64,000 nucleotides of DNA from positions 144,981-208,980 of the forward strand of contig NC_049980.1 in assembly GCF_000003815.2 (NCBI RefSeq). Reading direction: 5' to 3'. Of this stretch, positions 1-64,000 are shown one piece after another. Numbering within the stretch: the stretch's first letter is position 1; every line of letters starts with the position of its first letter. The DNA comes from Branchiostoma floridae. Lineage: Eukaryota > Chordata > Leptocardii > Amphioxiformes > Branchiostomatidae. The notes below the pieces were generated by a model. That model worked only from the letters and a program-made list of their open reading frames with translations, searched no databases and was not told where the DNA came from. A program made the position numbers and the translations under genes.

Positions 1-185
1 GTCTGAGACTATTTTAAGTTCTTGTATGGCAGAGAACAAATCGTGTGTGAGACCTATTTCAGCATGTGTTGGGACCATTATTTTAGTGCTTCTGTGGGAG
101 AGAATAGTTGGTCTCTATATATGTGTAAGTTTGCAACAGTTGGCCCCCGACTTCTTTGTGAAGTATATCAATGTAGACATCTTAC

Positions 186-3100
186 CGCCAGCTTCTTGCT
201 GATGACTGTTTGAAACATACTGCCTGTGCTTTGCTTTGCGAGGGGCGTTCCTGTAATCCATTGGTGAGCCTGATGTGCCAGCATTATTCCCGGAAGTGCC
301 AGCATCATTCCCGGAAGTGTCAGCATCATTTCCGTGAGTGACAGCATCAGTCCCAGAAGTGCTAGCATCATTTTTGTAAATGCCAGCATCATTCTCGTAA
401 ATGCCAGCATCATTCTCGTAAATGACAGCATCATTTTGGGAAGTGTCATCATTCCCGGAAATGGCAGTATCATTCCCGGAAATGCCAGAAGTTCCAGTTT
501 CATTCCCGGAAGTGCCAGAATTATATCCGGGAGTGCCAACATCATTCCCGGAAATGCCAGCATCATTCCCGGAAATGCCAGAATCATATCCGGGAGTGCC
601 AGCATCATTCCCGGAAATGCCTGCATCATTCCCAGAAGTTCCAGCATCATTCCCGGAATTGCGAGCATCATATCCGGGAGTACTAGCATCATTCCCGGAA
701 ATGCCAGAATCATATCCGGGAGTGCCAGCATCATTCCCGGATATGCCAGCATCATTCCCAGAAGTGCCAGCATCATTCCCGGGATTGTGAGCATCATTTC
801 CGGGAGTACCAGAAACAATCCCGGAAACACCAGCATCATTCCGAGAAGTGTCATCATTCCCGGAAATGGCAGTATCATTCCCGGAAGTGCCAGCATCATT
901 CTCGGAAGTGCCAGCATTTTTTCCGGGTGTGCCAGCATCAATCCCGGAAATGCTAGCATCATTCCGGGAAATGGTAGCATCATTTCGGAAAGTATTAGCA
1001 CCATTCCCGGAAGTTCCAGAAGTGCTAGCATTATTCCCGGAAGTGTCAGAACCACTCCAGGAAGAGCCAGCAGCTCCTCTTTCTTGTGACAGGCTACTGT
1101 CATCATCATATCTGACAGCATATGGCTCCATGCTATCTGGTCGCAAGTCAGTATAAGGATCCGTGCCCTGGCCCTCCGGGTTCTGCCCGTACACCGGGTT
1201 GGTGTCGTCAATTGTAGGAGCTGGCTTCGAGGGCAACAGGTTGCACATGTGCACAAAGGCTTGTTTTGGCTGAAGGGCACCATAGCTGCTTGCTCCACCC
1301 GGATACGTGCGGTCTGATAGAACACAGAAGAACTTTAGAAGAACTGTGTTGCACGACAATCGTACATGGTACAATGTATGGCAACAACTATTACGCAAAG
1401 TACAAAATAGTGGTATAGGATAAAGCTTAACAACCTAGTTAACATCACGATAAGGGCTAACATAATTCTTTGATATAGTATTACAATGGAGTAGGCTAAT
1501 CATTACTTTCGGTATTCTTTCTACTAGCAGAGCAGCCCTTGACATATTTGCCTATTTTTGCACATGAGCTTTAAAAACTAGGCATGTTTTTAAACGTTGA
1601 ACAGTAAGTTTCAATACCAAAGTTGGGCTTACCCATTTGTTTTACTGTCCAAGTCCAGTCTTTGTCAGTATTTGTCATGCCCTGACAAAAACTGGACTTG
1701 GACAGTCAAAAATCTAGAATCGAGAATAACACACAGTGCAATAAATCACATAATAGTAAACATCAGTCAAGTCATTGAGACTAAATTCGTAACACAGTAC
1801 TTATTATATATTTTAGGTATAAGCATTGCTACAATCAACAGCACAGTAGATACAGGCATGCAAATACCTTTTAGGATACAAACATACAAATAGCTAATCG
1901 ATCTTGTTGATATTACAGTTACTATTGATACAATTATTACCGGTCACATTGGACGCCTTGGTACTTTATATTTTCTTATCTACCATAAGAGAAAGTTTTC
2001 ATTTTTACGTTATGTGCTCTTTAAACTTTCCTGTCCGTTTGTTTACGTTTGATGATTTAATATGGCGTCGGATGCCGGCGTTGCTTTAGATGCTTGTCAG
2101 TATTGCAGAGTCTAGTAGCATAATAGCGAGAATGACGACGACGCAGTTACATTTGTCATAGATTGTAGTGCGATTTTGATTTCTTAGGATTTTCATGAAT
2201 AATATGACAGAAATAATCACCGACAAGGACCTAAGACAGTCTTGTTACAAGACTGTTAAATTCTTTATACCCCCCTCACATGTAGCGAAAATCGATCAGA
2301 CGACGAGTCTGCATGATCCTGATGCCGACGAAGAAATGGCAGAGTTCCACCTTCCCGTCAGGGTCATGCCTCCTCGTAATTTAGAGCTCGCAGACTCGTC
2401 GTCCGATCGATTTTCGCTACATGTGAGGGGGGTATTAGGGCGCAGTCATATATCACCTCTCAACTCGATTGTTGTACGATCGCTAACTTCGGGCATTTTG
2501 GAGGACAAAAACGTACGCCTCCTGCAAAGTTTAACTGTCTTGATCCACAAAATGCTATTGTAGATCCATGTCAGTGTTTTTGTCACAGCCTGAAAATCCT
2601 GTAGCATCAAAATCGTCATGCGACGATCGCATGACCAATGTTACCGCGCTCGTACGACACCTGCGCGACTCTCTCGGGAATGCAATAAGTTTGTGACCGT
2701 AAGACAATCGTACGACTATTGGTACTAGACCCAGCAAGACAAGGACAATAACGAGGCAAAAACCGCAGGATTACAAAGTTTTACCTGTTTCGGAGCCGTA
2801 CATAGGGTTGGGTATACTCGCAGCGGCGTCGGCACGTGCCTTGCAATCTGTCTGCTGCTGCTGCATGGGTGCACCGGTTGTAACTGTCGGAACATTTTCA
2901 AAAATCAGCCACATACTTTATATGGTAAAACATATAGAAGGAAGACAGGAACAGGGTCACGTAAGAGGACCTGAAAGCGTTTTACCTTCTCCGGAGGCGT
3001 ACATAGGGTTGGATGTACCCGCAGCGGTGTCCGCAATGGACCACCAATAAGTCTGTAGCCGCTGCATGGGTGCACCTGTTGTAACTGTTGGAAAATTCCA

Positions 3101-5194
3101 AAAATTAGTCACATGCTTTATATGGTAAAAAAATATAAAAGAGAGACAGGATAGCGCTTTACCTTCTCCGGAGGCGTACATCGGGTTGGGTATACTCGCA
3201 GCGGCGTCGGTACCTGCCTGCGAATCAGTCTGTGGCTGCTGCATGGGTGCACCTGTTGTAACTGTTGGAAAATTAAAAAAAAATAGTCACATGCTTAATG
3301 TGATAAAAAAATATACAAGGGAGACAGGAACAGGGCCACGTAAGAGGACGTAAAAGCGTTTTACCTTCTCCGGAGCCGTACATAGGGTTAGGTATACTCG
3401 CAGCGGCGTCGGCACGTGCCGGCCAATTAGTCTGCTGCTGTTGCATGGGTGCACCTGTTGTAACTGTTGGAAAATTCCAAAAATTAGTCACATGCTTTAT
3501 ATGGTAAAAAAAATATAAAAGAGAGACAGGATAGCGCTTTACCTTCTCCGGAGGCGTACATCGGGTTGGGTATACTCGCAGCGGCGTCGGTACCTGCCTG
3601 CGAATCAGTCTGTGGCTGCTGCATGGGTGCACCTGTTGTAACTGTTGGAAAATTTAAAAAAAATAGTCACATGCTTAATGTGATAAAAAAATATAGAAGG
3701 GAGACAGGAACAGGGCCACGTAAGAGGACGTAAAAGCGTTTTACCTTCTCCGGAGCCGAACATAGGGTTGGGTATACTCGCAGCGGCGTCGGCACGTGCC
3801 TGCGAATCAGTCTGTGGCTGCTGCATGGGTGCACCGGTTGTAACTGTTGGAACATTTTAAAAAATCAGTCACATACTTTATATGGTAAAAAATATAGAAG
3901 CAAAACAAAAGCAGAGCGACGTAAGCTGACGTCATGACGTAAAAGCGTTCTACCTTCTCCGGAGGTGTACATAGGGTTGGGTATACTCGCAGCGGCGTCG
4001 GCACGTGCCGGCCAATCAGTCTGCTGCTGTTGCATGGGTGCACCTGTTGTAACTGTTGGAACATTTTTAAAAATCAGTTACATAGTTTACATGGTAAAAC
4101 AATATAGAAGCAAGACAAAAGCAGGATGATGTAAGCTGACGTAAAAGCGTTCTACCTTCTCTGGAGGCGTACATCGGGTTGGGTATACTCGCAGCGGCGT
4201 CGGCACGTGCCTGCCAATCAGTCTGTGGCTGCTGCATGGGTGTGGTGCCTGGAGGAAAATTACAAAATCATAAAAAAGGAACCAACGAAATGTATTTAGG
4301 AGAACACCAGTCGCTGAATGATTTTATAAAATCACAATAGAACTGTTGAAGAGTTTATATTGAAAGAAAGGTATCGAAAACAATTTTCAATTTTCATTCT
4401 ACCTTTTTGATCATATTTGAAAAACCACTCATCAATATATTATATTCATTTATGTATTATATTCATTAATGTATGCATCCATAACAACAAAAAAAGTTTC
4501 GTTCTTTTTTCTTGGTCTGATGTTGTCAATTTTTTTTACATATTTATATTCAGTAACTGTAATAGTATCATTTTATGAACAACAATCGCGTATGCGACAA
4601 ATTGTTAGTGCACATCGCACTATCCAAAGATTATTCTTTAGACTGAAGCATTTTGTCGTATTGTAATTCAATAATGACCGGTGATGACGTCATGGTAAAC
4701 GGAGTGACCAGTTAGGAAACGAGCATCGCGGTTCTGGGAAGATTTACTGTAAATGTGTAAATGTTCGCGGTGGTTTTATGTTCGCAGTTTTCGGGTTGCC
4801 AATTCACCGCGAACTTAAAACCACCGCGAACATTTTTCCATGGCAGTAAGAGACTACAGTACATGGTGCTACCGCGAACTGAAAAACAATCCTTTTCCCG
4901 CTACCGCGAACTTCAAATGCATTTACAGTACTTTTGAACGAATTTAACGCCTTATGCTCCCCATATACGGGGCTTTACTTCACCATGCGAAATGTTGGAT
5001 ACACCTCTCATTACAACATACTCCAAGCGCGATTCTCACATGATCCATATGGTGAGGTAGTTGGACCACTTATCACTCCACAGGAATAATAAGAATATTG
5101 TAATAATCTTCCAATCTAGCATCATCCAAAACCTACTTAGAAAAAAATGTCTACCTGTGTCACCTGATTGGGACTGTTGTTGCCCTCCCGGCAT
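186..5194 (-). CDS. Gene A: cytoplasmic tail of a type II receptor-like protein with NPMY exon array (3' partial)
   Basis: Ten exons can be joined in one frame on the minus strand: 5194-5155 (start, MPGGQQQSQSGDT), 4248-4156, 4052-3954, 3843-3745, 3641-3543, 3463-3365, 3261-3163, 3084-2986, 2883-2785 and 1313-186. Every junction is phase 1, with acceptors such as ttttccaacag and donors such as gtaaaa or gtaaga. Exon 10 also ends in phase 1 at GCTGGCG/gtaaga, so the next exon would lie left of the window. In paralogues B and C the exon after the same phase-1 donor encodes the membrane segment, so I infer this is an N-terminal cytoplasmic tail. Visible motifs are eight NPMY copies, one NPVY, a YTDL (Y-x-x-L) and an EPYAVRY; NPxY motifs are known to bind PTB-domain adaptors. 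The middle of exon 10 is a coding minisatellite. No globular domain is recognised. Exon joins are by eye, without transcript support. Confidence 0.68.
270..1065 (-). repeat. 18-bp coding minisatellite in gene A exon 10
   Basis: About 44 imperfect copies of an 18-base unit (plus-strand form close to cattcccggaaatgccag) lie entirely inside exon 10. On the minus strand they encode a hexapeptide array close to GNDAGT/S with G, N and D nearly fixed. The frame stays open throughout, and substitutions fall mainly on the variable positions. The array is low-complexity, acidic and Ser/Gly/Asn-rich. Other frames are also open only because the unit length is a multiple of three. Confidence 0.9.
1314..2784. 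other. Intron of gene A with two foldback elements
   Basis: No coding exon is recognised here. Two inverted-repeat structures stand out. At 1645-1714 a stretch beginning actgtccaagtccagt is answered by its reverse complement ending ggacttggacagt. At 2268-2434 the arms (cctcacatgtagcgaaaatc and its complement) flank about 70 bases. Both look like small non-autonomous foldback DNA elements. Confidence 0.6.
2268..2434. mobile_element. Foldback MITE-like element
   Basis: Two arms of roughly 45 bases, nearly perfect reverse complements, start with taccccc/ggggggta and contain cacatgtagcgaaaatcgat. The internal spacer has no coding potential. A short open frame across it is an accident of the inverted arms. 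Confidence 0.65.
2785..4248 (-). repeat. Tandem array of eight NPMY-encoding exons
   Basis: Seven copies are exactly 99 bases and the promoter-proximal one (4156-4248) is 93 bases. Each encodes a unit beginning VTTGAPMQQ and ending ASIPNPMY plus a short SGEG/SREG tail. All are symmetric phase 1-1 exons, so any number can be skipped without a frameshift. The introns (about 80-110 bases, except the longer ones) are duplicated with the exons. The pairs at 3163-3463 and 3543-3843, with flanking intron, are nearly identical, which points to a recent two-exon (about 380 bp) duplication. Confidence 0.8.
4249..5154. other. First intron of gene A
   Basis: No exon is recognised. The stretch 4390-4570 is a diverged copy of 5405-5560 (shared ctacctttttgatcat, tttatgtat, ttctttttctttgtctgat), so the region around the start exon has been locally duplicated. 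A TA-flanked MITE lies at 4747-4928. Confidence 0.5.
4747..4928. mobile_element. Tc1/mariner-type MITE (CTGTAAATG termini)
   Basis: The element starts CTGTAAATG and ends CATTTACAG, flanked by TA on both sides (4745-4746 and 4929-4930). Internally it repeats motifs such as ccgcgaac and gttcgcggtgg. A second copy of the same family lies at 27600-27797, also flanked by TA. The TA duplication is what Tc1/mariner insertion produces. It has no coding capacity. Confidence 0.8.
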
Positions 5195-5856
5195 GGTGTG
5201 ACTTGTCAGGTTTCTGCACAGCAATAATTACACGTCCTGCGTTAAAAGAGGTCCGAAACACTTTGTGCAGAAATGAAGAAATTAGAAACAAAAGATGAAA
5301 AAAATCATATTGAGTGGGTGGCAAACAACGCACGTTTTATTTAATACATATCATGCAGACACTTAAGTCTCTTTCTTTGTTTATTTGTTACATAACAATT
5401 TTCAAAAGACATTCTACCTTTTTGATCATGTTTGGAAAACTATTCAGATCAATTAAATTCATTTATGTATACACCCATAAGAGAAAAACAATTTTAATTC
5501 TTTTTTCTTTGTCTGATATTGTTCATTTTCGTCACATAACAAGAAATCAGTTAACACATGTAACATTTTTGCGTTACAAGCATAGGTTTATATAATTTTT
5601 ATACAGATTTATAGATTGTCCACAATAAAATACGTACAGGGTTTTCACCAAAGTTGCAAACCCGTGCTTAGTGCTGCAGTGTTTCTGGGAGTTGTCAGGT
5701 GGCGTCACTTACACGAGCCAGCTTCACACCTGTCAGAAGGTCAATCAGAATGTAATGTTAAACTGCTTGGGGTAAACTAGTAGAACCAAAGTCGATTCAT
5801 GCATCTCTTTAATTATCGAATAGATTTTACAACAGATATGAAGAAATAAGTATATT

Positions 5857-5942
5857 ATATTATATCATATCATATCATATCATATCATATCATATCATAT
5901 CATATCATATCATATCATATCATATCATATTATATTATATTA
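5857..5942. repeat. (ATATC)n pentanucleotide microsatellite
   Basis: A run of catat units flanked by atatt variants forms a simple-sequence tract in the intergenic region between the divergently transcribed genes A and B. Confidence 0.95.
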
Positions 5943-6149
5943 AGTGTGACATGCAATGGTTTTGATGATGTCGTTTTCCAATTTAAAGTTAATTTCCAGT
6001 TTGGAACAAAAAACAATATAGATCCACGGTTGGAGTTTCTTATTAGATAACTAACTCGATGTGCCCTGACCTAACAAATATTTCGAAAGTTGCGAAAAGT
6101 ACGATTTTTAACAAGTACTCTTCGCAACTGTTTGAATATTAAGACTTGA

Positions 6150-6306
6150 AGGAAGGATGGAAGGAAGGAAGGAAGGAAGGAAGGAAGAAAGGAAGGAAGG
6201 AAGGAAGGAAGGAAGGAAGAAAGGAAGGAAGGAAGGAAGGAAGGAAGGAAGGAAGGAAGGAAGGAAGGAAGGAAGGAAGGAAGGAAGGAAGGAAGGGAGG
6301 AAGGAA
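6150..6306. repeat. (GGAA)n tetranucleotide microsatellite
   Basis: About 155 bases of ggaa repeats with rare agaa interruptions. Long open frames on both strands here (KEGR and FLPS repeats) are simple-repeat artefacts. Confidence 0.97.
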
Positions 6307-6609
6307 TACATTTTTTAAATTGTCATGCGTTTTTTCAAACGCCCAGCCCGCGTGGGCTTATATATAAGAAACAGATCAACATATAAACAGATAACAGATA
6401 AACAGAGCATACAGCATCAATAAATAGTATACAAATTGGATAGGACAGAGCTGGCACGTTTGTCAACAAAAGGCTGCTATGGGTGGAACACAGTTTTGGG
6501 TACATCAATGCCATTTTGGCCGATGACGTCATCAATTTGGTGGCTCTAGCCTAAGCCTTTATGGCATTATACGACATGAAAGTTGGTGCAGGCTTCAAAA
6601 TCCCCCCGG

Positions 6610-6846
6610 TCTGAATAGGGCTAACGCTAGTTCACCTTTATCCGCAGGGTGACCGGTACCTATATCCGTTGTGTTTATCCACACGGTATTAAGGGATATC
6701 AAGTCGACGGACAGTGTTTTCAAGTTGTAATATGTTCAAATATTGTAGTTTGAAACTGTCGTCCGTCGACTTGATTCCCCTAACTACCCGTTTTTCAAGA
6801 GCAACGGATATAGGTTACCCTGCGGATAAAGGTGAATTAGCGTTTA
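6610..6846. mobile_element. Foldback MITE-like element
   Basis: The left end (ctaacgctagttcaccttta, then tccgcagggt) is matched by its reverse complement at the right end (ggataaaggtgaattagcg). A second, inner inverted pair (caagtcgacggacag and ctgtcgtccgtcgacttg) gives a cruciform-like design. It has no coding potential. Confidence 0.65.
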
Positions 6847-6849
6847 TAA

Positions 6850-7659
6850 GCCAGCAGTTCTGACACAGCAGTGCTGCCGATTCTTTCTTCATTTACGACA
6901 ACAAAAGGAAGTCAGTCTACTGTGACAACAGTGAAGTTGGGTGTTCTGTTAAAGAGGTATATACGTCCAAAAATGGGTGAAATGTACGAAGTTAGCGTGT
7001 ACAAAATTGTACGAAGTTACAGGTAACTAGAAACAGTGATCGGGAGACTTCGGAAATTGCGAGTGACGTCATCTAACTTCTTTCATATGGTCGGGCCAGG
7101 TATACAAAGTATAAAGTTAACTTAGCCCTATGTTACATAAACTAACTTCGTACAGATGGGCAAGGTTGGTTTACGAAGTACAAAGTTGACAAATCTAACT
7201 GCGTGTTGATGCGTAGTGATGGTGCAAGATGTACGAAGTTAGCTAAGCCCGCTTGACTTCTTGTTTCTTACGGTGTTTATTGCGCATATTTGAAAAATGT
7301 TTTTTTTTACTACGTCTTAAATGTTTTTTGACGTCCCAAAGGTGACAACTTCTCCCAAAGCTCACAACAAAATTGGTCTGCACAAGTAGTATGTGTGCTT
7401 AAATCCCCCTGTTTATCAAATATCTACAACAAAAGAGCTGAGGCCGTTTTTTCTTGTTCGTTTTTTTTTTTTGTATGATATGACACTTCTGACGGAGGCA
7501 GATGTGATGGTATGCATTTTGCTTTATTGCTTTCGTTAGTGTTTTTTTTTGTTCTGACAGATCTCACGGAGGCAGTTTAGAGATCGTCCTTCAGATAAAA
7601 GATTGCATTCTCTTTCATGTAAGATCTTATGTAAAGTCTGTTAAAGGTCGCAGACAAAT
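6850..7659. other. Intergenic region upstream of gene B
   Basis: No gene is recognised. Between about 6975 and 7240 the motif gtacgaagtta or its complement taacttcgtac recurs at least five times in both orientations, probably a decayed repeat. Poly-T tracts occur at about 7302 and 7460. Promoter elements for gene B cannot be pinpointed. Confidence 0.4.
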
Positions 7660-7759
7660 ATTGGTTGTTTTAAGGCCGCTGAGCACTTGTTATTTAGTAC
7701 GTCCTGCTGTCGTGTCGCGGCGGGCTCAGCACACTCGAGCTCCGGGCCGTCCTTCTGGC

Positions 7760-10700
7760 ATGGCGGGGCGACATCAGCACACTCCCGACCGTCCTGCTGG
7801 CTTAGCGGGGCGAGAGCTCCCTCCCGTTCCCCCTGTTGCCGTGGCACAGCGGCTTCAGCACATACCTACCTGGAACCCTCCAGCAGGCCGAAATACCAGC
7901 GGGGAAAAGGGACGACAAGGCAAAACCAACGCACCACAGGTTGGAGACAAACAAGTAGATGCACAAGAATTCATCAATCAGCTTCACGGCAACCCTACGT
8001 ACGATACTGGAGGGGATACAGGTCAGTACCCATACTTCATTGTGTGTTATAGCCTGTCTGAATTTTTTTTCCGTCCCCAAAATTTTGAATGGAAATCCTG
8101 TTGAAGGCATGACGATCCTAGGGGGTCCGGGAGTATGCTGCCAAGGAAAATTTTGAAATCTAGACCCTCTGAAATGCTAATTCCTTTATTTTGAGGGGCA
8201 TACTTTGCTGGTAGACTCAGCTTGGTTCAATTAATGTCTTAGTATGCCCGTTTTTGTCCGTCACAGAGGATGGAATAGGCAAACTTTTTGTCCGTCCCTA
8301 GCTGCAAAAAACGGAAGGTTGGATGCTGGCTAGAACCCTGCTTCACTACGTACAAATCATTGTAGCCTCCTTCGCAGACGTCTGGAGGCTACCAGCTGTG
8401 GCGTTTATTTTTGGAGGAGCGCTTATTCGCGGTGTTCAACATGGGCTAAGGGTCTCTATGCTCGGAAGTAGCATTTTACCGCACAGAGAACCATAGCCCA
8501 TGTTGAACATCACGAATCAGTGCTACCCAAAAACATAAACGCTACCACTTCAGAAGTCTGCAGAGGAGGCTATTGAAAGAATAGGAAGCATATTTTACAG
8601 CTGTATTAGAAGCAAGAAAAGTTTAACATGTACATACTGAAATACATTAGCTAATGTGGATGTAGTAAGATATCAATTTATCACTTGTATTTCATAACCT
8701 GCTTGTAAGAGAAATAATATAATATGTTTATTGCAAGTTCTTGCCCAAGGGCTAATTTAAGGTACAAACAACATGTATAACAAGGAAAATACAAAGGCCG
8801 GTGCTAGGAACTACATTCTTTGACTATGCTGTGCTACTGAAGTGTACATTATACTGGTTTTGTTGGGTTTGACTTCTTCATTTTAGGCAGTGGAAGACGA
8901 ATTTACCCACTTCTTTTATAATGTGTGGGTTCTTTGATTTTAATAATATAATTGATTTCTCGTTGTCAGGAATAGTTAGAAAGTAAGCGTGTATTTTGGA
9001 TACACGAATAAATAGTTGGTTTCTTATATCATCATAAAAAGAAGAATTAGAGATAAAATGACTCTAGTATTCCACAGCATTTGAGGGGCAATATTTACCA
9101 ATCCTGTCAGACACAGGTAGCTTCATATATCTCCCCTTTTCTATTCCCAGGGGGGTGGGCACTAATTCTAACACTTTATTAGTCGCAATAAAAAATGGGA
9201 AAACCCGGCGGCAATCATGCGGGATCGCCCGGTGACATTGTCCCATCTCCCGGCAACGCGGAATTGCTGTCCGTAAGTGCCAGCGGCGGTGTTGGGACCA
9301 TGCCTCCCCGAAAGATGACCGAGCAAGTTGTGGTGGGTCCCGGGAGCTAGTGAGTTCATGGGCCGGCGAGAGCTGTGAAACTCCGGCGGCGATTATGCGG
9401 GGTCGCCCACCCGATGCTAGCCTTGCAATGTCCGTCACGGGCTCTAGATCGGGCGGCGAGAGCCGTGCTAAGTATGCCTCCAATGTTGGTCGGGCCCGTT
9501 GCCGATCAAGACCGCGGAGACACGCCGGCGGGGGCAGTGGCCGGCACGCAGAGCAAGGTCGCTCGGTAATGCCCGGCAGGCGGACTCGCCGCTAAGGACT
9601 CCTCCAACCTTGATCGGGCCCGTTGCCGATCGAGAGCGCGGGGACTCGCCTGCGGGGGCAGTGGCCGGCACGCCGAGCAAGGCCGCTCGGTAATGCCCGG
9701 CAGGCGGGCTCGCTGGCAGAGACTCCTCCAATGTTGGTTGGTGCCGTTGATGACCGAGAGCTGTGGCGAAACGCATGCTTTAGCGGATGCCCAGGCCTCC
9801 AGGCGCCGAGGAGAAGCCCGTAAACTCTTCCGGTCGCGTAAGGCAGGTCCCCGGTCGCGTAAGACAGGTCCCAGTGACCGCTTTGGCGGGCCGGGTGTCG
9901 GTGCCAAAGGCCGGTTGGCGCCGATCGGGGTCGACCGGGTCGGGTCCGGACAGCCGGCGGTGATCAGGTCACCAGGCCCCGGCACCCACCCCGTGGAGCA
10001 TTTTTCAAAAAAGTGCTTTACAGGGTGTCTGACCATGTCGTGGCTCGCTCAATCTACCTTGAGAGAGTGGTCGTTTTTTGACTAGCTCGGCTTTCCGCGG
10101 AGCCTGACGGGTTTCTGCCGGTGGCTGTCGAGTCCGGGATGGATCGGCAGTGACCGTGGGTGTGCGGGGAACATGCCTACGGAGAGAAAAGTCGGGATGG
10201 TCCGGTGACTTTTCCCTCTCCGGCGGTGCCAACGGACTCTGCACCGGCCGAGCTGTCAGCCGTGGGCGGGCGGTTTGTGTCTCCGACTCCAGCCGACTTC
10301 GATCGCGGTGGTGGAGTTCCCGGGCCGTCAAGGCACGAGAGAACGATGCTGCCGTGTCAGGTAGGTCCATGTGACCGCACTGGCGGACGAAGTAACGGCA
10401 CACGGGGCCGGAGTGGACCGTACCGACCCTGACCGTGTTGCAGGCATGGCGTAATACATTAAGTATTGGCCATGTATTAGCTATGGTACGGCGGTAGTAG
10501 GACCCTGACGGGTTTCTGCCGGTGGCTGTCGAGTCCGGGATGGATCGGCAGTGACCGTGGGTGTGCGGGGAACACGCCCACGGAGAGAAAAGTCGGGATG
10601 GTCCGGTGACTTTTCCCTCTCCGGCGGTGCCAACGGGCTCTGCACCGGCCGAGCTGTCAGCCGTGGGCGGGCGGTTTGTGTCTCCGGCTCCAGCCGACTT

Positions 10701-13700
10701 CGATCGCGGTGGTAGAGTTCCCGGGCCGTCAAGGCACGAGAGAACGATGCTGCCGTGTCAGGTAGGTCCATGTGACCGCACTGGCGGACGAAGTAACGGC
10801 ACACGGGGCCGGAGTGGACCGTACCGACCCTGACCGTGTTGCAGGCATGGCGTAATACATTAAGTATTGGCCATGTATTAGCTATGGTACGGCGGTAGTA
10901 GGACCCTGACGGGTTTCTGCCGGTGGCTGTCGAGTCCGGGATGGATCGGCAGTGACCGTGGGTGTGCGGGGAACACGCCCACGGAGAGAAAAGTCGGGAT
11001 GGTCCGGTGACTTTTCCCTCTCCGGCGGTGCCAACGGGCTCTGCACCGGCCGAGCTGTCAGCCGTGGGCGGGCGGTTTGTGTCTCCGGCTCCAGCCGACT
11101 TCGATCGCGGTGGTAGAGTTCCCGGGCCGTCAAGGCACGAGAGAACGATGCTGCCGTGTCAGGTAGGTCCATGTGACCGCACTGGCAGACGAAGTAACGG
11201 CACATGGGGCCGGAGTGGACCGTACCGACCCTGACCGTGTTGCAGGCATGGCGTAATACATTAAGTATTGGCCATGTATTAGCTATGGTACGGCGGTAGT
11301 AGGACCCTGACGGGTTTCTGCCGGTGGCTGTCGAGTCCGGGATGGATCGGCAGTGACCGTGGGTGTGCGGGGAACACGCCCACGGAGAGAAAAGTCGGGA
11401 TGGTCCGGTGACTTTTCCCTCTCCGGCGGTGCCAACGGGCTCTGCACCGGCCGAGCTGTCAGCCGTGGGCGGGCGGTTTGTGTCTCCGGCTCCAGCCGAC
11501 TTCGATCGCGGTGGTGGAGTTCCCGGGCCGTCAAGGCACGAGAGAACGATGCTGCCGTGTCAGGTAGGTCCATGTGACCGCACTGGCGGACGAAGTAACG
11601 GCACACGGGGCCGGAGTGGACTGTACCGGCCCTGATCGTGTTGCAGGCATGGCGTAATGCATTAAGTATTGGCTATGTAACCGAGACGGGCCTGCTTGGC
11701 CGGCGGGGGACTTTTAACCCGGCACCCGAGGCCCACCCCTCTCGGTGGGGCTCGCCGGCAAGAACTCCTCCAATGTTGGTCGGGCCCGTTGCCGATCAAG
11801 ACCGCGGAGACACGCCGGCGGGGGCAGTGGCCGGCACGCCGAGCAAGGTCGCTCGGTAATGCCCGGCAGGCGGACTCGCCGGTAAGGACTCCTCCAATCT
11901 TGATCGGGCCCGTTGCCGACCGAGAGCGCGGGGCCTCGCCTGCGGGGGCAGTGGCCGGCACGCCGAGCAAGGCCGCTCGGTAATGCCCTGCAGGCGGGCT
12001 CGCTGGCAGAGACTCCTCCAATGTTGGTTGGTGCCGTTGATGACCGAGAGCCGGGTCGGGTCCGGACAGCCGGCGGTGATCAGGTCACCAGGCCCCGACA
12101 CCCACCCCGTGGAGCGTTTTTCAAAAAAGTGCTCTACAGGGTGTCTGACCATGTCGTGGCTCGCTCAATCTACCTTGAGAGAGTGGTCGTTTTTTGACTA
12201 GCTCGGGAAACGGCAGCGAGTGGCGAGTGATCGCACACTCTCTCGCCAGTCGTTTTGCTGCCCCGCCGACCAGGCGGCCACTCCCAGCGAGGGCAGCCGG
12301 AGGTCGACATCCTACTTGTCGGCGGTTTTCATAAGTAGCACCTCGGACACTTCCTCCGCGGAGGCTGAGTCTGGGTCCACCGCCATTTCTACCTGCGTTG
12401 CCAAACAGTGTCTAATTGTGGCACACCTCGTTTTTGAGACAGGAGAGGTGAAGTGATACAGCCTGCATTCTTAGCCGCAAGACAAGTTCTTGTTGTCGTT
12501 GAGCAAGAACGTGAGCTCGTGGTATGGAGCGGGCGGTCCGCCCGCACCGAACCACTCTTGGAACGTAGTCGGGCCCGTAAAAAGCGCGGGCCCCACGTTC
12601 GGGCGCCTTGAGTGCGCGCCCGTCGTTCCTACTTGCCTTTATGAGGCGCCAGTCGTTTTGCTACCCCGCCGACCAGGCTGCCACTCCCCGCGAGGGCAGC
12701 CGGAGGTCGACAACCGGCTAGGAAGGCGGCCGTTCCTCCGTTCCTGCGGGCGAGGACGTCCGTGCCGAGGGCGTCCGGAAGCAGCGCCGGGGCCGGCCTC
12801 CGCGGAGGCAGCGCCCGGGTCAACCAGGGACCCAAACGGCGACGGCTCGCCCCTTCCGTCTGCGTGCGAGTACGCCTTGCGGTCTTGGCAGTTCGAGACC
12901 CGGCCGTCCGTCTGCTCGGCAGACGCGTCGGTCGTGAGAGTGCGGGACCGTTCCCTCGCGGGGACGGCTCGGGCGTTGAAGGGAAGCAACGGTCAGGTGT
13001 GGTCGGGAGTTCTGCGCTCAGGCTCCCGTGGGTTTGCGGCACCGCTGCGCATTCCCAATTTACTGTAGCTACGGACTTTGGCGGTGGCGGTTCTCGGGTG
13101 CTTGGCGCGGTCCCGGTCGAGACGCCTAGAGCGTCTCCCGGCGCGACTGTGACGCCCGCCCGCCTTGCCACCAGGGCGTCCTCGCTACCTGGTTGATCCT
13201 GCCAGTGGTCATATGCTTGTCTCAAAGATTAAGCCATGCACGTGCAAGTTCAACTGTCCCAGTGAAACTGCGAATGGCTCAGTAAATCAGTTATGGTTCC
13301 TTTGATCGTCACATCCTACATGGATAACTGTGGTAATTCTAGAGCTAATACATGCGGAAGAAGCGCCGACCTCACGGTTTGGCGTGCATTTATTTAGACC
13401 AAGATCCAACCAGGGGTTCGCCCTGGTCCTTTGGTGACTCTGGATAACCCAGCCGATCGCACGGTCTTCGGACCGGCGACAGATCATTCGAATGTCTGCC
13501 CTATCAACTATCGATGGTAGGTTCTGTGCCTACCATGGTGGCAACGGGTGACGGGGAATCAGGGTTCGGTTCCGGAGAGTTAGCCTGAGAAACGGCTAAC
13601 ACATCCAAGGAAGGCAGCAGGCGAGCAAATTACCCACTCCCGACTCGGGGAGGTAGTGACGAAAATAACAATACGGGACTCTTTCGAGGCCCCGTAATTG

Positions 13701-16700
13701 GAATGGGTACGCTTTAAATCCTTTAACGAGGATCTATTGGAGGGCAAGTCTGGTGCCAGCAGCCGCGGTAATTCCAGCTCCAATAGCGTATATCAAAGTT
13801 GTTGCGGTTAAAAAGCTCGTAGTTGGATCTTGGGACCGGGCTTGCGGTCCGCCGCGAGGCGTGTCACTGCTCGTCCCCGGCCTTTCCTGCCGGATTCTCC
13901 CCGGTGCTCTTCACTGAGTGCCTCGAGGTACCGGAGCGTTTACTTTGAAAAAATTAGAGTGTTCAAAGCAGGCCTGGCGCCTGAATTGTGGTGCATGGAA
14001 TAATGGAATAGGGCCTCGGTTCCTATTTCGTTGGGTTTCGGAACGTGAGGTAATGATCAAGAGGGACGGACGGGGGCATTCGTATTGCGGCGGGAGAGGT
14101 GAAATTCTTGGATCGCCGCAAGACGAACCACTGCGAAAGCATTTGCCAAGAATGTTTTCATTGATCAAGAACGAAAGTTGTGGGCGCGAAGGCGATAAGA
14201 CACCGCCCTAGTCACAACCATAAACGATGCCAACCAGCGATCCGCCGGCGTTGCTTCGGTGACCCGACGGGCTGCTCCCGGGAAACCTGAGTTTTCGGGC
14301 TCCGGGGGAAGTATGGTTGCAAAGCTGAAACTTGAAGGAATTGACGGAAGGACACCACCAGGAGTGGAGCCTGCGGCTTGATTTGACTCGACACGGGGAA
14401 ACTCACCCGGCCCGGACACAGTAAGGATTGACAGATTGCGAGTTCTTTCTTGATTCTGTGGATGGTGGTGCATGGCTGTTGACGGGGGTTGCTCTAGCTC
14501 TGGTTCGGCGATCCCGCTCGATCTCGCCGTAACTAGAGGTACCAGCTGGCTGTTAGCCAAAGACGAGATGGAGCAATTACGGTCTGTGATGCCCTTACAT
14601 GTCCGGGACCACACGCTCGCTACAATGAAGGCATCAGCGAGTGTTTCGCCTTCGCCGAAAGGTGCGGGTAACCTGCTGAACCGCCTTCGTGATAGGGACT
14701 GGGAATTGGAATTAATTCCCATGAACGAGGTATTCCCAGTAGATGCGTGTCATCAGCACGCGTTGATTAAGTCCCTGTCCTTTGTACACACCGCCCGTCG
14801 TTACTACCGATTGAATGGTTTTGTGAGGTCGGCCCTCTTTGGCAACCGCCGGGAGGATCGCTGAGAAACCGATCAAACTTGATCATTTAAGGGAAGTAAA
14901 ACTTGTAACGGTTTCCGTAGGTGAACCTGCGGAAGGTTCATTACCATACAAAGTAGACACTCGTGTCTACTTGTACACACCTCGTGGCAAGGAGCGGGCG
15001 GTGCCCCTGGCCTCCCACCCCGACCCACTCTTCCTTACCGCCTGGACAAGGTGGCGCTCCGACGGTGCTCTCGCGTCAATCGCTTGTCGTCCGTCTTAAG
15101 ACGGCGGCGAGCGCAGGCGGAGAGTCAGGGGCGGGGCGGGACCCGGCAGCTCCCTTGGAACGTTGGTCGGGCGCCTTGAGTGCGCGCCCGTCGTTCCCCA
15201 GACTCAATCAGCGAGCCGCTCCGAGTAGCCTGGTCGAGGACGGAGTCAGGTCCTCCCGGCGAAAAGTTTAGGGCGGGCGAGCGAAAATGGGCACCTATGT
15301 CCTGGCGGAGGGGCGTCGCGTCGCGGGTTTGCGCGGAATGGGGTCGCGGTTTAGTCTCACGGCGGGGCCTAGGTGAGACGGCTCTTCCCCGGCACCCCGG
15401 CTTGGCGTTTCGGTCTCTGACTCGATGCAATCGGTCTTGCGGACGAGTGACCTAACCTTAAGCGTCGGACTTCGAGCGGGCGTCCCGCGGTCCAAGGCCT
15501 CCTTTGGGCAGAGGGGAGGACTGCTGTCTCGGTCCCGCCGGCCAGCCACCGGCGGTCTCGACCGGATGCTAAACTCCCCGAGGTCTTAAAGAGAAGGGCG
15601 GGCGTCACCGTCCCCTCTGCGTCTAACCGGGTTCGGCCGGCAGGGATGCTCAGGGGGCGTGAGGCGGTCTTCGCAGCGGGTCCCGGTTCGCGGAGCGACC
15701 CCCAGCCCTTCCGCTCGTTTGCGCCCTTCACCACGAAGGGCACCTTCCACGTCTCGGAAACGATAGTGCCGAAAGACAGGCTTTCTATGTGTTCAGCTTC
15801 CTGGCGGAGACGCTCTCCCCGGTAGAGACTGTGCTCTGTAGAATGTCTTCCCTGCGAGCCCGTGTCACGGGTGTCCAGGGGGGCACCCCGCGATACTGGG
15901 GTGTCTCCGCCGATAAGAAGATCGGAGGGACTACAGGGTTACGATGCTGTACGAAGGCAGGGGTAGGTGCGCGGGCCGGGCCTGTTGAAGACCAGACGTC
16001 CGGCGGGGGCGGTGACCGGCGCCCCGAGCTCGCCGCTCGGTAATGCCCGGCAGGCGGGCTCGCCGGTTAAGACTCCTCCAATGTTGGTCGGGCCCGTTGC
16101 CGACCAAGACCGAGGGGACACGCCGGCGGAGGCCGGGCGGGTGCCCCGAGCAACCCTGCTCGGTAATACCCGGCAGGCGTTCCTCGCCGGCAAGAACTCC
16201 TCCAATGTTGATCGGGCCCGTTGTCGACCAAGACCGCGGGCGCACGCCGGCCGGGGCAGTGGCCGGCGCCCCGAGCAGGGCCGCTCTGTAATGCCCGGCA
16301 GGCGTGCTCGCCGGCAAGAACTCCTCCAATGTTGATCGGGCCCGTTGCCGACCAAGCCTGAGGAGAAACGCCGGCGGGGGCAGTGGCCGGCACGCTGAGC
16401 AAGGCCGCTCGGTAATGCCCGGCAGGCGGGCTCGCCGGCAAGAACTCCTCCAATGTTCGTCGGGCCCCTTGCCGACGGAGAGCCCGGGGGCACGCCGGCG
16501 GGGGCAGTGGCCGGCACGCTGAGCAAGGCCGCTCGGTAATGCCCGGCAGGCGGGCTCGCCTGCAAGAACTCCTCCTATGTTCGTCGGGCCCCTTGCCGAC
16601 GGAGAGCCCGGGGGCACGCCGGCGGGGGCAGTGGCCGGCACGCTGAGCAAGGCCGCTCGGTAATGCCCGGCAGGCGGGCTCGCCGGCAAGAACTCCTCCT

Positions 16701-19700
16701 ATGTTCGTCGGGCCCCTTGCCGACGGAGAGCCCGGGGGCACGCCGTCGGGGGTAGTGGCCGGCACGCTGAGCAAGGCCGCTCGGTAATGCCCGGCAGGCG
16801 GGCTCGCCGGCAAGAACTCCTCCAATGTTGGTCGGGCCCCTTGCCGACGGAGAGCCCGGGGGCACGCCGGCGGGGGCAGTGGCCGGCACGCTGAGCAAGG
16901 CCGCTCGGTAATGCCCGGCAGGCGGGCTCGCCGGTAAGGACTCCTCCGATCTTGGTCGGGGTCGAGTCCGGACAGCCAGCGGTGATCAGGTCACCAGGCT
17001 CCGGCACCCACCCCGTGGAGCGTTTTTCAAAAAAGTGCTTTACAGGGTGTCTGACCATGTTGTAGGTCGCTCAATCTACATTGAGAGAGTGGACGTTTTT
17101 TGACCTGTTCGAAGTCAGCCAGCCTTCCGCGGACCCTGACGGGTTTCTGCCGATGGCTGGCCAGTCCGGGACTGGTCGACAGGGACCGTGGCTGAGCGGG
17201 CAAGATTTCCGCACGGTGAAAAGACGGGCTTGCCCGGTGACTTTTCCCTGTTTGGCGGGTCCAACGGGCTTTGCACCGGGCAGCGGTGAAGCCTTGGGCG
17301 GGCGGTGTGTGACCTTTGCACCGCCCGATTGCAATCGTGTCAGAGGAAGCCCCGGGCTGGCCATGCGAGCGAGCACGATGCGGCGGTGGCAGGAAGGTCC
17401 CGCCGAGCCTCGAGGTGACGCCAAGGCACGGTTCCTTTGTACAGGCCTTGTTACATCGGATGCATGACCGGATGTCGGCCATAACGGTGACCGGCAGCTC
17501 ACGGCGGCGGAACGAGGTCGGCGGCGGTTGGAGGCGCCTCTCGCCGCCGATGACTACCTCGTAGCGGGCGCCGTGTCCACCACAGGCGGGCGCAGCGCGC
17601 TTTTTTCGGCCTAAGTTCGGCCTCCCGGTGCCGAGACCAAGCCCGAGACCGTGTCTCGGTGGTTTTTCAAAAAAGTGCTCTACAGGGTGTCTGACCATGT
17701 CGTGGGTCGCTCTGCCTACCTAGGTAGCGCGCGTAGTCCAGTGGTTAGCGGCCTTGCCTCTGGAACTAGAAGCCGTGGGTTCGATCCCGGCTGTGTCGTT
17801 CACCCGACATGCACGCTACCGGAAAGGGTTGCAGTCCTTAGGACAGGACGTTAAGCCGTGGTCCATTGTTCATGGTAGGGCGATTGATCTGTGAGCTGTT
17901 GTGGGATGTTGATTTGATTGCTCACGGACCAATAAGGAGGGGAATGTTCGTATGTTTTAGGAGATGGCAAGCGGGGACGACGAAGAGATAGAGGAGGACA
18001 TTGAAATGTATCTCCGGGAAGCAGCGGTGGCTGAGAGAGCCGAGGCGGCCGGGGCGAATGGAACTGTTGGGCAGAATATCGCTGGGGAGGTCGACAGCGA
18101 CGACAGCGACGATTTTGACTTGTATTCCGTCACGAAGCAGGTCAGAGGTGCCCGAGTCGGGGAGTTTTCACGACGGAACAAAGCGAGGGGTCGAGCTGAA
18201 CGGCCGTGGGCATCCGTCAGTGCCGGTGAGGTTCATCCGTACAAGCCCCAGAAATTCAGGGCACCCGGGCCCGTCGGCCCGAGGCGAGCCGAGGACAACC
18301 GGAATGAACTGTCTTTCTTTCTGGAGGTGTTGAACCAGTATCTTATCCGGTATATCGTGCGTTGCACCAATAGGTACGCCCGGCAGAGGCGAAGGGTATT
18401 CCGCAAAGAAAGGCGCTCGCGTTGGTCACCCACCTCGACCACCGAGCTGAAAGCCTTTTTGGGCTGCATGATATGCGCCGGCTACACGTACCAACCGAGA
18501 CTCGATTTGTACTGGTCTGATGACGATGACGTTGGGTGTACGCTGATGAAAAGGACTTTTCCTTCTCATCGTTTTCGTCAAATCTTGCGGTACCTTCACT
18601 ACTCCCCCGAAGGGTTCTATCCTCCTGGCAGCGAGCGTCTGAAGAGTTTTAAAGCAAGGGAGAAGTTGGGCCGAGTTATGAAGGTACGCAAAGTTATGGA
18701 GAGGGTCAGTCGGAATAGTAGCCGTGCCCGCCATGTCGGCGAGCATCTCGTAGTTGACGAAGCGACAGTAGCGTTTAGGGGAAGGCACAGTCTTCGGCGC
18801 TACAACCCTTCGAAGCCGACAAAGTATGGATACTGTCTCCGAGCTCTGGCTGAGACAGACGGCTACATATTGTCCGACGAAGTGTGTGGAGGGCGTGTGG
18901 ACCCAGAGGACATGTCGCCGGACGAAAGATGCATGCACGGCATTGGTGACGAATATGTCAGCCCTCTTGATCTGAAGCCCGCCCGAGTCGTCAATAGACT
19001 GACGATGCCATTTCAGGGATGCTACCGCACCGTTTATTGCGATTCCTACTACACAGGAGTCCAACTGGCAGATTACCTTTTCACCAAAGACACTTACATT
19101 GTGGGGACGGTGAGACGAAATGCGTCAGGCCTACCGACGGAAGGGCATCCCGTTCCACGCAAACCTAGGCCTGGGCCAGGCAGGCCGCCATTGCTGAAGT
19201 TCCCAGACCCCTATCCTAAGAGTGTACCGAGAGGCACTTCTGTCAGGTACCACGACGGGCCGGTAACGGTTGTGAAATGGCAAGACACCAAATCGCTCAT
19301 ACTGCTTTCTACGGGAACTAGTGTCTGTGCTCCCGACGAACTAACCACCAGGCGATGCAAGGGTCCCAGTGGTGCTACCCGACTAGAGGTGACATGTCCT
19401 GCAGCGATGAACATGTACAATCTCCACTACAAGGCGGTGGACACAGCCGACCAGCTCCGGGCAGGGTACGAATTCGGTCGGCCTTCGAAGAAATGGCACA
19501 GGCAAATCTTCTGGTACGCCATGAACAAAGCTGTGGTGAACGCCTTCTTGAACTGGAAGATATACACTGCTGGCAGACAGGATCTCCCAGCACATAGGGT
19601 TGCCCAGCTGAGCTTTCGACGGGCGTTAGTGCGGCAGCTAATCGGCAATTTCTCCGCAAGGCACCGAACACCCACTGCGAGCGTGGCCCTGCCAAGAGTC

Positions 19701-21749
19701 ATCGGCAACCACCGGCAGATAAGCCAAGGGAAACCCACTAAAGCCTGTCGTTACTGCGCAAAAGCTGGCCGTCATATGCCACGAGCGAAACGGTGCAGAC
19801 CGTTCGAGACTGTCTACAAATGCGAGATGTGCAACGTGTCCGTATGCTACGTCAGTTTGCGCCCCGAGTGTTGGCGTGAGCACTTGCAGGACATGCAGGG
19901 CGATGCATAGATGGTTTAGGACCGAGGAAAGTGTGTTGCAAGACCGGCCAAATGTTGTAAAGTTACTGGGAGAAGATGCGATTCTGTCCGGTGGCAACTT
20001 TGTGTCTAACCGGCAACTACCGATAATCCGACTTGTAAAGTTTTAGGACTAAGGAAAATGTGTTGCAAGACCGGCCAAAGGTTGTAAAGTTACTGGGAGA
20101 AGATGCGATTCTGTCCGGTGGAAACTTTGTGTCTAACCGGCAACTACCGATAATCCGACTTGTAAAGTTATAGGACTAAAGAAAATGTGTTGCAAGACCG
20201 GCCAAAGGTTGTAAAGTTACTGGGAGAAGATGCGATTATGTCCGGTGGAAACTTTGTGTCTAACCGGCAACTACCGATAATCCGACTTGTAAATTTATAG
20301 GACTAAAGAAAATGTGTTGCAAGACCGGCCAACGGTTGTAAAGTTACTGGGAGAAGATGCGATTCTGTCCGATGGCAACTTTGTGTCTAACCGACAAATA
20401 CCGATACTCTGCGTAATAAAGTGTTAATTCATTCAGTCATCCATCCATCCATCAATCCACCCATTCATCCATTCATTCATCCATCCATCCATCTATCCGT
20501 CCATTCATTCATTCATCTATTCATTCATTCATTTATTCCTTGAATGGGTTCTAGCTGTATGTAGGGTGTTGAGATATGATATTCCGATATCTGTAAAGCT
20601 TGTGCGAAAAGTCTCTTTTTATAAAGAATCTGAAGCGAACTTAAGGTAACATTCCATCGTTTCTGTGTTGCAGACTACGAAGCCATAGATGATGATGATT
20701 GGTGCATGCGAGCACGTGACTTTCTGACCTGCTCTCGACTGTTCAGCGGTGTCAAGGCAATTGTCGTCATGGCAACGCTGACGATATCCCTGATACTCAT
20801 CGTGATGCCGTTTACCACTCCACGTCCGGATTTTGATATGGTGAGTATTCATCATATCGTTTTTATATTGTAAAATTTACAAAACATGATAACGTCACAA
20901 TCGATCACGTGGTTGATGTTAATGTTGCAATCAAAACAAATGCTTTACAAAAGCACATCGAAAATTTATATGCAGACAAACAAAGCAAAAGACAAAAAAC
21001 AAAGTAAGGTACTACACACTAACAGACATGATACGAAATATAACCAAAAAAATATGTATATATACTGGTAGATTGTGAGCAGTTTCTCCGTGTCAAACTG
21101 GTTTCCTGGAAGATTGGTTACTTTGAATCTCTTGGTTTAATGAGTAATTGAACATGCTGTTTAAGTTTGGCGTTGTATGGATCTGATAGTAATGAGAAAA
21201 CTGTACCTTCATGATAAATGAACATTAGCATGAAGATCATTAAGGTCTGTGACAAATCTGTATATTGTTACATATTACAACGTTATGTTGTGTTCTGTAG
21301 ATTATGTCTACTAGCTTTAGTGATATTTTGTGCGACGGTAAAACCAATAAACCAAATGTTTCTCTTTTTTTTTTTGACAACAGCTGGAGAAGCAATCGGC
21401 CTTGACCAGTCGTCTGCAGGGTCAACTGTCGATTCTTGAGCAACGTCTCGAGAACCGAACAGCGCTCCTGAAGGATCTGAAGTCAAGCCACGCCCAGCAA
21501 TCATCGATGTTCAGCCGCTTGGAGGACCAAGTATCGTCCCTTGGAGAACATCTCGACAACCGCACTGCACTGACCAAACGCCTGGGGGACCAAGTATCAA
21601 CCCTTGAAGAACGCCTCGTTAACCGCACTGCACTGATCAGCCGCCTGGAGGACCGAATGTCGCTCCTTGAGAAAGATAGTCCTGTCGTGGTCGAGCGAAA
21701 CCACGAAAATAAGAAGACCTTTGTCATTGACTTGTCAAAATTTGGGTGA
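7760..21749 (+). CDS. Gene B: type II membrane protein with NPTY tail and coiled-coil stalk, no Link module
   Basis: Three exons join in frame: 7760-8021 (ends phase 1 at ACAG/gtcagt), 20674-20840 and 21384-21749 (stop TGA). With the ATG at 7760 (G at +4) the product is 264 residues; an in-frame ATG at 7661 is possible, and the paralogue in gene C starts much later, so the start is uncertain. NPTY lies at about residues 78-81. An acidic segment and an RARDF motif precede a membrane helix at about 116-134. The rest is a coiled coil of 21-residue (three-heptad) repeats with three NRT glycosylation sequons. Compared with gene C the stalk runs into a stop instead of splicing to a Link exon, and AATAAA occurs at 22391. 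The first intron is 12.65 kb and contains the whole 11.26 kb piggyBac/rDNA block. Confidence 0.65.
8361..8577. mobile_element. Foldback MITE in gene B intron 1
   Basis: Outer arms tagcctccttcgcagacgtc and gacttc(t)gcagaggaggcta are inverted. Inner segments containing gtgttcaacatgggct and agcccatgttgaacatcacg are also reverse complements. It has no coding capacity. Confidence 0.65.
8720..9167 (-). other. Probable 3' remnant of a LINE-type retroelement
   Basis: The stretch near 8723-8760 (tttattgcaag, cccaagggcta) resembles the 3' end of the LINE fragment at 45718-45810. A short minus-strand open frame ending near 9064 ([18 protein letters not shown]) could be a LINE remnant, but I cannot assign it firmly. 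This AT-richer DNA ends abruptly at the left terminus of the piggyBac block. Confidence 0.3.
9443..9750 (+). repeat. 124-bp spacer-like repeats, first array (two full copies)
   Basis: The anchor taatgcccggcaggcg occurs at 9567 and 9691, a period of 124. Units also contain ctcctccaa(t/c)(g/c)ttg, tcgggcccgttgccg and gggggcagtggccggcac. The same unit recurs in the two later arrays. GC content is very high. Open frames across these repeats on both strands are artefacts. Confidence 0.85.
9998..10090 (+). promoter_or_regulatory. Recurring spacer motif, copy 1 (possible Pol I promoter or terminator element)
   Basis: A block of about 90 bases beginning tttttcaaaaaagtgct and continuing acagggtgtctgaccatgt to the T-run cgttttttgac is present four times in the element (also 12113-12205, 17020-17105 and partially 17660-17715). 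Each is preceded by a ccccgtggagc-type sequence or a variant. A conserved motif next to spacer repeats suggests a duplicated spacer promoter or terminator; this is inference from position only. Confidence 0.4.
10103..11682 (+). repeat. 401-bp tandem repeat, four copies
   Basis: The anchor cctgacgggtttctgcc occurs at 10103, 10504, 10905 and 11306, exactly 401 bases apart. Copies differ at only a handful of positions, so the array has been recently duplicated or homogenised. A related sequence follows the third spacer-motif copy at about 17134. The layout resembles the repeated units of an rDNA intergenic spacer. The 90- and 107-residue open frames repeated across it have no support as genes. 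Confidence 0.9.
11757..12045 (+). repeat. 124-bp spacer-like repeats, second array
   Basis: The anchor taatgccc occurs at 11857 and 11981, 124 apart, in the same unit as the first array. It is followed by a second copy of the ccggacagccggcggtgatc block that also precedes spacer-motif copies 1 and 3. Confidence 0.85.
12113..12205 (+). promoter_or_regulatory. Recurring spacer motif, copy 2
   Basis: Near-identical to copy 1 at 9998-10090 through gaccatgtcgtggctcgctc and on to the T-run. This is the copy closest upstream of the 18S-like gene, about 1 kb away, so it is the best placed to act as a transcription start or spacer terminator for it. Function is not demonstrable from sequence. Confidence 0.4.
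12206..13184 (+). other. 5' external-transcribed-spacer-like region
   Basis: GC-rich sequence without a credible gene directly precedes the 18S start. A segment of about 65 bases (gccagtcgttttgct, ccccgccgaccagg) is repeated at about 12243 and 12649. Part of it (gggcgccttgagtgcgcgcc) also recurs after the 18S copy at about 15168. Long open frames on both strands reflect high GC. Confidence 0.5.
13185..14943 (+). rRNA. Divergent 18S rRNA gene copy (probably not a normal ribosomal 18S)
   Basis: It begins TACCTGGTTGATCCTGCCAG and ends with gtaggtgaacctgcggaagg followed by ttcatta, giving 1759 bases. Clear eukaryotic 18S landmarks are present, including gccagcagccgcggtaattc (the 530 loop) and gtacacaccgcccgtcg. 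It departs from near-universal positions: aactt(g)aaggaattgacgg, ttgactc(g)acacgg, and the block normally reading gtcgtaacaagg is cttgtaacgg. After catggctgtt (14480) the conserved segment that normally carries ggttaattccgataacgaac is absent. A helix near 14177-14182 and 14213-14218 shows paired changes (GTTGTG with CACAAC). No 5.8S or 28S follows. Comparisons are with 18S consensus recalled from general knowledge. Confidence 0.85.
14944..16042 (+). other. ITS-like region without 5.8S or 28S
   Basis: GC-rich sequence follows the 18S 3' end. I looked for the 5.8S landmark around gatgaagaacgcagc and for 28S landmarks and found none before the repeats resume. The motif gggcgccttgagtgcgcgcc near 15168 is a duplicate of upstream spacer sequence at about 12600. 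No protein gene is recognised. Confidence 0.55.
16043..16965 (+). repeat. 124-bp spacer-like repeats, third array (eight anchors)
   Basis: The anchor taat(g/a)cccggcagg occurs at 16041, 16164, 16289, 16413, 16537, 16661, 16785 and 16909, spacing 123-125. The later copies are nearly identical, the first three more diverged. It is the same unit as the arrays upstream of the 18S-like gene, so that gene is flanked on both sides by spacer-like repeats, as in an rDNA unit. Confidence 0.9.
17020..17105 (+). promoter_or_regulatory. Recurring spacer motif, copy 3
   Basis: The tttttcaaaaaagtgct block is followed by a variant (gaccatgttgtaggtcgctc) and the gacgttttttgacc T-run. It is again followed by ccctgacgggtttctgccg, as at the start of the 401-bp array. 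A partial fourth copy lies at 17660-17715 directly before the SINE-like head. Confidence 0.4.
17722..17890 (+). mobile_element. tRNA-derived SINE-like head upstream of the transposase
   Basis: A-box-like tagtccagtggttagcggc and B-box ggttcgatccc are spaced as in a tRNA-derived Pol III promoter. The anticodon and T arms do not pair well, so it is not a working tRNA. The following ggacaggacgttaa resembles the ggataggacgttaa in the body of the SINE at 32798-33230. It ends about 75 bases before the transposase ATG. Confidence 0.6.
17964..19910 (+). CDS. PiggyBac-family transposase
   Basis: This intact 648-residue open frame is within the usual piggyBac range (about 550-650). The protein catalyses excision and insertion at TTAA. 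An acidic N-terminal region (residues 5-55) precedes the core. Catalytic aspartates fit family positions: D265 in [13 protein letters not shown]360 in CDSYYTG, D441 in WQDTK and a fourth Asp at D493/D496 in [18 protein letters not shown] (284-294) matches the usual KP.K.G motif. RPGPGRPP (402-409) resembles an AT-hook. A C-terminal cysteine-rich finger has C595, C598, C611, C620, C623, C628, C636 and H640. There is no frameshift or premature stop, so recent activity or selection is likely. The start at 17964 is the first ATG of the frame. AATAAA inside the right terminus (20415-20420) could end the transcript. Confidence 0.93.
   Translation: MASGDDEEIEEDIEMYLREAAVAERAEAAGANGTVGQNIAGEVDSDDSDDFDLYSVTKQVRGARVGEFSRRNKARGRAERPWASVSAGEVHPYKPQKFRAPGPVGPRRAEDNRNELSFFLEVLNQYLIRYIVRCTNRYARQRRRVFRKERRSRWSPTSTTELKAFLGCMICAGYTYQPRLDLYWSDDDDVGCTLMKRTFPSHRFRQILRYLHYSPEGFYPPGSERLKSFKAREKLGRVMKVRKVMERVSRNSSRARHVGEHLVVDEATVAFRGRHSLRRYNPSKPTKYGYCLRALAETDGYILSDEVCGGRVDPEDMSPDERCMHGIGDEYVSPLDLKPARVVNRLTMPFQGCYRTVYCDSYYTGVQLADYLFTKDTYIVGTVRRNASGLPTEGHPVPRKPRPGPGRPPLLKFPDPYPKSVPRGTSVRYHDGPVTVVKWQDTKSLILLSTGTSVCAPDELTTRRCKGPSGATRLEVTCPAAMNMYNLHYKAVDTADQLRAGYEFGRPSKKWHRQIFWYAMNKAVVNAFLNWKIYTAGRQDLPAHRVAQLSFRRALVRQLIGNFSARHRTPTASVALPRVIGNHRQISQGKPTKACRYCAKAGRHMPRAKRCRPFETVYKCEMCNVSVCYVSLRPECWREHLQDMQGDA
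19918..20412 (+). repeat. 127-bp subterminal tandem repeat, four copies
   Basis: Units starting aggactaaggaaaatg (first copy aggaccgagg) occur at 19918, 20045, 20172 and 20299, exactly 127 apart. They contain gcaagaccggccaa and ctaaccggcaactaccg. They lie between the transposase stop codon and the right terminus. Repeated subterminal units often serve as transposase-binding sites in other elements; that role here is inference. Confidence 0.9.
20430..20540. repeat. (ATTC/ATCC)n microsatellite
   Basis: Degenerate tetranucleotide tract of cattcatccatccatc type immediately outside the right TTAA of the piggyBac element. Confidence 0.9.
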
Positions 21750-24225
21750 TGTTTCTTGTCGGTGCCGTTTTTGGATTTGTCAGTTTGTGAATAACTGAAC
21801 TTTTAATAGAATAATGTAGATTTGTGTTTTTTTAACATGGGCAGTTCTTAACCAATGAAGATTCTTTAGTTGTGAACACATTTGCTGCTCACACACACTG
21901 ATCAAATCTTGATCTCACAGCAGTGTATTTTTTTCTTAACCATTGTCAGATCCTACACAAGAAGCAAGCAAGCAATAGTAAGCTGTTTGTAATACGACTG
22001 GAACTGCACAAGCTGAAGCTAAGTGCAGGTCAATGTAAATAGAATACAGTTCCTAGTGATTCCAAGTACAACTTTTGTCATAAGAATGTGATATATAACT
22101 ACAAAGTGTAAAGTATACTTTGTATACACAGGTTCAATATCTTCTCGCTTATCAAGACAGTTGTAAATGTAAAGGCAGATGGAGTTAAAAATACATGGTT
22201 TGTCTAATTGCATGAGGATTGTAAATGTTGTGCTATTTAAATATTGAACCTTGAATGACAGCATATAGTAAGAGCACCACGCAGTCTTCACACTTTAGGT
22301 GCAATGTTGGACCAAACATGTATATTTTTGCCACACGCCAATGTAATGTGGAACTAGAGGATAGAATGTATAGTCAGAAGTGGAAACTGCAATAAACCGC
22401 ACTCAAGGCGTTGCATCAACTACATTGTCCTTTGTGACTCTTTCCACTGCCTTATAAATCAGACTTGTGAACAGTGACAGTGTTGTTGCATCCCAAACAG
22501 GTCCTCATCCCTAATTATGATAATAACGAGCCTCGAATATTCGACGTGTATCCCAAATCGGTCTTCAGTTTCGTTTAGTTTAAAGTTTAACAAGTGTTTC
22601 AGCAAAAATTGTACAAATTTCATGGATATGCCCAAAGACTGTCCTAGAGTGGCCTCCTAAGGCACCGATCTTTGACCTATATATTTTATCTGGTAGGTCA
22701 GGGTCAGATTACTTAAATCTAAATCCTATACCTGCTGATTTGACTCGGTACCTCGTTGGGGATAAAAATATAGCCCGTCGAGAGCTTCCCGGAAATTTCA
22801 CGGTGCTGGGAGTCTTGCCACCCGCCCAGATCAAGTAGTCGACATCGGGGATTTTTGTACGGGGTGGAAATGAGTTTCTCAGCTTGGGCATGGCTACAGT
22901 TAGAAAAAAAAAACTTCTGACAGAATAAAACCAAATAATTCATGACTTGATTCAGTATAAAGCTTCTATTACAAGCCCATTAGCTAGTTACAAGCTTCGG
23001 TTATGCTTATTTTGAAAGCTGCATCGGGTGCAACTCTTGTTACCAGCATTGTGCCGAGCCATCAGCGTTCATCGGCGGCTCAATGAAGTATATACGCCCG
23101 CCGATTTAATCTAGCGATCCGGTGAGTTTAGTCCGAGAGAGTTTGGCCATCCATGGTACGGTAGGGCCAGCTAAAAATCCATCGATCGGGTTAAACCTTC
23201 CCGGAGCGCTAATTTAGATCGGCGGGCATACTGCATTCGGTCACCGAAGAGACCGGTTGGTAGTACGCGTCGTTGGTCTGTAATCGTGTAAGCAAAGACG
23301 GCCTTTCTAAGACAAAACAAACGTCTTGCTTTAAACTTTCCATCCAGCGCTTGAATCCACCTGTTTTAGTTCAAGACATCAAAACAGATTATGGAGGGTA
23401 AGCCCAACAGGTGGATTCAAGCGCTGGATGAAAAGTTTGAAGCAAAACGTTTGTTGTATTTGAAAGTCTTCGGTTTGAATCTGCGTTTGAGAGGTCGATA
23501 AAGGCCAGCTTCTGTCTAACTTCGAAGTAGATTGGTCTGCTCTGGTCGTGGGTGTGCCCCACGTAGACTTTACTCTTCGAGAAAAGATAACAGAGGGTCT
23601 GTGTGCTATTTTCCGTAAGGCGTAAGCAGCCATTTTAATTTGGTCTTCCATGGACTTGCTTCCCAATAGGGTACAACAGTTTAAGTCAAAATTTAACAGA
23701 CATCTTTCTTCACAATACAGTATTGTAACCGAAAACGCTTGAGTGGCTCAATGAACCTTGTTTTGCGGCGAATCCTAAGTAAATAAAGAATAAGTAGCGA
23801 ATCATTGGAGTATTCCTTCGGATTCAGCGCGTACCTCCCAAGCATAACCTCGATATAAAGAAGGATTTTTAAAAGCTGATTGCTGAAATACGTCCGATCG
23901 AAGCATAAAGTGTTGGCCTTACAAAAACTTACTGCGATAGTGCCAGACTTGAATACTTACAAAGACCCCCGGTCTACCGCGTGCTCACGCCTACACATGA
24001 TGATTAATACTCCCTTTAAATACATTCATGCTATTTTCTAACAGTTGCAACAGACAATCACTGCCGTTCAAAGGGTGTGTTTTTCTGCGTGCAAAATCCT
24101 CTTCGTCATTCGATACGTCTTGCTGCCATTGCGCGGCGGCTCAGTACACTGCCGGCAGGACTCGCCAAGCTGACTATCAGCGGACGAAAAGGACGGCAAA
24201 ACAGAACAAAAACAAAACAAAAAAC
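21750..24225. other. Gene B 3' flank and spacer to gene C
   Basis: AATAAA at 22391 is the best polyadenylation signal for gene B. At about 23083-23234 a foldback element has ends cgcccgccgattt and aatttagatcggcgggc. At 23318-23457 two arms of about 50 bases (tccagcgcttgaatccacct and its complement) flank about 40 bases. The region just before gene C (24115-24220) aligns loosely with the start of gene B exon 1, marking the paralogous 5' region. No further gene is recognised. Confidence 0.5.
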
Positions 24226-27200
24226 ATGGCGCCCAGGGGAGGAGGACAAGAATCCCAAGGTCAGTACAAACACAAAATATCAAAAGGAATTTGAATGTGT
24301 CGAGAAATATCATCCATCATTTGCACATAAGACGTGATGGTACAAAACTGCAAGAAATTTCAGGAAAATGTTCCAAAGATATCATTATATTAACTACGAC
24401 ACAGTTTTAGAAATCATTTTATCACAAAACATCACACTCAGGTAAACTATTTTCAGAGCCTTCGTGTCACGTGACCTCTGATTTCTGGGCCACGAAACTA
24501 CCTTTTCTAAGCTGATGAAAAATGGCGGATTTGAAAGTCTTAACGCCAGGAAATGATATTTAATTTATTGTTTTTGTAATAATTGTTGATAAATATGATT
24601 TTCTGTACTTTTTCCATTGGTATTTTTTGGTGTACTGGGAGTTTCCTGATGCACAAGATATATGATATCATCAATCAATAGTGTTTTCAGAAAAACAGTG
24701 CAGTTTGATGAAGTTTGTGCACAATTTTTGACAGGAGTATTTCCATCAATGTTTAGCACACAATTTATAAAGTTGTACAGAAGTTACAAAATTCATGACC
24801 ACTTGAGTCTATCGACAATACAAGAAAATAAGAAAAATGTACTGAAAATATTGTACTAGTTGCTGTATTTTCAAAGGTAACCTAACGAATTCATATGACT
24901 GGTCTGACATGTGTATTTTGGGATGTGTATTGAAGAATTATGGGAAGGTAGACTTCCCCCTCCCCCTAATCTTATCTATACAGTCAAACCTGTCTTTAGT
25001 GGCCACTCAAGGGACCGGACAAATGTGGCCACTATAGACAGGTGGCCTCTGTATAGAGGTGGCAACTTGTAGATAAAATACCCAAGGGACCGACAAAAAG
25101 TGGCCACTATGGACAGGTGGCCTCTCTGTAGAGGTGGCCCCTAATGCAGGTTTGACTGTATCTGTAAATTGCAGGCATGTTCATGTTTCTATTGACACAA
25201 AAAAGGGAATATTTTGGAGCTCAAACATTCGTTCAAAAAAAACAACCCACAAATGTTATCCTACTTTGCAGACTACTCAGTGAACAAAGATGGCTTCTGT
25301 AGCCGTGCACGTGATTTTCTGTCGAACCCTTACATGGTTGCCATGACGACCGTCGTTGTGGCAATCTTGATGACGTCTGCAACACTCATCCTGGTTCTCA
25401 TCACCATTCCACAAATGGTTAGTTTCTTTTTCATCTGGCATTTTCTGTCTCATTGACGAAAAACACATGCATGAATCAGTCATTTACATTATTACTAGTA
25501 TGTACATGTGTAACGTGATGCATGTAGTTTTAAGATGTACCATGTACCATATACATATATACATTTTCTGTATACTAGTCACTAAGGCTGGGTATCGGTA
25601 CAGCGTACCGGTACAAAACCGGCTTTTCTTATTGGACCGGTCCAGAAAAACCGGATCTGAAAAAGTTAGGTGGTGGACCGGATGTTGGACCTATTAGAAA
25701 ATTAACAGATTATTTTATCAGGCATTCACGCGTTTTGGCGCTTGCAGGTACGAGGTGGAAGAAAATAACAAGAGTGGAGTAGAGTAGAGTTTATAGTAAT
25801 TTCTACCAAGTTTTACAGCCAATCGTACAGGTGCAGTTAGCGTTGTAGGATTTTAAAACGCCAGTGTGAGTCTTATACTCCACCAAACAGATTTCTTTGT
25901 AGTGAAATGGACCATTGGTATGAGTCATACTGAATCAGGCCCAGGTTCAGGTCCGGACCTGGACCTGATCCTCTGGACCTGAACCGGACCTGGACCTGAA
26001 TTTTCTGTACCGGTACCCACCCCTTCTAGTCACCATGCCGAAAAGACGACAGGAGTTTAGCCGGCAGAGGAGTAAATTGGCCGTTTATTACTTCTCTGCC
26101 GGCTAAACTCCTTCCTCGGCTTATGATACTATCTTATGCTACGCAATATCTGCTTGGAGACTAGAGAAGACTTAAATACCACTGGCAGATATGTGTCAAG
26201 GAGTATAATTGTTTTGTTCATATCTTGTAACAGGTGCAAATCCTGTCTAGTTTGGCAAACCAGACACCGACACTTCAAGCTCAAGTCCAAATCCGCTCGG
26301 ATGTGGTCAGTCGTCTGTGGGACCAACTCTTGACGCTTGAAGAGCACGTCAAGAACCGGTCAGCGCTAGTCGAACGTCTTGAAGACAACGTGTGGGCCTT
26401 TCCGGAACAGCTCAAGACCTGCTCCTTACTGGTCAGCCGTCTGGAGGGCCAAGTATCTACCCTTGAGGAACATCTCAACAACCGCTCTGCACTGACCAAA
26501 CGCCTGGAGGACCAAGTATCGACCCTTGAAGAACGTCTTGTTACCCGCTCTGCACTGATCAGCCGTCTGAAGGGCCAATTGTCGACCCTTGAGGAACAGC
26601 TGGACCAAAAGACTGCCATGTGCAAAGCAACGCCAAAACAAGGTGTGTCAGTGCAGCTTCACAGTGTAGAAGAATTACTTGGGAAATGTACACAAATAAT
26701 TAAAATACCCTTGGGTAGTCAGGCTCATCATTGATTTACAAGTAACGCTATGTTCCTATATCAGTAATAGGTATTGTTTAATTTTCTCAGGAAATATTTT
26801 CCACCTGAGGTCACCGAAGGGCAAGTACATGTACGACTTGGATGAAGCTCGGCAGGCATGCGCAGAGACGGGAGCCGTCCTCGCGTCCTCTGCCCAGCTA
26901 CACCGGGCCTGGCAGGACGGGTATGAACGTTGTGAGTGCGGATGGCTGTCGGACGGGACGGCTCGCTATCCCATGCAGGAGGCCAGGTATTTATAGACCT
27001 TTAATACGCGGCGGCCATGACAGATCGAAAACGAGGTAAATGAGGCAAACAGACAAACTTATTTGTAAAATGGGGTAGGGAATTTCCCGAGCAGCCTCGT
27101 AATCCCTGCTTCGCCTATTGAGTCAGTGAAGTCAAGCTTGCCTAAGCTTGATGTTTCTGACTTAGGGAGAAGAAATGCTGCTACAGTTATCGCTATGGGC

Positions 27201-28163
27201 CGCTCTTCATCTTCATGATGGTAACATCAAGCCCTGCGAACCTGATTTAGAAGAAAAAAATCATGTCTCATGTAGCTTTCCTAAAAACCACACATATTAA
27301 AACTAGTGTTATGCACCGAAAGATTAGCAATTTAGAGTAGCGTAGACTGACCCCATATTCCCTTAAGAGATGCAAAAAATAAAAACATAATGATACAAAT
27401 ATTTGACGGACCTGTATTCATTCACTTATTGGTCGATTTCCTAAATGCTACAATTGGTTGAACTGCTAATCATGATGGACATTCTTTTGTTTGCCTCATT
27501 GACCTCGTCTTCGATCTATCATGGCCGCCGCGTGATAAAGGTGTATTGGTTTGGCTGTTCAACTCGCACTGCCAGGGCTGCCCAACTATCAATAGACTAC
27601 TGTAAATGCAGAAATGTTCGCGGTGGATTAAAGTTCGCGGTTTTCGCGTTGACCAATTCACCGTGAAATTAAATCCACCGCGAACATTTTTCTATAATGG
27701 TATTAGACGGTGTTACCGCGAACTTAAAACCACCGCGAAAAGTTCTTTTTCCCGCTCCCGCGAAATTAAATCCCCGCGAACTTAAATGCATTTACAGTAT
27801 CATGTGGCGATAACAAAGGGCTAGCCCTCCTGCCATCATGACAAAGACAATAACAATACAAATGGAACTTCACATGGACAGGATAAGAAAACAGTACCAA
27901 AATTCTTAGTACATAAAAAAAAGAGGAGGCCAGGTAAGTGCACGGAACGATGTGGAAGATTGATATGATATGATTATTACAACACATTCATGAAATGCAT
28001 GTATCCAATGCTTCACCAAAGTGTTCCAAAGATCTCAGCTGATCTATGTGTTCTGTTTCACCAAAGGCAGGATTGTGGCCATTGGAAAGGAGTCAACAAG
28101 TGTGACTGGCAGGGGACCTGGAACGCCTGGTGCTTCGTCTCCGTTTCCACATGTGACGACTGA
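24226..28163 (+). CDS. Gene C: type II membrane coiled-coil protein with Link (hyaluronan-binding type) module
   Basis: Five exons join with all junctions in frame: 24226-24259, 25272-25417, 26234-26642, 26791-26986 and 28067-28163, giving 293 residues. A short N-terminal tail (MAPRGGGQESQ) is followed by RARDF and a membrane helix (about 34-57). A coiled-coil stalk with NRS/NQT sequons occupies about 61-196. A Link module follows (about 197-293), with the typical YDLDEARQAC, AWQDG, CGWLSDGTARYP and AWCF signatures and paired cysteines. Link modules are known to bind hyaluronan, so an extracellular matrix receptor role is likely. The phase-1 junction after exon 1 and the membrane-exon sequence match gene B. 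The donor of exon 4 abuts a MITE that fills much of intron 4. A second copy of the last exon lies downstream at 34197. Confidence 0.82.
24981..25158. mobile_element. TA-flanked MITE (CAGTCAAACCTG termini)
   Basis: It starts CAGTCAAACCTG and ends CAGGTTTGACTG with TA on both sides. Inside, tggccactatagacaggtgg-type sequence is repeated twice. It sits in intron 1 of gene C. Perfect termini and TA target duplication indicate a Tc1/mariner-type non-autonomous element. Confidence 0.85.
25575..26035. mobile_element. Member of a 390-500-bp non-autonomous repeat family
   Basis: It contains aaccggatctgaaaaag, accggatgttggac, ggtccggacctggacctga and a terminal cggtacccacccct. The same order occurs at 33678-34067, 44650-45135 and inverted at 48750-49150. 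It lies in intron 2 of gene C. Next to it, 26051-26069 and 26095-26113 form a perfect 19-base inverted repeat (aggagtttagccggcagag). Confidence 0.7.
26993..27552. mobile_element. Large-TIR MITE with nested SINE tail in gene C intron 4
   Basis: The left arm (cgcggcggccatgacagatc, then gaggcaaacagaca) is reversed at 27480-27548 (gatctatcatggccgccgcg). Inside, 27065-27210 (gaatttcccgagcagcctcg, gatgtttctgacttaggg) matches the 3' part of the SINE at 32798-33230, so a SINE fragment is nested in the MITE. A second MITE copy is at 58312-58712. Confidence 0.7.
27600..27797. mobile_element. Tc1/mariner-type MITE, second copy
   Basis: Same family as 4747-4928: CTGTAAATG at the start, CATTTACAG at the end, TA at 27598-27599 and 27798-27799, and internal ccaccgcgaac motifs. 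Confidence 0.8.
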
Positions 28164-28228
28164 TAAACGATTGAGCAAAGTGGGTGTGATAACCAGAAGT
28201 ACAAAGATGCATTGATTAGACCTTTACC

Positions 28229-28660
28229 TTAGACCTTAGTTCCTCCCGCAACACTGTTGCATTGGTCGACTCGTCGAGCATACTTTCTCCAAAGGGTGCG
28301 GTCTTTAGCAGCCACTGCCATGCTTTCCATGTTGTTCAGCCCCATTTTCCTTCCATCATCTAAGATTGTCCGTCTTAGTGTAGTTTTAGGCCTGCCCCTG
28401 GGGCGGGTGCCCTTAGGAGCCCATGACACAGCTGTTTTTGTTGTTATTTCGTCGGATAGGCGCCATACATGTCCGACAAATCTCAATCTTCTTTTTCTGA
28501 CTGTCTCACTGGCTAGAGGCACCTTACCTCTTTGCATGAGCTCTTCATTTGTGACGTGGTCACGCCAGGAGATGCCTAGGATTGTCCTAAGGCATTTACG
28601 TTGGAAAGTGTCAAGTGATTGTGTTATCTTAGATTGTTTAGACCACACTGATTAAATTGT
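28229..28660 (-). pseudogene. LINE reverse-transcriptase C-terminal fragment
   Basis: A minus-strand open frame of 139 residues shows the typical end region of a non-LTR retrotransposon ORF2: TFQRKCLRTILGISWRDHVT, RRLRFVGHVWRL, RPRGRPKTTLRRT and AKDRTLWR. The reverse transcriptase core and endonuclease are missing. It lies just 65 bases after the gene C stop codon on the opposite strand and is absent from the corresponding place in duplication copy 2, so it inserted after the duplication or was lost there. Confidence 0.85.
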
Positions 28661-29050
28661 ATGAATGGGATCCTCTGAAGAGCCAAACACTAATGCGCGA
28701 GGGCAAAAAGAAGAAAAAATCGAGTTAACCTCAGGACTCAACATCCAGTCCATTCTTTTCGAGGCGAGGCTTGGTTTGTCTTATGTTTTATTACCATTCT
28801 TGTTTAAAGAGGGGAACAATGGCGCCGTGGCGCCATGCCCTGACCATGTACTCCCTGGATAACAGATCCTCTGGCAGCCATGAAATTCCATGAATTTCTC
28901 AGAAATGTTATTGCGTCACATGTGACCACAGTTTTATTTAGGGGTAGAACAGGCGAAAATCAATGCGCGCGGGGATGTCATCCATAAAAATAAGTGGCGC
29001 CTTATTACTCCTTGACGGAGGGTAACCTCCGACGGAGTACTGTAGTTGGC

Positions 29051-29333
29051 ATCCTCCTACGCAGGGACATCCAACAGCCAAACCGCCTGTCTGGATGTGC
29101 CCTGCTCTTTTAACCGTCACTCTTAGTTCCTGTTGACGCCCCCCCCCCCCCCACCAGCTGTCAGCCAATCGGAGAATATGCCTTTCAGTTTTCAAAAGGT
29201 GTCTCGCATATATATAAGGTTAAGCTCATTAATATTCATAAGTAGGGCGGTCAGGAACTAAGGGTGACGGTTGAAAGAGCAGGGTACATCCAGACAGGCG
29301 GTTCGGCTGTTGGATGTTCCTGCGTAGGAGGAT
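29051..29333. mobile_element. Long-TIR foldback element, copy 1
   Basis: Arms 29051-29134 and 29252-29333 (atcctcctacgcagggacat at the outer left) are nearly perfect reverse complements around about 118 bases that include a poly-C run. The same element is at 34733-35012 in duplication copy 2, so it predates the duplication. Confidence 0.8.
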
Positions 29334-30032
29334 ACTAGGTGTAAGGAGGGTGATGTGATACCTGTTCGCAGCTGTATCTCTATGTTCCCTTTGCTGCATT
29401 CATATGTAGTTTGGCATGTCGTCTTCTCGTAGTTGCGAGATGATGCACTTTTTTCACATTACCTGTTTGTATAAGAAATTAAATATTTTCAGAAAATGTT
29501 CTCGGTATTGTGCACCAGGTCATCGATATCACCATTAGTTGGGGTGGAATAGTTTCAAAGCAGATGTTGGGCTATATGTCTTGACACAAATTGATTAAAC
29601 AGCTGTTGCTCCAAATGGGGTGGAATAGTTTCGAAGTAGATGTTAGACTTCAACCATCCTTTACTGCATTGGGTGTCATACCTAGTGTTAGAATAAACAA
29701 CTATCTGTACATACATTGAAACTTATCACACCCCAATACAAAAACCATAATTACGTCACGTAGTATGTGACCTACGGTCTCTTGTTTGTATTTGTAACGT
29801 TTTCAATATTTGGTACCTTGTTTCAGTGCCTATGAAACACTCAGTTGCACGTGCACATCGTAAATACATGTACCATAGAAGGAGACCATTAAATTACTTT
29901 CAGCAATAATGACAGCACTACACAATGTATTTTTATATGCTCATTGTAAAATTTCAATAATGTATGTAGGGCATCAGGCTTTTGCAAACTGATCTAGAAT
30001 GATTTTATGGTGTTCAGTTATGCCTGCTAAGC

Positions 30033-30173
30033 CTGAGAGTTTACTTACTTTGACTTTACTGAGAGTTTACTTACTTAGACTTTACTGAGAGTTTACTTAC
30101 TTAGACTTTACTGAGAGTTTACTTACTTAGACTTTACTGAGAGTTTACTTACTTAGACTTTACTGAGAGTTTA
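30033..30173. repeat. 26-bp minisatellite, about five copies
   Basis: Tandem units of tgagagtttacttacttaga plus ctttac. The matching place in duplication copy 2 (about 35690) holds only a single related sequence, so the array expanded after the duplication or contracted in copy 2. Confidence 0.9.
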
Positions 30174-30317
30174 GTTGTGTATTTTAAACATGTTGTAGTG
30201 AAAACCAAACAAGAATATGAAAACGCGTAAAAAAATCGCAATAGAGCAACTATTTGCTGTTACCAGAGCTTGAGTAGACATACGACCAACTAGCTGTGTT
30301 ATTTGAATAACACAAGA

Positions 30318-30377
30318 AGAAGAATACGTATGCAAATTTAAGTATTAGAATACTTAAATTTGCATACGTATTCTTCT
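30318..30377. repeat. Near-perfect 60-bp palindrome
   Basis: Two perfect 29-base arms (agaagaatacgtatgcaaat outermost) flank a 2-base centre. The corresponding part of duplication copy 2 (about 35865) has a single arm-like sequence only. Confidence 0.9.
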
Positions 30378-32688
30378 ACCCTCTTTGTAAAATGTTCACC
30401 AGAAATTATATTAGAGACGCCCAATTGCTGCCTGACAGTCGAACGTAGATTTCAGATGCTGTTTATATGACAAGGTATCTAGAACCAAAATGACAGTGAC
30501 ACGGTAGAGTGAGAGAAAAATGTAAGGGGATACAACATATTTTGGGGTTTGCAAAATATGTTGATCTCTAAATACAAATTTGTAAAGTGATATGCACTGA
30601 GGAACCTATTATGTGACCTCAAAGTGAAACGCCTTACCTGGCAAAATGTTTAGTCTTACATTTCTTAAGTCTCAAACAATTCTTATGTTAACTTACTGAA
30701 AACGTTATCTTAGTTCACATGGTATGAAATGTTTTGTCACCTGTAAACAACAATATCTTTGGTCAAATAGTAAAACAAGGTTCCTTTAGTTCCTTCCGTT
30801 GGATATTGTGACAATCATTGGTAGTCAAAAGTATCCATTTGTGCTACTAATTGTTGTAATCTTGATGGAGCAATAAAAGTAAATCACATCTAAATGTGAT
30901 GATGTACATGAGGACAGAATGTGTTGTGACTTAATGTGTGAAGAGACAATTCAGAACGGCATGGACCTACAGATTTCTTAGCGTGGTAAGATGTAAGGTG
31001 TATATTAGACCACGTCAGGTAGTTGATGATCCTCTGCATACTCCAGATTTAGTAATAGAGGGCTAAAAATTAAGATGGTTAAAAACACCACGATAACTAT
31101 ATTTTTAAAATAGGCACCATAAACGTTGCAACAAGAATTGAAGTGACAAAACGTGATATCACAGCCAACAAGTCTTTCACTTCCGTGTGCAAGAAGTGCA
31201 CAAAGTGGTACTAGTGTGGTAGACTGGTAACACTTACCAAGTTGGTGACTATACTCATGGCTACCACACTGGTGCTACTTCGACCTCTACAACTACGGTC
31301 ATGGCTACATGTTCCTCGCAAGTGTCACTTCTACAAGTACATGTGTACAATCAAGACGAAATTTCCCCATTTTAGTACTTTCTCGTCATGTTGACGATCT
31401 CAGGAGGGAATTAATTTTTCTTGAAAATCAGGCCAAAATTGATGAGCGCGCTGATGTCATCCATAAAATTTACTTGCTGTGTCCTTAGCTTTAATATACG
31501 GCCCATGTTCCTTTGTTCTTGCGTGTCGTTTCTTTACATAACGTTTGGCCGGAGTACTCTTGGCCATGTGATTTTATCTGGTGGAATTGTTATGGGAGGA
31601 AAACAGGGCCTATCTTAACTCTTTTTGGCAAAACGACCAAACAACGTGTTTACGTGTTCTCGTGACAACATCAAAACAGTGATTTAAGCAAGGTATTAGT
31701 CTGTAACTTTCTTAGATCTGACAACTTTGTTATTTATAAGGTTTCCTAAGAACCAGAAGGGTTTTTTGAAGCCAAGACTGTAATCTCAGAAATGCAAGTA
31801 GCCTTTGTCAAAGAAAGGGCAAACCGGTATTCAAAAGCTTGAAAGATATCATCACTTGTGTAAACAAAATTGTGTCGCATAATTGTGTCCCATAATTGCA
31901 GTACGGTCTCGTATCACCACCCCGGTGTCTTTTTTTATCACCCTTTACGAAACTCTTTTGGCTGTTGTTTATCAATCGATGATTGCCATATATATTGTCC
32001 TTCTCTACTAACTAACTATTCTGGCAACTTATTTGACCACTTTCCACTTATTTTCTGAGCAAACATTACGTAACGTACAAGAGAAAAATCCAGATAGAAT
32101 CATCATAAGCTTCTTGTTCATGTCCTGTCTCTGTATTTGTGTCAACGTAAATGAATTGCATTCTCCAGGCTAAGGACATATTGATTCGTATACATGGATT
32201 ACATCCACCCCTGGATAAATTTTCGCTAATTTCCAAAAAGTTTTCGACCATAATATAAGTCGTACAAAGTAACTGCATATTGCGCAAATGTATAAGGTAA
32301 GTTGGGACAAAATGTCGGAAAACGGATACTGATGTAATAGAATACCAAGTGACCCTAACTCTACAGTTAAAGAAAAAAAATTATGAAAAAAAAACAGAAA
32401 TGAAAACTATTGTTCGTTAGGTCATACTCTCCATGTTAGACTTTTTTTCAAGTTTCCTGACCACTTAGATTTCACAGCTTTTTGGTCAAACATGTTTGCA
32501 CGCTTGCATCAGTTTGGGGGTTACCAGAGCATCGATCGAATCAGCATGGCTTTATACCATGTAATGATCAACGCAATTCAGAAGTATCAAGTATATCATT
32601 TTTGTATTCCTACTATGTTGGTTAAAGGAATAAAGATTAAAAGATAAACCATGAGTATGTCGTGTAGGACACAAGTGACATGTGGTGT

Positions 32689-32775
32689 TCAGTCGCAGCT
32701 GGGCATCTTACGGAAGCACCAGGCGTCGTTAAGGGCTTTGCTCCCGCAGTCGACGATGTCCACCCTGTTATTTTC
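32689..32775 (-). pseudogene. Orphan Link-module terminal exon
   Basis: Read on the minus strand it encodes NNRVDIVDCGS, then [13 protein letters not shown] and a stop, nearly identical to the last exons of genes D and E. The upstream part that should hold an AG acceptor and the SGCG cysteine is changed (catccgaaaataac), and no partner Link exon is nearby. It is therefore a detached, probably dead exon copy of the gene D/E type, sitting between the two duplication copies and next to a SINE. Confidence 0.8.
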
Positions 32776-32797
32776 GGATGTCTCTTAGACATTTAGT

Positions 32798-33230
32798 GGG
32801 ACCGAGTAGCGCAGCGGCAGCGTGTTTGCCTCGTGGCCGAGAGGTCTCGGGTTCGAATCCGGCTGCCGTGTTACCGATCTTGTGCCCTTCGGAAATGCCT
32901 TTTACACGACTTTCCTCATTTTGCTCAGGTGCGAAATGAGTACCTAGCTTCGGCTAGGGCCGTCCCTCGGATAGGACGTTAAATGGAGGTCCCGTGTTTG
33001 GGGAGAGCAACATCCCAAGCACGTTAAAGAACCCGCCACATGTGCGATGGTGCGGTGTGAGCGGATCAAGCCATTCCGGCCAAAATGGTGTAGGGAATCT
33101 CCCGAGCAGCCCTCGTAACCCCTGCCTCGCCTATTGGGTCAGTTAGTCCTTACTCATAGTGAGCAATTGGGCTGGTCTCAATCATGATGTTTCTGACCTA
33201 GGGCGAAGAGATGCTGTTACAGTTAAAATC
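32798..33230 (+). mobile_element. tRNA-derived SINE
   Basis: The head carries gtagcgcagcggcagcg (A-box region) and ggttcgaatcc (B box). The body contains gtgcccttcggaaatgcc, cggataggacgttaaatgg and a tail with tcccgagcagccctcg and gatgtttctgacctaggg. Parts recur at 17722-17890, 27065-27210, 46275-46450 and 56645-56870 (minus). Confidence 0.85.
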
Positions 33231-33356
33231 ATGTAACCCGTAACCTTGTTACGTGGTGACCATTAAGTAAAAAAAATTACGGGTTAAAAAGAAAAAAGAC
33301 AATGACAATACAAATGGAATTTGACATGGACAGGATAATAAAACAGTACCAATATT

Positions 33357-33558
33357 GGATGTAGGAGAATTCTTTTTTCACAATTTAATTGGCTTACGTT
33401 TCGATGTCTCTTAGAAAAACCTCAGAGCTTCTGACTGGAGTTCAGCTTCTCGCCACTATAAGTAGCCGATGTAGGTGGCGCTTTTGCGGCGAGAGCCATC
33501 GAAACGCAAGCCAAGTTAAAAGTACCTACTGGTTGTGAAAAAGAATTCTCCTACATCC
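33357..33558. mobile_element. Foldback MITE (GGATGTAGGAGAATTC termini)
   Basis: The left terminus ggatgtaggagaattctttt is matched by aaaagaattctcctacatcc at the right. Copies of agtaccaatat lie near 33346 and 33593 and may be a target duplication of a larger insertion, because copy 1 of the segmental duplication has agtaccaaaatt only once. Confidence 0.75.
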
Positions 33559-33677
33559 TAAATTATATCAACCTGATAAAATTATTTTCGGAAGTACCAA
33601 TATCCTCAGTAGATTATGTAAATTATATAGGAGGCAAGGTGACAGCACGCAACGATGTGAAAGATTATGGTATGAAT

Positions 33678-34067
33678 AGGGGTGATGAACAAAACCGTTT
33701 TTTCGTATTGTTCCGGTCCGGAAAAACCGGACCTGAAAAAAATAGCTGGACCGGATGTTGGACCTATAAAGAAATTAACAGATTATTTAATCATGCATTT
33801 ACACGTTTTGGAGTAGAGTTTGTAGTCATTTCTACCAAGTTTTACAGTCAATCGTACAGAGACAGATAGAGTTGTGGGGTTTTAATACCCAGAGTAAGTC
33901 TATTACTCTACCAAAAAGATTTCTTGGTAGTGAAATGGGCCATTGTTATGAGTATCGTCCATACACAAGTTTTTATACTGAATCAGGTCCAGGTCCGGAC
34001 CTGGACCTGATCCTCTGGACCTGAATCGGACCTGGACCTGAATTTTCTGTAACGGCACCCACCCCTA
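33678..34067. mobile_element. 390-bp non-autonomous element with 9-bp target duplication
   Basis: GGTATGAAT occurs exactly at both edges (33669-33677 and 34068-34076). The element runs from aggggtga to cacccaccccta, with short imperfect inverted ends. Internal sequence matches the family at 25575, 44650 and 48750. The target duplication fixes the boundaries of that family. Confidence 0.82.
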
Positions 34068-34196
34068 GGTATGAATATTGCAACATTTATTCTTATCAAT
34101 CTATGAAATGCATGTATCACATAAAAACCTCCAATGCGTCAGCATAGTGCTCCATGCAAAGATGTAAGCTGATCTATGTGTTCTGTTTTACTAAAG

Positions 34197-34296
34197 GCCG
34201 TCTTGTGGCAGTCTGATAGGTGTCAACCATTGTGACTGGCAGCAGGAAACCTGGGACGCCTGGTGCTACATCGCCGTCTCCACTTGTGACGACTGA
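34197..34296 (+). CDS. Duplicated terminal Link exon (alternative last exon of gene C, or orphan)
   Basis: After ttttactaaag the phase-2 reading gives PSCGSLIGVNHCDWQQETWD, then AWCYIAVSTCDD and stop. It parallels gene C exon 5 with one extra codon. The acceptor, cysteines, AWC motif and stop are all intact, and it lies 6.1 kb downstream of exon 5 on the same strand. No duplicated upstream Link exon is present in copy 2, so it can only be used by splicing from gene C exon 4 (26986), skipping exon 5. Whether that happens is unknown. Confidence 0.6.
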
Positions 34297-34732
34297 TAAT
34301 GTACAAAGAGGGGGTGATAATCAGCAGTAAAAGCTGCATTGTTCAGGCCATAATGATTTAATTTTTGGATTAATGCGCGAGGGCGAAAAAAATCCAGTTA
34401 ACCACAGGACTCAACATTCAGTCCATTCTTTCCCAGGCTTGGTTTGTCTTATGTTCACCTCCAGTAAGATCATCGTTGCCGTTTCAATAATGTTTCATTG
34501 CCATTCTTGCTCAAAGAAGGGGCAAGGGTGCTGTGGCACCATACCCTGTCCATGAGCTTCCTTACCGTGGAGAGCAGATCGTCTGGCAAGCAAAAAATTC
34601 TGATTTGTCAGGCATGTTATTTGGTCAGATGTGGCCACATTTTTTGGGGGAGGCGAAAATCAATGCGCGCGGGGATGCCATCCACAAATTTAAGTCACTG
34701 TGGCCTTATTACTACGGAGTACTGTAGTTGGC

Positions 34733-35012
34733 ATCCTCCTACGCAGGGACATCCAACAGCCAAACCGCCTGTCTGGATGTACCCTACTCTTTCAACCGCC
34801 GCACTTAGTTCCTGTGGACCCCCCCAAATCAGCTGTCAGCCAATAAGAGAATATGCCTTTCAGTTTTCAAAAGTGGTTTTGCATATATAAGGGTAAGCTC
34901 TTTAATGATAATAAGCAGGGTGGTCAGGACCTAAGGGTGACGGTACGCGGTTGAAAGAGCAGGGTACATCCAGACAGGCGGTTTGCTGTTGGATGTCCCT
35001 GCGAAGGAGGAT
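34733..35012. mobile_element. Long-TIR foldback element, copy 2
   Basis: Counterpart of 29051-29333 in the second duplication copy. The arms are still nearly complementary, with a small tacgcg insertion in the right arm. Confidence 0.8.
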
Positions 35013-36236
35013 GTGTAGTTGGGTGATGTGATACCTGTTCGCAGCTGTATCTCTATCTTCCTTTTTCTGCATTCATATGTAGTTTGGCATGTGGTCTGCT
35101 CGTAGTTGCGAGATGGTGCACTTTTTTCACATTACCTGTTTGTATAACTAATGTAATATTTTCAGAAAATGTTCTCGGTTTTGTGCCCCAGGTCATCGAT
35201 ATCGACATGTAGTTTAGGTGGAATAATCTATAAGCAGATGTTGGGCTATGTCTAGCTACAAATTGATTAAACAACTGTTGCAACAGCTCTAGATGAAACT
35301 CTAAGCAGATGTTAGGCTCCAACCATCCTTTACTGCATTAGTTGCTATACCTAGTGTTGGAATAATCAACTACCTGCACATAAATAAAAACGTATCACAA
35401 TCCATTGTAAAAAAACATAATTACGTCAAGGAGTATGTGACCTACGGCCTCTTGTTTGTATTTGCAACATTTTGAATATTTGGTACAGTGTTACAGTGCC
35501 TACGAAGTAGTCAATTGCACGTAAACATCGTAAATGTCATAGAAAGAGACATTGAATTACTTACAGCGATATTGACAGCACAAAACAGTGTATTGTTTAT
35601 ATGCTTATTGTAACATATTTAATAATGTAGGGCATCAAACTTTTGCAAATTAATCTGGAATGATTTCTATGGTGTTTGGCTGACTGCTAAGCCTGAGACT
35701 TTAGTCGTGTATTTCAAACATGTTGTAGTGAAAACCAAACTAGAATATAAAACCGTATAAAATAACTCGGAGTAGAGCAACTATCTACTGTTACAAAAAT
35801 CACCAGAGCTTGAGTAGACGTACGACCAACTGTCATTATGTCATTAATGCTCAAATAAATTTGCAAATTAAGTATTGTTCTACTCTCTTTGTAAAATGTT
35901 CACCAGAAAGTAGAGACGTCCATTGGTTGTCTGAGAGTATAAAGTAGATTTCAATTGTTTTTGATATAACAAGGTATTTAAACTATAAAGTAACAGTTGC
36001 AATGTAGAGTTAGAGGAAAAGTAATGGGAGACTACATCTTTTTTCTGTTTGTTTCGATAAAATATGTTGATCTTTGCTTATAAATTTATAATATTACATG
36101 CACTGAGCAATGTATTTTAGGGTTCCAAAGTGAAATATCTTACCTGGCAAATTATGTTGTTTAGTCTCAAACCATTTGTAATGTTAATTTATAGAACGTT
36201 ATCTTATTACAATTGGTTTAACGCAAATAGTACATA

Positions 36237-36469
36237 AAGCTAAGGCACAACCCGCCGTACGTACAAATACGTGCTGCATGTGTGCGTGCGAAAACGTGGG
36301 CAATCTTTTGGGATCCGTATGAGGTACGTACCGCCTCCGTACGTGCCAGTACGGGCGACGCACCTGCTCTGTACAGCCTGAACGTTTTCATAAATTCGTG
36401 GCGGACGTGGTATCACAAAAAAAAAACATACGGACAAATTGCACGTACGGCGGGTTGTGCCCTTAGCTT
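36237..36469. mobile_element. MITE with AAGCTAAGGCACAACCCGCC termini
   Basis: The left end aagctaaggcacaacccgcc is answered at the right by ggcgggttgtgcccttagctt. The interior is rich in acgtac. It is absent from the matching position of duplication copy 1 (about 30720), so insertion followed the duplication. taacg occurs close to both sides. Confidence 0.8.
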
Positions 36470-37115
36470 AACGTTTTGTTATCTATACATAACAAATCTT
36501 TTCCCATAAAACTAGTGTTATAAAACTTCATTGTTATTGATGGCCAAAAGTACGTTTGTGCTGACCAATCTTGAAATCTTGATGGAGCAATATAAGTAAA
36601 CCACATCTCAATGTGATGGTGCACATGAGGACGGAGTGTGATGTGACTTAATATGCGAAGAAACTTGATAGTTCAGAACGTAATGGACCGACAGATTTTT
36701 TTCTTACCCTGGTAATTTGTATCTGATATAAGGCCAAATCAAGTTGACTTTATTGGTGATATCTTCTGCAAACTTCATCAATTAAGTCTACCACAAGATG
36801 TCACTTCTACAAGTATAAGCAAGGCGGCCACAGGATATTTTCCATTTTGGTACCTCTTCGTCATTTTGCATCTCGGGGGGGGGGGGGTATTTTTTCTTGA
36901 AAATCAGGCAAAATTAATTAGCGCGTTGATGTCATCCATAAAGTTTGCTTGCTGTGGCCTTATCTGTAGTGTAAAAAAATCTATATTCCCCATGTTCCCT
37001 TGTTCTTTTGTGCCGTTTCGGTACATAATGTTTGATCGGAGGACTCTTGTCCATGTATTTTTATCTGGTGAAATTGGTATGGTATGGAAAACAGGGCTTC
37101 TAAACTCCCTTTAGT

Positions 37116-38471
37116 CAAACGACCAAACAATGTGTTTACGTGTTCTCATGACATCAAAATAAGACAGTCCAATGTAACACGTTATCGTTACTAATATGAT
37201 AACAGGCATATCGGCATCTTGAAGTCCAATATCCAGCTATGTTCCGTCAAAGCGATTTGGCGGAAATTGTCGTCCCCATGTTAAAGGGAGTCAAATATTT
37301 CAAACGTACATAACATGTATTAGATGGCATTTTCAGCACCGGGGAAAACCTCAGCTGCTCAATAACATTCCCGTGTTTTACTGTTTGTAAATTAAAGGCA
37401 CCTCTTTTATTTTCATTTATCTTTTTGAATATGTGATATTGAAAATATACTCAACTTTGAACAGTCCTTTTAACTTAAACAGATCACGACGCCATTTTCT
37501 GTTTAAGTGTATAACAAGATAGACAGACAGCAGCTTAGCAAGGTCACCTCATCATGAGGTGTCAGAGTTGAAGGTTCATCTAAAAAATGACAATTAGCAA
37601 AGAGACAGGTTTTTCCACTATGTTAAAGACCGCCGATGGCAACACTGCCAAATCAGGCTTGTGGCTGTGACGTCACACAAAACAGCTTGGATCGTCCAAA
37701 CTTAAGTAAAATCATAGAATGTTGTCAAAAATCATTGATGTTCGACAGGATAAATGGCCTCGGTCGGGCTACTAATAGCTCACAGATAGAGAATGGGTGT
37801 ATGTTTACTGTATGGTCTTTTGTCTGAATTCATAAGGGTTCTAAGTTACCTCTGCATGCTCGGATTCTAACGATCACACCTCCATTAATAGAGGCGTCTA
37901 TTGAGTAAGTCAATGAGGGTTAGACATCCAGGTATCAGTACTTACACGACACGCGAAAAAGCAGTTACTCAAGCAACTGGATATGATTTTGCAAACGATC
38001 AGACGTTTCAGACAAAATCTACTGTCTTTCGTCAGTGACACGGAAGAATTTGGTCTCTGCCTGGGCTCTGCACGAGCAATTAAACCGATACGATCAGGTT
38101 GGACAACACCGATGATGTAGTCTCTCTACATAGATCGGTGACATCATCGACTATACCTAAAACGATTCGGATTTCGCCGAAAGAAGCATTAAATCTGTCA
38201 TTATATATTCACGCTCATGACGTATGGGGCAACAGCAGTGCCTAGCAACCAATGGGGAACGGCTTTGTCCCCAGAAAAAAGTACGGGAGATTCCCTTGCT
38301 TCTTCTATGACTTATTTGTCAGTTTATATCTAAGTCTCCTCAGAGAAATCTTCAATCGCGGTGGATTGTTACACACAGCCGCAGCGCGACTCGTAGCCCC
38401 TAGAACATCATTGCTTGATTGTTCTTCGATTCAGTTAAGCTCGTTGCTCAACTATCCCTAGGGTGTAGAAA
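37116..38471. other. Intergenic region before gene D
   Basis: No gene is recognised. The stretch 37915-38050 (acatccaggtatcagtactt, caagcaactggatatgattt, cgtttcagacaaaat) is a copy of a repeat also found near 43195-43375, 50870-51060 and 57815-57890. The gene D promoter should lie just upstream of 38472 but no core elements are obvious. Confidence 0.45.
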
Positions 38472-40044
38472 ATGAGCACAGACAAGCTTATGAACGGAGA
38501 CCTGACGCTTGGCAGGCCCGTGTATGCTGACCGGAGGTCCCGTTTGCGCCCGGCGGGGCTCCAGATCGCCTGCGCCGCGGCCGTCGTGCTGGCTGTCTCG
38601 GCGGCGCTGGTGGCGGTGCTGCTGCTGCAGAACTGGCAACTCAAGCAGCTGCTGTCGGCAAACGACGACAGGATTGTTGCGAACGACAAGAGGATTGTGC
38701 TTTTGGGAACGAAGCTTCAAGAGTGCAACAACCTGATCCTAGATCGCATCGCTTCGTTGGAGGTTCTGACTAAAGGCAACTCCAGAGAAGACAACAGCCG
38801 TCGTGTGGAGAGCACTGAGGTAGAAAATGTCAACACACTCATCTTCTTTTGATAAGTAATTACGATACTTTACTTGTGTAGTAAGGTGTGGTATGGTGAG
38901 CCTTCAACCAAATTGAACCTTTGTGATGTCTTGTACAAAAGTATGATTGAACGAAGTCAGCTGGGTGCACATTTTCTCCGTAAACCCAATAAAATACAGA
39001 CAGCCACATATTGTACTCTAACATTTACTTATTAGATCTAATTGAGTGAAATAATTGAACCGGTTCAACGTCAGACAGGGTCTTGTTTACAATTGGCATG
39101 TTGAGAAGAGACGATTGACAAGATCTGCTGATGGTTACAAATCTATGTTTTATGTCGCTCTATACTTCTATTCTAAAGATAACTGTTACCAGCCCTGTGC
39201 AAATCCTACATCTTTGCTCAAGATAATGAAACGGATTTAGGACGTTTTTGTTAGTAGATCAATGTTTATTAGAAGCCAATTAGCTATCATGGAAAGGCAA
39301 TACCTGGAAATAAACTGTGAGACGTAGCCAAACGACTACATACACATACATTAAGTATTGTTCAAGTAATTATTACCATGGAAAAGTAAAGTTTGCTAGT
39401 ATTGTGTAGTTAAAGTTTAGTAAAAGCTACTATTGTATACATGTAAATATAATATTTTGTATATTATAGTATAGTATAGTATAGTATATCATAGCATAGC
39501 ATAGCATAGCATAGCATTGCATAGTATAGTATAGCATAGTATATCACTGCATGGTAATAAAAGTACAGTACAGTGTGGAACAGTAAGTAATTTGATGTCT
39601 CTTCCAGTCGGCGGATGGTGCCTTCAGCCCCGATACTCTATCTGATTCCGGCATGCACCACAGGGCGAAGAGAGCCGCGAATAGCTTGACTCTGCCTTTC
39701 GGAGGTAAAGAGAAACTCGGCAAACAAACAAACATACAAACAAACAAACAAACATACAAACAGAATCTCTTCTGCTGAACATGGGAAAAAGCGTAACGAC
39801 TAGAGACCCGGTACCCCAAACCTACACCACTTATTCTCTATCCCAAGATTAAAGGCTATCTACTGCTCGAAAATCACGACTATAGCCAGACCATGTCCAG
39901 AATTCGAGATATCAAAACCCGAATGTCTGCTGCAGTACTTCAACAAGCCGCTAGGGGAACCCAAAGTCTTATAATTTTTTAAGGTCTCGTCGATACCCAC
40001 TCCAATACCAAATATCAGTACAATACATTCAGACCTACACACAC

Positions 40045-40086
<42 letters not shown>

Positions 40087-43000
40087 ACACACACAAACAT
40101 ATACACACATACAAACACGTTCACACAGACACGCAACGTTATCTTGATAGATAGATAGACAGATGAGCTGAATACTCACATCTGCTCGGAAATTAGCGTA
40201 CTAGCTCAGTTTCCACGCACGTCCTTATACAGGCTGTCCTCAGGGGCCACCTGGCAGAGACGGACCGGCAGGAACGAACGGCCAGTCCGGTAGAGACGGG
40301 CGCGATGGAGCGACTGGACCTCCGGGGCCTCCAGGCAAAGACGGACTCACAGGAGCGACAGGAACGAACGGTCGCGATGGGAGAGACGGGCGCGAGGGAC
40401 CGACTGGTCCTCCAGGGCCTCCCGGTCCACCTGGTCCGCCCGGCCACGATGATCCCGGGCAAATGAAAGGTACCTTTAAATGATCTGTCTTTCCAGCTTC
40501 GGCGAGCTCATGTGATCTCCAAGCTGATTTAGCTGATGACATAAGACAGTTATAAAAAGCCGGCCATTGTTTTATCTATTAGCCCCGATCTCTAAAGGGC
40601 ACTGCTTGACCGGTTTTTGATACTGTCTCATGCCACCAGTAAATCTACATAAAGATTAATTTGATGCAAATTGTAACTAGAGTTCCACGGGCAACTGATA
40701 CTTTGATAATTTCACCTGGATGATGTAAGGGGGCAAGCAAGTCTTATCTTAGAAAGGAAACGCTATTAAGACATTTCTTTGTCAATTATGCAAAATCCTT
40801 TCCAATTTGCATAATTTATGTTCAGTTGTATCAACCTTTGATTGAATTAAAAATATCAAAGTCCACATTCCAATTTACCACTATGGTATAATAGTATAAT
40901 AAATTATTCAAATGAGGACGTAATTTGCATAATCTATATCTGTCAATATTCCTCACTTTGTCATCTACATATGTAGCATGTTTGAAAGTTCTGTTATGGA
41001 ACGCAACAGATGTATAAGATTTCCTCGTTAATTGTGCAGATTACAATGTGGCTCCAAAATGTCATTACAAGGATTCAATAATGTCATAAATCACCTAAGC
41101 TATATGCAGGCTATAAGCATCACGAATATCAGTGCAACCATTTCTCTGTTATTCCCTCTGTTTAATTATCGAACAAAATCGACCCCTGCAACTCTGCAAA
41201 AGCTACTGAGAGGCCAAAAAGACATCATCTGAGACAAAAGCCTGTCTACTTTGTGATCTATCACAAAATTCCTGTTAATTCTATCATTTTTAGGGTGCCC
41301 ATACATTCCACTCATGCCTTACACATTTCCCAAAACTGAGAAGTTAAATATTAGCATTTTACCGGGTTGGTCGATTCTCACTTCGTCCATGTCCAAGAGA
41401 TGCTACCATATCATGGAGGTATATAATAATTGGTGTTGCCGAAATACGTCACCCGAGCACCGCCCAATATGTGAAGGGGCAGATTTTCAGTGACAAATAC
41501 AGCCGGTGCTCGGGCGATGTTGAAATTCGGCGAGCTCTGACCGATCTACAAATTTGACCGGCGTTCGCATGAATCGCAAAGCCAACTTCACGACATTCCA
41601 GATGGCATAAAGATTCAGCCAAAGTTAAGCTGAAGTTAAGCTGTCCACAACTTCCATTCTATGACACCACCAAAAATCCCTTGGCAAATAATAGCAATGT
41701 ATAATCTTTTATACCTCTCCAAATGCTTGTTGTTCGTAGCGTTTTATGGTATCGGAGATTTGATCGTGCGGCGAACACTTCCTGGTATTAGTGCGCGATG
41801 GCGGTAAAGCGTTTCGTCGCCTGATTACCCAGATCGTGCGTTCTATGTGCGTTTTGGCTGTTTTAGCGCCATCGGAGCTTGCGGAAAACGTATCGGATAA
41901 CTTTTCTTCCTTTTTACTCAGTATACAGAAGAAGTCTTGACCTTCATTGCCATATAAGTCATTATCCCAGGAAAATTCATTTTTGCCGTGTAGCGGCCTG
42001 TAAAGAATGGCCCCAAATTAGCAATTTTTGGGTGAAAATCTTATTTTTTGATGGTTTTTACCAAAAATTACATTTCTACAGAAAATGTCAAATGAGTCTG
42101 TCGGTCAGCGACAAAGCACCCTTTCTATCGGAACCATTTAATTGTCCGAAAAACGATGTTTTGAGAAGCGCTAGTGCTTTTCTCAGAGACAGTCAAATCG
42201 GCCCCGAATCGTAAAAAAAACTCCGAACCGAGACCAGAAGGCCATTCTAGAAGGTTCCGAATGAGGTTAGGACGTCAGTCTCCTCTTATTGCAAGCCGGA
42301 GATGCTTGACGGAGATAAAAAAAACTTAATTATGAGATCTCCTCGGAGAAAGAGAAGTGTCAGACGTGACACAGGTCAAGGGTTCTTTATCTCCTTCCCA
42401 CATTTTCTTGACAAATCTTGTCTGCCAAAGTTATTTGGAACTCCTCCAGATCCTCATTGCTTCAAATAGACGCTTGTTGTTCATGTGCAAAATATAGGTG
42501 AGGTTTGATTGCCACAATCCGGTTCAGATAGAAAGTGTATTAAACACTATATACAAGTCAACAGGGTTGCCCTCTCGGCTTACGACGTTGACTTCTAAGA
42601 GCGACATAACACATAATACATAGCACATAACTCTTGGCGTGAATTAAGCTTAATTACAGGGTCAGCAGATTTTTGTAGGGTTGGTTGGGTAACCCGGAAC
42701 ACAATCTTTTGTTTCCCTGTTCCGAATATGACATATAACGTACGTAACAAACGCGTGCGCTCTGGACATGTTTGAGGTGATCGATGTTAATGCCAAACTC
42801 TGCTGCCCTCCGTAGCTCTAGAGGACCGAGTAGGGAACCTTGAGGAACAGCTGGCCGAGGAGCGAACCATTCGGGAACGGCTGGAGGGAAAGATCAACGT
42901 CACCCAGGCTGACCTGACGCATGTGCAGAACACCACTGCCCAGCGGGGTGACTTGGCAGGAAAACTGAAGTCTGACTTGTGCCAAGCAACACCGAAACTG

Positions 43001-44461
43001 GGTAAGTTATTGTAGGGGAATCAGACTACTGTGAAATTTGTACAGTGATCAGTAAGTTCTTGGTCTCACCAAGAAATAAGATGTACAACAAATTTTACGG
43101 CATAATTATAAAGTGTAAAAAGCTAAGGCTTTTAAGAATGTCTTTCAATATCCAAACCATTATGATCATTATACTTCCTTGAAAGTTAGACAGGTAATAC
43201 GATAAGCAATTACGCAAGCAACTGGATATGTTTTCGGAAACGTTTCAGATATTAATTCATAGGTATAGTATATAAAACATGCTCTCCAACAAGATCTCTT
43301 CAGTGCCACTGACGAAACATATCTGAAACGTCTGACCGGTTTTAAAATCATATTCAGTTGCTTGAGTAATTGCTATTTGCCGTAGCGCATTATGATTATT
43401 ACTTTGCGGACAACACCCAGTTTCTATGTAGCAATTTGTGGTAACCTTCTGTAACCAGTCACTAACCTATGATTAACCAATCAGAACGTATCATGGATAA
43501 GAGAGGTGTAGATTGATGCAGCAGTGACTTGTTTCAACGCGTGCTATTGGTTCTGTCCAGGGAGACTCTTCCACCAGAGGCACCCGACGGGTCACTACAA
43601 ATACGACCTGGAAGAGGCAAAGCACGCATGCGCAGAGAAGAATGCGACCCTCGCCTCGTATCACCAACTGTACGAGGCTTGGCAGGACGGGCTTGATGTC
43701 TGCGCATGCGCCTGGCTGTCGGACGGGACTAGCCGTTATCCAACGCAGACGGCAAGGTTAGTAAACGCGATGCTCCACGCATGCGCGGTCGGAATAATAA
43801 GGTAAGCCTCAGCTCGGCGGCAATCAAATTTGGTGGCATCACCTTGAAGCTCTCATTCCTTTTCTGGCGCCACCTCAGAAGCGAGCCTAATAGTGTCCAG
43901 AATTCATACCTAAATTTTGTTTGCATGTTCGGGCATGCGTGCTTTGCACAATTGATTAGTTCCTTTGATGTGTTGTGAAAGAAACACGTTGTTCTCTTAG
44001 TCGGAAAGACATTTCTGTACAAGTCAAATAGATAAAGATATAACCATTCCTTGGTTATAGAAATGCATCTCTTCCAATGGAGACTCATCTTTGTTGGTAA
44101 AAAATACATAGTTACAAAGTTTGAGCAACTCTTTTATAGAACGAGAAAATACATTTCCCGAACTGGCATACTGTTATTGACATAATGTTCTAGAATATTA
44201 AGATATATAACGTTAACTAGATTGTTGATACTGTTATATAAGTTTAATTTGAATTGTTAGATAGTAGCATTGCATTTAGTGAAACCCCCAAGTTGCCATA
44301 CATTGTCCCTGCTACAATTGTCGTGCAAATATGAAGTTCTTCTCCTTCTTCAATAATATTCCCTCAGGTCTGGTTGTGGGAACAGGGTAGCCATCATTAA
44401 CTGCGGGAGCCACACCCCTAACGACGCCTGGTGCTTCCGGAAGATGCCCAGCTGCGACTGA
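38472..44461 (+). CDS. Gene D: transmembrane collagen / coiled-coil / Link-module protein
   Basis: Six exons join in frame: 38472-38819, 39608-39704, 40233-40469, 42816-43001, 43561-43756 and 44368-44461, giving 385 residues. Residues 1-28 are a charged cytoplasmic tail and about 29-53 an uncleaved signal-anchor helix (type II). A short coiled-coil-like segment follows to about 100. RAKR at about 135-138 fits a furin-type site. About 149-225 is collagen-like Gly-X-Y ([10 protein letters not shown] onward). About 228-290 is coiled coil with NVT and NTT sequons. The rest is a Link module ([32 protein letters not shown]). The acceptor at 40232 is chosen over the later cag because only it keeps the collagen frame. 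Collagen and coiled coil suggest a trimer. It is probably an extracellular hyaluronan-binding receptor that could be shed at the furin site. Confidence 0.83.
39466..39545. repeat. (TATAG/CATAG)n microsatellite in gene D intron 1
   Basis: Pentanucleotide tract of tatag and catag units, 60 bases upstream of exon 2. Confidence 0.95.
40038..40106. repeat. (AC)n microsatellite in gene D intron 2
   Basis: Dinucleotide tract with occasional atat interruptions. A shorter aaac tract lies at 39721-39760 just after exon 2. Minus-strand open frames (VCVCV) here are artefacts. Confidence 0.95.
40470..42237. other. Gene D intron 3, left part
   Basis: No exon is recognised between the collagen exon and the start of the inverted duplication. 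Near 41440-41520 cacccgagcaccgccc is answered by ccggtgctcgggcgatg in inverse orientation, a weak foldback. An open frame at 41879-42214 has no recognisable features. Confidence 0.4.
43190..43395. mobile_element. Foldback repeat (CAAGCAACTGGATATG family)
   Basis: Ends contain gcaattacgcaagcaactgg and cagttgcttgagtaattgc as inverted repeats, with an inner cgtttcaga pair. The counterpart in the right arm is at 50865-51060; further copies lie near 37960 and 57840. Confidence 0.6.
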
Positions 44462-44479
44462 TCAGCACGCACCACTTGT

Positions 44480-45140
44480 CTCCTAGAAGCCGTTTAATTG
44501 CACAGCCTTCGTGCGATTATCCGGCTGGTGCAATCATGTGAAGTTATCCAGCTGGACCGAATTGGTTTGGGATTTTGAAATTCCGTGTAGTTAACAAAAA
44601 TTGTGCGTTAATCCTTTGTTTAATTAACTGGCGTCTACTGTACTACAGACTAGGGGTGGATACCGGTATGGTGAATCGGTATAATTTTTTTCTTCTTCTT
44701 TGACCTGTCCAGAAAAATCGGACCTGAAAAAGACAGTGATGTTGGACAATTAAAAAATAAACAGATTTTACCGGCAGGCGTTCACGTGTTTGGGGGTTTA
44801 CAGGACAAAGAAAATAACCAGAGCGCAGAGCAAAGTAAAGGGGAGTTGATAGTCATTTGTACCGATTTTCTACAGTCAAACTTGGTTTAAACAGAAGCAG
44901 ATACTGTTGTTTACATGAAGATACGATTTTAAAACGGCAATAGACGATGGCTACTCCACCAAACAGAATCCTTTGTTAGTGAATGGATCACTGTTTGGAG
45001 TATCACCCATTCACAAGTTTTCACGGATAATTATGTCCAGACCGGACCTGATCCTCTGGACCTAGCTGAAGCTGATCTTCTGGACCTGGACCGTACCTGA
45101 ACCTGAATTTTCTGAACCAGCACCCACCCCTACTGCAGAC
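44480..45140. other. Gene D 3' flank: two nested repeat families
   Basis: 44486-44645 has ends agccgtttaattgcac and aattaactggcgtctactgt, a short relative of the element at 54222-55062. 44650-45135 is a copy of the 390-500-bp family. Both are shared with the right arm, so they predate the inverted duplication. Confidence 0.6.
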
Positions 45141-45717
45141 TCGTAGAGTCAATCTTTCAGTCTCTATCCTTTTGATCAACATAGTAGAATACAACGATAA
45201 CATTCATATGCATGAATTGCGTTGTTTATTACATGATATTGGACCATGTTGATTTGATTATATATATGGAAAACGTCATATCACAGGAACGCTTAAACTG
45301 ATGAGAGTGTGAAAAAATATTGTAATTCTATTAAATCTAACTGGCCAGTGAGGTTGAACTAAGCACACAGAGTATGATATACCAAACAATCATCGCCATT
45401 TCTGTTCTTTAACATCTTCTTCTTCAGAATTCACTGTCTTGGTATTCTATGACTTCAGTATCAGTTCTCCGATATTTTTTAGACTTAATACTTAAACGTT
45501 TGCAAATGCTTTTTCTGGCTAACAGTATGGTAGAACACGTTTTGGAAACGTTGTGGATGCAATTAGCCCTCGGGCAAGAATTTTCAATAAACTAATATTA
45601 TTAATCCAAGATTTATAATGGTACCGTCTGTATTTTGCTTTTTGCTCTGTAATTTTTGTAACGGTTGCTCAGAAAAGAAACAGCGGAAAGTGGCTAAGAA
45701 GAGTTACGATAGGAGAA

Positions 45718-46262
45718 TGAATGAATGAATGACAGGTTTATTCGTTCAAAACAATAAAAACGTACAAGCTTCTGATAGCAGCCCAAGGGCTGAATTGGTG
45801 GGCTTGTTAACAGTTAAAAATGGCTTAAAAACTGTTCCAACTATATACATATGTACATCAATAATCACATCATTACGCAGACTTATTTACAAACTGGGAA
45901 GGTAGAAACACATAGTTCATACAATGTCGTCATTGAGTAGTGAGACCATATAGTATATTGGACTTTTCCTTAAACGAGAGGTGTTGGCTCTGGGGACCTG
46001 CAGTTTGTTGGCTGAACGTGTATTTCTGCCAGTAATCTCCTTACGACAGGGAGGGAACCAGTCCCTGTAGGTCGGGGATCTATACAGTGAACGAGCATAA
46101 GAACTGCATAGGTCATGACGTCTCTGAGACAGTGATGTGAGGGAGAGTTCAGTCAGTGCCGAGCTGTAGCAGGTATAGTTCTGTCCGAGGATTATCCTAC
46201 AAGCTCTCTTCTGCACTCTTTCAATTGACTTACATTCAGCAACAGAAGAGAAGGACAATATG
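45718..46262 (-). pseudogene. LINE reverse-transcriptase C-terminal fragment (non-LTR)
   Basis: Minus-strand frame 46262-45917 encodes SIERVQKRACRIILGQNYTC, LSQRRHDLCSSYARSLYRS, then GRNTRSANKLQVPR and SPIYYMVSLLN. This is the typical C-terminal tail of a CR1/L2-like ORF2. The 3' end carries a short (TCAT)n tail at about 45718. The 5' part is missing. It lies in the spacer between the inverted arms. Confidence 0.85.
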
Positions 46263-46274
46263 GCAACCACTGGT

Positions 46275-46450
46275 GGCGTCGAGCGTGGCGTAACTGGTAG
46301 AGCGTTCGGCTTGGAACCTATAGGTCCTGATTTCGATCCCCGCCATGCCCCCGACGTTGTGCCCTTTGGAAAGGCACTTTACACGACCTTCCCCACTTCA
46401 CTAGGAGTACAAATGGGTACCTGACTTTAGTCGGGGATGTAAAATGACTA
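46275..46450 (+). mobile_element. tRNA-derived SINE fragment
   Basis: gcgtaactggtagagcgttcgg (A box) and gatttcgatcccc (degenerate B box) are followed by gttgtgccctttggaaaggc and a body like the other SINEs. It abuts the truncated LINE fragment. Confidence 0.7.
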
Positions 46451-47679
46451 CATTTACCTTCTGTCTGTACCGTGTATGTGGCTTTCTTAATATAAGTTAC
46501 AAACTTGAGTGCAGTCCCACATTGTCCTCGTCTGTCCAACAGCAAATAAATAAACAACAAAAACATCAACCAAAAGATTATGCAATGATTGCATGTTCAC
46601 AATTTTGTTGACACATGTGAGCGTACCTTTCAAGTTTTTTTTTTTCAATAAGCCCTTTCTTTAACAAAAGCAACGTTCATTTCGAAGATTATATAAGCGT
46701 GGCTTTAAAGACCTCCTCCCACACAATCTGATTCTTAACACGTCACTCAAGATGTCAGATCTAAGAAAGCTGCAGACTAATAGCTTAAGTTAAGTCAGTG
46801 TTGTTGTTTTGTTTTTGTCACCGCCAACATTGACAAGGGGACGCGATAGTGAATCATAGGAGCCGATACAACTTGATTGGAAGAGGCGTTTATTTCATGA
46901 TGTTCACTCAAACACAGCCATGATAGAAGAGAGCGAAGAGGATCATGGGATCCCTGACAGTCAAGGCAGTGACGTCACTAACTCATTAACATAACCCAGT
47001 GGCGTGATTTCTCCTTATCTTCTTATTTCTCTCTTTCTCCTTTTTACAAAACTATCGTGTGCTAAAAACCAGGAAGATCAATAAATGCAATGTCTAAAAA
47101 ATCAGAGCCTGTTGTATACTTTTCGTAATCAATGGTATAAATACTATAAATCTGCAAGGTGTGCATTAATAATAGTGAAATCCATGAAATAACCCTCTTA
47201 GCAAAACTTGTGAAATCTAGATGTAATGAAAAGACAGACCTATTACAAGATTGTGAATACATTACGTACGAATGAAGGTAACAGTTGAACTGAAATAGAT
47301 TGTCAATGTTTTTCTGTGAGATGGCTAACAATAGTAACATAAAATGGGGACGAATACAATATCGATTATCTGCAGAAGAAAGAAAAAAATATACTGGTAG
47401 AAGCAGGGTTCTGTGTGGGCAAAGTTCGTGACTGGCAAAGTTCTGTGACTCTCTTGGCCGGTGGTGTTAACAGTTACAGTTCGGCGTGAGCGATGTTCTT
47501 CTTGGCTGGTGCATAAGTATGTGCCTCTTGGCTGGTATACAGTTCAGTGTAGATGATATTCGTCTGAGTAGGCACAGTTCAGCGGTGATCAGACGAAGTT
47601 TGTAGAGCGGAGTTCGTGGGGGAAAGTCCGTGGGCGGTCCGCGTCAAATCGGGTAGAACTTGTTAGAAGATGGTAAAGA
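46451..47679. other. Central spacer of the inverted duplication
   Basis: No gene is recognised. About 47430-47640 contains degenerate repeats of cttggctgg and agttc(a/g). Neither arm sequence continues here, so the two arms are about 2.2 kb apart. Confidence 0.45.
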
Positions 47680-47747
47680 ACAGAAATGGCGATGATTGTT
47701 TGGTATATCATACTCTGTGTGTTTAGTTCAACTTCACTGGCCAGTTA

Positions 47748-47978
47748 ACATCGACTATCATAATTCCACCAGGTGGCATTATACCGCCACCTTAAAAAAC
47801 TTTAGTATAAAGGTCTTCCCAAGATTGTCTTGAACACCGAATGTTGAATATCTTAAATGTAATACAATTCAGATACAAAATGTATTTACGTGTTGAAGAC
47901 GATCTTGAGAAGTCCTCTATAACAACGTTTTTGGAGGTGGCGGTATAATGACACCTGGTGGAATTATACGAATGTATG
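47748..47978. mobile_element. 231-bp PIF/Harbinger-like MITE with known empty site
   Basis: The left arm of the inverted duplication reads (in this orientation) ggccagTTAgattt with no insert. Here TTA is duplicated (47745-47747 and 47979-47981) around 231 bases. Arms contain ataattccaccaggtg and cacctggtggaattat. A 3-bp TTA duplication is typical of PIF/Harbinger elements. Confidence 0.88.
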
Positions 47979-48124
47979 TTAGATTTAATAGAATTACAAT
48001 ATTTTTTCGCACTCTCATCAGATTTAGCGTTCCCGTGATAGGACGTTTTCCATATTATGAAATCAACATGGTCCAATATTATGTAATAAACAACGCAATT
48101 CATGCATATAAAGTATGTATCGTG

Positions 48125-48224
48125 NNNNNNNNNNNNNNNNNNNNNNNNNNNNNNNNNNNNNNNNNNNNNNNNNNNNNNNNNNNNNNNNNNNNNNNNNNNN
48201 NNNNNNNNNNNNNNNNNNNNNNNN
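48125..48224. other. Assembly gap (100 N)
   Basis: Exactly 100 undetermined bases, probably a placeholder of unknown true length. Open frames spanning it are meaningless. Confidence 1.
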
Positions 48225-48750
48225 AGGTCCGCTTTTTCACACTCAAAGGTCCACTTTCTCATGCTCAAAGGTCCACTTTTTCATGTCCAAGATTTTTTTC
48301 AAAGGCATGACTGATTTGCCTTATTCACCGATAGACATTTCATTCAATCCTAGTGAGTCTATCAGCAAAATTTGCCCCCAGAAAGTGCAGGAAATGGCTT
48401 TTCAGAGGGTCCAGATTTCAAAATTTCCCCGGACCACCATTGCAACGCCTCCCGCCTTTGGTATCGGACATGGTGAAAATATGTCGGGGGAGTCGGCCTC
48501 AAAGACTTATGCCAAAAACCTTGTGTATTTTAAGAGAAATTCCATTTAACTTAGCCAGCGAATTTTGCCCGTCAAAATGCAGGAAATGGCGTTTCAGAGG
48601 GTTAGGATTTCAATTTTTCCCGGGGGAGCATGCCCCCGGACCCCCCTAGGCAGCTCACGCCTTCGGCGTGAGTCTCGCGCCTGCGGCGCTAGATGGTCCC
48701 ACAAGTACTAAAAAGAACCCCCCCAACCAAAATCCTAGCTACGGGCATGG
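48225..48750. repeat. Repeat block inserted in right arm
   Basis: It contains two or three copies of gtgcaggaaatggc(t/g)tttcagagg(g/t) with related flanks, then a GC-rich end (gggggagcatgcccccggac, cttcggcgtgag). A related piece lies near 8125-8145 (gggggtccgggagtatgctg). It has no counterpart in the left arm. Confidence 0.6.
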
Positions 48751-49335
48751 GATCAGGTCCAGCCTGGACCTAATTATCCGTGAAAACTTGTGAATGTGCG
48801 ATACTCCAAACAATGGTCCATTTCACTACAAAGGACTCTGTTTGGTGTAGAATCCGAAGCCCATTGCCGTTTTGAAATCCTATCTTCATGTAAACAACAG
48901 TATCTGCTTCTGCTTTATACCAAATGTGACTGTATAAAATCGGTACAAAGGACTATCAACTCTAGTTTGCTTTGCTCTGGTTATTTTCTTGGACCCGTAA
49001 ACCCCAAAACATGTGAACGCCTGCCTGTAAAATCTGTTCATTTTTGAATTGTCCAACATCACTGTTTTTTTCAGGTCCGATTTTTGTGCACAGGTCAAAG
49101 AAGAAGAAAAAATTTTTATACCGATACACCATACCGGCATCTACCCCTAGTCTGTAGTACAGTAGACGCCAGTTAATTAAACAAATTAGCGCACAATTTC
49201 TGTTAACTACACGGAATTTCAAAATCCCAAACCAATACGGTCCAGCTGGATAACTTCACATGATTGCACCAGCCGGATAATTGCACGGAGGCTGTGCAAT
49301 TAAACGGCTTCTAGGAGACAAGTGGTGCGTGCTGA

Positions 49336-52300
49336 TCAGTCGCAGCTGGGCATCTTCCGGAAGCACCAGGCGTCGTTAGGGGTGTGGCTCCCGCAGTCGA
49401 CGATATCTATCTTGTTCCCACAACCGGACCTGAGGGAACAAATTATTGAAGAAGAAGAACTTAATTGTAAGACAGTTAACAGGGACAATGTATGGCAACC
49501 TGTATGTACACGGGAGTTTAACCGGACTCTAGAAAGAGCAGCGATGTATCACTAATGGAGATCCGGATAAACCAAACCAAACTAAAATGTATTTGCTAAT
49601 ATCTAACCATTCTAAAGAACTAATCAAATCTAACAGTATGGGCAACACCATATCAATAATATAATTATATTCAAGGTTATACATGTTGATACTCTAGAAC
49701 AGTTAACAGTTTGACGCTTTTAGGAAAATATGGCATCGGCTCGCTTTTGCAAAGAGTTTACAAATTTAAATTGACCTACATAGATACTTAATGAACAGGA
49801 CATGATAATATCCTATGGCTATGGCTAAAACTTTTATTTCCTTGACTACGAGTCGCCTCTTACTAGGGGGTGAACGTTAGAAAACTCAAACCATGGAAAG
49901 ACAATAGATTTTTTGCACTGTCCATTGCATGTTTGCACTGTCCATTGCTGTGAAGAGGTTTCTTGTTGGTTCCGTGGCCGAGTAACAAGAAATGAACAAT
50001 GATTTCTAGTATTGCAATTTTTTTCTCTAGCTGCCAGTTTGCTGTGCACTTGGAATGCTATGCAGACAAATACACCATCAAATAACGACAACAACAGAGA
50101 TGCCTAATGTTATAACCAAGGAACGACTGGGAAGCATGTTATATATCTTTATCTATAAGCAGTATGCACATTGACTTGCACAAAAATGTATACGTATTTC
50201 AGAGTTAGAAGATTTGTCTCTTACAAAAAGATACATTTAAGAAACAGTGATAAATTGTACAAAGTACGCACCAACAAAATTCCTGCATAATGTCTGGACT
50301 TCTTGTTGAATGAACTCAATCGCATAAAATCGAGTTCGCTTCTGAGGCGTTGCCAAGAAACAGAACGAGAACAATATCGAATGACATCCAAGATGGTGTC
50401 AGCAACTTGGACTGCCCCTAAGGCTTACATTACCAGGCAAAGTGCGCATGCGTGGATAATCTCGTCCACTAACCTTGCCGTTTGCGTTGGATAACGGGCA
50501 GTCCCGTCCAACAGCCATGCGCATGCGCAGACATCTAGCCCGTCCTGCCAAGCCTCGTACAGTTGGTGATACGAGGCGAGGGTCGCATTCTTCTCTGCGC
50601 ATGCGAGCTTTGCCTCTTCCAGGTCGTATTTGTAGTGACCCGTCGGGTGCCTCTGGTGGAAGAGTCTCCCTGGAGAGGACCAATAGCTCGCGTCGTAACA
50701 AGTCACTGCTGCATCAATTTACACTTCTCTTATCCATGATACGTTTGGATTGGCTAATCATAGGTTAGTGATTGGTTTCTGAATTTTACAACAAATTGCT
50801 ACATAGAAACTGGGTGTCACCTGCAAAGTTATAATCATAATAGGCTATGCCTATTACTCAAGCAATTAGCAATTACTCAAGCAACTGAATAAGGTTTTGT
50901 AACCGATCAAACGTTTCAGATATGTTTCGTCAGTGACACTGAAGAGATCTTGTTGGAGAGCAGGTTTTATATAATATAACTATGAATAAACATCTAAAAC
51001 GTCTGACCGTTTCCAAAATCATATCCAGTTGCTGGAGTAATTGCTTATCTAATTACCTGCCTAACCTTGAATTAAGGGTTAAGACCCGCCTGTCCCTCGG
51101 TGTATATGGTGTCATAACGCCTTTGCTACAACCATCGAATAAAACCACCGAGTGAGCGAAGCGTTTTATGAGGTGGTTATAGCAAAGGACCAGGCGTTAT
51201 GACACCATATGCACCGAGGAACAGGCGAGTCATTAACGTTATTATCATATAGCCTACCCAAACTTGCAAACTTTTGTATGACGCATAGAACCCTTGGTAC
51301 TATACGTGTGAATTCCTTTGTCGAATTTCTGAAAATTCACATTTGTTCTTTGGTACATACATTTGTTAGCAGATTACAGATTGCATTTTGAAAACTGAAT
51401 ATCTTGTGAGGCCAAGATGTTATTGATCATTATCTGATTATTATCTGATTCCCCCATAGGAACTTACCCAGTTTCGGTGTTGCTCGGCACAAGTCAGATT
51501 TCAGTTTTCCTGCCAAGTTAACCTGCTGAGCAGTAGTATTCTGCACATGCTTCAGGTCAGCCTGGGTAACGTTGACCCTCCCCTCCAGCCGCGCCCGAAT
51601 GGTTCGCTCCTCGGCCAGCTGTTCCTCAAGGCTCCCTACTCGGTCCTCTAGAGTTGTCATCAGAGCTACGGAGGGCAGTACGTGTATGGTTTGGTCAATT
51701 TGCATACACATTTTTGTAGTCGACTAGGGACTGTGTGAGGAGAAGCTTATGCCACTCAAGTGCCGTTTTCGAGTGGGAAAGCTCCATTTCTCATCAATTG
51801 CTCAAACTTCCCCCACACAGCCCCGAGTCGACTCCGAAATTGCGTGTGTTGATTGGCTCACACATGTCCACATGCAGCGCATGCGCTCGTGACGTAAAGA
51901 CCCTGTCAATTTGGTCGTAAGATAGGCTAAAAGGGGAGTGTCCTGGTTGTGTCGATCAAAATAAACTGACCTATGTTTTGCATTTCAACAAGCTTCAGCA
52001 ATAAGAGAGATCTGAACGAGTTCCAAATCACTTTGGTCGTCAAGACAATGTGGGGAGGAGATAAGGATTTCTTGGCGTGTGTCACGTCTGACACTTCCTT
52101 CTCTCCAAGGTGATCTCATAAGAAAGTGCTTATCTCTGTCAAGCATCTGCCTGGTAACTAATGATCATAAGAAGAGACGGAAGTCTTGACCTCCTTCACA
52201 TCCTTCTAGGAGTACTGGCGTTACTCTTTGTTTGGGGGAGGGGCAGATGATTAGCAATTTTCAACACATAGGCCAGGTTGTTATGTCACAAGCCCACCCC

Positions 52301-53557
52301 ACCCCTGTCAATGATATCTCGTTGATGCCTCAACGACGTTTTAATCATGTCTCGATGACGTTCCAATGATCTGTCAATGAAGTCCCTTTCAATGATGTCT
52401 CCATGATGTTTTAATTACATTTTGAGACCTGTCAATGATGTCTTAATGTGGTTTCAATGATCTGTCAACGGTGTCTCAATGATGTCTCAATGATTTCTCT
52501 AAAATCTATCAATGGTGTCTCATTAATGTGTCAATGATATTTCAATTATGTCTCGATGATGTCTCAATAATCTGTCAACTGTGTCTCATTGATGTCTCAA
52601 TGACATTCAATGATGTCTCAATAATACTTCAATGCCCTCTCATAAGTGTCTCATTGATATTTCAATGATGTCTCAATGATGCCTCAATAATCTGTCAATA
52701 GTGTCACATTAATGTCTCAATTATATTTCTAGGGTGTCTCAAAGGTGCCTCAATAATCTGTCAACGGTGTCTCGTTGAAGTCTCAATTATATTTCAATGA
52801 TGTCTCAGTGATGTCTCGATAATCTGTCCATGGTGTCTCATTGATGTCTCAATGTCTCAATGATCTGTCCATGGTGTCTCATTGGTGTCTCAATGATCTG
52901 TCAATGGTGTCTTAATAATGTCTCAATGCTGGCTCAATGATCTGTTAATAATGTCTCAATGATCTGTTAATGATGTCTCAATGATCTGTTAATGATGCCT
53001 CAATGATGTTTCAACAGTGTCTCAATGATCTGTTAATCATGTCTCAATGGTGTCTCAATGACCCGTCAATGATGTTTCAATGATGTCTCTATGCATATGA
53101 TGGTTCAATGATCTGTCAATAAGATCTAATAGATATTTCATTGATGCCTCAATGGCGTTTCGATGACCTGTCAATGATTTCTCTTCGCTGTTCAATGATC
53201 TGTCAATGGCGCCTCGTTGATGTCTCAATGATGTTTCAACGATGTGTCTCAATAATGAATGATATCTCTAGATATTAATGATATCTCTAGCTCACCTGTT
53301 GCCCAGGCAGCGTTCCTTGTACTCAGACACATGGCCTTACCTTCATATGGCTTCACGGTGTCCTCCATCTTCGACATCCTCCTCATGAGGTCCGCCATGA
53401 CGGCCTGCAGCAGGGCCCCGCTCGAGCACGCGCTCAGGTCAGGGAACGAGATGAACTGGCCCAGGTCCGTCATGCCCTCCTGAGGCTCCTCGTCCCCAGA
53501 ACACACACGGACAAGAACGCTCAGCACGAAGCAAAGACTCGCAACAGAAAACAGCAT
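49336..53557 (-). CDS. Gene E: secreted coiled-coil / Link-module protein
   Basis: Four exons join in frame on the minus strand: 53557-53296, 51665-51468, 50669-50474 and 49429-49336, giving 249 residues. The first exon encodes a classical cleavable signal peptide (MLFSVASLCFVLSVLVRVCS, cleavage near residue 20-21) and a short helical segment (LLQAVMADLMRRMSKMEDTV). The second exon is a coiled coil nearly identical to gene D ([12 protein letters not shown]), with NVT and NTT sequons. The last two encode a Link module (YDLEEAKLAC, AWQDG, LLDGTARYP, NDAWCF). There is no membrane helix or collagen segment, so it should be secreted. Intron 1 holds a long minisatellite. It is divergent to TUBGCP5, with starts 1.9 kb apart. 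The 5' exon is outside the inverted duplication and unlike that of gene D, suggesting a chimeric origin. Confidence 0.82.
51107..51232. mobile_element. Foldback MITE in gene E intron 1
   Basis: Ends cgcctgtccctcggtg and caccgaggaacaggcg, with inner tatggtgtcataacgcc and ggcgttatgacaccata. The centre contains ccaccgagtgagcgaagcg. It is not present in the left arm. Confidence 0.75.
52320..53260. repeat. Degenerate minisatellite (tcaatgatgtctcaatgatctg type)
   Basis: About 0.9 kb of imperfect tandem units built from gtctcaatgat and ctgtcaatg (roughly 12-33-base periodicity) in gene E intron 1, ending just before exon 1. It is not coding. Confidence 0.9.
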
Positions 53558-55451
53558 CGTTGAACTTCAGCTAGACCTGATACATGAAGCAACGCGACAG
53601 AAAAAATTCGGCTGCAGGCTTGTCAAGACAATTGGGAAGTATGAAACAGTCTCCCTCGAAACTTACAATCTTGCTTTTTGCTTCCGCCAGATTGCTGTGG
53701 ACATCCCGGCGAAACTGGCACGGACGCGTTGTGGAAACTGGCCCAGACACAGTTTGGCGGCGAACGGTTTGGGACAAAGTCGTGACTTCTTAACTTGTTA
53801 CCTCCATGGAAAACAAAGGCAAAGTTTGGGGTCTGTGTGTCTTTGTGTCTGAGTTTGTGCCCGTGTGTTTCCGAATATTTGCGGTCGTCATTTATTATAA
53901 CCATCTGGGTTGATTGTAATACTACTCATAGCATTCAGTATGTGCGTAGGTATTGGGAAGATGAAGTTCAATTTTAGATTGTGATTTACATGGTAAACAT
54001 CTAATTATATCAAGCACCACTGTCTATCTACATACCAAAATCATGACGATCCGTCAACCCCTTCTTGAGTTATTTTTCTTTCAAAGCCCCTCTCCCCACA
54101 GCCTCAACCTTATGTGATTCACATTGTGAAATGGACAATCCCCGCACCATCAAGCTTGCGTAAAATTTGCTTTCCCTCCCTTTCCCCGAAGGATTACGTG
54201 AAATGGATGGTCCCTCTCATGTGGAAGCCGCTTAATTGCACACACAATTTGCCATCGAATTTCGTGCAATTATCCGGCATGTGCGATAATGCGGAGTTGG
54301 TCATTTGGACCGCATTACCACGGGCGGAGGAGCCGAGAGGTGGTGTGGGAGGTAGTACAACGCACAGTTTATTTACGTGTTACAGTAGTGCTGTACCTGT
54401 TGTGCTCCGGACGTCATATATATATACATGTCTTCACGAAACATCGTACTGCAATGCACTTGAAATTGAAACTAAAAGTAAGTTACTATATACGTTATGT
54501 AACTTCCTGATCACGAAACTAAAGCATTGCACCGCCGAAGGCGAGTGTTATGTCCGTCTGTAGGACCCGAGTCGCTGTTGGTTTCCGACTGGCTGCCAAG
54601 AACATAATCCACTGCATAAATATATTTCCCCGCAACCCTAATTACGTAATTAGACAATGGACAGATAGAGAACAGTTGCTATTGAGTATGTCATTGTAAG
54701 TTGTCTGCTAAATCGTAATGCCGGCTTTGACGACCTTTAGCGGTTGGGCGTCTCTTCAATATCGCTTTCTTTTGATCCCAATAACAATTTCAAACAAGTT
54801 GTCAGTATAGCGACTTCGCAAAGGCCGTTATCGGCTTATTTGTACCGTGTCTGACGATTTTTAGCACGCGTTTTCAGTCAATTTGTCGACGATGTTTGAC
54901 AAATTTTCGTGCATTATCCGGCGTTGGTGATTTTTGTCGTGCAGATAAGCGAAGTCACTAACAATGGAGTGAATTGGAGACGGTTTGGGATTTGGGGATT
55001 CCGTGCAATTACCCGAAGTGTGCGTTTATCCGAGGTGCAATTAACTGGCTTCCACTGTATTCTAAACCTTACACGCCCTTTACTTAGCCTGAAATGAATT
55101 GTCCCTATCCCCCACACCCTCAACCTGCCTTGAAATGGATAGTCCCTCTTCCCCAAATTCTCAAGATCATCATCATCGGTCGTCGTGATCAAACATCTCA
55201 AGACCTCTCAACCTTAACGTCGTTGAAATAGATTATCTTACCCACTCCCTCAACCCGACGTCAAATGGATTGAACGTTATATCGTTATATTAGATTTAGA
55301 TGCTTCCTATCTCCCTTTTCAAGAATTTACGCGAAACAGGTGGTCCTTTTCACGACCTTACCCGGCATGAAATGGATATTCCCTTTCTAAGCACTCCTGC
55401 CTCGTATACAAAATGGACTGCCCCTCCCTTCCCATAGTGCACCAGAAAAAA
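53558..55451. other. Divergent promoter region between gene E and TUBGCP5
   Basis: It holds the upstream regions of both genes. A DNA element fills 54222-55062. From about 54110 to 55430 the phrase tgaaatgga(t/c) followed by a ccc-rich stretch recurs at least six times, a decayed tandem repeat interrupted by that element. Core promoter motifs were not resolved. Confidence 0.45.
54222..55062. mobile_element. DNA element with GTGGAAGCC...GGCTTCCAC termini
   Basis: The left end gtggaagccgcttaattgca and right end tgcaattaactggcttccac are inverted and flanked by A/T-rich bases. Subterminal ttatccggc/gattatccgg motifs recur. Shorter relatives lie at 44486-44645 and 49150-49320. No transposase frame is visible. 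Confidence 0.7.
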
Positions 55452-58400
55452 ATGGCGGCCTGGCGGAAAGATTTTGAAAAGGATGCAAAATCTCTCATCA
55501 AGTGTCTGACAGGGTTTCAGGTGATTAAATAGGAACTTCTTATTCCTCACGACTTGACTAGCCTTCTAGGCGTGTATTTCAGTTACCTAGGCACAGATTC
55601 AGAGAGTTAGGAGTCTTAAAAACGACGTATTGTTGTCCCTTTTAGGGGGAGGGGGGCTCTTTTCGCGATCGATTGAGAAAGATTTATGATTTATCCTGTC
55701 AAAATTATTGTAAAATTTGTTATATTTTTTTGCACCTGAACATGCTCAGCTACAACCATTTACAGACCTGAATTTACTACTCAACTATTGTGCCCTGATG
55801 ATAAAAATCGCCATAAACCTGAAACATGTATATTATGCCAGATAACGTACTACTACTAATTAATTACCTAACGTTACAATTATGAAAACTTTTCATTACT
55901 AGTATGACTATGAACTTCCATGTCTTAACTACCAGTATCAGAACTATACCAAATGCATAATTTACTGTTATCAGGATATATTGGTGATTATTGTGAGGGA
56001 TGTCTGTACTGCATGTAATGTTATTTTAATTGTTTGCAAGGGTGATGGGCCATTTTATTAGGTTAAGCAAGGGTTAAGTCACTGATGCAAATATATACTC
56101 TTGACGAAATATTTCAATGATTTTACACAGCAAAGTTTGCTATAGCTACTTTGGGATCTTTCGAGATTCACTCTTTCTCAAGCCAGTACTAGTAGATCTT
56201 GTAGATCTCTCAACCACTTAGAACAGTTGCTGACATTATGCACAGATGAGTCTCTACTGTACAGGTTTTACAAGTACTAGACTTTGACACACTACATGTA
56301 CTTTGTTCTTAGTACACTTGTATGGGGTTGCAAAGAGCTGCAGTGTTCTGTGACCTTAACTTAAGTTTGCAAGCTTTTTGAATAACTTTATCTTTTTCAT
56401 TAAATTTAAAGGAAGGAGAAGAGAACTTCGGTACCTGTCTGGAATTTGTAACATCAAACTTTAGGTGAGTCCAGTGCACTAACTCAGATTACCTCATTAC
56501 AACAGTTAGTGCCCCAGGTGTGGCCATACAACTACTAGTACAGGTTTTGAACTACTCATGCCGAGATTCGGAGAAGGACCCCTACTCTCTTTGATAGGTG
56601 TGTTGTGTTCTTCAACATGCTCGAGGTGTCTCCTCAAACATGCGACATCCATTTAAGTTAACGTTGTATCTGAGGGACGGCCCTAACCGAAGCTAGGTAC
56701 TCATTTTCACCCAAGTGAAGTGAGGAATGTGGTGTTAGGTGCATTTCTCAAGGGCACAATTTAGTGGTAGCATTTCAACGGATTCGAACCCAGAATCTTT
56801 TGGTCATTAGTCAAACACTTAAAAACTTATTAGTCAAACACCCAGCTGTTACAGTTACACCACACAACCCCACATGTAGTGATGTAGATGATAATGATGT
56901 GGTTCTCGTGGCATCTTAAACAAACAAATTTATCTGGTTCTTACACATAATGACATATGGCCTTCTTTAGTCACTATTGACCATGGTAAGATCCAAATTG
57001 GTATCAGCCAGGGACAGCTTCGTCTAGTCACAATGAGTATGACTTAACCGTTAACGTAAATTGTAATGCATGACTGTAAATAGTACTTAATATGTACATT
57101 TATACTGATTGGTTTACTTCTGACTGGAATTACTTTCAACTTTTCTACACCTAAATGTTTGACCCTATGCAATGACATATTCCTTGGTTTACTTCTTCCA
57201 GGTTCCACAGATTTCTGGATGTCGACAGCCACAAGGTTGACAGGACAATAGATGGGTAAGGAAAAGTGTTAGACTTAGAACAGTGTACCTATCAACTTTT
57301 TGGTATAGGTACAGGTACACATCTAGAGGTTTACGTACAGGTCAGATCACTTTTAGTACTGGTACAAGCAAACCCTCAGAGACTTCTTAATACATGAATA
57401 TGAAAGTATATTTTGAATGTGTACAAAATGACAGTGAGAGTGACAACAAACACAGTGTTGCTATCAAATTTTTGGTACATCTACATGTACAGGTACAGAA
57501 GTTTAGGAACAGTTCTTTATACATGAGTATGAAAGTACATCTTGAATGAAAGTTGAAGCTGTGTACAAAGTAAGTGGCAATAAGACAATTTAAAAAAAAA
57601 TTAACCAAATGACGGCACATAAGGTACCCCCGTATTGCAATAAGAAGTCCATTGCAATATTGTAATTCCACTATCTTGTTTGAATTCCCAGTTTGTGTGA
57701 CAAGTACACTGTTCACTCCAAGGCAGACACTGCCGACACCCTGAGAAGTCTTGTGGTGAAGTTTTTGGATCTGCCCGTCACTCAGGAGAAACAATGCAGT
57801 AAGGTAAGCATTACGTTAGACATCCAGGTAATAAGATACGCCAAGTCGCAATTACTCAAGCAACTGGACATGATTTTGAACTGGCCAGATGTATGAGATA
57901 GCACCCACTAATATCTTTAGTCACTTTTAGGCACTTTTGTCTGTCAAAAAAAGCAAAACATAGACACGTTCATGCATTAATACTAATAGGGTTGCCATCC
58001 TACTTAGTATACTTGAAAATGTGGTTCAAACTTTCCTTAAATCACCATATCACAACTATTTCACAAAATGCACAATAAGAAATAACAATTTTGTCAAGAG
58101 CAGTTATACATGTCTAATTGTTTGCCAAAAAGTTTTGCAAAACTTGTTTATTATAACAGAAATTCTGTTGCATAAATTTTGCTCATTTTTTTTTACAATG
58201 TACTATAGTATAGTATTGTGTGCGAGTAGCTGGACAAAAAGCATTTTTCTGGGAGGGAAACATTATGCATTTTCTCAAAATGTTGCCTTTCTATATGTAT
58301 AGCAAATTCATGGCATATATACACCTTTCTCACGCGGCGGCCATGATAGATCGAAGAAGAGGTCAATGAGGCAAACAGACATTTCTAAAATCAGGTCCCA

Positions 58401-60853
58401 TTTAGTTTTCCCCCAAACCACACAAATTTTCATGATATAAGATAGAATAATAAATATTACAAGACGTGTTATGCACCGAAAGATGTAGCAATTTAGAGTA
58501 GTGTAGACTGACCCCATAGTCCCTTAAGTCCCTTAAATAAAAACATAATAATGCCAACTTTTAACGAATTTGCAGCCATTCACTTATTGGTCGATTTCCT
58601 AATTGGCAGGCTACCATTGGTCGAACTGCTAATTATGATGGACAGCCTTTTGTTTGCCACATTGAACTCGTTTTAGATCTATCATGGCCGCCGCGTGAGA
58701 AAGGTGTATAGAGTTGATGAGTGTATTTGTTCTGGACTCAGAGTGACACCCACTATGCAGTACTGTCCTTACTGCTGTGTCTATCAGAGACCCCCACCAG
58801 TTTGGACTATCAGCAGCAAGTCTCCACCAGCACACAAGGTACACATGCCAATCTTTATCATGGATTTATCTATGATAAGTTTATATATCTGTGACAAATA
58901 TCGACATGTGAAATGTAGGACTGTCAGACTAAGAAACTTGCCGATACCCTATGTTATGCAACTTTTAAATGCTTAATGATTTGTAAGGATATCTGTTGTG
59001 CTTTTAAAGTGTTGTTACACACACTTGATTTGGTTTTATCAATGTCAGAATTTTAAACGTTATTTCAATGTTTAATATATAATTGATGATATAGATATTT
59101 AATGTTTCCATAATTAGTTCTGGCTGGAAAACAATTATTTGTATGAAAATTTGAAATCCGCCAATCAGCCAACAGGCTGCGAGAGATTTTTACCCTAATA
59201 CACCATTCATCTTCATCATTTATGTTTTGTTATAGTTTTTGTTTGTTTGTATTGCACTATTTGCATACCAAGTAAACCACTATATAGCATAACACATACT
59301 ATTCATGTAAGCTGTACAGACAGCAGGTATATTTTCCATCAATTGGCATTGGGCATGTTCTATTTGCAGAAGAACCAGATACATTTGATTGGACCAGTTA
59401 CTTGTTGGAGGGAATAGACATAGACACAGGACCATTTCCAGAAACTCCAGTAAGTAGTAGTAAATGATTCTTACTTAGTTGTATCACACAGGCTTCCATT
59501 TATTAAATAGAACGCACTCTATGCCCGCCGTTGCTATTTATGAACTCACAGGTGCAAGCAAACTAATTTTTCTGAAATTGATGTTCTTAAATAATAAAGT
59601 TGTTGGCGCATGTTGAAACAATGTGTCAAATTTTATCCTTTTTAAGAGTAGTTTGTCAATTAAATGAGTGTTTTCCAACCTAGATTTGACATCACCCTCG
59701 GTCCCAGCCCTCCAATAGGTCGGGCGATCCTACCCGCGTTTGGGCTGGTACCCTGGGTGATAGGGAATACACTGTGTTGCATTCTATATTTAATGTACAT
59801 TACAATGGTACATATAACAATGTATGAACTTGTATTTTATTGATGACAAGCCCTGGTCTGAAGATGAAGATGATGATGATGATGATAAGGATGACAGTTC
59901 AGACGACAACACACTTTCCACATCCAACAGCCAGCAGGTTTCAAGTTTGAGGAAGGACTTTCTACAGGTATTGTTTTATATTTAGGCCATGTTGATTTGA
60001 TTACATCCATGGATTTCATCCATGCGGACATCAATTTTTTCCGTTTCAAAAATTACAGGTTTCCAGAATTAGGAGGTGCTTAGAGGCAGTTAAAGGGGAA
60101 GGGCTAGCAACCATTCCTTGAAAAATATGCCCTGCTACTGAAACAACAAGGAAATGACCTACAAAATGTACAATGTATGACTTTGTGCCTTTCAGTTTCA
60201 GACAAGTAATAACAATGTATGGCCTCCATTAGTCAGTATGAACCATGGTAAGATACTAATTGATGTCAGCTTTGCCTATGGCTAAACAGTCCTATACAAG
60301 ATTGAACGTCTCTACTACATTCTGTAACTTAGTGTAAGCTGGCACAGGTCTGTTGCAAAGTTGTTCAGATCCACTTTTTCATTTGAATCCACTTTTGTTC
60401 TACTCTGTTCATCAGTCTGGCTTCTTCTGATTTTACCATAGGCACTGTAACAGTACAGGGGTTACAACAAGAATTTCTGATACTATTAGCAACTAATACA
60501 GTTGTCTCCTGCTTAATTTTCTTTCCGTTCCACTGTTTGTTTCAGAGACCATCTTGTTGATTTTTCTGGCTAAAAATGTCATTTTTTGCAGATGAAAGTG
60601 CATTTTCAACATTTTTGGATGGATAGTGTAAAATTACTTTCTGTCCCAAAAAGCAAATTTCTATTCCCAGACGGAAGGATGGGTCCTGGAGACAAATCTC
60701 AACTAATGTCTTTGTCCATTAGTGTGCAGAACAAGGATGGTTGCCGAAAGCTGATTGGCTGAAGAACAGCGTGATGGTACAGTATTGGAGTGAACGACCC
60801 CAAACCATGGAGCTGACAAACACCCACCACACTGCCAACCTCACTAACATCTG
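55452..60853 (+). CDS. TUBGCP5: TUBGCP5, gamma-tubulin complex component 5 (5' part, first eight coding exons)
   Basis: Eight exons join in a single frame: 55452-55520, 56412-56464, 57202-57255, 57692-57803, 58742-58838, 59370-59449, 59851-59967 and 60723-60853, giving 237 residues of a protein that is about 1000 residues in vertebrates. GCP5 is a subunit of the gamma-tubulin ring complex that nucleates microtubules. Diagnostic N-terminal stretches are SNFRFHRFLDVDSHKVDRTI, HYAVLSLLLCLSETPTS, FDWTSYLLEG with a following IDTGP and PWSEDED, and the QYW segment of the last exon. All agree in order with the vertebrate protein. The ATG at 55452 sits in aaaATGG, a good context. The last exon ends in phase 2 at CTG/gtatgt, and no following exon is found before the gap at 62317, so the gene is cut by the gap or continues elsewhere. 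Confidence 0.9.
56645..56880 (-). mobile_element. tRNA-derived SINE (minus strand)
   Basis: Read in reverse it shows a degenerate head with ggttcgaatcc-type B box (plus strand ggattcgaaccc at about 56779), then gtgccctt and acctagcttcggttagggcc. It lies in TUBGCP5 intron 2. Confidence 0.7.
58312..58712. mobile_element. MITE with large inverted ends (CACGCGGCGGCCATGATAGATC)
   Basis: Left acacctttctcacgcggcgg and right ccgccgcgtgagaaaggtgt are exact complements, and the homology continues through gaggcaaacagac. It is the same family as 26993-27552. Its right end is only about 30 bases before TUBGCP5 exon 5. Confidence 0.8.
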
Positions 60854-60959
60854 GTATGTTGTCTCTTCTGTCAACTTAAGATCAAATCTGTCATTGCTTC
60901 AAATGCCAAGATAGTGACATTTCCTTCAGCATAAGGAAGTGAAGTGATGCTTTCTACAC

Positions 60960-61660
60960 AACCATTGCTTTTATTATTAGTCCAACATTTTGGTGACCCT
61001 CTGTCACCTTCTTCAGGGCAATTCTGACTGGTTCACATTGTAGACAGGTGTCACTGCTTATACTAAGTTACAGCTTAGATTACCCTGGGAGCCAGACAAG
61101 ACCAGGTAGCTATTGAGTTTTGTTTGGGGGGCCAAGACAGTCAGCCTGCCAATCTCGCATTAGTGCTCCTGGGGAGTTTAAGCCCGAAGGAGTTATCACT
61201 AGAGCCAGTAGTAGAGGGCAGGTGGACCAAATCAGGCTTAAACTCCTCGGGGCGCTAATAGGAAATTGGTGGGCTTGACTGTCTTGGGCCACCAAACAAT
61301 CTGTCCTTAGCTGCCCGATCCCGGATGGCTTCAGAGTAAGTTTAGATGCGGTCACAAAATGTATTACTAATTTATTTACATACATGTATGTACAGACAGC
61401 TTTATGCAAAATATTTACAATGTGGTCCCAAACGCAAAGGAAAATAAAACATCCATAAGTTAACAGTTGTCAATTAACGGTGAAATGATGTAAAAAAATT
61501 TCATCTACCTTTTAAGACTGTCCCTCAAAAAGTAGTAGAAACTGTTCCATCATCATGCAGTACAATGTGAACCAGTCAGAATTGCCCTGAAGAAGGTGAC
61601 AGACGGTCACTGAAACGTTGGTAAGAATAAAGCAATGATTGTGTAAAAGAGTCTCTTTAT
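60960..61660. mobile_element. Foldback element with long arms in TUBGCP5 intron 8
   Basis: Arm near 60990-61050 (ccttcttcagggcaattctg) is answered at 61563-61625 (cagaattgccctgaagaagg). Nested inside, ggcttaaactcctcgggg (about 61234) and ctggggagtttaagcc (about 61169) form a second inverted pair. Confidence 0.65.
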
Positions 61661-61758
61661 TCAGTTATGTACGCTCTACCTCGTAGTTTGTATTTTCTTG
61701 GACGGTCACCGATAAGTGCGATAAGTGAACGACAGTTGACATAATCTGTGAACATTGT

Positions 61759-62117
61759 CCAGGGCTCGAAATACTGGGTGCATGTGCACCCAGGTGCACC
61801 CACGCACCCAAAATTGGAGCTGTGCACCCAATTATTTTCTGTGGGTGAACAGGGTGCACCCAAATATTTTCTTAGGTTTAAGTATGTAAAGATATCAAAG
61901 TATACTAGTATACATCATATTCTTGACATCTAAGTGTTAGAAAGATAATAAAATGTCTGTCATGGTACTTGTTAAGAATTTGATAGCTTGTAACTAAGTT
62001 TTATTATTAGGTTATTACTTAGATTTAAGTGGTGCACCCAAAGGTTTTTTGGTGCACCCAATTGTTTAAGCTCGGTGCACCAGTACACCTAATCCCAAAA
62101 ATGAATTTCGAGCCCTG
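61759..62117. mobile_element. MITE with CAGGGCTCGAAAT termini
   Basis: It starts cagggctcgaaat and ends atttcgagccctg. The interior repeats ggtgcaccca several times. The terminal sequence is of the kind seen in hAT-like elements; no clear 8-base target duplication is seen, so the superfamily is uncertain. Confidence 0.7.
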
Positions 62118-62316
62118 TTGTCTAATCGGTCCAAGATCTTGATCTCTCCAAGTTGTTTTTATTTTCGGACCAGTCAAACCAGTTTTGTACCGGTACACTA
62201 TACTGGTACCAAGCCCTAGTTGAGAACGATGAACTCTTTGTAATATTACCAGCTGGGAAAGACAATTTCATTTTATTTGTTGAGTTGTCGTGTGTTTTGG
62301 TCCCCAGGGAGATGCA

Positions 62317-62416
62317 NNNNNNNNNNNNNNNNNNNNNNNNNNNNNNNNNNNNNNNNNNNNNNNNNNNNNNNNNNNNNNNNNNNNNNNNNNNNNNNNNNNN
62401 NNNNNNNNNNNNNNNN
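62317..62416. other. Assembly gap (100 N)
   Basis: Exactly 100 undetermined bases. Everything to the right is repetitive and shares nothing with the TUBGCP5 intron on the left, so the join is unverified. Confidence 1.
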
Positions 62417-63899
62417 AAACTTCACAGTGACCCTCCCGCACTCCCGCGGCCCGCGCGACCCCTACCTTACCCCCCCTGATAGGAAGGTAGCGTCAAGCCC
62501 CCTCGATAGCTTCAGGCGTCTACACATCCTCCTCACATCTGCTTGAAGAAATCTGAACTCACTCAGTAGCTGAACTACACTAACCCTACCCGCCTTGCCT
62601 CACAAGAGCAAGTTGTGGGTTTTTCACCAAAAAGTTGCATATTTCATGCTGAAAAATTGTTCCGCATCTCGACAAGGTTGGTTTGAAGAAAACCCCACAT
62701 CCTTTCGCGATATCCGATTTTTATGCGAAAAAATGCTCTTTTTGCTCAGAAAGAGCACTGAGGGGTTTTTGACCAAAAAGTTGCATATTTCATGTCAAAA
62801 ATTTGTTCCGCACCCAATAAGGTTGGTTTGAAGAAAATCCGACATCGTTTCGCGATATCCGATTTTCATGCGAAAAAATGCTCTTTTTGCCTCAGAAGAG
62901 CAACTTGAGGGTTTTTGACCAAAAAGTTGCATATTTCATGTCAAAAAATAGTTCCGCACCCAATAAGGTTGGTTTGAAGAAAATCCGACATCGTTTCGCG
63001 ATATCCTATTTTCATGCGAAAAAATGCTCTTTTTGCCTCAGAAGAGCAACTTGAGGGTTTTTGACCAAAAAGTTGCATATTTCATGTCAAAAAATAGTTC
63101 CGCACCCAATAAGGTTGGTTTGAAGAAAATCCGACATCGTTTCGCGATATCCGATTTTCATGCGAAAAAATGCTCTTTTTGCCTCAGAAGAGCAACTTGA
63201 GGGTTTTTGACCAAAAAGTTGCATATTTCATGTCAAAAATTTGTTCCGCACCCAATAAAGTTGGTTTAAAGACAATCGGACATGGCTTTGCGATATCATT
63301 TTTTTATGCCAAAAAAATGCCCCCCTCCCCATCCCACAAGACTGTCCAAAAGAGCCGCATCTTGAGACGGTGGTTTGCTGGGTTGCTCTCGACGCCTCGT
63401 CCCAAAAACGTCACACTGACCTTCCCCCATCCACGCGTTCCATCTGACCCCTACCTTATCCCCCCTGATATGATGAAAGCGTCAAGCCCCATTGATAGCT
63501 TCAGGCGTCTACACATCCTCCTCACATCTGCTTGAAGAAATCTGAACTCACTCAGTAATTGAACTACACTAACCCTAAGTAAGATTCTTATAGGAGATCA
63601 AGAATGCTAACTCACCTTATTAGGGAGTACCCATAACCCTAGCCACCCCCCTCCCACATACCAAAGGACTGCCCCAAACAGCCATCTTAAGAGGGTAGCT
63701 TACTGGGTTGTCGTCGTCATCTCGCCCCGAAAACTTCACAGTGACCCTCCCGCACTCCCGCGGCCCGCGCGACCCCCACCTTACCCCCCCTGATAGGAAG
63801 GTAGCGTCAAGCCCCCTCGATAGCTTCAGGCGTCTACACATCCTCCTCACATCTGCTTGAAGAAATCTGAACTCACTCAGTAGCTGAACTACACTAACC
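62417..63899. repeat. Subtelomere-like repeat block with three copies of a CCCGCACTCCCG unit
   Basis: A unit of about 175 bases (acttcacagtgaccctcccg to gaactacactaaccctaa) occurs at 62417-62592 and 63724-63899 nearly identically, and in diverged form at 63405-63575. Each copy ends with a short ctaaccct stub. Minus- and plus-strand frames here are not supported as genes. Confidence 0.8.
62600..63290. repeat. About 147-bp tandem repeat, five copies
   Basis: gggtttttgaccaaaaagtt recurs at about 62763, 62909, 63056 and 63204, with a diverged first copy near 62617. Units also contain gttccgcacccaataaggtt and tttcgcgatatccgat. Confidence 0.9.

Positions 63900-64000: not shown

Follow-up and report, generated by a model that had tools for sequence, protein, structure and literature searches.

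The R1 and R2 retrotransposons are bound up with ribosomal DNA (rDNA), in which they sit without carrying it, and they encode another class of enzyme than the element described here. The piggyBac and piggyBat elements are, to our knowledge, not carriers of rDNA. The nearest precedent is Pokey of Daphnia, in which 2-5 fragments of spacer (IGS) and ITS2, ~200 and ~50 bp long, are reported; its authors suggest that these repeats exchange sequence with rDNA, and its transposase gene contains an intron of 68-84 bp and specifies N as the residue at the fourth acidic site (PMC3849761). A transposon with an 18S gene was not described in the literature surveyed, which comprised titles and abstract openings, with preprints and most subscription papers outside the survey. 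The means by which rDNA passes from one chromosome to another has long been asked about, and here a constant-ended DNA transposon with promoter-like rDNA sequence and an 18S-derived gene is found to have inserted several times.

The 64 kb stretch of DNA analysed (hereafter the window) corresponds to C2:144981-208980 of the assembly G000 (513,431,437 bp, 431 contigs), in which all genome searches were carried out. The block at 9172-20423 of the window (11,252 bp) is a piggyBac-superfamily transposon enclosing rDNA; its parts are listed in Table 1. It resembles Pokey in the piggyBac-type transposase, the TTAA target, the presence of rDNA-derived sequence between the left end and the transposase (here recognized from the 18S match to RF01960 and from a core shared with other 18S genes), the recombining arrays and the existence of copies outside rDNA. 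In contrast to the spacer repeats of Pokey, the window element contains several kilobases of such sequence, including promoter-like cores, a leader and an 18S-derived gene; thus, the 18S-derived gene and the cores inside the ends go beyond Pokey as described in the accessible part of that source. The transposases also differ, since that of the window element has D at the fourth acidic site (VDTADQ) and is encoded by a single open frame instead of one interrupted by a short intron.

Table 1 Parts of the transposon in the window (positions in the window)
Feature	Position	Strand	Remarks
Left-border CTAA	9168..9171		The other 6 left-end matches have TTAA
Left terminal inverted repeat CACTTTATTA	9172..9181	+	Exact match search
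Left subterminal G+C-rich stretch	9182..9476	+	99-100% in all 7 left-end matches
124-bp repeats, first place	9477..9761	+	
156-bp module with promoter-like core	9935..10090	+	Core from 10001
401-bp repeats	10099..11679	+	3.9 copies
124-bp repeats, second place	11751..12050	+	
156-bp module with the core nearest to 18S	12051..12206	+	Core from 12117, 1,069 nt before 18S
Leader (5' ETS-like) preceding 18S	12207..13185	+	By position; in 6 aligned copies
18S-like rRNA gene without a conserved 3'-domain block	13186..14943	+	RF01960 1-1831, 1457.5 bits
ITS-like and following stretch	14944..15999	+	Duplicated in C15, C183 and C192, with 456-457 bp between
124-bp repeats, third place	16000..16960	+	7.8 copies
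156-bp module with core	16957..17112	+	Core from 17023
Single diverged 401-type repeat	17131..17430	+	68% to reference
Core upstream of transposase	17663..17696	+	
SINE-like, tRNA-like stretch	17728..17963	+	Read from sequence; 99.6-100% in copies reaching there
piggyBac-type transposase	17964..19910	+	648 aa
127-bp subterminal repeats	19917..20406	+	3.8 copies
Right terminal inverted repeat	20414..20423	-	
Right-border TTAA	20424..20427		

The inverted matches beside CTAA and TTAA that the first-pass annotation had taken as the ends of the element are exact: the 10 bp CACTTTATTA has no third exact match in the 64 kb, and nowhere else in the window does it occur beside NTAA with up to two mismatches. 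As is characteristic of the piggyBac superfamily, this short terminal inverted repeat starts with C. The letters inward of it agree only partly (GTCGCA and CGCAGA). The abrupt GC shift reported for both ends holds at the left one (0.347 to 0.600, 300 bp per side) but hardly at the right one (0.423 to 0.390).

Copies sharing both termini and TTAA borders, which the first-pass annotation had proposed to look for in the same genome, do exist. The left 233 bp of the window element yielded seven matches with identities of 99-100%, all sharing one starting terminus; six of them align from base 2, having TTAA where the window has CTAA. Four copies could be followed from the left to the right end, with lengths of 11,252 bp (window), 11,600 bp (C15, with a partly unreadable transposase), 9,545 bp (C10) and 13,222 bp (C183, a 120-kb contig). 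Three of these four are bordered by TTAA on both sides, as the target duplication of the piggyBac superfamily implies, and the window copy by CTAA and TTAA. The remaining matches are incomplete: the C3 copy retains the left end, and its transposase matches as far as nucleotide 1,133, the transposase of the C192 copy matches as far as nucleotide 492, and the C193 contig ends inside 18S. Since the left flank of C193 is that of C3 (1,496/1,496 nt) and the first 24 right-flank letters of a second, partial C192 copy are identical to those of C183, both contigs were excluded from the locus count, leaving five loci (C2, C3, C10, C15 and C183), among which the 1.5-kb flanks show no match to one another. 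Probably, C192 and C193 are split haplotype scaffolds. In these two contigs, one and the same 18S position (1252/1253) coincides with a contig end and with a 100-N gap. At C10:1232131-1241682, the left and right flanks share repeats of 80-87% identity, so that this copy lies in or beside a tandem repeat. A search with the right end returned five close copies (C2, C10, C15, C183 and C192) and seven diverged relatives.

The intact transposase noted at first pass was confirmed. The 648-aa frame is uninterrupted and matches DDE_Tnp_1_7 (PF13843) over profile positions 4-349 of 349 with 215.8 bits, against a cut-off of 22.4. Two blocks, one of them AVDTADQ, align with the corresponding blocks of the piggyBac transposase (6x67) and include three aspartates, presumably the catalytic ones; the relationship to the piggyBac and piggyBat (9c0f) transposases extends over the catalytic core and is distant (E 4.7e-15 and 1.2e-23, respectively). 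The frame is open in the window, C10, C183 and a C192 copy, and transposase divergence among copies of the window family is 0.3-0.6%. Most differences among the copies alter the amino acid instead of being silent (11:1, 8:2 and 5:1), and therefore recent constraint on the transposase is not visible; judging by these changes, the window transposase may be impaired. In a viral collection, no locus related to the transposase, the core or an 18S 32-mer was found; a single pattern match to the transposase was unconfirmed.

The 8.8 kb between the left end and the transposase is largely rDNA. The spacer-like repeats reported between the ends could be mapped as units of 124, 401 and 156 bp, and the arrays vary among copies of the window family. 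Of the captured rDNA unit that had been proposed, 18S and the spacer arrays are indeed inside, but a whole unit with 5.8S and 28S is not seen: in 9000-20700, an Rfam search (E<=1) detected SSU as the sole RNA family, and the same search likewise returned SSU only for a single locus on C15, on C183 and on C192. Insertion at one TTAA site in 28S is a feature of Pokey; a 28S core probe had no match in G000, but since the search skipped common words and had no control, this negative carries no weight. ARAGORN found no tRNA in the SINE-like stretch.

The four possible Pol I spacer motifs listed at first pass were recovered as a 34-nt core, one copy lying before 18S, one before the transposase and two in the spacer arrays. 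The core pattern TTTTTCAAAAAASTGCTYTACAGGGWGTCTGACC has 36 exact matches in G000, the majority being copies of the window element, against none for the reversed control. Cores identical to the 18S-proximal core of the window also precede 18S at other places, at a distance of 663 nt (C9 and C15), 666 nt (C13) or 667 nt (C10 and C14), versus 1,069 nt in the window. The Pol I promoter is a regular part of rDNA, with copies in the spacer. Because of the constant distance to 18S and the repetition in the spacer, the core is probably the host Pol I promoter. No core was found near the 18S gene on C1 by the pattern search of G000. This C1 gene (C1:32000330-32002145, L055) is a canonical 18S of 1727.7 bits and could be the host's normal type; an 18S search (24 candidates) found no rDNA array in the assembly for comparison. 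Three 18S fragments (92-93%) lie inside 0.6 Mb at C3:4125299, 4560626 and 4693188.

Does the 18S-like gene of the window family still have the makings of an rRNA? Across the seven left-end matches, the gene is present end to end in four (window, C15, C183 and C192), extends over 1,252 nt up to the contig end in C193, is reduced to 211 nt in the C10 copy and is absent from the C3 copy. The genes of C15, C183 and C192 are 99.5-99.7% identical to that of the window, which has one extra base missing relative to them. Alignment with the C1 gene showed that a conserved block (CTTAGTTGGTGGAG and the following letters), which we take to be the h35-h38 region, is absent from the window, C15 and C183 genes, as are 13 nt close to the 3' terminus and the dinucleotide AA in GUAACAAGG; the C192 gene aligns with these three without gaps. 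Over 1,753 aligned sites, the window and C1 genes differ by 119 substitutions, with 68 gap columns in addition. Thus, the gene described at first pass as full-length is so in its extent, but not in its content. Nor is the conserved core complete: of 779 conserved columns, 34 are substituted and 28 deleted in C183. With the conserved block, the 13 nt and the AA missing, RNA from these genes is very unlikely to serve as rRNA.

The C183 copy was mapped onto the 447 pairs of RF01960, omitting two damaged blocks chosen by the analyst (model 1290-1469 and 1700-1769). Outside this damage, 71 substitutions break 6 pairs versus 18.2 +/- 3.3 for random placement, and none of 1,000 placements reached so few; there are 3 compensatory changes versus 0.29 expected (p 0.003) and 23 changes in conserved columns versus 31.8 +/- 4.1 expected (p 0.02). 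For the entire gene, 13 pairs are broken and 25 deleted. The few broken pairs and the compensatory changes suggest that, beyond the damaged blocks, the sequence diverged largely under rRNA constraint. The 18S-like gene would be a captured stretch tied to the promoter-like core and, as it stands, apparently non-working as rRNA. The mobile ribosomal cassette envisaged at first pass is accordingly a fair description of the DNA, whereas a ribosomal function of the defective window-family 18S is unsupported.

Another important question is whether rDNA also occurs outside the window family. In addition to the window family, core and 18S occur together on C9, C10, C13, C14 and C15, and at three of these five places they lie upstream of a related transposase; the separate occurrence of the rDNA-like part, which the first-pass annotation had weighed against a single unit, is therefore seen at C13 and C14. 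A tblastn search with the transposase gave 45 matches, among which those on C9, C10 and C15 (62% over 593-594 residues, no stops) form a sister family. At all three sister loci, core and 18S are on the same strand, and 18S starts 9.5-10.9 kb before the transposase match. Because of this co-occurrence in three of three cases, 18S and the sister transposase may form one mobile unit. The 18S of the C10 sister is 1,816 nt long and scores 1732.2 bits; it differs from the C1 gene at 14 of 1,816 sites, 13 of them in model columns, and its conserved core is complete, with none of 779 conserved columns changed and no broken pairs. This canonical state applies to C10, the one sister 18S that was read; the C15 gene is 89% identical to that of the window, and 864 nt were matched on C9. 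A core variant (95% over 44 nt, neighbouring letters shared) lies 251 nt upstream of the C10 transposase match; the exact core just before the transposase was found at this one of the three sister loci and not on C9 or C15. At C13:1274564-1277004 and C14:140488-142246, core and 18S (92% and 96%, respectively, to that of the window in the matched parts) have no transposase match nearby.

Past the transposase, the C10 and C15 sisters are identical for 138 nt, up to GTAAAGAG-TTA, after which they continue with T and A, respectively, and diverge. Judged from these letters, the sister right end is similar to that of the window family and adjoins TTAT (C10) or TTAA (C15). For the left end, the pattern TTAACTCTTTACC gave 88 matches versus 53 for the reversed control, and near the sister loci just the known C15 right end was among them. 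A search for the sister right end over 761 nt was swamped by a SINE-like repeat located downstream of the C10 sister copy (L057:505-715), which gave 1,302 initial candidates in G000, 40 of them scored.

The seven diverged right ends were each read ~10 kb upstream, three of these stretches being partly unreadable. The C9 relative has 401-type, core-region and SINE-type pieces (69-82%) ahead of a decayed transposase, and the C14 relative has spacer and leader pieces (68-90%); the remaining five of seven contain transposase and 127-bp pieces only. In none of the seven was 18S detected at E<=1e-4. The spacer pieces imply that the association with spacer predates the window family, while carriage of 18S is shown for the window family only and suggested for the sister family.

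Taken together, the data very probably describe a unit with constant ends that has inserted at TTAA-type sites in several unrelated loci, with 18S in most copies and with the core before the transposase in the window family and at one sister locus. Tentatively, and with a chance only slightly below even, we assign the core a role in the element, where it would drive transcription of the transposase or give the element a nucleolar address. Homology to rDNA could also permit sequence exchange between the element and rDNA, as proposed for Pokey. Several observations count against this reading: the C1 18S has no core nearby, the exact core precedes the transposase at one of three sister loci, changes in the transposase are mostly non-silent, the C10 and C3 copies persist without 18S, and the left border in the window is CTAA.

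Alternatively, the rDNA could be a passenger without any role, picked up accidentally during a stay of the element in rDNA, which is a real possibility although not what we would expect. Its persistence would be explained because the copies are young, as the low transposase divergence indicates, and because spacer repeats recombine; the same 18S damage is found in every full copy, 18S has been lost in the C10 and C3 copies, and Pokey has reportedly captured non-rDNA sequence as well (PMC3849761). A mere passenger does not readily account for the core preceding the transposase in both the window family and one sister locus, for the 18S that precedes the transposase at all three sister loci, or for spacer-type pieces in two of the seven old relatives.

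A more far-reaching proposal, which we regard as unlikely, is that this piggyBac lineage has Pol I-promoted rRNA genes as a standing cargo: the sister family would move at least the promoter with a canonical 18S, and perhaps a complete rDNA unit, between chromosomes and thereby add usable rRNA genes, while the window family would keep the promoter as a control region along with a broken 18S. If so, rDNA would owe its mobility to the machinery of a DNA transposon. It is more doubtful still that the elements are simply carriers of working rRNA genes, with the sister moving an expressed canonical 18S, perhaps in a whole unit, and the window family being a decayed branch. The intact C10 18S, the core 663-667 nt upstream of 18S and the right end common to the C10 and C15 sisters are in keeping with such carriers, but the pattern search did not find a sister left end, so that rDNA with a transposon nearby would look the same; furthermore, one of three sister 18S genes was read, and neither 5.8S nor 28S was shown.

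That the block is a dispersed rDNA fragment with an ordinary, shorter piggyBac inside or alongside is very improbable: although 18S without a nearby transposase match exists (C1, C13 and C14), the same two distant ends bound the rDNA part in all four copies read to the right end, none having the closer termini that the first-pass annotation had named as a counter-sign. Inner ends were considered and rejected, as the terminal repeat adjoins only the outer of the 19 TTAA sites in 9101-20500. An assembly artefact is scarcely credible, for despite the unreliability of C192 and C193, with their shared break in 18S and their repeated flanks, both ends and 18S occur on the chromosome-size contigs C2 and C15, and both ends on C10.

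Under the preferred reading of a mobile unit whose promoter-like core may serve the element, several questions become testable, namely, whether Pol I promoters are used for a transposase, whether rDNA homology provides shelter or aids spread, and whether transposons move rRNA genes. In addition, a transposon may be the source of reads assigned to 18S in a genome of this kind.

In the rest of the window, 10 of the 72 listed frames (host genes) were compared with Pfam, and none exceeded the curated cut-off; the frame 26231-26734 has weak coiled-coil matches only, below the cut-off. Tandem repeats of ~202 and ~380 bp occupy 2778-4242, and two 63-bp arrays with similar letters are found at 21511-21654 and 26404-26598. 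Finally, a telomere-like CCCTAA array of 10.5 copies lies at 63934-63996, ~209 kb inside contig C2.
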